NCBI GenBank assembly: GCA_964036045.1
Contig: OZ038381.1
Span: 138,042,306-138,106,305 of the forward strand
From: Eutreptiella sp. 'Long Island Sound 2002'
Lineage: Eukaryota; Euglenozoa; Euglenophyceae; Eutreptiales; Eutreptiaceae
DNA length: 64,000 bases
Direction of reading: 5' to 3'
Below, in pieces: positions 1 through 64,000 of this stretch (within the stretch, counting starts at the first letter, position 1; every line of letters starts with the position of its first letter). The translations under genes were made by a program, and so were the position numbers. The notes under the pieces were generated by a model, which did not search any database, was not told where the DNA came from, and was given only the letters and a program-made list of their open reading frames with translations.

Positions 1-522
1 AATGGGAGGATATGTGGCATTTTCCCCTATATATGCCTGCCTGGCTTTGATCACCGAGGTTGGCAACCGCCAACATAGCAAAATTGGATGAGAAATGCAT
101 AAACTGCTTACGTGCTCATCCCACTCCGCCCCATACAAACCCCATGGAGTCGGGACGTGAAAACATTTTTTCGGCTCAAAATCGAAAAAAACCAAAAGAT
201 TCATGATTTTCAACCCCAAATAAAGGGGGGGTTCTTTTTTACCCCCCCCCCACTCCCCCCACCTCCCTCAAAACCTCAAAAAACAGTTTCAAGGGTTTCA
301 AGTGGGGGGGGGGGGGTCTTGGGGCGTCCGGACCAAAAACACATTGGGGATGCGTTTATTGGACAAAATCATGATTTTACTAGGGGTTAAACTAACAAGT
401 CAACCCATTGGGGTAGGGTGCGCAAATGGGCCCAAAATAGCCCAAAAAGGGGGGGGTATGTGGCGTTTTCCCCTGTATACGCCTGCCTGGCTTTAATCTA
501 ACAACCTCTGCAAGGTGATTTT
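1..522. repeat. Dispersed/tandem repeat family A, copy 1 (with tail of a preceding unit)
   Basis: Bases 1-50 match the tail of a unit (tatgtggc, then ttttcccc, then cctgcctggcttt), and a full unit follows to about 520. The same unit recurs at 8555-9030, and a diverged copy lies at 10145-10385. Shared landmarks, in order, are the block around accccatggagtcggga, an AT-rich stretch, a C-run, a G-run, the block around gatgcgtttattggacaaa and the tail. No coding function is seen. The left window edge cuts the array. It lies outside the cyclin gene, downstream of its last exon. Confidence 0.75.
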
Positions 523-789
523 CAAATGTCACTGAACAGCCTACACAACAGCAATTTTGGGGCTTTCGGAGGGCCCATGGCACGGGCTGCAGGGGCCTAG
601 CGGCCACTACGTGGTCCCCCATGGGTGCTCAAGCACCCGTATTGTCACCAAATGGTCACCCAGACCCATCCTAGGGGAAGGGTTTCATGAAAAATCAAAC
701 CTCAAACAACTTTCACATGCCACTAAATAGCCGATCCAGTGTGAAAACGGCGAAGTCCTCACTGGGAGGGGGGGGGGGCTCGCATTGCT

Positions 790-984
790 GTGGTGATGGT
801 GATGGTGATGGTGATGGTGATGGTGGTGGTGGTGGTCGTAACAGTAGTGGTTGCATTAGCCAAATCAGCAAGGGCAGCAGCAGAAGGAGCACGAGAACTA
901 GCGCAAGCAGCAGCGGCAGAGGCAGTGGCAGTGGTTGGACAACAGCAAACTGTGTACAACAGCAAACTGTCTACACCAACTGAG
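790..984 (+). CDS. Possible exon, Ala-rich, ending at a consensus splice donor
   Basis: The frame starts inside a microsatellite (Met-Val repeat, probably non-coding). It then gives an alanine-rich segment (ALAKSARAAAEGARELAQAA) ending in STPTE at 984, followed directly by GTAAGC, a good donor. No downstream acceptor or partner exon could be fixed and no family is recognised. It may be chance, since the alanine richness follows from GCA repeats. Confidence 0.2.
791..836. repeat. (GATGGT)n / (GGT)n microsatellite
   Basis: About five GATGGT hexamers grade into GGT triplets, read directly from the sequence. Confidence 0.9.
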
Positions 985-2270
985 GTAAGCCCATATCTGC
1001 AGAAGACCAAAGGCCAGAGAATCCAGTGCTGATTTGTCGTGGAAATATTTCTGGTGGAACTTTTGGCACCACTTTTGCTGGACGGTTCGTTTCCCATCTG
1101 TTGCATCATGAGACAAAATGCCAGAGAATCATGTGCTGGCTCAGTTGCACACTGCTTATACGTAGGTTGGCACTGCTGTTAGATGGCATCGAATCCACCT
1201 GCGCCAATGTGCACCTGCCTGCATGGGGGTAATAGGTATTGCCCACCGCACAGGATCACATTTGATTGGAATGGACTTGCGCCTGAAGATGCCCTCATTG
1301 TGTACATGGAGTTTCTGGTGCACCTAGTAATCTCTGGCGCAGCCAACCTCCCAGAAAACAAGGGCAAGGAAGAGAGAGAAACCGCAGGGGGGGGGGTCCT
1401 AGTCCACAAAATGGGACTGGGCTGGGGTCAGGCGGAGGGGGGGGCATTGCTCTCAAGCATTGTGTTCTGTGTCCGGTTTGAGGGACATTGACTGCCGGAG
1501 CAGAAATGTGAAATTTGAGCACAGACTGGGGTCTTACTTCTGTGGATGTGAGATGGGTGGGTTTTCAAGCAAGCACATTCACAGGGTATCCCTGCTGCAT
1601 TCATGGACGGAATTAGTACCGTTAAATGACCGTAGGGTTTGCACCTCAGAACTCTGCGAACAGCGATGAACGACGAAGATTGGCCACCTCAGCAAGCAGA
1701 GTGCCGCTGGAACGGACACTTGTTTGGCGACCAAAATTATTAGAAACCATCACACCCACTCCGAAGAGAAAGAATCTATTTGCAGAAGGAAACAAATGCT
1801 GGTGGGAAAAAATGTCCGCAAATCACCAAAAATTCTAGTAATCCTAAATTCCACACACACATGTGAATGACCTGGCGCGGTCGTCATTTGTCACAAATAT
1901 TTGCGAGCAATGAATGAAGAAGGGATGATTGTTTCTAGGGCATACGAAATGCTCACTTGACATAATGCATGCACCATCACAGAAACCGGAACGAAAGCAG
2001 AAGGAGCTATGGAACCATCACGCATATAAATTGGTGGGAACACACAAACATGCAATTTCCAGCACCGGCACTGTTGCAGTGCACTGAAACGATGAAATCT
2101 GGTGCAAAAATCATTTCCCAATATCGAAAACAGGAGGGGTGGGAGGCAAGAAAAAATAAACACATCCAAAACATAAGCTACAACAACATTGTACCAAAAC
2201 AGCTTCGCTATCATCCACTGTCCTGATACATTCTTGCAGCGATGCGTCCCCATTGACACCTGCAGCTCGT

Positions 2271-2346
2271 TCAAAATGCAGGCGGACATCCAGGGCAGCG
2301 GAGATGGGTTGACACCCGCAGAAATCTTGAATGGGAATACTTCTCC
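2271..2346 (-). CDS. Cyclin exon 8 (terminal exon)
   Basis: Acceptor TTATGCAG|GGAGAAG. The first G completes AG+G (Arg) of exon 7, giving AVREKYSHSRF, the conserved C-terminal end of cyclins (usual form A-I/V-R-E-K-Y). The frame ends with TGA at 2271-2273 after 24 complete residues. The preceding intron is 8592 bp (2347-10938). Confidence 0.85.
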
Positions 2347-5300
2347 CTGCATAAGCAGAAAAACAGAATCAGTATCAAAACACAAAACAACAAATTCTGG
2401 GCAGCCCCTTTGAATTTGAAGCACACTTAAACCCGGACGTTGTGGTCTTGGATCTCAATTAATTACTAGTAATGTGAAGGAAATCTCTGCAACTGCAGGA
2501 TCTCAACCTGACGGCAGCAACATGCTGCGTTTGCAGAATGCTAGTACATTCTGTTTGAAGATGTGGCCAGCAGACCAATAGAGCGGCCTCTGCTTTTGGT
2601 GACCACCATGAATCGTCACCATGCAATACAAGCGATGCAGAACAAAGAGGTGAAGAGGACAGAGTTGGAAACCATAACTCTGCATTCTGCCGCACGATGA
2701 GGCAGGGACCAGAGGTAGGGTAGGGCATCTTCAGAAATGGATCAGCACACCAGATGCATTTGGATTTTCAGGGCACCTGTGTGTCCACATGTACGTGGCT
2801 GTGTGTGGCATAATGATGGAATCCAAACACCATGTGTTCGCGGTGTGAGGAGGCTGAGGCCTTGCCTCTGGTGGTCACGATTTAAGGAGATTGTACATAA
2901 TGCCAAAATGCCCCTTCCCAATCCCTACTGCCCACCTCTTTCCAGTTTCAAAAAAAATCAGGACCCGTTTTGATTTCAAAAAAATTGCTCGTGCCTTGGC
3001 AAAAGCCGGCATTCTGCGGTGCGATCTCCTGATTTCCTTTTCCACACGCATGGGATGCCATTTCATGACAGTGTGTGCCATTTGCCCCTTTTGTGATGAA
3101 AGGCTGTTCAAGGAAGAGAACAAAGCCTGTCACAGGGGCGGTGACAAGCGGACAGGCATTCTTGTTTTTTTTTACAAAAAAAATTTTTTGGCTTAATTTG
3201 GCTTATTTTTTGTGGTTTCTTTGTATCTACTGTTAACATGTTAACAGAAAGCTTGCAACGTTGTAATGTTCACTATACGCACACAAGAGAACCCGCCTTG
3301 CCCTCCTCTCCAAACCAAACCACACTAAGAAGCCCATACACGCACTGAAGTTTTTTGGAAGAAGAATTCGCTAAGCGCTAAGCGGCCTAGCCACGGGCAA
3401 GCATTCATGGCGAGCAGAGGTTCACCAACTGCAGGGTTGTGGGGCCAAGGCAAGGCCCTCCTCGGGCTCTGCTTTACTGCACCCCTTAGAGGTACGGGTG
3501 CTGAATCGGGGCACAGGTACGGCCCTAGGCACACACTAGAACACCCAATTTTGTTCGAGGGTAGAATGGCTTCGCTAGAACGTGCTAGCCTAGACTGCTT
3601 CTAGCCTAGAAAACAAATTGTTCTAGCCTAAACTAGTAGAATTGGTATGTACCTGCGGCTCACTTGGAAATGTGAAGTTGGGGCTCATTTGGGGCTAAAA
3701 TGGCTAATTTGGGGCTAATTGGTGTTTTTTAAGGGGGTTAATGTGAAACTTTGTGGCTTTCGGGGCTTGGGTGAGGTGTTGTGATATCCCCAAAGTGATT
3801 CCACTCGCTACTTTGAGGGGACTTGACCGGGGGGGGGGGCTTTTTTTTCGGCGGCTCAGTTGAGTGAGCAACCGGACTGAGCCGCCACTTAGCCGTTAGT
3901 GAGCCGGCTCACTTGACTCTCATTTAGCTCTCACTGAGCGCGCGAAACGGCTCACTGAGAGCTAATTAGGGGCTCCCTGAACGTGCACGGGCACAGAACT
4001 TCAACTTTCACATACTCAACGGGTTCTTTGTCGCAATGCACGTTCCACAATCCTCCTCACCATGTTCTGCCTTCCCTTCCTCTCCCGCTGGGCACGTGAC
4101 CAAGTCGTGCACCGGCGTTGGAACCCCGTTTGCTTGGTCACCACCCTACTCTCAACCTCCCAACCCTCCTTCCGGAGGTTATCATCCAATGTGTGGTTGT
4201 CCACCACACACTGCAACCCCGACTCATTGTTCAACAAGCTTACCCCCCCACTATTCCTAAGCAGCCGCTTCAGTCGCACATGGCTGCCCTCCAATGCAAA
4301 GCAACTAAACCTTGCATTGCAATGGTCCCCCATTGTGCAACATACGCGTACATGTGGTCAATCCACATGTGCGTCCACAAGGTCTTCCCCCAACCCAGGT
4401 CAAGGAGCCTTGCCCCCATGGTCAGTTGCTTTTGCAACATGGCCCATTGCTATGGGCCGCTCAAGAAGTCATCCTTCCGCGCCACATGGGACATGGCAGC
4501 AAATGCCTCCCACCACTCCCTACACACATCCACCCATGGCCTTCCCCCTACTTGATGGCCCCCGATCATTGGTGCAACTAGTTGCAACAATGGGCCCCAC
4601 AGTTTGGCCTTGACGAAGTGCGCAGAAGCTCCCAACTCAATGCGCACTTGTCCTTTGGCATTTGCCTTATCGGCCCCCCACTTTCCAGGTCGCAATGTGC
4701 GAGCCACTTTCCGTGCCCCGGTGACAACGCCTTGCACCATCCTCGCCGCAGCGCTCTTCGATGCTCCTCCATGGGTGATGAGCACCCTCACCGTTCCGTT
4801 GAGCCCCGCCATGGCAAGGCGCGCATGACTCCATGCGCACCGAAGTCGGGAATGCAGCGGTCCGCCGGGATGTCACGAAACACTCCGGTCAGACGGGCAC
4901 GCCCCTTGATCCCTTCAATGGCCACTTCTTGTCCCTCAAACTTGCGCAACACCGTGGAACGGTTCGCACCGCACCAATGGCACACCATGGCCCCGGGGCT
5001 CTTCTCGGTGAAGCCGTCCCCTCCGGCCAACATGAGGTGGGCCTTTCGATCGGCCCGTAGGAAGAAAAGAGGGCCGCGTGCCAACCCATCTACATGGGGC
5101 AGAAGCAGGGCCACCACGGCACGGAGTTGTGCATCGAAATCACACTCCGACTTCATGCGGTGCACGCTGGCCACATCTCGCTACCCTCCAATAGCCACCA
5201 ACTGGCAAGCTCTGTTGGCCCACAACCGGGAGCAGCCATGGCACAGTGTACATACGCCCGGTTCCACTGGTTGGTGCCATCAACGCCGATGGTCACCCAA

Positions 5301-8300
5301 GTGTGGCGTTGGGCACCCGCTTGCATGTCCGGGGTGGGTACTGGACGTGTCTCATACAAAAGAGCCAAGCGCTCAGCGAGGTTGCAAAATGCCCCTTGCA
5401 TTTTGTATTCCCCCTCTAGGATGCCCACACCCTAGCTCACAGGTTGATTGAGGTGCTTCAGCCATGGGGCCATGTCGGCCCAGCTAACGATGTTGTCCAG
5501 GTCGGGCAGTAGGTAGGCCATGTCACGGCGCGACATTTGTGAGTTGCGCATGCGCCATAGGACCCGCAAAGCCTCCGATTTGATGTCGGGCCCAGTGTCC
5601 ATGGCCGGGGACTAGCAAAATGTTACCATCGGGTTGCAGCTCAGCCCGGTTTCACTCACACAAGGAGCCCGCCACCACTGCCTCCAAGTCATCGAGGCGA
5701 TTTGCGCGCTGGTGCTGCGTTCCCAAGAGGGAAAAGGGACGCTTCGGTGGCATTTTGTGTGGGCACACAAGCACAACCGTTGCCTTTTGGTGTGCACAGC
5801 CTCTGCAACATCTTTGCTCATGCACCACGTTGCAGGCAAAGCAGGCACCAAGCATCCAACTAAAGTTCCAATAGGTTCGGGTTCCGCAGATGCCACCAAA
5901 ATTTCTTCCCAACGTTCCATGGAAGCTCGGCGGGAAGGTCCATAGAACATTCCTAGCGATGTTGATTGTGTTTTGGGGCTTGAGCTGGTTGCCAAAACTT
6001 CCGAGCAGTTTTCCGGGGGTCGTACCCAGCAGTATCCAAAATGGGGAAAGCAACCCCACCGAAGCATATCGCATGCACCTCGCCAAGTGCCCCTGGTGAT
6101 GAAAGAATATTGCCCTCTCTTGCAATGTTCTATGCTGGGCACATGTGGTACATGTGACGGTGTCCACAAAAGCGTTCCACAAAAGCGTACACCGAGCCTA
6201 GAGCAGCCTCGATGGCCATGTCAACGCGATGACAGTTTGCATGCATTGTAACCACCCATGACCAGTTGCAAATATCTTGCTGCAAATCACGAAGGAAAGA
6301 GAACACAGCTTGTGTGCCTTGCATCATAGTGGCGCCATTTGCACAATACCACATCACCTTGGGGATCCACTCACTGAGTTGTAGTCCCGTGGCACTAAAA
6401 GCATGCTGATATGCAGAGAAGATGCCGAGCGCAAACCCCGATGCCAATGCTTGACAAGACAAAAATGTAGTGCGTGCCTTCCCCTCCACCATGGTGCAGT
6501 AGTACACCAAATAACCTTTCTGGGCAGCTTGGTCGGTAGCAGAATGAGGGGCAACGGCGAAAAAGCGGCTGCCTTTGATAAAGGTACCCTACATAGCTCG
6601 AAACGGCGCAGCTACTTCCCGCAGGATCTCCCTAGCGGAGTCCGGGGTCCGATGGCTGGGATCAGGGCGGTCCTTAAACAACGAAAAAAAAGAAGAAGCG
6701 TTCCTGTACCCAGGTTCCCAAAAATGCCCACGGGCACACCATGTGTGGGCGGTTGGCGACTGGCGGTTGATGGCGGTCAATGGTGGTTGGCGGCACTTGG
6801 CGGTTGCGGATTGGTGGTTGATGGCGGTTAGCAGTGGTCGGCGGTTGGCGGCAGTTGGCGGTTGGACCCCATTTGGAAAAAGCGGAGCGATGCGGGTGCG
6901 ACCACGATTCCTAGGTCTGTGGCGAAAGGCCGGAAGGTGGTGTCCAAGATGCCCGGCACACTTAATGGATCTTAAACGAAGCGCACAAAGGCTGTTGAAT
7001 GCTGCCAGAAGAAAAGTTTCCGGGTTCATGGTCCCTTGGGGCGGTCCCTAAGGGCGGTCCTTACCCAAAAAAAAAAACTCGGTCCCAAAGGACCGCCCTG
7101 GCTGGGATTAACAACCCCGCCTCAAATCTCAACCAAGGCGAAATCGCCCAGCAAAATGTTGTAATGCACCATTCCGCTTCTCACTTCCGTACACGGCGCG
7201 TAACAAAAGCAAGATGCCACTACGTACATGTGGTGGCAATGTCCCCAAAGCAGATGATATCTACCCGTTACACATCCACATTGCTTGTGCGATATTGTGT
7301 GGACCGGAGTTCTCATGGTCTTTCACCCCAGAAACTTGAAAATTATATTGCCTTCGGCAAGTCCACCTCGCAGAGAATCTACCCCAAGCAACACACACCC
7401 AAAATAGGACAAAAACTAGATAAATGCAGTCTAAAACATGCTTTGCATATCTTGGAAGGTCATTTTAGGTGATCACAATATCAAAGTAATAAGTTTCAAA
7501 AAATTCGGTTTTTGAGCTGTATAGGTGCATAGGTGTACCAATCCCGTTTGACCCCCCCCCCCCCCGCCCAATCGCAAATAGGGTGAAAAACACATGGATA
7601 CGGTATTGCGCTATTACTGTCCATAGGCCTATGTACGGAGGTCGAGGGGCTGGGGGGAAGGGCCGATCTCGGAGTTCTGTGCCCTCCCCTCGGGCTGATT
7701 GCCCCCCGCCTGTGGTGCACAGCGGAACAAAGGGACGAGTCGGTCAAGATTATGTCTCTTCGCTCATCCTCCCGTGCGCCACGTCAAGCATGCACACGCC
7801 CCCAAGGGACGCCGCCGCCACGGCGTCGGGCGCCCCAGAGGGGCGATTCGTGGGGGGCCGCCACACTGGCAGCCCCATAGAGCAGAGTGGCCCAAAACAT
7901 GCTTTACATACCTTGGATGGTCATTTCACGTGATCACGGTATCAAAAAAATACGATTTTGAGCTGTCCAGGGTGAGAAACTTCCTAAACAGTGCACCCCT
8001 GGGAGCCCCCCCCCCCCCCCCCCCGGCACCCAATACCCAAATACGGTGAAAAACACATAAATACGGCCAAAAACATGCTTTACATACCTTGGATGGTCAT
8101 ATGGTGTGGTCACAATATCAAAATAATAAGTTTTAGGAACTTCAATTTTTGAGCCGTCCAGGGTGAAAAATTGCAGAAGCAGGTTGTGTGCACCAATCCC
8201 TTGGGACCCCCCCCCCCCCCCCGGGCACCCAATACCCAAATAAAGCCAAATAAAGTGAAAAAACACATAAATACGGCCTGAAACATGCTTTGCGTATCCT

Positions 8301-11300
8301 GGATGGTCATTTTGGGTGATCACAATATGAAAAAAAAAAATTCGGAAACTTCGATTTTTGAGCAGCCCAGGGTGAAAAATTGCAGAAGCAGGTTGTGCAC
8401 CGGCCCGTTCACTCATGTAACCCGTTGTTGGTGGAAACAGCCATTTCGCGTCTTTGGCACGGGTTTTGACCGGCCCTTGGCAAGCCCAGAGACTGCCAAA
8501 AACGTCCTTTTGTATCCTAATAGGCTTATACTATCACAACATCCCCACTCACACCCCTCAGAGGGGTACCACGGGGTCACCGAGGTCGCCAAAACCGCCA
8601 ACAAAGCAAAAATGGCTGAAAAATGCATATTCTGTATTAGCGCTCGTCCCCATACAAACCCCATGGAGTCGGGACCCGGAAACACTTTTTTTCAAAATTG
8701 AAAAAAACCACCAAAAGATTCATGATTTTCGACCCAAATTAAGGGGGGGGTCATTTTTTGACACCCCCCCCACACACCTCCCTCAAAACCTCAAGAAAGT
8801 GCGTTTCAAGTGGAGGGGGGGGGGGTCTTGGGGCGTCCGGACCAGAAACTTATTGGGGGATGCGTTTATTGGACAAAATAATGATTTTACAAAAACTTAA
8901 ACTAACAATTCAACCCCATGGGGTAGGGTTCGCGGATAGGCCCAAAAAGGCCCAAAATGGGGGGTATGTGGCGTTTTCCCCTATATGCGATTGCCTGGCT
9001 TTGATCTAACAACCCATGTGAGGTGATTTTGTGGCAGCTTGGATTCATTCACGTGGAATGCCGGTTTGGGGGTTCGCACAGTAAGCAGCACAGAGCATCT
9101 TGTCATCAACGTACTGCAACCACGGTCTACTCTTCTTGCAGTGGGGCACGAACTTGCGCTTGCCCCTCTGAGGTGCTGATGCTGCTTATGCTATGCACAA
9201 ATTCGCCCCCCCCCCCCCCGGGTGCCCGCAAAAAAAAGTTCGGCTTGTTTTGCTTGATGCGGGGCCAGCCCCCGCCCCCCCCTTAAATAGCAAAACTCTT
9301 GCGGTGGCCATAGACCGCCTTGTGTGTACACCACCAACCCTTCCCACACATATTGTGGGTCTCAGCGCTCCAAATACCCCACCCCATCCCCACACACACG
9401 CCACATCCCCCCCCCCACACACCTCCAAGGTGTTGGGGGGGGCGGGGGGACTTTGCGTGATATATCTGCTGGGAACGCACATGCGATGCAATGCAAATAC
9501 TCCAAAACAGTGGTGGTGCAATGCACGTGCACGACTCGCTTACAATTTGCACATTGTTGCTGCGAGCTGCTCAACGCCATATGTCACCCAACACAGACGC
9601 ACGTGAAGCACTGGAAATGCTCCTTCCCGCCCTTGCACCATGGTACCACACAGTTTATGGTTGTTTTTACCACACCAAGCACACTTCTTCACATGGCCAG
9701 AGAAATGAGCATCGCGGCTATTGCAAAATTCTATTGCCTTCGGTAATGCACCTCGAAGAGAGGCTGACAGTCAGCCAATCAGTCAGCCAATCAGTCAGTT
9801 AGCCAGGCCAGCAATCACACAGAAACACAGTTTGGGTTTTTTGTCAGTGGCAGACCCGGCTCCAAGCAAGTGGGGAGGACCGCTTCCCTCAGGGCAAGCA
9901 GCGGCCGGATGGTAATGCAGGCGGCCGCAGACTTTTTGGTCGGCGGTTCGAACCCCGGTCGGGAAAAGATGACGGCAGCGCCACCGACGACAGTCAACCG
10001 ACCAGGATTCGAACCGCCGACCTAAAACTCTGCAGCCGGCTGAATTACCTTTCGACCGAGGTTTAATGTGACAGTAATGTGACATTACTGTCCCTAATAC
10101 TAATGTCCCAGTACTGTCCCTCCCCACTGCTTGGAGCCTTTTGAGCAAAAACTTTTGACCCCCCCCACCCTCAAAAAATGATATTCAGTTTTGGGGAATA
10201 GGGGCCTCAGAACCAAAAAATCCATTGGGGAATTGTCTTATTGGGCAGAATAATGATTTTACAAGGGGGTTGGACACCAAATATCATGCCTTGGGGTATG
10301 CTACGTGAATGACCCCCAAAATAGAGGGGTATACAACGCCCGCGCCTGCGCTTGATCTAACAACCTCTCTTCGAGGTGATTTTGCGGCAGCACCCAACAA
10401 GCTGGGCAGCGATAGTGATGCAGAGGGCTTGGCCGCAAGATTGGGGTCAAATGAGAAGCGCCAACCATTGCGGCTGCCACTGCGCTTGGCCTCCCTCTGC
10501 ACCTGAGTGTCATGCAGTTTGATGCCCTTCTCAGCCAAGAACCATGTGGCCGCTCAAATGCTCAGATGGGAGAACCAAGAAGGGCCCCAAAAATTGAAAG
10601 TCCTCTACCTCATGGACCACCCCAGCTGTGTGGGTGGTTTGTCTAGGCACAAAAACAAGTAAAAACACCAAAAAACATCCAAACACGCCACATCACGCAT
10701 ACCGCCGCCAAAAAACATTAAAACAAACAACAAAAAAAACACAGTGTTTTTTGACCAAAACCGTGCGACCGGTCCGGCAATTGCCACATCCTTGAGGCTG
10801 TTCTCATCATTCGGTGCTTAAGGTTGGGGTTAGGAACACAAATTGCACAGGAAACCTTAGATGCCGGTCCATGAGGCGAGTGTCATCAACCCCATCCCAG
10901 TAGCAGCAGCAGCAAGCAAGCAAAGGGTGGGTTTCTACCTGACAGCCTGTAATGTGTTCTCAGCAGAATGTGCATAGCAACGATGCATATCACGGAGGCA
11001 ATCATTCAGCTCTTGCGGTTGGTAACGAGTATAATAAGAGAGAGAATCGGACTGAGAGAAGCAACAAACGCATGAAAAATAGTCGCATTGCGTCAAATAC
11101 AGAACAGCGAAAGCGTAGCATGTGAGCATGGGCCTGTAAAAAGACAGACCATTTTGTAGCTGACAACTGTTTGGTCTGGCTTGTTTTGCAGATATGCAGG
11201 GGAGGGGTGTGATCCTTGTGAGGGCTACATCTCCGCACAGCAAGGCAGGAATAATTCTCTTAAACTTCAGAAACAGTGAAACTTGCAACAAGAACCACCA

Positions 11301-14300
11301 TTCAATGACCATTTGGAGTACTTGCCTGTACAAAACCTACTGAGTGGGTGGGGACCGGGGGGGGGGGGGAGTGGGTGTGCACATTGATCTCTCCGGTTGA
11401 GGATGGTGCCCGGGGCGTGGTGGCGGAGGGTTTCATGAGTGGAACACAATAGGAAATCTGAGTGTAATGAAGCAAACATGCAACAATGAAACGGCAAGTT
11501 TGCAGTCTGGTTTCTCGTTGTAGTATTGTTCTAATCTCGCCTAGAATGTTATAGGCTAGAAGTTCTAGCCTATAACGAAATTGGGTATACTCATCGTTTG
11601 ACCGAGACCACGCGCCTCGTTTAACGTGGCGTGCGGGGGGGGGGGGGGGGGTTTGGTGCTAACGAGGCGCAGGGGGGGGGGGGGTTGCGAACCAGGCGTG
11701 TGGGGGGGGGGGTTTGGCGCTAACGAGGCGCGCGCGGGGGGGGGGTTTGGCGCACTAACGAGGCACGCAGGGGGGGGGGTGGTTTGGCGCGCTAACGAGG
11801 CGCACGGGGGGCACTGACGAGGCGCTTAGTCCACATACAAGTCCGTGCATGCACAAGGCGGTGCACATACCAGCCGGTGCATACACAAGGCGGTCTGTAG
11901 CCACCGCAAGAGTCTTGTTCTTTAAGGGGCCACATGCAAGGCAGTGCACATAGAAGGTGGTACACACACAAGGCGGTGCACACAAAAGGCGGTCTTTAGC
12001 CACCGCAGGAGTCTTGTTATTTAAGGGGCCACATGCAAGGCGGTGTATACACAAGGCGGTGCAGATTCAAGGAGGAGGAGGAGGAGGAGGAGATGCGGTC
12101 CCCCGGTAGGGCGCACCCGCGGCACATCCCCATGGTCCGTAGCCCGATCCCCCCCCCCCCATGTCGCACAGCACTCCTACTGGAGTTGTCCGTGCTAGGA
12201 CCTGTACCCTCGAACCCCTTCGGCCCTGTCCCCGGGAACGTGGTGTGCCTGGTACCTGAGGCGTGGTGTGCCATTGGGTTTAGCGAGAGGGTCGAAGGGC
12301 GAGCCCCAATAGCTGGTATGTGACCCGCGGCTGGTAACCGGCCATGCACAACGTGGCCAGCAGCATATCCCGCAGCCGGCACACTAGCTGGCGGTCGTGG
12401 GAGTCTCTTGTCTCATACAACCCCATGTAGCGGAGTGGCGGCCCATAGGTGATGAGCCAAACCAACCGCCACGCTGGGAGGCCGCCCGGCCCGTCGATGA
12501 TGACCACCTGCGCCGCACGGACCGCCCGGGGCCAACGCCCCACGGCCTTGGGCAACGGCCGGTCCGAGTACCAAAAGACCAGCTGGGACCCGCCCTAGTC
12601 GGGGGGCAGCTGCTGCCCCAGAGGCATGACGGCGGAAAGCTGTCCGCGCTCACAGATGGGCTACAGCATGCTCGCCCTAGGCCAAAATCCGGCCATTGCT
12701 GGCCGACTGCCCCACTCATAGGAGGCCAGGTCAAACCGCTTAGGGACCCGGATCGCCAGATCCCACGTTTGCCCGTTGCCGTCTCGGTAATAGACCTCTC
12801 GGGCCGCCGGGATGACGGGCATCTCGCGCTTGCGATCCAGACCATCCCAATACTTTACCACAATGGCGAGCACGCGCTGCGCGGCCCCCACCACCAGCCC
12901 CCGGTCATATAAATACCCCAGATCCTCGGGTTCCCAGTCGCCGAAAGGGTCCAGGTATATGGTGCGGACCCCCGGTCCGGGATGAGGGTCATCGTCGTCC
13001 GGCGAGCCCACACTGAGGGCAAAGGCATCCGGACCATACTGGACTATGACGCCCCACGAAGATACCGCGCGCCGCTTCCAACGCGCACATATAGTGTCCA
13101 AGCGCATGTGCAACTGGGTATGCACGGCCAACCGAAATAAGTGCCGCCATGGGCACATGGACACCCAATGCCGGGTCCCCACCTCCTTGAGGCAAGCGGG
13201 GCAGGGGCGGGTGTTCCCTGCATGTCCTAGACCTGCCCGCCGCGCCATCGTGCGGAGGTGGGCTCCCCAACGAATCAGTCTGCGTTCTGTGACGGTGTGA
13301 TATACGGACAGGGATTTGCGTACTGTATGTTCCGGGGCCTCCATGTGGAGACTCCACAGGCGGCGGGCCACGGTTTCCACCAAACATTCCAAGTTGTGCA
13401 CCCGGGCGGTGTTGTGGGTGAAAGAGACCCGGGGCTTCCGGAGCCCCTAGATCCAGCCCACCCCAGGTTGGGCCTTCGCGGCCTGTCTCTTCGCCACTCC
13501 GTTGGCCATGTCCAATAGGGAGTCCAGAAAAGTGCCGACGCGGTGGGAGTACAGATGCTGGGGAGCACAGAACCCTCCGGCCAATAACCCCCGGTAGGCA
13601 CGTAGTAGGTCGTCACAGAGCGGCGAGGACCCCGGGTTAAAGAACTGGACCGCGTCGATGTACCCTTTGCTATCGTGGAAGGACCACTGTTGGCCCCGGG
13701 TGCCCCGACCACGCGGTGGGCCCCGCGCGCCCGCAGCACTTCCCAAGCGACGTACAACTCCGCTTGGTACCGGGATGGGTATGCGGTACGCCGGGCTCCA
13801 CCCCGTCGCCGGATCCGCCACCACTAAGCCACCACCAGCCGTGTGGTTGGGGTACCAAGAGGCGTCCTAGACGAAAACCGCCTCGTCCGGAATATCTCGT
13901 AGAGTAATGCCCTCTGGGATCTCCTCCCGGGCCCACTGCACGTGTCGGGACCACGGGGGGAGAGTTTCCGGTCCACGAAAACGTGATGGCCACCCCGCCC
14001 TGCGGGTGCATGACCAGTCCCGGTAGCCGGCCGCTAGGGCCGCGTGGGCGTCGTCCGCCTCCACATGATGGCTTAGACTCTCTGATACAGCCCAGACCCG
14101 AATATCCATGAGCCAGGTGTACCGGAGGAAACGATCATGGTCCGTGGGGTGGCAGTCGCAGTCCGCCAGACCCCGTAGCATGCACGGCATGTCCGGGCTA
14201 AACTGCCAAAGGGCACACATGAGCCCCCACCTGGCGGAGGCGCGGGTGAGGGGGTTGGGGTGGTTCAACTGGTGGGCGTAGTTGAGCATGAACGTGGTCA

Positions 14301-17300
14301 ACATGTCGGGCCCCAGAGGCAAAATGCCTGTGAGACTCGCCTGCACCGGCCCAAGCAGGCGATGTGCCGGCAGGTTTTCCCCCACGACTGCGCGCAGGGC
14401 GGAAATGGCGGGGAGGTCCACCAGATGCCACACCCTGACGGGGGGGGGGGGGGCAGACCCCGGCCTGAAACCGCGCCATGCCGCTTGCCTTCGGGTTATA
14501 CATGGCCGGGGGGTATTGTGCCCGCAAGGATTTGAGGGGTATCACCGCAGATGCACGACGTGCCGCCGTCATAAGCTTGCGGAAGTCCTCCTTGTGGTAA
14601 GTATGTGGGAGGGCGTGCCGCCCCAGGGAGCGGATGTATTCCGACTCCGATGGCACGGGTAAACGGACCCCATTCATCCAGACCGAAGGTACCCTGTACA
14701 AGATTCGCTGCCCCTCCATCCACGTGCGTAGCACGTGCATCTTAGATACGTCGGAGCCCAGGGCCACGGCGTCCTCTGCGGCGGGTAGGGGCCCAGCGAT
14801 GGCGGATGCGTCCTCCGAGGAGCCTCCCAGCCACACCGTGTCGTCGGCCCAGGCCAAGCTATGTAGTAGGCCGGCCGGGGTGTGCACCCCGGGGTAGGCC
14901 TTGGAGACCAATCTCGCCCGGACCCTCCCATGTCCAGTCCAATGGGGAGAGAGGACAGCCTTGTCCGGAGCCCGCATCAAACCATCCTACGGCGTGGCCG
15001 ACATCGTCCGTTCCGCCCATATCGAGGCGCATGTCCTCCACCAGAGAGCGGTGCAGGCGACATAGGTCCGGGCTGTAGCCCACCACCTGGTGTACCGAAT
15101 CCCGAGAGACGTGGTGACGGGATCCGAAAGCGTGTCGGACATTGTCCAGGATGGGCGAGGCCTCACCCTCCGAGGCCCACCGATGCCAGAAGTAATCGTG
15201 ATGCACACGGAGGAAGTCCCATACGGACGTACTTGGCCATGAGGCAAACTGGGAAGGGGGTAGGAAGTTGTGCCCCCGGAGCCAGGGCTGCTCCTCCTCC
15301 TTTACAAGGGGGGGGGGGAACTTCGCCCGGGGACAATTTCGCAGGGGAAAATTTCGCCAGGGGAAAATTTCGCCACCCTTGAAATCCCCAAAGCCCCAAG
15401 CAAGCATGTGTCTCGCAAAATGTCTCTCGATTTTCAAAAAAAAATTTTGTCTCTCGGTCTTTATATGCCCCTTGAGGACCTAGATGCCAGATCTGGTCAT
15501 TACTCCAGTGGTACATGCACTTGGTTCTGATGGCACAGGCGTTGGTTCAAACCCCAGTGATGTGAATCTGATGAGATTGGTTTTTCATGCACAAACAAAC
15601 CCTGCCTGAAGCAGTCTCCAATGGTCACAAAACAACAACACATGCACTACACAGGGGGTCCAAAACTGCAACAGGCTGGCACAACATGGTCCCAGAATTG
15701 TGTTTTCCAAGAGGAGCCAGGCGCGCCTACGAACGCGCCTGAGCCAACCGTTTCTTGCGCAGCTTCATGAAATCTGGTGCAGACGATCCAGTAACTGGTG
15801 CAGAAGGTGCAGGCTTCTTTTTCAAGGCATCAACAATCCTTAATGCATGGCCATCCAGGACACCACATTTTTTAAGTGCTGCCATATTAATAAGAGTGAG
15901 CTCTTTCATGCATGCAAATCCAGCAGCTGCAAGTGGCACTGCATACTGTGAATACCCAAGCTGTTGCAAAAAATTCACAAGATCAGCCTTGGGTTTTACA
16001 ACAGCACCAGCAGCTGCCTTGGTTGCAGCGAAAATCGGGGCATCAACTGTGGCCTTTGGTTTGTTGACAGTGGCAGGAGGGTCACTGTCACTGTCACTGC
16101 CACTGCCACTGGTGCGCTCACTATCAGTGTCACTGTGACTATCACTGTCACCGTCACTGTCACTGTCACTGTCACTTCTGCGTGATGCTGACGCACCACT
16201 AGAGACAGAAACAGGAGCAGAGGCTGACTGAGAAGCTTTTGTTCGTTTCCGCGCCCGTTCCTCCAATGCCACCCGAGCCTCAGGCTGGCGCGCACGTTTG
16301 CGCTTTTGAGTGGGGAGCCGGGCCTCATGAACAACCACTCTCTCGGCAGCCTCCTCAAGCTGTTCCGCTGGGGCATCCTGAGATGTATCATCCTGCAACA
16401 CTGAAGGGGGGGGGGGCAGGTAAATGACTGGAGGGGCGGGCGGAACATCATCAACACTTTCGGCTTCGGGTACAACATCCAAAGCCTTACGCCACGAAGC
16501 CTTTACCCACGATGGAAGTTGGGGGTCACGCAGCCATTGCGATACCCACAACGTGAGTAAAGGTTTGACTGTACCTTCGGACATGTCAAGTGGCGTCCCT
16601 GGTGGGATTTTGCCATCGACAATGTCCATGCAGTGACGCAAGAGGCGCAATTTAGCCCTCTGCCTGCAATGGGCTCTCAACGATCGGTTCACAAGCTGAT
16701 CGCCGGAGTTGAGCATGTGGGACCGGTTTGGCAGTCCCAGCAGCAAGTAGATGTGCGTCCCTGGCACATGATAAATTTTTTTTTGACATGACAAGAAGTG
16801 CCTCGGCGTCAATGACAGCACCCTCAGACCGCGTTCCAGAGAAATACTTCGCCACGGCTGCAGTTTCCTCCGGTGTTAGCTTCGGTGGACGTCCCATGGG
16901 GTTCACTTTGCCTTGCATTGCATACTTATCTGCCTAGTCTCGTAGTGTGCTACGTGGGGGACATGATGCACCATACTGGAGCTTGCAACCGTCCATCTTT
17001 TTACGAAGATAAAGTAATGCAGCATCCTCACGTTGTTGTTGGTCCCAGTTTGCCCATGGTTTTGAATTGTACCCTTTGCGCTTTTTTTCTTTCGGTGGCA
17101 ATGTGGATGCAAACTCCTTCAAATTGTCAACGAGACCATCCACAGCACTTTGGGATGCACTTTTGCGGATGACAAATTTGTCCATGGAAAAGCTGTCAAA
17201 AACAGACAGCACGTGCAAGGGGTACAAAGGATTGCATCCACACTGCCACCGAAAGACAAAAAGCACGTAGCACACTGCGACTAACACCGGAGGAAACTGC

Positions 17301-20300
17301 AGCCACGTGGATCAAGTGCTTTGGATGCGACATACTTCTTCTGGATACTAGGCTGGCATTCGACGAAACGCCCCTGAAGTACTTTGCAGAGCAAAAGGGA
17401 ACTTATGAGTATCCTAATGTGCAGAATGTGTTCCCTTCCCTGCCGCAACAGTTTATGCATCCAAGCATTCATCATGATCATGCTGTCAAAAGGATGTTGT
17501 ACCCGAAGCCGAAAGTGTTGATGATGTTCCGCCCACTCCTGCAGTCATTTACCTGCCTCCCCCCCTTCAGTGTTGAGGAGGCTGAAGAGAGAGGTAAACC
17601 TACGTCACCATTCAGGACTGTTGATGCCTTGAAAAAGAAGCCGACAGCTCCAACACCAGATACCCGATTGTCAGATTCATGCATCTGCGCAGCAAATGGT
17701 TGGCACAGGCGCGTTCGTAATTGCGCCTGGCCCTGCTCACGAAACACAATGCCTGCAGCTGTGGTGAAGGATGGAACTGTTACGCCAAAATTTCGCCAGG
17801 GGAAAATTTCGCCACCTTTCTTAACGGCGAAATTTTCCCCGCGAAATTCTCCCCTGGCGAAGTTTTCCCCCCCCCTGTACCACCAGGCCCACAACCTTGC
17901 GCGGGAGGACAAGGTTGGTGAGCGGGCGGTCGTTGGCCCTGATACCGTGGGGAGGCTTCTTCGGAAGGAGGTGGAGGTCCCCGTGTGCGAGGGCCTCCAG
18001 GTGCTCCCCCCTCATGTAGCGGTTAACGATCTCGCACACCATGTCGAGGCCGCCGTCGTCCATTTCCTGCAGCATCCAGTACTGCAGCCGATCCCGCGCC
18101 GGCGCTGTGTGGCCAGTGCGCTGAAGGATGCGGCGGAGACGAGGGGGCGTCGCCGTAGGCAAGCCCAGCAAGTTTGGTGGTGTAACCCACCCCGTGATGT
18201 TCCGAATATCCGCCAGGGTCAACTCCCGTAGCGTCTTCTGGTGTGGTTGCCGGACTTGGTCCAAAGCTACCTTGGCCCGGGTCCACGGAGCCACGTCCAT
18301 GTGGGCGGAAAACCGTGGCTGGACTGGTGGCGTGCGGGCCGGCCCATATAGGCACTGGAAGGCCCCCCGGGAGGGCCGAGTGAAGGGGGCCACCTCCGGG
18401 AGGTGGGCGAGGTACCGCTTTAGGTTCCCCACTTCCCAAGCCTCCGCCAGGTCCTTGCGTAGGTCTAACCGACCCACTAGGGTGTCCAAAGACTCCCACC
18501 ATTTGGGCCACCTTTTGGCGTGGGCCTGGAGTTGTCGGTGAACCTGGTCCACGCGCCCGGGGAGCTCCCCGAACTCGCGGGGGGGACCGTGGGCACTCTC
18601 CACCGCCTGAATTGTCGAGGCCAAGAAGTATGCATACAGGCCCGCCAAATCCTCCGGCCGCGCGCCCCGCTCCTGGCGGGCGGCCACCAAGGCCATATGG
18701 TAGGCCCCCGTGATGCCAAGGCGGTGCACACAAAAGGTGGTCTGTAGCCACTGCAGGAGGCTTGTTATTTAAGGGGGATGCGGGGGTATCCCCCGCATCG
18801 AGCGAAGCGAGCCGAAGTTGAGGGAGGTCCACATACAAGGCGGTGCATGGGGGGGGGGGTTTGGCGCTAATGAGGTGCACAAAAAGGGGGGGGGGGGCTA
18901 ACGAGGCGCACAGGGGGGGGGGGGGGGGCTAACGAGGTGCAGGGGGGGGGGGGGGGGTTGGCGCTAACGAGGCGCACGGGGGGGGGGGGGCTAACGAGGC
19001 GCGCGCCGAGCCCAATTTGCGCCTCGTATAACGAGGCGTGCAGTTTCAGCCAAACACTCGTACCAAGGGGGGGGGCTATCCATATTGCCCAGGGAGCCCC
19101 GACACACAGGTAAAAGGGGCAGGTCCTTGAAAAAAAGAGTCCATAAGGGACATAAAACACAGCATAGAGGGGTGGAGTGTGCAAAAATAGTCAATACAAC
19201 GACAAGGAATTGCATGTCTTGTTTGCTGCCGGGATTATTCCCAACACGAGCCGCAGGGGAGGAGCCCCCTATGGCTGGGTTGTTCCAGCCCACTTTCCGC
19301 ACTCACAACCGTGATGTACTGCTAATCCGGCCTTACGTTTTTTTGATTCCTTGATGAGTTATCCAGGCAGGGACATTAAAGAGTCATTCTTTCAGAGACA
19401 GCACCATTGGCCGATGATACTGTGGCAGAATCTGAGTCTCGTTTGCCCGAATTCTGCTTCATGAGAACCATTGAGGAAAACAGAAATGCCAATACATCTG
19501 GTGGTGGGCACGTGTTCAAGTTGTGTGCAGTGTGATATGGTCGTTGATGCTGAGCAATACAACATGTGGGCTGCTGGCTTGTCTGCGCTGACAAAAATGG
19601 GGCCACATGGTGTGCCATGGAGGCACTCCTGTGCAGGCAAGCATATCTCAACAACATACCCAACATCTTGCCTCTGCTGTGAACAGGGCAAGGACAATTG
19701 CCGTGGCTGCAATTAGCGATGGGGGATATCGCAGGAACACATAGTCTTGCAGTGTTAACTCCACAAGATACTGAAACAGAGAACAGGCAAAACCACCCCA
19801 GCACCTGGCGGCTTGTGCAACGTCGCATGCAGAATTCGAAATATTGCAAAAGAGCACTACAAGCAACAACATACGTCAACCAACATGCATACAGCTTTGT
19901 CTGCTTGCGCAACCCGCAAATAGATACCCACAAAATCCCGTACCGTTGCAGCAGTTAGACAAAATTCCAGTTGATTGAGAATAACGATCTCCATTTTTGT
20001 TAGCTGAAGGCGAAGGAACAGCACCAAGAACCCCGTCAACACTCGCGGAACATTCACACTGCAATCATCTCTTCCCATGTGGTGCAAATTCACTTCCAGG
20101 CTGCTGGGGCTGGGGTGGGGCAGGGGAGCCTAGCTCCGGTTGAAGCCTCTCCCTTCACCACTGGGAAATGAAGACATCACGTGGCACAATGGGGTTCAAC
20201 CTCATCTCGCGTGTATGTGTTGTCCGTAATATAAACGAAATCGTCAACAGATGGCGGAACTATCTCCTCGATTTTCCTGAATACACATAAAGAATGAATA

Positions 20301-21787
20301 CACACAGAGGAATGAATGCGGCAAGCCTGTCAGGTGATACAAACTGTTTGTGAAAGAGCCGCAAGGGAGGGAAGGACTGGGGAGCTGAGCGCGTAGGACA
20401 AATGAAGAAAAAGTTGGGATACACATGTGATACACACTTCTGGAGCTTGGGATTCAGTTACTACATTTTTGGGATACGCTGTATCTCCACCACTGCTGTT
20501 TGTCCTTTGTGCAATCTGTTGCTGCGCGTTGGCAAAACCACAAATAAAGCTAAGCAACAGCAGCATGCAAGGATCCGCAAGCGGCGCATCAGACATACGA
20601 GGCAATCAGCATGCAGGTGACCCCGACAAGCTGCAAACGATTTCGCTGTACATGCACACATGACAAATAGCGATCCACATAGTTGACAGCCAAACATAGC
20701 GTATCGATCTTGAGGTTGAACTCTTCCGTGACTGCAAAGTGAATGGCGATGTGGAGAGGCAAAGCGAAGGCAGGGCAAAGCAGATGGTGCAGGGACGATG
20801 CGTTGGAAATGATGGTGCAAGGCGAACATCGGAAGAAAAGCAGCGAGCTTCCTGTCACTGTGGCAAGGGGTATCGCTGGCGTGCCTGCAGTGATTCCCTT
20901 GGACGGCAACGACGTTTTGGCCATTTTCGTGTACTCCGCGGAGGTAAGGAAAGAGGATGGCGAGCCCCTTATGTAAAGTGCAAATGTACAAGGAGTTCAG
21001 CAATATGCCCAAACTCCAAAAACAGGCAGACCTCAGGCGGTGTCTTTTGTCAGTATAATGGAGTGCTTGCACAAGCTCGGGCAGGAGCTGTCCTGCCCGT
21101 TAGCAGTATGCAGATGTTGGCCCTCCGCAATGACAACGTCATGCTGAAGCTGGCGAACCCTCTCCAACTCCATTTGGACGGGTTCCTCTTGAGCTACAGC
21201 CCAACGTGCGTGAGCACCCTCTTGATCGTGACACCTGGTCTTTTCGTGCAAACCACACGAACCGTGTCCCACGTTGCGCCCTGAACGTGCTCAGCCCACG
21301 ATAAAAAATACTTCCCCGTTTGCAGCATACCTTCGTTCAACCAATCAATAAGAATAGCGCGCATCTGCCAGGTAATGTCTGCTTGAACTTCTTCAACGTA
21401 TGTCATGGAGGGCCGATGTCTTCTCTAAAATGTGCGTACGGTGACACCGTCAGACAGTTTAGCACAACCGCGACAGGCACAAACGAGGACTATCACACGG
21501 AGGGCGCTCAGGTGCGGTTGGCGACCTTGTGGATGACTCGCTTCAGCAGTCGCATACCGGAGAGGCAGAGCAGACCGCAATTAGAACCGCCAAGTGCGCT
21601 TGCCGCACGGTTTATGGCAAACAGTCCGTCTTGCAGGGGTGCGTACCTCGACAATCCTCAGGTATGAGGCAATTGTATCGAAATACTCTGGGCACATCTG
21701 CGCAGGGACCCTTGAGCGCGAAAGTGCCGAGGAACTTGGTACCCTTGAACGATCCATGGGCTCCATCTCGACTTCGTCGAGCTCCAT
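2271..21787 (-). CDS. A-type-like mitotic cyclin, 8 exons, two transposon-filled 8.6-kb introns
   Basis: Regulatory subunit of a cyclin-dependent kinase. Exons on the minus strand: 21787-21647, 21424-21331, 20731-20599, 20276-20201, 20003-19875, 19770-19660, 11051-10939 and 2346-2271. The CDS from the ATG at 21787 is 873 nt (290 aa). All junctions are GT-AG and phases match across every join. Seen in order: MRAILIDWL and TEEF of cyclin box helices 1-2, LAVNYVDRYLS, LQLVGV, MLIAS joined to KIEEI, then DFVYITDNTYT, KMEIVILNQLEF, YLVELTLQDYVFLRYPPSLI, W|SDSLSYYTRY and AVREKY near the C-terminus. The YITDNTYT and LTLQDYVFL segments fit A-type better than B-type cyclins. No clear destruction box is visible; an acceptor at 21790 just before the ATG means an earlier exon may exist. 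The ORF looks intact. Confidence 0.85.
2347..4449. other. Start of giant cyclin intron 7, no gene
   Basis: Intronic sequence (minus-strand gene). It contains short inverted motifs around 3560-3650 (repeats of tctagcctag, similar to 11521-11590) and tandem short motifs at 3845-3965 (ggctcactga and agccggctca variants). The ORFs on both strands are short and show no recognised domain. Confidence 0.6.
4450..5428 (-). pseudogene. Frameshifted unknown coding remnant
   Basis: Three overlapping minus-strand frames form a plausible single protein in sequence: 5428-5153 (with WVTIGVDGTNQWNRAYVH), 5174-4788 (with a CHWCG motif and DIPADRCIPDF) and 4812-4450. Two frame changes are needed, near 5165 and 4812. 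I recognise no family with confidence; the VDGT-plus-CHWC arrangement recalls accessory proteins of some DNA transposons, but that is only an impression. It lies inside cyclin intron 7, next to transposase remnants on the same strand, and may belong to the same dead element. Confidence 0.35.
5612..7029 (-). pseudogene. hAT-like transposase remnant
   Basis: The frame 7029-6130 is open except for TAG at 6589-6591. It ends at TAG 6130-6132, and weaker frames continue to 5612. Seen: LVYYCTMVEGKARTTFL, then CANGATMMQG followed about 25 residues later by MHANCHRVDMAIEAAL. The spacing and residues match the D-G-A-x-x-M-x-G ... H-C-x-x-H-R-L-x-L-A block of hAT/DUF4371-type transposases. Here the Asp of the first motif is Asn. 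The nonsense codons and this substitution indicate an inactive fossil. No terminal inverted repeats could be fixed. It lies inside cyclin intron 7 in the gene's own orientation. Confidence 0.55.
6735..6868. repeat. GGCGGTTGGC-type minisatellite
   Basis: Irregular repeats of ggcggttggcg, tggcggttga and ggcggcagttggcgg on the plus strand, overlapping the N-terminal part of the transposase remnant frame. Confidence 0.7.
7030..7432. other. Intronic stretch with no assigned feature
   Basis: It contains an A-run at 7067-7077 and an inverted pair, ggcggtcctta against the downstream aaggaccgccc, that could form a hairpin around 7050-7100. No ORF of interest. Confidence 0.5.
7433..8405. repeat. Tandem array of ~200-bp units with C-runs
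   Basis: Four units begin at about 7433, 7891, 8068 and 8278. Each has, in order: aaacatgctttgcata, ttggatggtcatttt, gtgatcacaatat, gatttttgagctgtccaggg, a run of about 13-17 C, cacccaatacccaaata and gtgaaaaacacataaatacgg. An unrelated insert separates units 1 and 2 (7610-7885). It lies inside cyclin intron 7. Confidence 0.85.
8555..9030. repeat. Dispersed repeat family A, copy 2
   Basis: Collinear with 50-520: tcaccgaggt, the block around aaccccatggagtcgggac, the C-run and G-run pair, gatgcgtttattggacaaaa and the tail tatgtggcgttttcccc, then the gatctaacaacc segment. By eye the copies are clearly alike with many small differences. Confidence 0.8.
9280..9340 (-). repeat. Copy of the aaggcggtgcacac / ttatttaaggggg repeat
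   Basis: On the minus strand this reads ggtgtacacacaaggcggtc, then a block matching ccaccgcaagag, then ttaaggggg. This is the unit seen on the plus strand at 11826-12063 and 18718-18790. It shows that the repeat also occurs singly and in the opposite orientation. Confidence 0.65.
9770..9812. repeat. Short cagtcagccaat tandem repeat
   Basis: Three imperfect copies of cagtcagccaatcagt read directly from the sequence. Confidence 0.7.
9905..10065. repeat. Inverted pair of tRNA-derived SINE heads
   Basis: The plus strand carries a perfect RNA polymerase III B box, GGTTCGAACCC, at 9945-9955 preceded by a tRNA-like body. The minus strand carries GGTTCGAATCC at 10015-10005 with A-box-like TAATTCAGCCGG upstream. 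The two 26-bp cores (ggtcggcggttcgaa...) are inverted repeats separated by about 40 bp. Neither folds convincingly as a functional tRNA by eye, so these are SINE-type or pseudo-tRNA sequences. They lie inside cyclin intron 7. Confidence 0.6.
10145..10385. repeat. Dispersed repeat family A, diverged copy 3
   Basis: Retains the order of landmarks of copies 1 and 2: C-run, ttggggaatt, cttattgggcagaataatga, tggggtatgc, gatctaacaacctct and aggtgattttg. It lacks the long G-run. Many substitutions indicate an older copy. Confidence 0.6.
10386..10938. other. End of cyclin intron 7 adjoining exon 7
   Basis: No gene assigned. It contains an A-rich/CA-rich patch at 10640-10745 and a (CAG)n-like patch at 10899-10918. 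Confidence 0.5.
10939..11051 (-). CDS. Cyclin exon 7 (C-terminal cyclin fold)
   Basis: A 113-nt exon with acceptor CTCTCAG|TCCGAT and donor GTCAG|GTAGAA. It encodes SDSLSYYTRYQPQELNDCLR and then a segment ending TLQAV plus two bases. Exon 6 ends exactly on the Trp that precedes this motif in cyclins (W-x-x-x-L-x-x-Y-T-x-Y), in phase 0. The exon therefore belongs to the gene 8.6 kb upstream. Confidence 0.85.
11052..11590. other. End of cyclin intron 6 upstream of exon 7
   Basis: Intronic sequence. A pyrimidine-rich tract precedes the exon 7 acceptor on the minus strand. A G-run lies at 11360-11369, and an inverted motif around 11530-11575 (cctagaatgttataggctag) resembles that at 3560-3650. 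No gene. Confidence 0.5.
11591..11825. repeat. G-run tandem array with gctaacgaggcgc units
   Basis: About six units of (gtttggcg)ctaacgaggcgc followed by 9-17 G. The same unit in the same orientation forms a second array at 18848-19045, on the far side of the LINE. G4-prone by composition. Confidence 0.85.
11826..12063. repeat. aaggcggtgcacac tandem repeat, LINE-flanking copy
   Basis: Repeats of aaggcggtgcacac and ggtctgtagccaccgcaaga, then cttgttatttaagggg. The last motif, AAGGCGGTGCA at 12053-12063, is repeated at 18718-18728 on the other side of the LINE and is the probable target-site duplication. Confidence 0.75.
15727..16918 (-). pseudogene. SAM-domain protein of the TA transposon (one homopolymer frameshift)
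   Basis: Two frames make one protein. The first part, 16918 to about 16775, begins MQGKVNPMGRPPKLTPEETA, with a GRPPKL AT-hook-like motif. The frame then changes in the T8 tract at about 16774-16782 and continues to TGA at 15727 (frame opens at 16821). Further features are a basic stretch (KRKRARQPEAR), a Ser-Asp repeat over about 16200-16080, and a C-terminal segment DLVNFLQQLGYSQYAVPL through ALKKCGVLDGHALRIVDALK. The last matches the length and hydrophobic pattern of a sterile alpha motif, a protein-interaction domain. No catalytic motif is seen, and its role in transposition is unknown. The frameshift could also be a sequencing error. Confidence 0.5.
16934..17185 (-). CDS. Small ORF upstream of the SAM-domain frame
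   Basis: 83 codons from ATG 17185 (MDKFVIRKSASQSAVDGLVD) to a stop at 16934, ending just 15 bases before the ATG of the SAM-domain frame. Lys-rich centre (PPKEKKRKGY). No family recognised. Its position suggests either a first ORF or a first exon of the element's gene. Confidence 0.3.
   Translation of the reverse strand: MDKFVIRKSASQSAVDGLVDNLKEFASTLPPKEKKRKGYNSKPWANWDQQQREDAALLYLRKKMDGCKLQYGASCPPRSTLRD
17242..17877. repeat. Inverted, internally deleted copy of the transposon's left arm
   Basis: Reverse-complement matches, right arm to left arm: 17242-17265 to 17090-17112; 17265-17280 to 16937-16955; 17282-17305 to 16870-16892; 17492-17570 to 16400-16480; 17613-17636 to 15814-15835; about 17700-17735 to 15717-15750; ending in the shared terminal repeats. 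The right arm is therefore the left arm inverted, with several deletions. Confidence 0.75.
18718..18790. repeat. aaggcggtgcacac repeat, other LINE flank
   Basis: aaggcggtgcacacaaaagg, then ggtctgtagccactgc and cttgttatttaaggggg: same unit and orientation as 11826-12063. Followed by gatgcgggggtatcccccgcatcg, a short perfect-looking hairpin. Confidence 0.7.
18848..19045. repeat. Second G-run tandem array (gctaacgaggcgc units)
   Basis: Five or so units of (g)gctaacgaggcgcac plus 10-16 G, ending in gcgcctcgtataacgaggcg. Mirrors the array at 11591-11825 across the LINE. Confidence 0.8.
19046..19659. other. Start of giant cyclin intron 6
   Basis: The intron opens with GTATGT at 19659-19654 (minus strand) after exon 6. 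A minus-strand open stretch at 19549-19376 could extend the frame but is not preferred (see rejected items). Otherwise no gene. Confidence 0.6.
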
Positions 21788-21789
21788 TA
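19660..21789 (-). CDS. Cyclin exons 1-6 (compact part of the gene)
   Basis: Six exons separated by short introns of 222, 599, 322, 197 and 104 bp. Donors seen are GTACGC, GTATGC, GTATGT, GTTGAA, GTATGT and, opening the long intron 6, GTATGT at 19659. Exon 2 ends one base into a codon (GAA G) and exon 3 starts TC ACG, restoring a Glu-Val-Thr-Glu-Glu stretch expected in the cyclin box. Exon 3 ends TC and exon 4 begins G AAA ATC GAG GAG, restoring Ser-Lys-Ile-Glu-Glu. These reciprocal fits make chance assembly unlikely. Confidence 0.85.
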
Positions 21790-23551
21790 CTGCAAAGATC
21801 TCGCCTGAAATTCAAGTGGCCGCTGAACACTCCACGTTTGCTTATGCAATACAGCAAGAGGAAGGACTCCCAAAGCACACTAACTCCAAGTTAGGAAACA
21901 ACAGCAAACGCACTTTGCCTTAATTTCCAAAAAACCTGAAGGCAAAGAGCATTTGGACAGCCTCTCAGCGGGCGCAACACAACTCTTTATTCGACAGGCT
22001 CATACTTCAAACAAAAAACCCCAGTGGCGGAACACAGAATGGCTGCGCTGCGGAATTATTTCTGTGGCATTTTTGAGTCCTCCTAATTTGCACCCCTTAG
22101 CAAGCAAAGTGATAGTTATAGTTCTGACTCCTCTCCGGCTGGCTGGCCCCCTAAGGGTGGCCGGTCGCGACAACCGCGATGACGCTGCGATTGCACCCAA
22201 TCAAGACAGCCTCGATCCGTAGCTGAAAACACGGTCGAAGGGCATCAGAGTCACTGGGAACATCACGAATTATCAGGCACCCACGCTGATCCTGCCGCGG
22301 CCGTTGAGAAACCGGAGTACTTGCTCAAAGAACCGTTGCATGTCAACGGTATGAGCCTTCACATACCGTCCAACCACAGATATGACCAGCGAGCGGACAC
22401 TGCCTAGCAATAGTTGAAGGCAGCTTTGAACTACCACGTGTCCGGATTGAGCGGCCGTAAGGTAGGCAATGTGGTAGTTTTCAAAAAAACCGGTTGCTAC
22501 TGTAAAGGAGTATTTGTCCTTCCTGATGGTTGCACGCACAATTGCCACATTTGCAGCTTCTTTAAGGAAAACTTCGCTAAAACACAAATCCTACTACATT
22601 AACTTCTAAAATGTTAGAGCAGCCAGTATTACGGAATATTTAGAAACAATCGCTGCTGAAAGCGTTGCTGGTCCGACCGCGTGCCAAAAATTTCACCACG
22701 CCCAACTCGAACAAATGGTTACAGTGAACGAGAATCAAATTGGGAGTATCCGATCATCACAACGAAGTCCCCAAACCTTAGCGGTTCAGAGATATTGAAG
22801 AAACAAGTCGTCGGCTTTAAAAGAAAACGCCGTTGCAAGCTTGATATTGAATCACGACGTAGATCTTTGCAATCACAGTGTGTATGGTGATATAATGTGT
22901 GCAATACCGCAAACTAAAATAAAGGCTTTCAAACGGTCAAATTACGCCTTTGTTTCTGTAGCATTCAAACTTGACAATTTGAGGTTGGGGTTCGCCAACT
23001 ATGGACTACAAAGCATCGCCGGTTTGTATGATGTGTGTGTTCTTTCTCCCTTTCACTATCATGTCGTGTCCGTAACTAGTAACAGGGAATTGCCCCCTCT
23101 CTGTTCTAGTAGTGATTTTGAATGGACAAACATCAAACGACAGAATACCCTGTTACGTAATGCAAGGTTGGTAAGTCTGATCCCCGTGTAGGTACCAAAA
23201 CACTACAAGCATACATCTTTCTTAAGATCCTAGCGCCCAAGTATCTGAGTTCCGTTTGCAACCACAACAGACACATCGTGAGAAATAATTACCGTATGCG
23301 ATTCCATGTAATCAAGCGCTTATTCCACCACACCACGTTGCAGGTGCGTAGAGTCCCGGTGATACGTCCGGTATCAAATGAAAGATATAGAATGCATATG
23401 TATATATGTATATGAATATAGAATGTTCGATGCTTATCCTCGTACACCAGAAATTCACGTTGAATTGTTTTTAACATCTTTTGCCGCCTGAACAATGTCT
23501 CAAAGTTATGAACCCACGTAGCACAATTGTTCATTGCTCACTAGCTCTCGT
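21790..23551. other. Region upstream of the cyclin, no gene fixed
   Basis: AT-richer sequence. A minus-strand acceptor TTTGCAG at 21790-21796 sits just before the cyclin ATG, so a further 5' exon may lie here. The minus-strand ORF 22587-22273 has no recognised domain. No promoter motif could be assigned. Confidence 0.4.
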
Positions 23552-24433
23552 TTTACTGCGGAATCACAGAGCCATACAAAACGATGTACGGGCGAGCCAC
23601 GAGTTTGTAGGACATTCAAACTGTTACCTTTGTCTCCCCTTGTTCGGCAACTAATCATTTCCGAGAGTGTCGATGATACCATCAGCATCTCTAGGGATAT
23701 TGGTGTCTATGCAAAGTTTAAGTACAAGGCTAATGATTTACTGACGCGTGCTGCGCAACATTTGGACTTTCTCAATTGCTGGAACGAAGAGAGCATTAGT
23801 GACGAAGTCGCCACTCTTCGGAAGCTCAACATGTCCCAGGACATTGTCAATGACACCATCAGCAATTTTAGAGATATTAGTGCTTATGCAAAGTCGAAAC
23901 ACAAGTTTAGCGATTCGATGATGCCTGCACCGCAATCTTCGGAGATTCTAGACTATTGGAGTGAAGGCACTACTGGTGACGGAGTCCCAATGCTGAAGGA
24001 CATGTTCGTATTTGGTGAGCCGAGAGTTCATCCATGTAGTGGGACTAACACCGGCGCTCTGAACTCACTCACAGTAGAACGAATTGCTTTGCAGCCCCTT
24101 CAATGTCCTGAGCTAGCAGTGTCCTTGGCAGACTCTCAGTCATCAATGGAGGGTCTATCAGTCAACACCACCATGAACACTAACATCACCATTAGCACCA
24201 GTGTAAGCACAAGCACCATCACCAACACCCACAACGATACGACTGCAAGCTTCAACACTATCGCCAGCACTGACACTATTGGGCTCACTATAGTTAATAC
24301 AAGACCTTTGTCATTGAGAGAGAGTGCTCCTAGCAGCCTGACCTATCAACGCCGTGTTAACTCTCACTCGACCCCCACTCCCTCTACCGCCCCTACATCT
24401 CCCGACACTAAAGCTTTAGTTCAAACGCTGTAG
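23552..24433 (+). CDS. Unknown protein or exon with two 59-residue repeats
   Basis: Open frame to a TAG at 24433. The frame is open from 23534 without an ATG start; TTCATTGCTCACTAG before 23553 looks like a splice acceptor, so this may be a terminal exon. Two units start at 23669 (VDDTISISRDIGVYAKFKYK) and 23846 (VNDTISNFRDISAYAKSKHK), exactly 177 bp apart, each ending near W-x-E/E-G with a D/E-rich turn. The C-terminal third is Thr/Ser/Asn-rich (STSVSTSTITNT). I recognise no family. Base composition is like the cyclin exons rather than the GC-rich elements, which favours a host gene. Confidence 0.45.
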   Translation, partial: FTAESQSHTKRCTGEPRVCRTFKLLPLSPLVRQLIISESVDDTISISRDIGVYAKFKYKANDLLTRAAQHLDFLNCWNEESISDEVATLRKLNMSQDIVNDTISNFRDISAYAKSKHKFSDSMMPAPQSSEILDYWSEGTTGDGVPMLKDMFVFGEPRVHPCSGTNTGALNSLTVERIALQPLQCPELAVSLADSQSSMEGLSVNTTMNTNITISTSVSTSTITNTHNDTTASFNTIASTDTIGLTIVNTRPLSLRESAPSSLTYQRRVNSHSTPTPSTAPTSPDTKALVQTL

Positions 24434-24703
24434 AACCGACAACAAAAATGTAGAGATGTGATACAAATCAAAGAAAACACATCACTGGAGCGGAGACTAG
24501 GAATCCTTATCATATACGACTTACAAGTACAGTACCACAAAATCCCATCACTTTTGTAACACCTATGCTCATGGTCAAATTACATGGAGTACATGTACGC
24601 CAAACAGAGGATCCAATCACTACAATTAAATGAACGTACTTGCTTAGAAATTACCCAAGACGTCATCACAAGAGGCTTGCAGGCATGTTTTTCGCCAAAA
24701 ACT
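24434..24703. other. Spacer before SINE copy 1
   Basis: AT-rich, no ORF or repeat recognised. Confidence 0.5.
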
Positions 24704-25046
24704 AGTAAGAAAAAGTGCTTTTCCAATGCCTTGAGGCATACTCTAGTTGTATTAGAGATGCATTAAGCACTCTAGCATTTTCATCTTAGTATTGGCCTAA
24801 CCAAAATGGGTGAAAACACATTTTGACCTATGGAACCAAACACTAAATCAGGATATGGAGTGGACCCCTTAATCCCTTATCAATGTGAGGCTATTCATCT
24901 TTTCCTGAGTTGACTAAGAAGTGACATATCTAGGGCAGAGCCTATGAATTTACCTATGTTTTCTCATGAATTCTTAGCTATCCTAGCCGTATGCACCCTA
25001 GGGGGCTGGGGCACCTCTTTTTGAGAGGTCCTGGGTTCAATTCCCG
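24704..25046 (+). repeat. tRNA-Lys-like SINE, copy 1
   Basis: Direct repeat of 56310-56652, no indels, about 18 differences in 343 bp by my count. The 3' part is tRNA-like: anticodon arm ACCTC-TTTTTGA-GAGGT at 25013-25029 (anticodon TTT, Lys), T arm CTGGG-TTCAATT-CCCGG and B box GGTTCAATTCC at 25034-25044. The D arm is degenerate. The tRNA part lies at the 3' end, and the C-rich element begins directly after it. Not a functional tRNA. Confidence 0.7.
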
Positions 25047-25935
25047 GCTAGGCTCAGGCCTCCACCGCATGACCCACAACCACTCACCGGAGGTCCGCGA
25101 GGTCACCGCAATCCGCCTCCAAGCCGCACAACGGGCCCGCAACACATGCCCGCGCTGGGTGCTCCACCAGACGGGCATGCCCACCAACATGAACACGCGC
25201 CTGTGGAACCACCTGCAGCTTCTCCTCCCATCCCCACACCACGCCATACTCACCAACCACACATGCCCAGAGGAAGGGCCTCGAACGGTCCTCTGCGGGG
25301 ACCTCCACCATCACCCCAAGGGCACCATCCGCACTAGAGACCTTGTCGGGGCCTCCATCACCGTAGTATACGTCACCCTCCCCCAAATGCGGGTATTGCA
25401 CCATAGCGGGGCACACCACACCCTCTTTCTACAGCTTCCCGAATGGCCTCAATACCGCCTCTTCCACCAGTACCTCACGCAGACGGCACGAGCAGCGGGA
25501 CACACTCTGCCGGGAAGCAAAGACATGCACACAACCTACCGAGAATTCACAAAGCAACACCCGCGACCCATCCCAGTGACACCGCCCTACGCACCCACCG
25601 GCTCAAAACACGAACCCGTCCCCCCGGTGATGCGCCCAGTCCCACCACTAACCCTACTACTGGCCCCGAATGAAGCCAAACCCACGCAGACCACCGTCAT
25701 CCACCAGGGGGCAAAATGGCGCATACCGAAACAACACATGACCGCCCGAGACCTACCACGGGTCCCCCATGACTCCCAGAGCATGCCACGCACATGTTGG
25801 GCCTGTGACCCCGAGGCACCAACCACACTGGCCCGTACTACACCTCATAGCACGCCACCACACCCACCCCACAACCCACCTACCACCACAGGCCTACGCA
25901 TGGGTAGCCCCATGGTTCCACCGCACCGACACTAA
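24991..25935 (+). pseudogene. C-rich retroelement coding remnant upstream of RNase H
   Basis: An open frame that starts inside the SINE and becomes C-rich from about 25050 (THNHSPEVREVTAIRLQAAQ). It contains a Cys-rich WACDPE segment at the end and overlaps the RNase H frame by a frame change near 25770-25900. No RT motif is found here, so the element is truncated or its RT lies elsewhere. Product not identified. Confidence 0.35.
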
Positions 25936-26863
25936 CCCCACGGTAGCATGGAACCCCGACCACGCGCCCAAATGGCTCTTCACCACTACACCCACATGGC
26001 CCCGCCCCGACCCGGCAGGGGTCGCCATCCGTTACAGCATGTACGAGCCAGGCAGAACGGGCAAGCACGAGCACCCCTACTTTCCGCTCCACCACTCCTG
26101 CCACACACCGGAGCACCGAACACGAACCTTCACATGCCACGACCTAAACCCAGACACAGCGTACATCCTCCACTACATCTACTCCTACCTCACACAAGGA
26201 CAGCCGGAGCAGGGACTCATAGCCCTGTCCCCCCAAGCGAAACACATCATCTCCAAAGGAATAGGGGTGTACGCCACCCCCATCCTGCAGCCCACAACCC
26301 CAGTAGCCCACCTCGCCACGGGCCTCGCCATATACGCCTACCTGCGCATGAACCCATGCCGCCTCCCACAACCATCACCGGCGGACCGGCTCTTCTTCAC
26401 GGACGCCTCAGGCGAATCCGCCCTCACGCCCATCACCGGGGGGGCCACCCTGCAACTAACCCACACCGGGGGACACTACCACATGGACCACCACACGGGC
26501 CACACCACCTATGGGGCCTCCTCCCACGGGGAGCTAGGGGCCATGGCCGACGCCATCACCGAGATCACGGCCCAACTACCCGCCCACTCCCCACACATCG
26601 TCCGGGTCTGGTTCGTGGTAGACGCCACTGTCGACACACACCTGCTCCTCCGCATAGCAAGGCAACCACTTCACAAAGCCACCGCGACGAGCCTCGGCAC
26701 CCAGGCACTGCTACTCTGGAAAGCCCTTCGCAGCCTTCCCCCCTACGTCCGACTCCACATCGTGAAACAAGAGTCCCACAGACACCAATACGGAAATGGT
26801 AAGGTCGACAACCAGGCAGTACACCAGCGCACAACGCACCTACCAACCCCACCAGATCCCTGA
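25769..26863 (+). pseudogene. RNase H domain of a C-rich retroelement
   Basis: RNase HI-type fold with the four acidic positions in order: FFTDASG (Asp codon 26402-26404), SSHGELGAM (Glu 26531-26533), FVVDATV (Asp 26621-26623) and YGNGKVDNQA (Asp 26807-26809). An exposed His-rich segment (HIVKQESHRHQYGN) precedes the last. Such domains follow RT in many LINEs and remove the RNA strand. The product continues into the next frame after a frame change near 26860, so the copy is probably inactive. Confidence 0.65.
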
Positions 26864-27647
26864 CCTCGGCCGCAACCACACACACCTCCACTACATACCC
26901 CCCGTACCCGAGCCCCATCAGACCCCAGACTGGGTACCAGAGGACGCCCCCTATTCCTCCCACGACAGAGCATACCACTACCCCAACCCCATCCAACATC
27001 TCGCCCGCGTGCTCGGCGACGCAGACAGCCGGGCGCACATCCAGGAGCTCGAGGACATACTGCAAATCCCCCTCTACCACTCAGCGCTGCGCCCAGCAAA
27101 CGTCCCAGCCCACCTCCAAAAACGACGCATCCAGCTCCTCAGGGAGCAACTACCATTCCTCACCAGGGTCGCCAGATGGCTCGCCCGCAAACACATCCAC
27201 GTCCCCGAAGAACACACCCGTTGCCCGTGCGACCACACCACCCCGGAGGACTGGGAACACTTCAAGAAATGCCCCCTTCATACAGGCAGGGACACGCTAG
27301 TGGGCTGGTTCCCGGCGGAAACCCTACAACAACACGAGGGATGGCCAACACACAGCCACGCACACCAGGCCACCGAACACCTCTTCCGGGATCCCCTGGT
27401 CAACGAAGCGACCATGAGAGGGGCGGTGACACGGGCCCTGCACCGACACCTCACCAAACACATGGAAAGCCCCATGGAGGCAGCAGCACACCTCCAGCTA
27501 GAGGCAGTCCGCAAAGCAGCGGCCCAAATGGTACACCGCAAACACCTCCTGTTAACACACGCGGAGCAACTCACGGACCCCACCGCCAGGGAACACATGC
27601 AGCGTCTCATCCATTACCATGCCGTGCATGACCCAGACGTCCACTAA
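26796..27647 (+). pseudogene. Post-RNase H region with CCHC-like finger
   Basis: Continues the RNase H protein in another frame. At about 27215-27270 it has TRCPCDHTTPEDWEHFKKCP, a CXCX9HX3C arrangement like the finger that follows RNase H in LINE ORF2 proteins. The preceding helix-rich stretch (LTRVARWLARKHIHVPEEH) has the usual W/R pattern. The C-terminal part is helical and Ala/His-rich. It ends at TAA 27645-27647, overlapping the next frame. Confidence 0.55.
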
Positions 27648-29551
27648 CCCGCTCCGCGCCCCGCACGCGCCCCCCATCTCCATCCGCAGGCCTCCAAGAC
27701 ACCACCACAGCGCCCCGAGGCCCATATCTCACCCAAGAAGCCACCCGGCACCGCCCAACCCGGCCGAGCCCAACCAGGGCCAACCATACATCGACGTAGA
27801 CGCGCAAGACCCCGGCAGCCCATCCAGCCCACCCCCCCCGGACCTGGGGCACCCCCTACTCACACCGGCCACCATCCGCGACCCCGACCTCCTCCGAGCA
27901 ACCCTCCAAGACAGGGCCTCGACCACCCCCCTGGGCTGGCACCGCCTACAAGACGACTGGACCAAGCTCACCGTCAAAGCCCTCCGGGACCTGACCACCC
28001 CAGGCAGCGGCCTCCACGAGGCCATCGTAGACCTCGTACTCTGGCGAGCCCGCAAACACACCCAGGGCCAGCACGTCTGGATCTGCCCCATCGAGTGGGG
28101 CCAGGCCCTAACGCACGACACCGGCATCAACGTCACGCGTTAAGGGACCGTACGCCTACGACGGGCCCCAGCGGAGACGGACCACCCAGCGGACCCGAAC
28201 CGCCCGGAGCAGTGGGAACAGGCCACCGCATCAACCCGCGACACCGCCCTCCGCGCCGCCGGCCTTCGCACCCCAGACGACGACCTCCCCCCCCCACCTA
28301 CAGACAGTGACCACCCCCCGCCGGAGGTCTGGGTTATAGTCCTCGAGCGCGGGCATTACTACGTGATAGCCGCTATGGCTGCGTCCCCCGGCCCGCAATG
28401 GCTCATCAAAGGAACAGACACCATGTTCGCCCCAGGGACCACCCCACCAGGGGCAGTAGGGGACCCCACCACCCAGCACATGGTCCTCAGGGGCGTCCTC
28501 CAGCCAGGGGACAAGCCCCCAGCCGGCGCCCTGGCCCAAATCACCTCAGGGAAGGCGGGCTACCACCTGGGATTGGCCACGCTCTGCTTGACCCACTGGA
28601 TCCAGCGCCGCTGGCCGCCCACGGGGAACGTGCCCTGGGTTTGGGCCATCCCGACCGCCCATACACAAGTCGAGGCGGGCCCGGACACACGACCAAACCC
28701 CCCCCCCAGACCGCAGCAATCCCTCACGTGCGGGTACCACGCCATCCACAGGGTCCTCAGCCGCGCGGGTCTTAGCCCAAAGCTAGCATACCCCCTTCCC
28801 ACCACTGACCAAGAGGTCCACCAGATACGCAAGCTCGTCTGCGAAATCCTTGCCGCGGCAGCAGAAGACGGCAAGCTTCTCCTCCTAACCGCCCGGCCTA
28901 CAACTGGCCACGCAAGCGCGCCGCGGCGAGCGGACACATACACCGACACAACGCACCCCACCGCACAATCCCCGCCCATGCCCCTCCCATCTCGCTGCTC
29001 ACCCGGAGACCCACCCACGCCCACCATCGCGCGCACCCCCGGGCCCCGCGACACGGGCCTCCCCCGACCGCCCGAACACCAGCACACGCCCGCCACACAC
29101 CCACCCGCCGGACACCCCTCACCACCCCCCACACTTGACAACCCACACACACCCGCCGAGAGGAGCCCCGCGCCCCGCGGCACGCCCATCCCACCCAGTG
29201 GCCCGCCGAGGCCCCCCGCACACACCCCAGAAGACCCAGACTCACCCCCCCCGGCCCCTGAATGCAGCCCACGCGAACTGTTCCCCCCCGCCGACGCCAA
29301 CCCACACAACCTCGCACATTGCAGGACCCGGGCCCAGCCAAGCCCAGAAGGAGAAGGCCACAGCCCCGCGCCTCCCTCCCCCGCCGCTGCCAACCAGATT
29401 GGCCCGCCGGGCCACCAGTCACGAATGGGCCACCCCAGCCGCCCGCCCCCAACCTACAGCCCGAGGACATGCCCTCCATCCTCCCCACCGTGGCCGCAGC
29501 AGAAGCCACCGCCCGCAAGCCCGCCCGCATCACAGCCCAACCCGCGTCCAC
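27619..29551 (+). pseudogene. Ulp1-like cysteine protease domain plus proline-rich tail, split by TAA
   Basis: One frame broken by TAA at 28141-28143. Before it: LHEAIVDLVLWRARKHTQGQ and VWICPIEWGQAL, the pattern of the N-terminal half of Ulp1/C48 peptidases. After it: VWVIVLERGHYYVIAAM (His codon 28354-28356), then QQSLTCGYHAIHRVL (Gln about 28714, Cys 28729-28731). His, a Gln six residues before Cys, and Cys-Gly fit the C48 active site; the Asp is uncertain. From about 28900 the chain is Pro/His/Thr-rich and disordered. It is cut at 29551 by the chromovirus. The domain call rests on motif spacing only. Confidence 0.45.
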
Positions 29552-32503
29552 TGAAGCGGTACCCAGAACCCCATGGCTAGGTTACGGTCTCCGGTCCACT
29601 AACCCCATGCACGGAAGGGAAGACGCCCGTTGACGCTCCGTTCCGTGCCGTAAAGCCCCGCATCGGCAACCGATGCACCGCCAGCGGAGATTTGCATATC
29701 AGAATGTCAGGAATCAACAGGGTTTTATTGTCATATTGTTTCCGTCAAGTTTTACGCTTCCGTTCTGATATTCACTGTTTTGACTGCTGGCGGTTGGATC
29801 GCGACTTTACCGTAACCGCCAGTTTAACTGTAATTAATGGAAATTTTAACGCTATCCGCGACGAAGGCTCCAAAGTCGCCAGGAACTGCATTGATGCATC
29901 CGCAATTTTCATAATTAATACTCGCAACCTTAATCCGAATTTTTCAGGATGTCGAAATCGGATTTTCGACTTCGACATCCCCGCACTTGATTTGACCTCT
30001 TTCGAGTGGACCTACGTGCTTCCCTATGCACGAATCAACTTTCCTTTTCTCTTGCCCTCCATTTGTCTTAAAGATATGGGCAAAACAAAGTTGATTCGTG
30101 AGGCCACTTGTGAAGGTCATATCTCGTGTTGCTTGCGAGGAATTACGATAAGGAAACGTGGGATGTATTCACAATACTCCCGACGTAATTTAGGAAGCAT
30201 TATATGCCTTGCGTCTCCACACGTGCGCGCTAGTGTAATGGATCATGGTCAAGAGGGTAGAGTTTGCGTTATAACTCTTTGGCCATGACATTGCGTGCGT
30301 TAAGATAACTTTCGAGTGTAGCGCGCAAGTGTTGGTGTTGCATAGGAACTGTCCTTGAGTTCCTATGAGCGATTGACACAAAGTTATGCCCTTGGAGGGG
30401 CATGACATATCGTGGTGGGAGCTACCTTTTTGGGCAATATGTGGTATGTGCCATGTGTTGTGTTGCGTGCCCATTTGGCGGGTCCATTGCTCCAAACCGA
30501 ACCCGCCAATGGACCTCATATTGTGCAAGCCCCTTCTCCATACTCCCTACGATCAATTGCAAGCCTAACCTTCGTGAAGGGAAGCTTGTGTGGTGATCCC
30601 GAAGCGATGCCTTGGGAGCAAGGTGTGTGTTTTGCAATTTTCCATATTTTTATGTGCCCACTTGGGAAGTAGCGCTCGTAACCTTTCAAGGCGCCCCAAG
30701 TGGAGCACGTATGTGGGATCGAAGGTCATTGGTGTCAAGTCATTGTGTGTAGAAGGATTGGTTGGTTGCACGATCCAATCCGAAGATATTATAATATAAT
30801 TGTGCACCTTTCAATGCACTTTTGTGTGTCTTTGTGCCAATTTTGCCGTTTTTGGCCCGTCATGATGTCAAGTGGCGACCGTGTATCTCAACGTTGCGCT
30901 CAATTGACATCATGACCCAAGTATGTTATGAGGGTACATACTTCGGTGCCCAACATATCTTGGACCCGGCGAATAACTCCTCTTAGGCTTGGCATACCGT
31001 GGCCGCCATGTTGGCGATTTGGGACTATCCCAAATCATGGGCTCACTTGGCGACCCTGCCATTCCCAATACCGGAGGAGTTGGGCGACGCCCAAAAGATA
31101 TGTTGAACACATATGACTTGATACCAATCCTATGGCACACTCCGGTCCGAGTCGGGCATGTGCCTCATATGCCCCAACCATGAGTGTGCGCATTTTTGGC
31201 CATTTTGAGCAATTTTCCACTTTTGCTGCCCGCCGTGCACCATGTTCTAACCCTCGTGCACGCCGGACGCATGGACCAATGGACCATATATGACATGGGT
31301 GTTATGGGTAATGGTCCCCATGGTCCACACACCACGTGGGCGAAGCGGAGCCACCTTCGTTAAGGCGCTAGCCCAAAGTGAGTGTGGGCAATTTTGCAAT
31401 TTTGACATTTGTGGACCCAATTGGGATTGTCACCACGCCGAGTGGCATGGAGATCTTTGAGAGCCAAGGGCATGGGAGTCTCCATTGGACTCCCGGTGGA
31501 TCGCGTATGGGATGGCGGATCCGATCTCCAAGCCGGCGTGGAGATATACTATTGGGAGCACACCGAATTTTGGCTCATTTCAAGCAGCCAAAATGACCCC
31601 ATTTTGGGACCCCAATTTCCCCCTTCCGTGTGGTCAATTGGCGGCCCCATTTCTCTAAGCCCATAGGGAGCCCGGACCTAAATTCAAGTTGTACACTCAG
31701 ATATAAGTCCTAGGTCCTGCCTCCTACCCTGTGAGCCATTGGCCTTACCTTGGCCGGGCGGGCCACGCGTGGGAATGACGCCAATTTTGGTGATTTTGGC
31801 ATCATGGCCCCACTTGACTCATCTGTGTTGCCCTGATGCCGGGACCTCAGAGGGAACCAGGTTGGGTGAGGGCTCCAGGGAGTTTGTACTCGAAGGGCAT
31901 GGGGTCAGTTGCCTCGTCCCTACCTCTGGCGGGTCCGGACGAATGGTCAATTTTGGAGTTTTTCAAGCTAATATCAGTTTGGGCTGAAACAGCCCATTTT
32001 CAGCTACCAACTCCTAGGGGATAATGGCGGGGCCATATCTCTGGCTCAGAGAGGATTTGGGACCTGCCGTTAAGGGAGCATAGGGAGCCACTGTCGGTTG
32101 GCCTTGGAGCCCCTTGGTTTCCAGGAACTCGTTTGTGGCTAGACGGGACACCTCTCCTATTGGCAGGGTTTCAGGGTCCGGACTGAGCAGGGCATGGGTT
32201 GTGTTTGAGCCCCCGCCCCCACCAGCCACTGAGAGGGTCGGACCTGGGATTGGGATACAAGTTAGGACTGAGTGTCTATGGTCCTGTGATGCCCTTACCC
32301 CAGTCCAGTCTTAACCCCATGTGTACATATCCTGATGTGTTGCTGTACATACTTTCGTTCCCTCTTTGCAGAGTGGCAAGGATTCTGAAACGCTTTGTCA
32401 CATGACATGAGCGCATTGATGCCCCTGCGTGCGTAGTGCTTTGCCTGCCTGCTCACTTGCGCGTGTCCCGCAGCGTCCCGTGGCCGGCCCCCCACGGGAA
32501 CGC
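29552..32503 (+). repeat. 5' LTR
   Basis: Starts TGAAGCGGTACCC and matches 46650-49601 at a constant offset of 17098 bp with no indel seen. A 198-codon open stretch (29692-30288) is shared by both LTRs but starts with TTG and has no recognisable domain. Confidence 0.9.
30785..30802 (+). promoter_or_regulatory. Possible TATA element of the 5' LTR
   Basis: gatattataatataattg is the clearest TATA-like stretch in the LTR; the same bases occur in the 3' LTR at 47883-47900. No transcription start can be verified from sequence. Confidence 0.25.
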
Positions 32504-32945
32504 GTCAAAAGCGTTTCACCGCCGCGGGGTTACCCAGCCCTCGCGTGCCACTCGGGGCCACCCACCCCGAGCAGCGCGGCGCAGCCCGCAGCTCGCAGCG
32601 CAGCGCAGCAACTCGCAGCGCAGCGCAGCAGCTCGTAGCGCCGCCCAGCGACAGCGCCGAGTTCGTCACGGAGCCAGCAGCGCCGTCCAGAGCATCGCCC
32701 TGACCGCGCAGCAACCGTGAAAGAGGTGCACAGACCAGGACTCCTGCATCAGCCCCATCGGCCGACCCGGAGTCCCATCGGCCGACCAGCAAGGCCGCGT
32801 CAACCACCTCCACAACCACCGGCTGACCAGCACCAGCCGCACTTCCAATCCAGTGCTGCAGCACCCTCCTCAACAACCACAACCAGTTCGTTGAGTTGAA
32901 CGAGTGCACATCAAGGACCTCAAGACCAACTACGCCCCCGCTGCC
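32504..32945 (+). other. Leader between 5' LTR and gag
   Basis: GC-rich, with a gcagcgca-type repeat at 32575-32650. I do not see a TGG-initiated tRNA primer-binding site next to the LTR end, which is unusual. The leader ends at the ATG at 32946. Confidence 0.6.
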
Positions 32946-35900
32946 ATGGTGAATTGGCAAGAAGCGGGTAGGAGGTGGCCGCAGCCCAACCCCCATGTGG
33001 CGCGCCTGCTGCGCGGATTGCTGTGGGACCAGCAGTACCGCTACAGCAATCCCCAGTGCGAAGGCGGCATGCCCGGGAGCTTCGAGCTCCGTGAGGACAT
33101 GGGGGAGGACTGCCCGCGGGCAGTGGAGGAGTGGCTGCGGGCGGAAGGGTACGGGTACCGCTTCCGCCGCAAGCGCTGGAGGACGTGGACCCGGCCGGAC
33201 AGGCCCGGCGAAGGGCTGCGCCCCGACGGGATTGAGGAGGACGAGGACCCCAACGCCTACCCGTCGGGCGCCTCGATCAACGTCTCCCTGTGGGACGTGA
33301 TCGAGAAGAACTTCCCGGAACCGGGGAGCGAGCGCAGGCTGCAGGGCAGCAGCAGCGCGTCTCCGGCGACGGAGAAGCGGTCCGCCGGGGACAGGAATTG
33401 GGACCGGAGGTGGCGGGAGTACCAGGAGTCCCTGGCCGCCGAAGCCGCCCGAGGCGCCAAGGGCGGAACCCCAGCCCCCAGTCCCCAACGGGCCAATGGT
33501 GGTCATCACCCCGGCTCCACCACCCTTGGCGACTACATCAAAGTCGCCAGGCAGACCAAGGCCAAGCCCCGTCCGCTGCTCCTGAAGCCCCAGCAGGCCT
33601 CAGCAGGCCCCAGCAGCGACGTGGAGTCGGCCCACCGCGGGAAGATGCCCGCCGACCAGGCCAGCTCCAGCAGCAGCGCCGCTCCCGCCCAAAGGGACGT
33701 GGCGCGCGCCTGTGAGCGCATCTGCAGGGTGCCCTGCAACCTTCGGGTTGCCCGGCAACGGGCCACGCAGCAGAACGCTGCTGTGGAGGGCGCCGTCGGC
33801 ATCGCCCATGAGGAGGCCACCGAGTGGGGCAGAGGCATGGACTACCACGCCTCGAAAGTGGCAGCCATCGCGGCCGGTCTCACGGCTGCGGCCGCCCATG
33901 AGGCAGTGGCTGCCCGGATCAGGGCAACCGACGAGGAAGCCCGCCGGACGCAGGAGGCCATTGCCTGCAAGGAGGCCGAGGTGAAGGCGCTGGAAGAGGC
34001 GCTTGCCCAAGAGAGGGCAAAGAAGGAGGCGGAGGAAAGGGCCCACGCCGAAGCGACGGCTAAGGCCCAGGAGGACGCCGCCAAGAAGGAAGCCATCGAG
34101 GCCGCGCGACGGAAGGTCGCTGAGGAGAAGGCCAAGACGGAGGCGGAGCTGGCAGCGTTGAAAGCGCAGAAGGCGCGGCTGCAGCAGGCCCGGGAAGCCG
34201 AGGCGGCTCGTGCTCGGGGAGAAGCCGAAGCGCGAGCTGCCGCAACCACCGCTGCCGCAATGGAGGAGGCAGAGGCCAAACTCCGCCGCGAGACTCCCCC
34301 GGGAGGATCACGAGTGGAGACCCTTCGAAAGCTTTTCGAAGGGGACGCCTCCTCCAGGATGACGCTGGATGAGGCGGACACGGGCAGCAGTGGGAGCAGT
34401 GGCACCACCGCCCATCGACGGAGGAAGGGCAAGGGGAAGACCCCCGAGAGGCCGCGGAGGCCAGCGGGTGGACACCCCCACGACAGTGACCCCTTCTTCA
34501 CCGCCAGTGACGGGGATGAACGAGGCCGCCGACATCGCCAAGTGGTGGCTTGGACGGGCGGAGGCGGCGGAGACGTCCCCATGGAACCGGAAGGTGAGGA
34601 TGAGGATCTCCCTCCTCCCTACCGGAGCTCGGAGTCTTCCGTGACCGAGACGCCCAGGTGGGGCGACATGGACGAGGATGACGACATGGAATTCGGCATC
34701 ACGAAGAGGCGCCCATCCTCGGACCCACCGAGGCGACCCGGCGGAGACCCACCGGGACCCCCTGGCGGAGGACCATCAGGACCCCCTGGAAGACGCCCAC
34801 CGAGTGGACCCCCTGGAGGCGGACCACCGGGCGGGGGAGGACCCCCTGGACCGGGCGGACCCGGCGGAGGCCCTCCTGGAGGACCCCCTGGGGACCCCGA
34901 CGACCCACCAGGGAACGGCGACCCGGACACCACCTGGTGGTGGATTGTCTACCTCCGCAGGAGAGTCCAGTTGCTCGAGCTGGAGGTAGACACGGGCAAG
35001 GGCGAGATGGCTCGCATCTCCACGGTCCCCGCGCGCGCGCAGAAGGAGCTGGACATCGCCAGGGCCGAGACCAAGTCGCTGACCAACGTCGTCAGCGGCC
35101 TGCAGGAGAGGCTGGACGCGCTGGAAGCCCGTGGGAGCGTCGACAGCGACCACCCACCCCTGGAGTCTGGCTCGTCGGACGACGGCTGGGGACCCGGACC
35201 AGGTCCAGGCAGACCCCACGCCCCCGGCGGAGCCCCCAGGAGGCGCCCCAGCGCCAGTGCCCCCTCTCTCACCGCCCCCTCTCACCACAGCGCGGGCCGC
35301 CGCAACGAGCGCGTGCCGCCCGGCAGTGGTAGTGAGGAATGGCGTGATGAGTGGCTCAGCGCGGAGTACCGCAACCGCCGTGCTCCACCGCGGACGCCTG
35401 TACGCCCCCGACGCCCGGCACCAGCCCGGGTGCCAATCCCAATGGCTGGAGGACGTTATGGTGGACTCAGGGACGAGGTCCCCAGAGGAGACGTGGAGTG
35501 GGATGTCGGCGAAGGTGAGGACCTGGACCTGGACCTGGAGGAGTTCGACATCAGCCCGCCGCGTGGTGTACGACGGGACGCCGCTGAACGCAGCCGCCGG
35601 CGCCGTGATGAGGATGCATACATGGATGCAGTACGGCGTGAACATTTTGGTTCAGCGTACGTGGAGGAACCGCGGCGTAGCCACAGGGGTTCCATGGAGG
35701 AGATGGACGTGGCGGCCGTGGGAGTCCGTGGGCGAGGCCGATGGGAACCTCGGTCGACCTCGCGGCCGGCGTTCATGGTCTCTAAGGCCGCGGATGCCGC
35801 CGTGTGGGAAGACTTGAAGGACATCAAGCCCCCCATGTACGACGGCAACCCCCTCAACCTCGACCGCTTTTTTTTTTTGGAGAAGCTGGACAATTGGGGG

Positions 35901-37265
35901 CTGACCGTCACTGAAGACCTGCCTCCCGCTGATGCGGAGAAGTATGTCTTCAAACGGTTCAGGTACCGCCTGCCGGAAGTGCTCGGAGAGCTACACTTCA
36001 TGGCGACCAAGGAGGGGAAAATCAAGACCCTCAAGGAAGCCAAGAAGTGGCTCAACGAGCAGGAGCGGGTGGACGCTCCGCAGGTGGCGGCCAAGCGCTG
36101 GAAGTCCATCAAGCTTGAGCATGATGGACGGGAGATCCGCCTACGAGAGTGGCGAGACTTCCGAGGGAAATACACCCTCTTCCGCCGCAACGTGGAGGAT
36201 TGGAACGAGGGTGACGAGCAGGCTCGCCTGCTCTCCATGCTGCCGGAAGCATGGATCAAGAGGGTCACCAAGGAGGAATCCAAGAGGGCCAAGTCCAACC
36301 ACACGGTCAAGATGATGCTCCCCAAGGAGTATCATACGAACGTGGTGGCTTGGGCGAAGAAGAACGTGGCCCGGGATGTCAAACGGCACTCCCTGCGGAC
36401 TGCTCTTCTCATCACCGTCTCGGGCGATCGCGAGAAGACCGCGATGTGGCGCCTTGACGATTGTGAGTTGAGCGGCCAGACCATCCGTCTGCAGCCCATC
36501 CCGGCGCGGATGAGCTGCGACGAGATCCTGGAGTGGGTTGGCGAGGAAGTACTCAAGGAGTACCGAAACCTCCACCACACCCGCGGGTTGAGGCCCGGCG
36601 ACCGCGACGTCAACTACGTTGGCGAGGGACCTGGCGGGGAAGATGCCATGGACCCAGCGGGAGCCGGCGGCGATGAGACTCTCGTCGACGATGACGACGA
36701 CGATGAGCCCGCCGAAGTGGCCGTTTGCGCCTTCGTGGCCAAGAACCTGAACGCGGGGAGCAAACCGGGAAACTGGAAGCCCCTGCAGCAGGGTTGGAGG
36801 AAGCAGGAGAAGAGGGACCCTCGCCGTATTGGCGACCCTCCGCTGTCCTTTGGGGAGTTCATACGAGCTCACCCTCAGGGCTGTTTCGTGTGTTATGGGA
36901 GGAAGCGAGGCTTCAACCATGACCACCGAACATGCCCCATCCACAAGGCCGACACGGACGCTTACAAGAAGGCGCACGGGTCGAAGAAGCGTGCGCCCGC
37001 GGGTATCCGGGAAGCCAAGATGGAGGTGGACAAGGACGAGCTGGCCAAGCTGATGTCGTTGGTGGGGACCGAATTGGCCAAGGAGATCCAGGAGATCAAG
37101 CGGAACTGGGTCCCCAGGTCGGACAACAAGAACAAGGAGAACAACCAGAATGACCAGAACAAGGACAAGGACAAGAACAAGGGTAAGAAAGGGGGAAGGA
37201 AGAAGGGCATCAACGACGTTGAGGCCGAGGAGAACACCCCCTCTTCCACAACCGACGCCCCCTAG
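32946..37265 (+). CDS. gag: Gag polyprotein of the chromovirus
   Basis: Structural protein forming the particle and binding RNA; 1439 aa from the first ATG in good context (gccATGg); the frame opens at GTG 32904 after TGA. It is far longer than usual Ty3/gypsy Gags. Order: folded N-terminus; Ala/Glu/Lys coiled coil (about residues 310-450); PPPY at 556-559 (34611-34622), like a retroviral late-domain motif; PPG-rich linker (about 594-660); a second helical segment; a disordered Arg/Pro stretch; a capsid-like region from about residue 960 (ITVSGDREKTAMWRLDD near its end); and a zinc knuckle with unusual CX2CX8HX4C spacing starting at Cys1313 (36882). Lys-rich tail. It ends at UAG 37263-37265 with pol continuing in frame. 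An 11-T run at 35868-35878 lies in the coding frame. Confidence 0.85.
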   Translation: MVNWQEAGRRWPQPNPHVARLLRGLLWDQQYRYSNPQCEGGMPGSFELREDMGEDCPRAVEEWLRAEGYGYRFRRKRWRTWTRPDRPGEGLRPDGIEEDEDPNAYPSGASINVSLWDVIEKNFPEPGSERRLQGSSSASPATEKRSAGDRNWDRRWREYQESLAAEAARGAKGGTPAPSPQRANGGHHPGSTTLGDYIKVARQTKAKPRPLLLKPQQASAGPSSDVESAHRGKMPADQASSSSSAAPAQRDVARACERICRVPCNLRVARQRATQQNAAVEGAVGIAHEEATEWGRGMDYHASKVAAIAAGLTAAAAHEAVAARIRATDEEARRTQEAIACKEAEVKALEEALAQERAKKEAEERAHAEATAKAQEDAAKKEAIEAARRKVAEEKAKTEAELAALKAQKARLQQAREAEAARARGEAEARAAATTAAAMEEAEAKLRRETPPGGSRVETLRKLFEGDASSRMTLDEADTGSSGSSGTTAHRRRKGKGKTPERPRRPAGGHPHDSDPFFTASDGDERGRRHRQVVAWTGGGGGDVPMEPEGEDEDLPPPYRSSESSVTETPRWGDMDEDDDMEFGITKRRPSSDPPRRPGGDPPGPPGGGPSGPPGRRPPSGPPGGGPPGGGGPPGPGGPGGGPPGGPPGDPDDPPGNGDPDTTWWWIVYLRRRVQLLELEVDTGKGEMARISTVPARAQKELDIARAETKSLTNVVSGLQERLDALEARGSVDSDHPPLESGSSDDGWGPGPGPGRPHAPGGAPRRRPSASAPSLTAPSHHSAGRRNERVPPGSGSEEWRDEWLSAEYRNRRAPPRTPVRPRRPAPARVPIPMAGGRYGGLRDEVPRGDVEWDVGEGEDLDLDLEEFDISPPRGVRRDAAERSRRRRDEDAYMDAVRREHFGSAYVEEPRRSHRGSMEEMDVAAVGVRGRGRWEPRSTSRPAFMVSKAADAAVWEDLKDIKPPMYDGNPLNLDRFFFLEKLDNWGLTVTEDLPPADAEKYVFKRFRYRLPEVLGELHFMATKEGKIKTLKEAKKWLNEQERVDAPQVAAKRWKSIKLEHDGREIRLREWRDFRGKYTLFRRNVEDWNEGDEQARLLSMLPEAWIKRVTKEESKRAKSNHTVKMMLPKEYHTNVVAWAKKNVARDVKRHSLRTALLITVSGDREKTAMWRLDDCELSGQTIRLQPIPARMSCDEILEWVGEEVLKEYRNLHHTRGLRPGDRDVNYVGEGPGGEDAMDPAGAGGDETLVDDDDDDEPAEVAVCAFVAKNLNAGSKPGNWKPLQQGWRKQEKRDPRRIGDPPLSFGEFIRAHPQGCFVCYGRKRGFNHDHRTCPIHKADTDAYKKAHGSKKRAPAGIREAKMEVDKDELAKLMSLVGTELAKEIQEIKRNWVPRSDNKNKENNQNDQNKDKDKNKGKKGGRKKGINDVEAEENTPSSTTDAP

Positions 37266-37310
37266 CGGAGCCCCTGCAGCCAAGGGCCCCAGCTAGGGCG
37301 GTCGCAGGAT
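37263..37310 (+). promoter_or_regulatory. Candidate stop-codon readthrough site at the gag-pol junction
   Basis: TAG-CGG-AGC-CCC. No other stop occurs in this frame until 42246. Pol has no in-frame ATG until after the protease active site. A weak stem is possible, CCTGC (37273-37277) with GCAGG (37304-37308). The decayed relative at 63163-63152 has TAG-AGG-AGC-CCC at the same boundary. Confidence 0.6.
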
Positions 37311-40300
37311 GGTGACGTGGGAAGCGCCGAACCATCCCAGTCGGGAGTCGATAAGCACAAGGGGACTGCCGCGGGCGGAAGGCCCGGTCCGGCGCCCAGT
37401 TGCGGAGGCGGGGTGAGGGCAAGTGAAGGCACGAACCCTTGCACCCGTCCGTCCTTCGCGACCAAGAATGTGTTTGATGTACTACAGGATCTATCCGAGA
37501 GTATCGGAGGATCACCCGGACCGCAGCTGGATGCTGCAGATGGGCAGCCTGAGCCCATTGTCCACGACCTGCACCAGTCGCTTGTGGAGCTTCTGGAACG
37601 GCCGGAGATCCTGAGTTTGCACGCCGTGCGCCGTGTCGGTCGTGAGCGGCAATTGCATCTTAAGGTCCGTGCCTTATGCGGGGAAGTGGAAAAGGTTTTC
37701 GACGTGTTGGTCGACACGGGAGCTCAAGTCAGCTTGGTCAAGGCTGGCCTACTTCCACCAGAGTGTCTGACCGACAGTCGGAAACCTGTCAGGCTGAAGG
37801 TGGCGAACGGCCAGTACATGGTGGGAGGCACGAAGGAAGCGGCCATTGGGCTGCAGTTCGTGAACCATCGTGAGCTGAGCCGCCCAGACCTCGGCAAGGA
37901 AATCCTCCTGCACGGTCGCTTCTACGAGGCCGAGATGGACTGGGACATGATCGTTGGGTACGACTTCATGATGGAGACGGACTCCGGCGTCCTCCCAGCC
38001 CAGGCCTCCATGACCCTGTACCAGGACGACCAGCTCTCGTGGCTTTCGTCACCTGAGCACCATGTGGAATGCCAATGGATCCACCCCGAACGCAATCAGC
38101 TCGAAGTGGCCGCGCTCGACACTGAGCCCACTGGGCCAGCGAACCAGGAGTACGGCGTAAGGCCGGAAGTGGCGAACCGAGTGGTCGCGGACCTGGGAGC
38201 GTCGGATCTGGCCCTGGATGCGTTCTCTTCAGGAACCTCCGCCCATCTGCGGGTGTGTGAGAAGTACTGGAGCGCACAGGACTCCGCGTGGAAGAAGCAC
38301 TGGGGTCCGCATCAGGGTTTGATGTGGATCCATTGCCCCCGTTGGGACATTCCAAGAGCGATAGCGAAGATTCGCAAGGACCGCTCCAAGGCAGTGCTGG
38401 TTGTTCCTATGGGATGCACCGAGGAGGAAAGTACCCGACATTGGGTAGCCTCATTGACCAACATGACCTTAAACAAGGTCGTCCTACCGGCTGGAGAGAG
38501 TGTCTATCAGGACGCTAAGGGACAGCCCATGCCACCCCAGAGATGGCCAACGGAATTCCACTATGTGGATGGGGGCCTTGATCAGGCCGACACCACGGAC
38601 TTCGTGTGTGTCAACCGTATCATAGCGGAGCCTTGGAGGCAATGCTTTGCGGTTCCCCCCGTTGACATCGAACAATCGGAATCGGAAGAGCCCCTCACTG
38701 AAGAGGAGTGGGATCTGGTTCAGGGGTATATGGATCAGCCCTTTCACGACTGGGGAAACCAGCGTGAGGGCAAAGGCCAGGACAAAGCCTGGTGGGAAGT
38801 GGACTCAATCGTCTCCGGTTCCTATGACGGGAATACCTTCGTACAGAGGGTGCTGGATCACATGTCCAGCCAAGACGAGCCGCCTGGCGGTAACCCACCC
38901 ACCTACGGCGATCTGTTCCGAGGCAAGACCAGAGATGGCCCTTTGGGCCACCTGGGAAGACCACCTGAGCCGAAAGCGAGCGGGGTCGCTACCCCTCAAG
39001 TAAGCTCCGTGGTTCAAGTGCCCGGAAAAGCCAAGGCGGAGTCCGATGACTGCCCCAAGATCCAGGCGTTGAGGGCCAGGCTGAAGCAGAAGTATGGCGA
39101 GACCTTCTTCAGCGGAAAACCTGTGTTCCCCCCACCGGTGCGTGGACCGTATGGCGAGGCCAAGATACGACTGAAGCAGGACCCCCGTGTGTATCGGCAC
39201 CGGGAGTTTGCCCTGAGGGGCGAGAGGAAAGAAGCTATGGAGAAGATCCTCCGTGACTTCATCCAGAGAGGCTGGCTCGAGCCGTGCCACTCCGAATGGG
39301 CCTCTCCCTGCTTCGTCGTCCCCAAGAAGGTTGCCGGTGAGTGGCGGCTCGTGGTCGACTACCGCGGCCTGAACGCCCAAAGGCAGCACGACAGCTATAC
39401 GCTGCCCCTCATTGAGGACATGCTGCAAAAGCAACACCGGCGGAGGATCTTCACGGTGATTGACCTGAAACATGGTTATCATCAGATGCCTCTCGCCGAG
39501 GAGTCCCGTGCCTGCACAGCCATGAGCACTCCACTTGGACCTCTCCAGTGGAAGGTGATGCCCATGGGCGTTACCAACGGCAATGCGGCTTTTCAGCGGA
39601 TGCTGGAGAACCTGCTTGAGCCGGTGCGTGACTGTGCGGACCCCTTCGTGGACGACGTGATCATCGCGTCCGGGGACCCCAGTATGAGCTACGAGGAGCT
39701 CCTGGAGGCACATGAAAGGGACGTCACTCGAGTGCTGGACCTTCTGGTTCGGCACAAACTCACGGGCAGCAGTGACAAGGCCACCATTGCGGTAAGCGAG
39801 GTGGTCTTCGCCGGCCACGTAGTCGGGAACGGGCAGCGAAAGCCCATACCTGGCAAGGTGGCTGCGATTGAGCACTGGGAAAAGCCCAAGACGGTCTCTG
39901 AGCTACGGGCGTACCTGGGGTTCTGCAATTACTACTCGGGGTATATCAAAATGTATGCCGAGTATGCAGCCCCCATGACGACCATGCTCAAGGGCAACCG
40001 AGAGGAGACCAAGAAGGGGCCCAAGAAGGCTCTGGTCTGGACAGCTGAGTCCGACCGTGCCTTTGAGGGGATGAAGCAGGCGCTGCTATCCGCAGTGGGT
40101 CTGCACCTCGTGGATCCCGACCGAGGGTTCGTCCTGCGCACCGACGCTTCCGACTACGCCATTGGCGCTGTGTTGGAGCAAGTGCTTGACGACGGGAGGC
40201 ACGTGCCCGTGGCCTTCTGGAGCCGAGTCCTGGCGGAAGGCCAGAGACGGACGTGGACGCCCCGTGAAAAGGAGGCGTATGCCATCGTCATGGCTCTCAG

Positions 40301-42248
40301 GAAATGGGCTGGGTACATAGCCCTCCATCCCGTCACCGTCTGCACCGACCATCAGAGTCTGCAGTCGTGGCACAAGGAGCACGTGGACACCCCCTCAGGT
40401 CCCGCCTCCCGACGGGCAAGATGGCATGAGACCTTGGCCAAGTTCGATCTCACGGTTATGTATATTCCTGGAAAGGATAACACCGTGGCGGACTGTCTCA
40501 GTAGCTGGGCCTATCCCGCCAGCAAGGGCATGACGGACATCTCTGCCCATGGCGATGAGGCTGAGACCGCTGAAGCCAAGAGGATCATCGAGATGGAGCG
40601 CCTGATGGAGGAGGAGGGTGCAAAATGCTTCGTCGTCATGGCCGCGGATGCCTCCCTCGCAACGAGGGTGAGCCCAGCGGTCAGAGTACTCGCCCCTGAG
40701 GGAGCCGAGTCCGACAAGCACCTCTTCCCGGAGTCTTGCCTCCAGGAAGACTGGACCGACGATTACGCCAAGTCTGAGGCCTTTGCGGCCGAGTATAGGG
40801 CTGTGACCGACCCTGACGACGGGCAGAAGTGGCCAAAGGGGCTGACTGAGGAAGATGGCAAGCTCTACCGGAATGGTAAGCTGCTAGTACCAGAGTCCCG
40901 GGTGCTCGAGCTGTGTGAAGCTTGGCACCACCACATGCTGCACCCAGGGGTCAAGAAGCAAGCTCTTGACATGCAGCGTCGGTTCGAGATCGACCATATC
41001 GTTCTCTACACCGCCATCAAGAAGGTCAGGAAGGGTTGCTCGGTCTGTCAGGCCTGCAATCCCGACAACCGGAACGTCAAGGGGGAACCCCAATGGACCC
41101 CGGTTCCTGACCAGCCCATGGAGAGCGTGGCCATGGATGTCTTCTCCATGCCCGAAGTGCACATTGGCAAGGAGACCTTTGACTGTGTGGTTCTCTGTGT
41201 GGACCGCCACAGCGGCTACGTTGTAGCCGTTCCGGCACGCAAAAAGTGGTTGCTTGCCAGAGAAGTGGCAGTCATGATGATTCGTCATTGGCTGACCGTC
41301 TTTGACATTCCCCGCACCATTTGCAGTGACCGAGGGCCCCAGTTTACTGGTGGCTGGTTCAAGGCTACGTGTTCCCTCATGGGAATACGTCATGCCAAGA
41401 GCGTTGCCTATGTCAGCCGGTCTAACGGCCGTGCTGAAGTGGCTGGACGGCAGCTGTTCGAGAAGCTGCGCAAGATCTACATCACCAATCCACGTCGGAA
41501 CTGGTTTGAGGAGATGTGGCCTGCTCTGAAGGCCCATCATGACACCCCCACGCCGGGCGGTTTGTCCCCTCACCAGATTCTGTTCGGCAGGGACCCCCTG
41601 GGTCGGGGACTTCCCTTGTCTGGTGATGGCATGGCTATGGATGCCAAGGAATTCTTCGCGCGGCAAGAGCAAACGGCGCGGGACATCCGCCAGCAGCTCG
41701 AGAAGGAGCATGCCGAGCGTCAGAAGTCCGCCCCAAGCTCAACAGCGCAGAAGTTCAGGGTGGGAGACCCGGTGTGGGTGATCAGACCCCGCCCTATGGG
41801 CACCCAGCGCACCAAGACCTGGTTCACACCCGGCGACGTGGTCCGCAGGATTGGTGAGGACACCTACGGCATCAAGGTGGGTCACGGACAGTTCCGGGAG
41901 CGCCACGAGAGTCAACTCCGTGTGCGGGAACCCGACCTCCGTGGCCAACATGTGTCCCTGAGCTATGCCGCGCATGAGGCCGATTCGGACGACGACTACG
42001 CTGAGCAGGACGACTATACAGTCGAGAAGATCCTTGCTCAGCGTCCGAAGGCCTCGGCACCCGGAGGTCTGGAGTTCAAGGTTCGTTGGCGAGGCTATGG
42101 GCCGTCCCACGACACCTGGGAACCCGTCTCCTCATTCGTGCCGCGGGTCAATACTCCCTTCATGGAGTACATCCGGAAGCACAAGACCAAGATCCAGGTT
42201 TCGGACTTGGCAGCACTCACCCGGGCGATTGCAGCCAGGGGTGCCTGA
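37266..42248 (+). CDS. pol: Pol polyprotein: protease, extra module, RT, RNase H, integrase, chromodomain
   Basis: 1660 codons in the gag frame after UAG. Aspartic protease VDTGAQVSLV (Asp codon 37713). Extra module at about 38200-38495 (LALDAFSS... KAVLVVPMG... NKVVLP). RT with DYRGLN, LKHGYHQMP and catalytic FVDDVII (39645-39665). RNase H with RTDASDYAIGAVLEQ (40141) and TPREKEAYAIV. Integrase zinc region H…H…CSVCQAC (about 40920-41055) and catalytic triad D 41136-41138, D 41328-41330, E 41436-41438, with exactly 35 residues between the last two. C-terminal chromodomain YTVEKIL … KVRWRGYGPSHDTWEP (about 42015-42190), expected to target insertion by reading histone marks. It ends TGA 42246-42248. 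All key residues are present. It is presumably made as a Gag-Pol fusion by readthrough. Confidence 0.9.
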   Translation, partial: RSPCSQGPQLGRSQDGDVGSAEPSQSGVDKHKGTAAGGRPGPAPSCGGGVRASEGTNPCTRPSFATKNVFDVLQDLSESIGGSPGPQLDAADGQPEPIVHDLHQSLVELLERPEILSLHAVRRVGRERQLHLKVRALCGEVEKVFDVLVDTGAQVSLVKAGLLPPECLTDSRKPVRLKVANGQYMVGGTKEAAIGLQFVNHRELSRPDLGKEILLHGRFYEAEMDWDMIVGYDFMMETDSGVLPAQASMTLYQDDQLSWLSSPEHHVECQWIHPERNQLEVAALDTEPTGPANQEYGVRPEVANRVVADLGASDLALDAFSSGTSAHLRVCEKYWSAQDSAWKKHWGPHQGLMWIHCPRWDIPRAIAKIRKDRSKAVLVVPMGCTEEESTRHWVASLTNMTLNKVVLPAGESVYQDAKGQPMPPQRWPTEFHYVDGGLDQADTTDFVCVNRIIAEPWRQCFAVPPVDIEQSESEEPLTEEEWDLVQGYMDQPFHDWGNQREGKGQDKAWWEVDSIVSGSYDGNTFVQRVLDHMSSQDEPPGGNPPTYGDLFRGKTRDGPLGHLGRPPEPKASGVATPQVSSVVQVPGKAKAESDDCPKIQALRARLKQKYGETFFSGKPVFPPPVRGPYGEAKIRLKQDPRVYRHREFALRGERKEAMEKILRDFIQRGWLEPCHSEWASPCFVVPKKVAGEWRLVVDYRGLNAQRQHDSYTLPLIEDMLQKQHRRRIFTVIDLKHGYHQMPLAEESRACTAMSTPLGPLQWKVMPMGVTNGNAAFQRMLENLLEPVRDCADPFVDDVIIASGDPSMSYEELLEAHERDVTRVLDLLVRHKLTGSSDKATIAVSEVVFAGHVVGNGQRKPIPGKVAAIEHWEKPKTVSELRAYLGFCNYYSGYIKMYAEYAAPMTTMLKGNREETKKGPKKALVWTAESDRAFEGMKQALLSAVGLHLVDPDRGFVLRTDASDYAIGAVLEQVLDDGRHVPVAFWSRVLAEGQRRTWTPREKEAYAIVMALRKWAGYIALHPVTVCTDHQSLQSWHKEHVDTPSGPASRRARWHETLAKFDLTVMYIPGKDNTVADCLSSWAYPASKGMTDISAHGDEAETAEAKRIIEMERLMEEEGAKCFVVMAADASLATRVSPAVRVLAPEGAESDKHLFPESCLQEDWTDDYAKSEAFAAEYRAVTDPDDGQKWPKGLTEEDGKLYRNGKLLVPESRVLELCEAWHHHMLHPGVKKQALDMQRRFEIDHIVLYTAIKKVRKGCSVCQACNPDNRNVKGEPQWTPVPDQPMESVAMDVFSMPEVHIGKETFDCVVLCVDRHSGYVVAVPARKKWLLAREVAVMMIRHWLTVFDIPRTICSDRGPQFTGGWFKATCSLMGIRHAKSVAYVSRSNGRAEVAGRQLFEKLRKIYITNPRRNWFEEMWPALKAHHDTPTPGGLSPHQILFGRDPLGRGLPLSGDGMAMDAKEFFARQEQTARDIRQQLEKEHAERQKSAPSSTAQKFRVGDPVWVIRPRPMGTQRTKTWFTPGDVVRRIGEDTYGIKVGHGQFRERHESQLRVREPDLRGQHVSLSYAAHEADSDDDYAEQDDYTVEKILAQRPKASAPGGLEFKVRWRGYGPSHDTWEPVSSFVPRVNTPFMEYIRKHKTKIQVSDLAALTRAIAARGA

Positions 42249-42611
42249 TCAGCGCCCTGGGCTCTCCCCTGATGCGTTTTGAGCGCTTGTGAGACCGACG
42301 AATCGTCCCTTACTTGCTTGCTCTCTTCCATCTTTCGGTGACAGAGTGGCCATATACCCCCCCCTGGAATCCAGAGGAGGATGGCCCCTCTCTTCAATTC
42401 TATTCGTCACTTCCCCCCCCTGCTGAATCCTTGGGAAACCAGGTAGGGCGACTGACCTTCATTTTTCTGAGCTCTTGGGGCCTTGAAGCCCATACGACGT
42501 TGCGCAACGGATGCCGCTGTCATCGGCATTGCGATTTTTTGGTGTGTGGTCTGGTTCCATGGCACTTGCGGAATCCAGACCAGTCGACGTGTGTCTCGAG
42601 ACTATATATGC
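42249..42611 (+). other. Chromovirus 3' region before the nested element
   Basis: Non-coding, C-rich patches; ends with tatATGC, the left copy of the nested element's 4-bp target duplication (42608-42611). Confidence 0.6.
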
Positions 42612-43560
42612 TGAAGCATTTTCGGCGGGGGTGATGTCCGTGCGTCCACAGAAAAATTGGAAAAATTGAAAATCCTTCAACCCATCCCCCCAACCTCTCC
42701 AAGTACTACATGAAGTCTATTCCAAACTTCGATTCCATTGGAGTTGCGTAAATGGTCTTGGAATCCTTGCTCACCCCATGGGGAGCGTCCGCGAACACAA
42801 TCTGGCGTCTATGAACAAAGAGATGGTATATGTAAAATAAATATACAAAATAAATGCGTTGACATGTACAATGTATGAGTAACAATTCTATACTATAAAA
42901 TAGCATAAAAAGGAAGACGAAATGAAGGCGACGGCGTCGCCGCCATCAGAAAATCTGACGGCTACGAGGCGTCACCATCAGGATCTCCACTGAGATCCTG
43001 CCCAGACTGGGCCAACCAGTGGTTTCTGGGCGAAAAACAACAAAATAAAGTGATTTTTGAGTCAAAAACACTCATTTTGCGCGTCTCCCCCCAACGCGTC
43101 GCGTAGCCGACACGACGCGTTTCTGTGGCAATTCAACCTACATATGAAAAGGCCCACTGTTGGGCTACGCCATAGGCGTCTGGGCGATTCCTGGAATCGC
43201 CTCAGCATTTTTTGAAAAATGCGTGAACGCGCTACTTTTCGCAAAAATGGACCTTCGCGGAACGCCGCGAAAAAGGTCACGCTACAATCTTTTATTTCTA
43301 AAAACGATAAAACAATAATAAAATTGCCTAAAATCTTTAGAAATCGAGAGTTAAATTCTCGATCTGGAGCTGCGTCGCGCAGGCGACGACTGTCGTCGCC
43401 AGTCCAGAAAAGACGTAAAATTACGATTTCTGGGGTATTTTACAGAAATCCCACAGAAATCAGGATGCCGTAGCATCAACAGGAAAATTCCTGATCTGGC
43501 CTGGCGAAGAGCGCCACAGGCTGGGCAGCGGGTATGGGTGAAGCACCCCATACCGCTTCA
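42612..43560. repeat. Nested element, left LTR-like repeat
   Basis: Near-identical to 44557-45505 at offset 1945. Rich in short hairpins such as gcgacggcgtcgcc and ggtatggggtgctt-type inverted bases near its end. Confidence 0.8.
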
Positions 43561-44556
43561 CCCCCCTCCTTAGAAGCCTTGCCTATATCCAAAGGAAGGC
43601 AAGGCCAAGGAGGCGCTCTGACCCCTGCAGTGCCCTGGTTTCAACTCTGATTCATCAGGACAGTGGGGGGGGGGGGCTTCGTGAGTAATTTTCATAGGGG
43701 GGAGCACCACACACATGTAAAAAAAAAATTTTTTTTTTTTTTTTTGATCTTGAAATATTCATAGGGCAATTGCCCCTCAGGCGACCACACTGGTCCCTGG
43801 CACTCCTCGTAGCCTCTGGTGACCAAACCAGGGGCGCTGCAGGGCCTTCCGCCCTGACTGATGGCGCTTAGGCGCACATATTGGCCCTTTTTCTCCATGG
43901 GCATGGAAATCAATAATTCAATAAATTCGGAAAATTCGGAAAAAACTTATTTAGGGTCAAACCCAAGGCAAGGCCTTCCACCGCGCCTGAATTTAGGGCC
44001 ATTTCCTGCCCATGGCGACGAATACCTCGTGCCTTTTAGGGTCGATTCCCAACCCAAGGTGACGAATGAACGCACCTGATTTGGGGGATTTAGGGTCATT
44101 TCCTACCCAAGGCGCCCCACGCCTATTTAGGAAGGGACCTCCCGGAGGGTCAACCAACCCAAGGTGACGAATTAACGCGCCTGATTTGGTTACTGGTGGA
44201 CGCGGGGCGCTTTCCGCGCGACCCGCTGTCGTTGCTCTTGGGATTTGTCATCCACTCCACTTGTCAAGCTGCTGCAGGGTCCAGATTTCCTGAAGACCTC
44301 TGCTGGGATCGTCGTCGTCGTCGCAGGAGCTCCTGGAGCTGATCTCAGGGCTGTCGTCGTCGCTGCTGTTGCCTTGGGGGCCAGTCTTGGTTCAGGCGTC
44401 CCTTCTTGCACTGTATTTCCACCAGTGCAATACCTTTGGCTGCAGTCTGTTGCGCTGCGGGAGTCGTCGAAAACCAGGCAGCAGGACACCACTCAACGTC
44501 GTGGGAGCCATCGACAGGTCCGCCAGTGAACCACGCGGACAGCGGCAAGACCATTT

Positions 44557-45505
44557 TGAAGCATTTTCGGCGGGGGTGATGTCCGTGCGTCCACAGAAAA
44601 ATTGGAAAAATTGAAAATCCTTCAACCCATCACCCCAACCTCTCCAAGTACTACATGAAGTCTATTCCAAACTTCGATTCCATTGGAGTTGCGTAAATGG
44701 TCTTGGAATCCTTGCTCACCCCATGGGGAGCGTCCGCGGACACAATCTGGCGTCTATGAACAAAGAGATGGTATATGTAAAATAAATATGCAAAATAAAT
44801 GCGTTGACATGTACAATGTATGAGTAACAATTCTATACTATAAAATAGCATAAAAAGGAAGACGAAATGAAGGCGACGGCGTCGCCGCCATCAGAAAATC
44901 TGACGGCTACGAGGCGTCGCCATCAGGATCTCCACTCAGATCCTGCCCAAACTGGGCCAACCAGTGGTTTCTGGGCGAAAAACAACAAAATAAAGTGATT
45001 TTTGAGTCAAAAACACTCATTTTGCGCGTCTCCCCCCAACGCGTTGCGTAGCCGACACGACTCATTTCTGTGGCAATTCAACCTACATATGAAAAGGCCC
45101 ACTGTTGGGCTACGCCATAGGCGTCTGGGCGATTCCTGGAATCGCCTCAGCATTTTTTGAAAAATGCGTGAACGCGCTACTTTTCGCAAAAATGGACCTT
45201 CGCGGAACGCCGCGAAAAAGGTCACGCTATAATCTTTTATTTCTAAAAACGATAAAACAATAATAAAATTGCCTAAAATCTTTAGAAATCGAGAGTTAAA
45301 TTCTCGATCTGGAGCTGCGTCGCGCAGGCGACGACTGTCGTCGCCAGTCCAGAAAAGACGTAAAATTACGATTTCTGGGGTATTTTACAGAAATCCCACA
45401 GAAATCAGGATGCCGTAGCATCAACAGGAAAATTCCTGATCTGGCCTGGCGAAGAGCGCCACAGGCTGGGCAGCGGGTATGGGTGAAGCACCCCATACCG
45501 GTTCA
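44557..45505. repeat. Nested element, right LTR-like repeat
   Basis: Differs from the left repeat at a handful of positions (for example acaatctggc preceded by gcgga instead of gcgaa; ggttca instead of gcttca at the end). Confidence 0.8.
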
Positions 45506-46638
45506 ATGCCTGAACTCAGGCGTTATCCTGTCCACCCTCCTGCATTTGCCTCATCCTGACCGTGGCGTGGTTTGGCACTCTGTCCAGAGTGCGTTTACAC
45601 GCCTGTTTACCTGATTATTGCTTGCTTTCTCTGTTCCCCAGGATATGTGCATTGTATGTTGCAATTGTCAGCCCATCACCGACGGATGGACTGTCCTTTC
45701 CCCCTTGTGGGAATGCGAATCGGATTACAGTGGCGCCCTGAGTCGCCATATACTTGTTCATACAGCCTGGTCCAGCCTGGACCAGTACCTACGTACAGAT
45801 TCAACTGTTTGAGTGCCCGTGATACCGTGTTGCCCTATTCGCTGTGATGTGGAGATCCTGATGGCGCCAGGCGGGAAGCCCAGTTGCCTGACTACCCTCC
45901 CAGCGGTCCGCCACTGTCAGTCCCAGTGTGAGCCTACCGATTCGCAGACGCACTTGCATTCGGATGGCGGCCTCCGGTGCTCCTGACCTCGGTCAGTCTG
46001 CCTGGGAAACTGGTGGTTTGAGGAGTCGACGCCTCCGCCCACACTGCATGAGGACTCCCTCATGTATGGCCTTCGTGGCAGTAGGGCGAGGGAAAAGACG
46101 GCCTTGATGCCCGATCCCTTAAGGAGGAGTTCCCTTAAGATCTGGGGTTCTTAAGGAGTTCGACTATGGCACTCTGGACTCGCGTCGTATGGATATGGAC
46201 ATGGTGCGCCCGAGGAAGGACCCGTGGGGACTCTCCCCAGCCGGCGGGCCTTGGGAAGCTTGGGGTAGCCTGATGGATCTTTGTGGTCGCTCTCGACTTG
46301 TGGGACCACCTCGGTCGTCGTGTGTCGCCTATGTTGGCGGTGTATGCCACTACCACTGTGGTGGTGACCGTAGCAGCCGGCACCCGGTGCGCCTGGTATG
46401 GGTTAACGGGTCCTTTGGATGCCGAACAATCGCCGCCAGGACCCGGGACTTGATACTTAATACTTTACCTCCTATTACTAACATCTACAGCATCATACCT
46501 GTTTTACCATGCGTTGGAATGGGCAGCCTAACCCAAAATCAGCCTGAGATGAGGATGTGACACCCCCCCTTCAGGGGGTGGTCCTGGGTACCCGCTGCCA
46601 TGCTTGGGTGTTATCGAGCCCCCCCCAGGGTTTGCTCT
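45506..46638 (+). other. Chromovirus 3' region after the nested element
   Basis: Begins with ATGC, the right target duplication. About 1.1 kb of non-coding sequence up to the polypurine tract. A 123-codon plus ORF (46189-46560) has no recognisable domain. Confidence 0.6.
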
Positions 46639-46649
46639 AAGGAGGGGGG
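46639..46649 (+). promoter_or_regulatory. Polypurine tract
   Basis: AAGGAGGGGGG lies directly before the TG of the 3' LTR at 46650, the position where plus-strand DNA synthesis is primed. It confirms the LTR left end. Confidence 0.85.
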
Positions 46650-49601
46650 TGAAGCGGTACCCAGAACCCCATGGCTAGGTTACGGTCTCCGGTCCACTAA
46701 CCCCATGCACGGAAGGGAAGACGCCCGTTGACGCTCCGTTCCGTGCCGTAAAGCCCCGCATCGGCAACCGATGCACCGCCAGCGGAGATTTGCATATCAG
46801 AATGTCAGGAATCAACAGGGTTTTATTGTCATATTGTTTCCGTCAAGTTTTACGCTTCCGTTCTGATATTCACTGTTTTGACTGCTGGCGGTTGGATCGC
46901 GACTTTACCGTAACCGCCAGTTTAACTGTAATTAATGGAAATTTTAACGCTATCCGCGACGAAGGCTCCAAAGTCGCCAGGAACTGCATTGATGCATCCG
47001 CAATTTTCATAATTAATACTCGCAACCTTAATCCGAATTTTTCAGGATGTCGAAATCGGATTTTCGACTTCGACATCCCCGCACTTGATTTGACCTCTTT
47101 CGAGTGGACCTACGTGCTTCCCTATGCACGAATCAACTTTCCTTTTCTCTTGCCCTCCATTTGTCTTAAAGATATGGGCAAAACAAAGTTGATTCGTGAG
47201 GCCACTTGTGAAGGTCATATCTCGTGTTGCTTGCGAGGAATTACGATAAGGAAACGTGGGATGTATTCACAATACTCCCGACGTAATTTAGGAAGCATTA
47301 TATGCCTTGCGTCTCCACACGTGCGCGCTAGTGTAATGGATCATGGTCAAGAGGGTAGAGTTTGCGTTATAACTCTTTGGCCATGACATTGCGTGCGTTA
47401 AGATAACTTTCGAGTGTAGCGCGCAAGTGTTGGTGTTGCATAGGAACTGTCCTTGAGTTCCTATGAGCGATTGACACAAAGTTATGCCCTTGGAGGGGCA
47501 TGACATATCGTGGTGGGAGCTACCTTTTTGGGCAATATGTGGTATGTGCCATGTGTTGTGTTGCGTGCCCATTTGGCGGGTCCATTGCTCCAAACCGAAC
47601 CCGCCAATGGACCTCATATTGTGCAAGCGCCTTCTCCATACTCCCTACGATCAATTGCAAGCCTAACTTTCGTGAAGGGAAGCTTGTGTGGTGATCCCGA
47701 AGCGATGCGTTGGGAGCAAGGTGTGTGTTTTGCAATTTTCCATATTTTTTTGTGCCCACTTGGGAAGTAGCGCTCGTAACCTTTCAAGGCGCCCCAAGTG
47801 GAGCACGTATGTGGGATCGAAGGTCATTGGTGTCAAGTCATTGTGTGTAGAAGGATTGGTTGGTTGCACGATCCAATCCGAAGATATTATAATATAATTG
47901 TGCACCTTTCAATGCACTTTTGTGTGTCTTTGTGCCAATTTTGCCGTTTTTGGCCCGTCATGATGTCAAGTGGCGACCGTGTATCTCAACGTTGCGCTCA
48001 ATTGACATCATGACCCAAGTATGTTATGAGGGTACATACTTCGGTGCCCAACATATCTTGGACCCGGCGAATAACTCCTCTTAGGCTTGGCATACCGTGG
48101 CCGCCATGTTGGCGATTTGGGACTATCCCAAATCATGGGCTCACTTGGCGACCCTGCCATTCCGGATACCGGAGGAGTTGGGCGACGCCCAAAAGATATG
48201 TTGGACACATATGACTTGATACCAATCCTATGGCACACTCCGGTCCGAGTCGGGCATGTGCCTCATATGCCCCAACCATGAGTGTGCGCATTTTTGGCCA
48301 TTTTGAGCAATTTTCCACTTTTGCTGCCCGCCGTGCACCATGTTCTAACCCTCGTGCACGCCGGACGCATGGACCAATGGACCATATATGACATGGGTGT
48401 TATGGGTAATGGTCCCCATGGTCCACACACCACGTGGGCGAAGCGGAGCCACCTTCGTTAAGGCGCTAGCCCAAAGTGAGTGTGGGCAATTTTGCAATTT
48501 TGACATTTGTGGACCCAATTGGGATCGTCACCACGCCGAGTGGCATGGAGGTCTTTGAGAGCCAAGGGCATGGAAGTCTCCATTGGACTCCCGGTGGATC
48601 GCGTATGGGATGGCAGATCCGATCTCCAAGCCGGCGTGGAGATATACTATTGGGAGCACACCGAATTTTGGCTCATTTCAAGCAGCCAAAATGACCCCAT
48701 TTTGGGACCCCAATTTCCCCCTTCCGTGTGGTCAATTGGCGGCCCCATTTCTCTAAGCCCATAGGGAGCCCGGACCTAAATCCAAGTTGTACACTCAGAT
48801 ATAAGTCCTAGGTCCTGCCTCCTACCCTGTGAGCCATTGGCCTTACCTTGGCCGGGCGGGCCACGCGTGGGAATGACGCCAATTTTGGTGATTTTGGCAT
48901 CATGGCCCCACTTGACTCATCCGTGTTGCCCTGATGCCGGGACCTCAGAGGGAACCAGGTTGGGTGAGGGCTCCAGGGAGTTTGTACTCGAAGGGCATGG
49001 GGTCAGTTGCCTCGTCCCTACCTCTGGCGGGTCCGGACGAATGGTCAATTTTGGAGTTTTTCAAGCTAATATCAGTTTGGGCTGAAACAGCCCATTTTCA
49101 GCTACCAACTCCTAGGGGATAATGGCGGGGCCATATCTCTGGCTCAGAGAGGAGTTGGGACCTGCCATTAAGGGAGCATAGGGAGCCACTGTCAGTTGGC
49201 CTTGGAGCTCCTTGGTTCCCCGGAACTGGCCTGTGGCTAGGCGGGACACCTCTCCTATTGGCAGGGTTTCAGGGTCCGGACTGAGCAGGGCATGGGTTGT
49301 GTTTGAGCCCCCGCCCCCACCAGCCACTGAGAGGGTCGGACCTGGGATTGGGATACAAGTTAGGACTGAGTGTCTATGGTCCTGTGATGCCCTTATGCCA
49401 GTCCAGTCTTAACCCCATGTGTACATATCCTGATGTGTTGCTGTACATACTTTCGTTCCCTCTTTGCAGAGTGGCAAGGATTCTGAAACGCTTTGTCACA
49501 TGACATGAGCGCATTGATGCCCCTGTGAGCGTAGTGCTTTGCCTGCCTGCTCACTTGCGCGTGTCCCGCAGCGTCCCGTGGCCGGCCCCCCACGGGAACG
49601 C
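46650..49601 (+). repeat. 3' LTR
   Basis: Starts TGAAGCGGTACCC after the polypurine tract. Mismatches with the 5' LTR are scattered except for a cluster at 49190-49245. It diverges from the 5' copy at 49602 (aacgcaacacc against aacgcgtcaaa). Confidence 0.9.
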
Positions 49602-50190
49602 AACACCTCCTCCTCATCCTGAGCCTTGTCCACCTCCTCCACCCCATCCTCCGACCCCCCCCTCCCCGCCGCCCTCATCCTCAAGGCCACGGCAAAAGCC
49701 AAAGCCGCGGCCGCACGCACTGACCCCCCGACCCCCACATAGGCGACTCGGGCACCCCGGCAACACACCGGGAAGACCCCCGAACCGACATCGGCGCCCT
49801 CACACCTCCGGACAGAGGTCCTCCCCAACCTGGAACCGGACCCCAACACCGAACCCGACCCCAAACCCAAGCCGGCGCCCACGCGAGCACACACAACACC
49901 ACAAACGCAACGACACAAACCCAACCGACACCACCCCCAACCGGACCCTCACCCAAGCCAGGACCCCCCACCCACCACAACCCACGCACCCCTCCCACCG
50001 GCACCCACCACCACCGCAGAGGCGGCCACCCAACACGACCCCGTCCAAGCCCCCGTCCGCATCCCCGTCACCAAGCGCCCCGTCATCCATCCCCCGCAAA
50101 CCACCACCACCGCCAGCCAAACCAACCCAGGGACGTGGGACCCCTCGACCACCGTCACCGTCAAGCCCGGCCCCCAACCCGCCCCCCTAG
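49602..50190 (+). pseudogene. Proline-rich C-rich coding stretch
   Basis: A frame of Pro/Ser/Thr/Arg-rich low complexity (RPRQKPKPRPHALTPRPPHR) ending at TAG 50188-50190. It begins where the chromovirus ends and may continue the interrupted C-rich element. No domain. Confidence 0.3.
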
Positions 50191-50201
50191 CTCACCACAT
50201 A

Positions 50202-51796
50202 GTGCAGCCCCAGGGACTGCCCACGATGCCCAACCCCCAACCCCCACAAGGGGGACCGGAAAACCCACAAGGGGTCCATGGGCCATACCCGCAACACCAA
50301 CCCCACCACTACCCACACCACCACCACCAGCGGCCCCTCCACCACCACTACCAACACCACCCCCACCACTACCACTGCCCACCGCCCTACCCCACCGGGC
50401 CACAACCCCCCGTGCATGAACAGCACCAGCGAATGGGATGGCAGCCACCGAGCGCTCCACCCGCATACCCCACCTACCGCCAGGGGCCACCCCTCCTGTA
50501 CCAGCCACCCCCCCCGTACCAGGAACCGTATGCGTATCCCCCCGGCCACCACTTCCACGCCGAAGGGGCCCCCCGGGCCCAACCCCGCCAAGGACAGTCG
50601 CTCGACCCACACCACCAGCCGCTGTCGCCACCACACCCCTACGTGGCGGATCCATGGACGACAGGGGACCTCCCCCCCCCCCCCCAGTACCAGGCGGCAC
50701 CACGCGAAGCCCCCCAGGACCCGCCAACGCCTCCTGACTGGCCCGACTCGAGCGATGAGGCCCAGTCCCGCAAACGGCGGCGCTCCCGCTCCCCCCCCGC
50801 ACGACACACTCGCCCACGGCGCCCACACTCCCCACACCACGACCGCGCCTCAACCACCCACTCGCGCCGCTCCCGCTCCCCCAGGTGCCACCACGACCCC
50901 CCAAGACCCCGCTCCCGCCGCCCCCGCTCCCCCGGGCACCACCACGAGCGCCACCGCCGCCCCATGTCCACCTCCCCCTCCCCCCTCCGGCCATACAAGA
51001 CCCCCACCCCCAGCCCCCGCCACCAGCGCTCCCGCTCCCCCCGACGCCGCCAGGCACGCCACCGCCGCCCCACGTCCACCTCCCCCTCCCCCCACAGGCC
51101 CCGCCGGGCTCCCCGTTCCCCCCGCCGCCGATACCCATCCACCACCCCCAGCCCCCGCCACCACCACTCCCGCTCCCCTGGACGCCACCAAGCGCGCCAC
51201 CGCCGCCCCATGTCCACCTCCCCCTCCCGTTCCCCCCCCGGCCGTACCCGTCCTCCACCCCCAGCCCCCGCCACCGCCGCTCCAACTCCCCTAGGCACCG
51301 CCACCCCCGCCACCACCGCAGGTCCAAGTCCTCCCCCCGCCGCTCCAGGACCCCGGGCACGGACCCCTCCCCCCCCCAGGCCCCCGCCCACCTCGCCTGG
51401 TGGTCTGCCCCCGCTTTGCAGGAGCTCCGCTGCTGGGTGAAGTGGGCCAGGGGAGCGGGAAGGCAATATGGGGTGCACATGGTGCATACCTTCGAGGAGT
51501 TGCGCACCCGCACCCCCGCCAACCCCAACGAGGCCGCCCCGGAGGCCAGCATGCCACAAGCGGCATGGGAGGCCCTCCTCCGCGATGCGGTCCGGGGCCT
51601 CCGCCCCCCCTACACCCCCCAAGCCCTCCGCCAGTGGCTCCAGGCCACCCACCCCCAGGCCTGGGCTGCCGGCGCCCCCTCCCCACCCCACCCCTCCTGC
51701 CACCACCACACCAGGAAGGGGGAGGACAAGGGCAAGGGAAGGGCAGGAGACACCAAGGGGCACTCAGGCAAGAAGGCACGGAGGGGCCCCAAGTGA
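50202..51796 (+). pseudogene. RS/proline-rich ORF1-like protein
   Basis: The frame from ATG 50202 (MQPQGLPTMPNPQPPQGG) has a His-rich segment, then many RSPRR/RRSRSP-like repeats (about 50770-51240), typical of basic RNA-binding ORF1/Gag-like proteins. A frame change in the C8 run near 51232-51239 shifts to the frame ending at TGA 51796. This tail has a folded, helical part, LQELRCWVKWARGAGRQYGV through EALLRDAVRGL and ALRQWLQ, then a Lys/Gly tail. It may be ORF1 of the same C-rich element. Low complexity makes homology uncertain. Confidence 0.4.
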
Positions 51797-53760
51797 GGGC
51801 AGGCACTCACAGGGACAGGACGCCGGAAGAGACACCACATGGGGGCAGGAAACCACCCAAGAACCAGGAAGGGGCGGGAGCGGGGACCAAGGCACGGAGG
51901 AAAAGGGCACCACGGCAAACGCCACGACCCACACCCAGGAAGGGCATAACACGACGGGGGGACCAGCACCGCCCCACCCCCACCGAACGCCCCACGACTC
52001 ATGGGGGCGCACCCTCCAACACACACCGCTGGAGCAAGCATCGGACGCCGTACGGATCACACCAGTGCACACCCACCAGCCACCGGAAACCACACGGGGA
52101 ATGGACGGCAAACCTACAAGAGGAGAACGGGCCACACCCACAGAGGAAGCCGCAGGGAACGCCGCCGCACGGCGCACCACCACGCCCTCACTGCCAGGCA
52201 CCGACCCCGGCCGCCACAAGGGCCACCTCACAGGCACCGGAAGAGGACGCAGGCACGGCCACAGCGACCAGGACTGGGGACCGAAACCCCCAGAGGACAC
52301 GGGACCAAGGCACAGGCCCCCAGGGAGGGCAACCCCACGGATCGTCACGCGGTCGACCTACCCGACCCACCAGCCCGAACGGCACGCCCAAACCCCCACA
52401 GCACGGACCCAGCGAGACACCCACACCTAACCGCACCCCCCAGCCACCAGCCAGCCACACTCGGGCCCGCACTCCGCACCATGACACAGGCCAGGCTGAC
52501 CTCCACTGACCCACCGCGGCACAACGCGAGACCACGGCACACCGCACCACAGCGCGCCACGGTGCAACGCGCCACAGCACGACGCGACGCGACGCGGCAC
52601 AGAGCAGCACACAACGACACAACTGACCCTAACCTGAGGGACTAACCGAAGCAAGCCACCGCACACCCTGGAAGGCGCCGCACCAGCACGCCACGCACCA
52701 GCACCGCAGGCCACACACAGGGCCACAGCGCGCCTGGCAACAACGGTGGCGGACCACCCACAAGGTTAAAACCGGCACCGCAGAGGGGAAAGGACACGAA
52801 CAACCCCAGCCCCCTAACCCAGAGCCACAAGCAGCCGCCTGGCGCAGCTGCCCAGCCGGCAGAGCCAGGACGTAACCCGGCAAGAAGGGGCGCCGAGCCC
52901 ACCGTGTACATAGCCCACCCGACCCATAAGGCCGGAACACGGCCAAAGAGAACGCAACTGACAACAGCAGCCCGGAAGACAACACTGAATGCGGGCCAGT
53001 GCGTGCGCCAGCCCAGGGAAGGCAGAGGAAGGAACAGGCAAACCCCCCCCCCCCAAAAAAAAAACAAAACAGCAGAGGGGGAAGGGGGGGGGGCGCGAAA
53101 ACAGCCCACAGCCACCAAACCGCCCGCCAACACCACCAGAGGCGGCCAAACCCCCCCCCAGACAGCACCGAAGACAGGACCCCCAAAGAGGCACAGGGCG
53201 ACCACCCAGCGAAAACCGGCAACACCAAGCCAGGAACAGCGGCCCACCGGGAAAAGGGACACCGAAACAAGCAGACACACACCACGAAAAAAAAAAAGAA
53301 AAAAACAAAGAAGAGCCAGCAACCCAGCCCGAAAGAAAGGGGATGGGGGGACAGGGACCACAAGGCCCGGGACAGGGACACCCAGCAAAAAAAAAAAAGC
53401 GCAAAAAACACACCCCGACAACCCAGCCAAGAAGGGCTGGGCACAGCCGAGACCCGGACCCAGCACACACGCCCACACCGCACGCCAGAACCGGAAACGG
53501 CGGGGGGCAAGCGGGGCGCCCACGCAACCACACACGTCCCATAAGCAGGCCGAAACCGAACCCCAACCACGAACACCACAGACAGCCGACACTAGAGGGA
53601 CAACACCACAAACCGTGCCCAAACACACCCACCAAAGACCCCAGCCAGGACTGGCGGGGTTAACAAAACCCACACCCAACCGCGAACCGGACCCAAACAC
53701 AAACGCCGCACAACAGTAGGAAACCCAGTGCCCACAGCCCGGGCACTGAGGCAGCCCGTG
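51797..53760. other. A/C/G-rich, T-poor stretch without a gene
   Basis: Very few T on the plus strand, so stop codons are scarce and long overlapping ORFs appear in several frames on both strands. None has domain content. Poly-C/poly-A junctions lie at 53046-53070 and an A12 run at 53385. Probably the untranslated end of the C-rich element. Confidence 0.5.
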
Positions 53761-56309
53761 CCATGCAGGTGACCCGGCCAAACGAGATCCGGAGACCGGG
53801 GGGAAAGGCTGCATCCTAAGGCCTGCGCTGCTTTGGGACTCGAGGCGGAGCGTGCGACACCCAAGCGCCTCGGAACCCTAGTACCAAGAACATGCATGCA
53901 TGCCTTGGGAACGGGATACGCCAGGAAGTCTGGTGAACCCCTAGGGTTCCGCGCAAAGGAGGGGACGTGCGCAAGCACGGGGGCACACCCTCCCGGCGAG
54001 ACAAGCAAGTCATGCTGGCGGCGATCAGCCCTCCCGGTGTTGCCCGGGGCCGCTTTGTTGGGGGCCAACAGTCAGGTGTAGCGGGACGTAAGCCGCCTCC
54101 CCTCTTCACGCGCGGAGCCTCTTCCTGTTTGTCACAGGGGCGACGCCAGGCGGAACCATGGGGCGCCTCTCCACGACCGAGTGCACCTACCTACCTACCT
54201 ACCTAGAGGGGAGGGGTGGCCAAGTGTGCTAAGGGCATACAAAATGCCCATTTTTGCTAAAGGCCAAAAGCTAACGCACACCCCTGCCCACGAGGAAAAG
54301 CACGCGGGACAGGAGACACCACTACTCTACACACCCTACCTACAGTGGCACCATCCTGGTGGGCGAGCACTTTTGCAACTGGCACAAGCCCCCACTCAGG
54401 ACTACCACTCCTACACGCACGCTCTACTGGGTGTTGTTGAAGAACAAAGTCGTGGGTCCTAATGACCCTCCTGTGAAGAAGACAAGAGAACACAGCGCTG
54501 CTAAGCAACTGTGGCCTAACAGGGACGCCACAACGCGTTTCCCTGCTAGGGCTTGGAGGGAAGGGGTGCTCTTGTTGCGTGCACAGCGTGGATGTCGATG
54601 GAGTCGAACTGCCCTCGCCACTCCTGGCTGAGGCGCAGTCAATTGTTTGTGTGATCAGCGCCGTATGTTTTAGCCCGGCTCAGGGGACTGCACCAATCAC
54701 CCTACCTGCCCACCTGTAAAGCAAAGGCCAATGAGGGGGTGTTTGCGGCTGAGGAACCAAGCCACACTCCACGTATTATACGCTTCTCAGTGTGACCTAT
54801 AATACGCTGTCCTCAAACACCCCTGTCAAGCAAGCAAGCGTTAAGAGACTCCTCAGGTTCTCTTAAGAAACGTACCGAGGAGCCCCTGGGTAACCTAAAC
54901 AAGGTTTACCGTGCGCATTTCGCGTGGCCTAGGATTTAATGCGTGTGTGAATGCACGAGCATGCACGAGTTTGCGAACAACCTGTGCCAATCACTGTTTG
55001 TCGTACAAGTCTAACCCACGATCACGAACTCCACCAGGGGGTGGCCCCTCCTGGGCTTACTCACCTTACCTACCGCTGGAGAGCGAAGCAAGGGAGAGCA
55101 GAAACGAGACACAAGCGAAGCAAGCGTTTATGCACGCGTGTGTATGTTCTAATCAGTGCTACAAAAAAAGGGAGGTTGGTGTGTAAGAGCAGTTGTCACG
55201 GTTGCCCCGCATTGCACCGCAGGACAGGACCGGTAGCCCTCCGTGACAACCACTCCCTGGCCAAAGGCCATCTGTTTTCCCCTAATCTCACCTCTAATCA
55301 TCTGCAATCTTTCTAATCTAGCCCTCTATCGTTTGTTAGCGCTGCTACAAGAGTTGTTCACGGAGACCCGCGACAAGCAATGTGCATGCTGCATACGAGA
55401 CGAGCACACCTGAGGTTTATACCTGATTCATTGAAGTCATATTCTTATTTTTGGAATTCTTGGATTTTTGATTGTTTCTGTCGGTGTGGGTGGAATCTGT
55501 ATGTTTATTTATTTATGTGTGTCTCGTCATTTTCCGGTCTACGTGAGACATACGTTTATAATCTCATTATTTCCGTATTTTCCGGCGCTTCGCTAGGAGC
55601 CGCTCCTGCGCGCCGCCTTTTTCTGCGTAGGAATTTCTTGATTTAAAAAATCTAGAGATGACTATGATTTTTATAAAAATGTGCATCTGATGCACAATTG
55701 GATTCTGCTCAGGTGTGTTGTCTTAGAAAAATTCTAGGCCGTCATTTGACGGATTTAGGCGTTGTCGCTTCGCACTTGCGTGGATTCGTCCATAATTCTC
55801 TCATTCCTGTCTGTACAGATACCCACGCGCAGCCTCGCTGAGTAGGCCGTGTTCGGGCCGAAACGCAGCAGCCTGGAGAGACTGAGCAGAACCCAAGACC
55901 CCACCAAGGGGCAATTTTATTTTTTGTTACGACTCCCTTTGCCCTAAGACAGGTCACAGGTCGCCTGCAGGTTTACGAGAACCCATGCGAGTGTGTATAT
56001 TGCGTCTTGCGTTGGGTTTATGTCGCGCTGCGTCTTGGAGGCAGGGATGCACATGCACATGTTTTTGGCATGCTCCCAACCTAACCCAACCAAGCCAAAG
56101 GAAGCCCGGCAGCGCCAAGAGCGCTGGGCTTTCTGTAGGGTAGTCATGAACACAGCAGCAAAAAGGCGCCAGCCATGGTGAGCGCCCATTTTTCCAGTGT
56201 GAGGGAGGCCATAGGTATTTTAAAGTAGATGTGGAAACCAAGGAAAGGCCAAGAAAAATACCCTTTTTCCTAAGATGCGACAGTGGTGGCCACCACAGCA
56301 CAAGGGGGG
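53761..56309. other. Region without recognised genes
   Basis: Composition returns to mixed. It contains a (CTAC)n tract near 54186-54206, an inverted pair cgtattatacgc/gacctataatacgc around 54770-54810, and an AT-rich part at 55400-55720. ORFs are short. Confidence 0.5.
54186..54206. repeat. (CCTA)n microsatellite
   Basis: Five copies of ctac/ccta. Confidence 0.8.
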
Positions 56310-56652
56310 AGTAAGAAAAAGTGCTTTTCCAATGCCTTGAGGCATACTCTAGTTGTATTAGAGATGCATTAAGCAGTGTAGCATTTTTATCTTAGTATTG
56401 GCCTAACCAAAATGGGTGAAAACATATTCTGACCTATGGAACCAAACACTAAATCAGGATATGGAGTGGACCCCTTAATCCCCTATCAACGTGAGGCTAT
56501 TCATCTTTTCCTGAGTTGTCTGAGAACTGACATATGCAGGGCAGAGCCTATGAATTTATCTATGTTTTCTCATGAATTCTTAGCTACCCTAGTGGTATGC
56601 ACCCTAGTGGGCTGGGGCACCTCTTTTTCAGAGGTCCTGGGTTCAATTCCCG
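56310..56652 (+). repeat. tRNA-Lys-like SINE, copy 2
   Basis: Same sequence as 24704-25046 at a constant 31606-bp offset. Anticodon arm ACCTC-TTTTTCA-GAGGT at 56619-56635, B box GGTTCAATTCC at 56640-56650. Here position 37 is C, unlike a real tRNA. Confidence 0.7.
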
Positions 56653-58171
56653 GTCAGCCTAGCTAAGTAGGAAGATCCCATGTGACATGGCAGTGACCTC
56701 ATCGCCACAAGCCATGCCACCTCAGCATATATGGGACCCAAAACAAAGGGTGCACATCTCCTGAGATGGCACTATGGAGATTGAGTGACTATGGGGCAGT
56801 TTTGCCAACTCTTTTCCCAAACAATTTCGACTATCTTTGTGAATATGCGATCCGATTTGCCTTGAGTTGCAGTTACTGTAAATATTCTTACATCTTTCAC
56901 TGTTTACACTGCAGCCCTTCATGCTTTGATCCTGATTCTCTTCTACTTGCTTATCTTTGGCTTGGGTTATCCTGGATTGGTTGTATTTCAGCAAATTAAA
57001 CATTTTCCTCATCAGAAACAAGCAGCAGGAAACCCTACACCAGCAGCAAGCAGCAGGAGAGGCACAACAAACACACAGTGTTGAAATCACTATAAAACTT
57101 TCTAAACTTCCTCAGAACGCATGATCAATTTTGGGCACATTGCAAGTGAAGCCATCACGAGCCCACAAAATGTAACATTGAGAAGAACAAATGCGTTGTT
57201 GGACGAAGGTGAAATGCACCAAGTCCATGCTATCACACGGAACATTTTCATGCAAATAGAAACAAACGTCCGAATCATATATTTTGTAACGTGTTTGCTT
57301 GCTCACTCAGCTTTGAACCACCGTCTCAAATCTCCGTACATTTTCTTGAGCGTATGCTAAGTGGGGACAACTATGTGAAATGGCGAAAACAATGTCTTCC
57401 AGCGAAAAAAAAACCCATCCCAACCATAGTGTTTTTGCCTGCCCCCCAATATGTCGAAATGTTTCTCTTTTTTTTCTTTTCCTAATAAAAGACAGAGTTC
57501 TCAACAAAGACCCCATGCCGTAGGGCATGCAGACCAAGGCCCCGGCCTCTTAGACAGTAGACCGAGGTCGTGGCTCACAACAGGCTCACATCCTTCTTTT
57601 TGAGCGCCCCCTTTTCAAACATACCTCCAAATCCCTCATCGTTTATGGGCCACCCTGGTCATTGAGAACATGGCTGTATTTGTACTTCCTCGAGCGAAGT
57701 TGTGTTCTACCCTAATTGGATTTCTCCCAAAAGAATATTCTAATGGGGTGGCCCTTGGGACAGGTGCAGTGCTCCAGCGTGCGGGTCAAAACCGTCAGAG
57801 CAATTTCAATCTGCATCCCGAGAGATCAACTCATTTACTCAGTAATGATGTAGTACGCCGCGTTGCAAAATGCTTTATGCATGATGCAGGTGAGTTTATG
57901 TGCGAGTCTACTGCAAAAGTGACTACCCACTGAAAAAACCCGTCAGTGCACCTTAACCTGGTTGCACAAAAGCTGCGCTCCATGGCAGCCGAGCCTACAA
58001 AAATAAAAACAATGATAAAAAGTCGCCTTGGGCGAGGAACGTCTATCCATCCCTAAGCAGACATGTACATGGGCAAAACAAAGTCAGTCCGAATATCTAA
58101 AATTTTGTATGCAATGCCAGGAAGAGTTCACTGCTACAACCTTATGCTTTTGTAGCCTGAGTATCTCTTCT
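56653..58171. other. Spacer before chromovirus 2
   Basis: No gene recognised. It should hold the 3' LTR of the minus-strand element that starts at 58172, but without the partner LTR in the window I cannot place its ends. A minus-strand purine stretch at 57607-57616 is one possible polypurine tract. Confidence 0.4.
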
Positions 58172-61100
58172 TCATCCCACTTCTGCTGGATCTTCTGGAT
58201 CTTGTAGATCTCTGAACACCCAGCTGACTTGGCTCAACTGCTTGCAACCACGGAGCAGGCTTGGTTCTTTACCAGGCGTCCCGGGGTCTGGCTTGTCCGT
58301 CAGGATCTTCTCGGCGCTGAAGTCGTCGTCCTCACCCTCGTCATCCGAGTCCACATCGCCGGCTGTGAACTCAAAGGTGACGGGACGTCCACCAGGGTCT
58401 GGTGCTCGGGGACGAAGCTGGGTATGGTCGCGGTCCAGGATCTTGTTATCCCCCACACGAACCGCATACACATCCTGCCCGACCTTCCGAACGATTACCC
58501 CCGGCACATACCAAGACGCCTGCCGATGCCTGGACAGGACATCCTTGTGGTGCCGCTCCACCCATACGGTGTCTCTGAGAGTATATTTCTGGACTTTTCC
58601 CTGCTTGAAGTACTTGGCCCTCTTCTCATGCTCGTCCTGAAGTGCTTTGCACACCTTGGCCGCCGTGTTGTCCGCCTCAGCCATCATAGCACTCGCATCC
58701 CGGGCTACTTTGCCATGGTTCAACAACGGGAGAGTGCGTGACACTCGATCCCGTAGGAACAGGATACGATGGGGCGACAGTCCCGTGGGCCCCGGAAGGT
58801 CGTGGTACGCCTGGAGTACTCTCCACAGCGAATTGTACCAATTCCGGCATGGTTCGTCAATGTGCAGCTGGCGGTCCCTTTCGAACATCTGCCGCCCGGC
58901 CACCTCAGCCCGGCCATTCGACCGGCTGTGGTACGCCAAGGTCTTGGCGTGCCGAATCCCCATGTGCTTACACATTGTCTTGAACCACGTCCCCACAAAT
59001 TGACTGCCCCGATTGCTGCAGATGACAGCTGGGACATCAAAAATCGTCAGCCAATGCCTGATCATGGCATTAGCGACGGTCTTGGCCTGCAGACCCACTC
59101 CATGCTTGTCCTTCTTGTCCTTCTTCTAGGACTTCTTGCCAGGGACAGCCACGATATACCCACTGTGCCTATCCACCACCAGGATGACACAGTCGTAGGT
59201 CTCTCCTTCGACGGTGACCTCAGGCATGGCGAATACATCCATGGCCACGGACCGCATAGGGGCCTCCGGTATAGCCGTATACACTGGGTCGCCAGCCGTG
59301 GAGTGGTTGGGGCTCTTTGTGGCTCGACACACGGCGCAGTTGCTGCAGTACTTGTCCAGGATGGCGTAATACCCCGGTGGGAACTTGAAACGCCACTCCA
59401 GGTCCTGCTATATCTTGTCCCGACCAGGATGCATGAGCTGGGCGTTATGCCAGTGGTCAATGAGCTCCTCCATTTGGTTCTCAGGGACCAATAGCTTGTC
59501 CTTGAGGAATAATTTATCCCAATCCTCGGTCAAGCCCCCAGGCCATTCGTCGTCCGACGGGGCGCTCACGGCATTCCAGTACCTGCTCCAGTGTTGGGAT
59601 GCCGCATAGTCATCCGACCAGTCTTCTGTCAGCACCGACCTGACTAGCTCTACGGGGGCCACCATCCATTGCTCGAGGGTTTCCTCTCGAATAGCTTGGA
59701 CTCGGGCGCCCCAGAACTTGGCCAGGTCTGTACGGTTTGCCATCACCACAAAGCACTTGACCCCCTCTTGCTCCATGGCCTTCTCGATCTCGATGATGCG
59801 CTTGGCCTCCTCGGTCTCCTCAGCGTCCCCATGGCTGGATATGTCCATCCATGCCTTGCCCGCGGGGTAGGCCCAACGACTGAGGCAATCTGCCTCAGTC
59901 TTGTCCTTCCCCTGGACATATACGACGCTGAGGTCGAACTTGGCGAACGTCTCGTGCCACCGGGCCCTCCTTGCCGCCGGTCCTGAGCGGGTGTCGACGT
60001 GATCCTTGTGCCAGCTCTGTAAGGACTGATGGTCGGTGCAAACCACCACTGGTTGTAATCCGATGTGGCCAGACCACTTCCTGAGCGCACAAACAATGGC
60101 GTACGTCTCCTTCTCCGTCGCGGTCCAGGTTCGACGTTGGCCCTCAGCCAGAATCCGGCTCCAAAACGCCACGGGTACGTGCGACCCATCGTCCCGGACC
60201 TGCTCGAGGACTGCCCCTACAGCATAGTCCGAGGCGTCTGTCCGTAGCACGAATCCCTTGTTCGGGTCCACCAGGAATAGCTTCAGCTGCCCCAGGAGTC
60301 GCTCCTTCAGGCGGCTGAACGCATCTTCGGCCTCAGGCGTCCAGGCAAGCTTCTTCTTGCTCCCCTTCCGGCCATCGAACTTGCCCACCTGCAGCATCTT
60401 GTGCAGCGGGCCCGATAGTTCTGCATACATCCGGACATAGCCAGAATAGTAATTGCAGAACCCCATGAAGAATCGGAGTTCGCTGATGGTCTGGGGCTTC
60501 TCCCAGTGGTGCAGGGACGCCAGCTTCCCAGGCATGGGACGGCGTTGCCCGTGAACAACCACGTGACCCGCAAACTCCACTTCCCTCACCAAGAGTGAGG
60601 CTTTGGTGGGCTTGCACACCATGTTGTGCTTGTCCAGCTCGCTGAGCACTCGGCGCAGATCCTTCTCATGCGCTTCGATGAGCTCGTCCTCAGTCATGTC
60701 TTCCGTGCCGGACCCGATGATGATGTCATCCACAAAGCGGTCGGCACAGTCCCGGACAGGACCGAGTAGGTCCTCCATCATGCGCTGGAAAGCGGCGTTG
60801 CCATTTTTGGCGCCCATAGGCACTACTTTCCACTGCATGGGCCCCAGCGGCGTCCACATCGCTGTGCAGGGCCTGGAGTCCAGGTGTAGCGCCATCTGGT
60901 GATAGCCGTGTTTCAGGTCTAACACCGTGAAAATCCGCTTTTTTTGTTGTTTTTGGAGGATGGTGTCGATCAGAGGAAGCGAGTACGAGTCGTGCTCGGT
61001 TTGCTCGTTCAAACCTCTGTAATCAACCACCAACCTCCACTCGCCCTTCTCTTTCTTGGGCACGATAAAGGCTGGGCTGGCCCACTCACTGTCGGAGGGT

Positions 61101-63160
61101 TCGATCCAGCCCCGCTCAATAAACTCGGCCAACAACTTCTTCATGGCCTCGGCCCGATCGCCCTGAAGTTGGTACTCCCGATGACGATAGATCTTGGGGT
61201 TCGGCTTCAGCTTGATCCTCGCTGTGCCAAACCTCCCACGATCTGGAGGGTTCTTGTTGGCGACGCCGCTGAATAGCCGCGGATAGGCATTTATCAGCCT
61301 CTCCTTCAGCTCGGCGACCTTCGGGTTCTCCTGGGCCTCTTCAGCCGCTTGCTTCGGTATTGATACAACCGACCGCACTGCGGTATAGGCCTCTTCCGGG
61401 TCCAAGTCCGACTTTTCCTCGTCCGATATGCCGTCTTCATCGTCGTGGGGCGCGCTTCGCACCGATAATCTTCGGAAATTTGCGGCATCAGCCGAGTTCT
61501 TGTCACTACCGGCCCCCATTCTTGGAAAATCCCACATCGGCGGGTCCGACCCAACCGGACCATCATATTGGTCCGCGATGTGATCCATGACCCTCGCCAC
61601 GAACTCATCCTTCTCGTACTTGCCGGTGACCATTATCTTGTCATCCCACCAATGCGGAGATGTGACCATTGCTCGCCCCTTCTTTGCTGCCACACGGTCG
61701 TGCATCCCCATCCGCATGTAGTTGACGATGTGGTCGATCTCGGCGTGGGACAGGACGTCAATGCCATCCATTTGCTGATCCGTCCCCTCCTTGGGCTCAA
61801 ACATGACCCGCATGGGCACCGTCTCAACCCTACGGATGAATGCTTCATCACCCGTGGGCTGGGCTTGCGCCCCATCCACCAGGAAAGCCTTGGTACCCCA
61901 CGCTTGACCCGGGGAGGGCATTGATAAACCCTTGGCGTCGATGAACAACTCCTCCTCTGGCCCGAATGACATCTCGTTCAGGGTGATGGAATCCAGCGTC
62001 GACTTGAGACCTTCCAGCGGACATCGGGTGGATCCTATGCCGGTTATGACCAGGATCCCCTTCGCCCTATCCGCGACGATCTTCTCCACCATACGTCTGG
62101 TATTTTGCAGGGAGCCATGCCAAGACATGGGCCCCCACTCCTTCATACCCCAATGCCTGTGCCAGGCTGAGTCTCCTCGATGCCAATGCCTCCTACACTT
62201 CCTCAAAAGTGGGGCATCCCGGGAAGCGAAGACGTCCGTCTCGGGCGCTTCGGCTCCCAGCGTCTGAATCATCCTGGCATACACATGCGGCGGAATTCCA
62301 TACTCCGTGAGCTGAACTCCGCGGTCTCCTCTGGACTTGGCACCCACAGCTTGCACCGCTTGGACAATCGGATCCTCTTCCTCAGCATTCCATTCCGATG
62401 ATCCGCATGCATAGTCCGTGGACAGCCATGTAAGTCATTCATTGTCCTCCCGGACTAGCGTTGCACGATGGGGAAGGGCTCCAATGGCGTTTCCCACCAT
62501 GAAGTCATACCCCATGATCATATCCCAATCTGTAATGTCGGCGACATGGAAGTTCCCGGATAGAGTGCTTCTCTTTGCCAAATCAGGGCGGTTCAAGCGC
62601 TCATGATCCCAGAATTCCATACTGATAGTGGCCTCATGGGTGCCATCACCCATAATCTCTCCATTGGCCACCTTCAGGCGTACCGGTCTACGGCTGGGCT
62701 GCAGGGATTCCTCCTTGAACAACCCTCTCCGGACCAGGCTCACCTGGGCACCCGTATCCAGCAAAACATCCACCACCAACTCCTCTTGTCCGCACCGCAC
62801 ACGCACCTTCAAGTGCAACTGCCGCTCGTCACCATGCGGTGTATGGACGACTCTCACGGCATGCAACTCTAGCACAACCGGGTGCATCAGGACTTCGAGG
62901 GTATGGTCACGGATGGTGTAGATCCTGGGCTGGTCCTGCCCGTCCACGGGGCTCTCCGTGATCGCTCCTTCTTTCTTGCCACGTCCCTTGCCCACATACA
63001 CTTCCCTTGGCAGGGCGCTCCAGGGGTGGGGAGTGACAAAACTCAGTGGTTTTGGCTCTTCTGGAGCCTTCTTTGGCACCCGATGTGCCTTCGCTTTCTC
63101 TAGCATTCCACTGATTTTCGGAGGAGAGGCCTCCGGGGTCCCACTCCCGTGGGGGCTCCT
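58172..63160 (-). pseudogene. pol: pol of chromovirus 2 with three nonsense codons
   Basis: Protease LLDTGAQVSLV within 63106-62435, TGA at 62437-62435. Extra module TDVFASRDAP... with GILVIT. RT with DYRGLNEQ, LKHGYHQMA and FVDDIII (about 60735). RNase H RTDASDYAVGAVLEQ. TAG at 59410-59408 before the integrase zinc region; SVAMDVFAM keeps the first catalytic Asp; TAG at 59128-59126; ICSNRGSQF has Asn in place of the second catalytic Asp; NGRAEVAGR keeps Glu. Of the chromodomain only FSAEKIL is recognisable before the sequence diverges to a TGA at 58172. Inactive copy. Confidence 0.8.
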
Positions 63161-63163
63161 CTA
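63122..63163 (-). promoter_or_regulatory. Conserved gag-pol boundary UAG, possible readthrough signal
   Basis: TAG-AGG-AGC-CCC, the counterpart of 37263-37274. Downstream a CCCAC-GGGA-GTGGG hairpin (63153-63140) could sit inside an outer GAGGAG/CTCCTC pairing. The structures are seen by eye only. Confidence 0.5.
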
Positions 63164-64000
63164 GACGTGGCCTGCCGCAGCTTTCTCCTGCTGCGATCTG
63201 CCCAGATCTTGTCCACCACGTTGCGGGGCTTTGAGTTCCTCCAACGTCCTCAACATGTCCTCAGCAACCTCCTCGATCGACCTCACGCGTCGGTCTGGGC
63301 CGGGTCCCCCACCATAGCCTTTTCCTCCGCCTTTCCCTTGCCCCTTTCCTTGGCCTTTTCCACCGTCTCCGGCCTTTGCCTTCCACTCGGCAATTCGTTG
63401 TTCCTTGGGCTTCTTGTCGGGATGGGCGGCGAAGTAGGTCTTCTTGTCATCCAATTATACCTTGCAATGCCAGTGGTCATGTGCATGGTTGTTCCCCTTG
63501 CCGTAGCAGACCCAGCAACCGTCGTGCTGTGATCTGTACTCGCGGAACGAGAGCAGTGGGTTCCCGATCCTCCGCGGTTCCTTGCGGTTCTTGTTGACCC
63601 TTGGGTCCAGGCGCTTCCACCTGGACCTGTCTTGCCCATGCTCCTTCATATTGTGCGCTACGAACGCGAAGAAGTGGGCTTCTTCATGATCCTCTCGGGT
63701 GGTCGCGGTCCAGAGGTCTTGGCCGCTTCCACTCCCTTCCTCCGCGGTGCCGACCGTGTCCTCCTTGACCTCTCGGTGTTGGCGATCTTCCTGATGACCT
63801 CGATGTCCATGGCCCTGTCGATCCTGCACGTGGGCCTCGTTCTTGGCGTTGAGCTTCAGCACCACCGTGATGTACTTCACGCTCTCTAGGCTAATGCGGG
63901 CGAAAATGACCTGCATCCTCAGCGGCTCTCCGCGCCTCCAGTCCGCGTTGTTGAGGCGCGTCAGCCTTTGCCCCATGGTGTCGCCGAATACCTCCACGTA
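63164..64000 (-). pseudogene. gag: gag 3' part of chromovirus 2 (partial)
   Basis: The frame enters from beyond the window. AFVAHNMKEHG and EPRRIGNPLLSF align with AFVAKNLNAGS and DPRRIGDPPLSF of the intact element. The zinc knuckle CWVCYGKGNNHAHDHWHC has the same CX2CX8HX4C spacing. TAA at 63457-63455 falls three residues after the knuckle. A Gly/Lys-rich tail (KGQGKGQGKGGGKGYGG) leads to the boundary TAG at 63163-63161. The middle portion (about 63700-63880) may also contain a frame change. Confidence 0.7.

Follow-up and report, generated by a model that had tools for sequence, protein, structure and literature searches.

A nearly invariant in-frame UAG between gag and pol of a Ty3/gypsy chromovirus points to programmed readthrough

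Introduction

How can a retrotransposon produce Pol when gag and pol share one reading frame and a single UAG stands between them? This question is raised by a long terminal repeat (LTR) element in a 64,000-nucleotide stretch of the genome of Eutreptiella sp. 'Long Island Sound 2002' (hereafter the window). An earlier note on this DNA proposed programmed readthrough of the UAG, and set it against the frameshifting or fused open reading frame (ORF) that Ty3/gypsy elements usually employ. The contrast is softer than it was drawn. The chromoviruses Tj1 of Schizosaccharomyces japonicus, Tcry1, and Tosmo1-3 have an in-frame UGA between gag and pol, and removal of the Tj1 stop abolished transposition (PMC10085805, PMC4600332). 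Chromoviruses of choanoflagellates are described as using one frame or frameshifting (PMC6875170). Tca2, a Ty1/copia element of Candida albicans, carries gag and pol in a single frame interrupted by one UGA and makes Pol from the gag-pol RNA; when its junction was placed in a yeast reporter, no readthrough was seen (PMC2194720). General background was drawn from PMC5009743 and PMC7175516. In the literature searched, which was thin on subscription journals, no case of a UAG at the gag-pol boundary of a Ty3/gypsy element was recognised. In this study, the gag-pol junction was analysed in the window, in copies of the same family (family 1) throughout the genome, and in a diverged second family (family 2).

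Materials and methods

The 2.28-Gb assembly was searched on both strands with 29 flanking bases of the junction fixed and the stop codon position left open. The search was also run with the same flanks and TAG fixed. For the analysis of selection, single-base codon changes were counted in 58 family-1 copies. Changes found in at least 3 copies were classed as shared, and rarer changes as private.

Results and discussion

Structure of the element and its reading frame

The features of the two elements are listed in Table 1. Judged from its LTR pair and the order of its pol domains, the outer element of the window was classed as a young Ty3/gypsy chromovirus with a chromodomain. Pol scored above the Pfam cut-offs for RVT_1, RNase H, and the chromodomain (PF00385, residues 1584-1620 of 1660; 35.9 bits, cut-off 25.1). 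The integrase model rve matched at 27.3 bits, under its cut-off of 32.6 (E 4.6e-6), and the matches to the H2C2 and protease models were also under cut-off. The protease motif DTGA lies at 37713. Among solved sequences, the top match of pol was the Gag-Pol of Ty3 (E 3.5e-70). A clean target-site duplication was not found around the outer element; the only candidate, 4 matching bases, is offset from where the LTR begins. The gag gave no match in a Pfam search at E 0.1, and a CxxC...H...C-like knuckle was noticed by eye close to its 3' end.

Table 1. Coordinates in the window of the features of the outer element and of the second element.
Feature	Position	Strand	Remarks
5' LTR	29552-32503	+	2952 bp; 99.1% identity with 46650-49601; first bases TG
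gag ORF	32946-37265	+	1439 codons and TAG
gag/pol TAG	37263-37265	+	Sole in-frame stop from 32946 to the pol TGA
pol ORF	37266-42248	+	1660 codons and TGA; protease, reverse transcriptase, RNase H, integrase, chromodomain
GGAGCCCC	37267-37274	+	Eight bases after TAG-N, identical in the second family
Codons 52-147 past the stop	37419-37706	+	Upstream of the first in-frame ATG (37818); protein-level selection
3' LTR	46650-49601	+	2952 bp; purine-rich AAGGAGGGGGG upstream
Second element, further pol	59408-62434	-	RVT_1 and RNase H matches
Second element, decayed	62435-64000	-	gag end, TAG 63163-63161, pol start with protease

Two side observations concern the proteins themselves. Gag is unusually long, at 1439 codons (32946-37265), and contains extended charged and Pro/Gly-rich stretches. 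Pol residues 316-399 (38211-38462), between the protease and the reverse transcriptase, gave a weak match to the Dam adenine-methyltransferase family (E 0.02, below cut-off). By eye, relatives such as P0041 have NPPW at a site where the window's pol has HCPRW, and catalysis of this Dam-like domain may have been lost in the latter.

The earlier note had described the frame as open save for the TAG at 37263-37265, and the counts bear this out. A single frame runs from 32946 to the TGA at 42246-42248; its 1439 gag and 1660 pol codons (3099) include no TAG, TAA, or TGA, and the two remaining forward frames are interrupted by 65 and 100 stops over 32946-42248. It is equally correct that pol has its first in-frame ATG at 37818, downstream of the protease motif DTGA at 37713.

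UAG is a stop codon in the host

The meaning of UAG in the host was read from the Hsp70 family, and UAG is a genuine stop. There were 81 Hsp70 matches, the best 25 of which had no internal stop; over all 81, internal stops were TAG in 4, TGA in 4, and TAA in 1. Nine Hsp70 gene ends were read, and these were TAG in four, TAA in three, and TGA in two. The paralogues L109 and L116 both finish in EEPPKQ, which is followed by TAG in the former and TGA in the latter. A reassignment of UAG in this genome, against which the earlier note had advised checking, is contradicted by these genes. If UAG were a sense codon, there would be no stop at all between gag and pol. The TGA that terminates pol, and the TGA that the earlier note gave as the end of the cyclin gene, would agree with this. 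However, UAG closes four of the nine Hsp70 genes, and gag and pol together hold 112 CAR codons and not one TAG, so that we give a sense UAG practically no credence. On the minus strand of the window, an ORF with a SAM domain (15727-16875; 31.7 bits) terminates in TAG, which is consistent with UAG as a stop.

Conservation of the stop in two families

With the codon left open, 2061 + 2097 = 4158 places were found; with TAG fixed, 2035 + 2072 = 4107 of these (98.8%) were recovered and 51 (1.2%) had no TAG. Some of these places are less than full-length copies, and the requirement for exact flanks biases the count towards young ones. Among the 100 places listed of the 4158, a hand count gave TAG in 99 and TAC in 1. 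The main objection that the earlier note had foreseen, a sense codon in most intact copies, is not borne out by the 4107 of 4158. TAG was also present in 28/28 near-identical copies examined (of 41 matches listed), all picked by near-identity to a TAG-bearing query, and in 20 of them the frame held no other stop over about 1030 codons. For 30 loci taken from the open-codon search, TAG was found in 30/30 and was the sole in-frame stop within 330 codons in 13. When 20 further short stretches are included, all fetched family-1 stretches carried TAG (78/78).

A similar picture was obtained from proteins. Ninety gag-like proteins were found, and 26 matched the last 76 residues of Gag. These 26 are the gag cluster representatives that extend to the junction, and 22/26 terminate at the stop. 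The remaining four continue past it, with Leu in P0086, Gln in P0009, Cys in P0017, and Trp in P0061; all four are single-member clusters, and these sense-codon losses look like independent decay. Searches for relatives by pattern yielded nothing that was confirmed: in viral contigs, one search had no match and another had 9 pattern matches with zero confirmed, and in genome contigs zero of 49 pattern matches were confirmed.

The second element of the window belongs to family 2. As the earlier note had reported, its TAG at 63163-63161 stands at the same boundary and is followed by bases that are alike at 8 of 9 positions. This element also carries a TAA (63457-63455) and a TGA (62437-62435). 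Because it is decayed, its TAG alone is weak evidence. The evidence from the second family is strong because TAG was present in 30/30 of the family-2 stretches that were cut out (29 and L045; 30 of 40 matches listed), most of which contain additional in-frame stops. Over residues 1-700, the window's Pol shares 37-40% identity with the family-2 proteins P0024-P0031. Within this family, P0113 terminates at the stop, and a single copy, P0028, carries Gln at that position. UAG is thus nearly invariant at the gag-pol junction in two diverged families.

An inactivating stop could also become common by hitch-hiking, if the TAG copies were non-autonomous and were spread by the Pol of rare sense-codon copies. 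The 51 places without TAG, one of which was read as TAC, are what such an account would draw on. It is nevertheless very improbable. The stop is common to two families that are only 37-40% alike over Pol residues 1-700, the TAG copies are otherwise open in 20/28, and the four sense variants among the 26 gag representatives differ from one another and are single-member, as expected of decay.

Selection on pol upstream of the first AUG

In codons 52-147 past the stop, the ratio of synonymous to non-synonymous changes in the 58 family-1 copies was 20:1 for shared changes versus 32:50 for private changes (Fisher p=2.6e-6). The corresponding ratios were 58:14 versus 135:240 from the protease onward and 49:51 versus 132:304 in gag (p=6e-4); these p-values are rough, as the copies share ancestry. 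The substitution pattern indicates that family-1 protein encoded above any in-frame AUG is under purifying selection in active lineages, and it fits a Pol translated from upstream of any such AUG. Codons 1-51 showed no clear selection, either in the 58 copies (4:5 versus 11:26, p=0.45) or in 78 copies (6:5 versus 16:39). In family 2, few changes were shared and there was no synonymous excess (codons 52-147: 2 synonymous, 3 non-synonymous).

Because codons 1-51 show no clear selection, a start or a splice junction before codon 52 is possible. Splicing would remove a TAG-containing intron from part of the RNA, and the spliced mRNA would encode an unbroken Gag-Pol. GT introns do occur in host genes (the cyclin), and a single good donor candidate, GTAAGA, is present 80 nt upstream of the stop. 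However, the acceptor candidates that stay in frame with this donor, over a span of 160 nt, finish in AAG, TAG, or GAG, and an obvious pyrimidine tract is missing from them. An intron would also leave unexplained why a stop, and TAG specifically, was kept with N-GGAGCCCC in two families; we consider it unlikely.

Alternatively, Pol could begin separately at a non-AUG codon past the stop, by reinitiation, internal entry, or a shorter mRNA. The first candidate, GTG at 37317, is flanked by G at both -3 and +4, and database gene callers start the Pol clusters P0004 and P0005 there. That choice is no evidence, because bacterial-style gene callers accept GTG. Six out-of-frame ATGs lie between the stop and the protease, and the conserved stop and its context would again be left unexplained. 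The dinoflagellate spliced leader (21 bases), which would be one way to obtain a separate mRNA, was absent from the 2.28-Gb assembly as an exact match and from the window at up to 3 mismatches. A dinoflagellate host, which the style of the element had suggested, was rejected on the same result. A separate non-AUG start is distinctly improbable, and both splicing and non-AUG starts are weaker explanations than readthrough.

Sequence context and RNA structure

The junction reads CCC-TAG-CGG in family 1 and GTC-TAG-AGG in family 2. The base after TAG is therefore C in the one and A in the other, and the following eight bases, GGAGCCCC, are identical. When all codon-aligned pairs of the same codon in the two elements were compared, at least 8 of the 9 next bases matched in 21 of 82870 pairs (2.5e-4).

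The earlier suggestion that downstream stems assist readthrough found no support in the window's family. Folds of the junction, compared with shuffled sequences, gave z scores of +0.49, +0.28, and -1.37 in family 1, with no supported stem; the family-2 values were -0.01 and -2.69. Within either family, the copies resemble one another too closely for an analysis of covariation. Short hairpins after the stop were no better than shuffles in either family (z -0.49 in family 1, -0.34 in family 2). A 150-nt fold paired the stop codon itself within a stem, one that would already be unwound by a ribosome positioned on that codon. A candidate hairpin common to both families just past the stop was rejected, as it was alike in outline, different in register, and not above shuffles. 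Rfam gave zero matches over the whole window at gathering thresholds.

Readthrough signals have been grouped into types I to III (PMC3542737). Type I is UAG-CARYYA; type II is UGA, or rarely UAA, before CGG or CUA, with an extended stem-loop about 8 nt downstream; and type III is UAG followed by a 3' G or purine-rich octanucleotide and by a pseudoknot or stem-loop (PMC3542737). By its sequence, the junction fits none of these classes fully. Instead of the type I hexamer, CGGAGC and AGGAGC follow the stop. As in type II, CGG follows the stop in family 1, but the stop is UAG rather than UGA, family 2 has AGG, and no family-1 stem exceeded shuffles. The gamma- and epsilonretroviruses of type III likewise have UAG between gag and pol, with both in one frame. 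They differ in the 3' G or purine octanucleotide and the structure, whereas the element here is a chromovirus with no supported family-1 structure, C or A follows the stop, and the octanucleotide finishes with CCC or CCCC. The UAG-R of epsilonretroviruses would fit family 2.

Comparison with known elements and proposed mechanism

The Tj1 group likewise closes gag with an in-frame stop, continues into pol without a change of frame, and has a chromodomain, and Tj1 Pol is without an AUG. The element here has one stop, the same frame, and no Pol AUG before the protease. It differs in the stop and its context (UAG-CGG/AGG versus the UGA-CU of the fission-yeast elements), in its host, and in a gag of 1439 codons; the GAA-TGA-CT of that group was found at neither family's stop. 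Tca2 has the same arrangement of one stop in a single frame, and it differs in its UGA and its superfamily. The strategy was known from chromoviruses with an in-frame UGA; the additions here, which are well supported, are a UAG in that place, the conservation of N-GGAGCCCC after it, and the lineage.

Programmed readthrough of the UAG is the best explanation of these data and probably joins Gag to Pol. The conservation of TAG, the code of the Hsp70 genes, and the selection on codons 52-147 all support this reading, which the earlier note had put forward. It is further favoured by the precedent of Tj1, whose stop is needed for transposition. Most ribosomes would finish Gag at the UAG. A minority would decode the UAG as an amino acid, presumably supplied by an ordinary host tRNA, and continue in frame to give Gag-Pol. 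The low frequency of readthrough would then set the ratio of Gag to Pol. We infer that the conserved N-GGAGCCCC past the stop takes part in the bypass. More tentatively, and with rather more doubt than confidence, we propose that this lineage evolved its own UAG signal, in which N-GGAGCCCC would be a short stimulator outside types I-III, maybe stem-free, that was spread through thousands of insertions.

If readthrough is correct, the short list of Ty3/gypsy elements in which an in-frame stop separates gag from pol gains a UAG case, and the strategy extends beyond retroviruses and yeasts to another host. The 4158 places with the same junction, together with the diverged second family, make the sequence rules of the candidate recoding signal testable in reporters.

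Other features of the window

Between the end of pol and the 3' LTR lies an inner LTR element (42612-45505) with LTRs of 949 bp that are 98.8% alike, TG...CA ends, and a 4-base duplication, ATGC. Because about 1 kb separates its LTRs, this element is probably non-autonomous. A 344-bp direct repeat (24704-25047 and 56310-56653; 94.8% alike) flanks the whole outer element. A host cyclin gene with introns occupies 19660-20735 on the minus strand, with Cyclin_N and Cyclin_C in separate frames, and a further exon was noticed by eye near 21361.
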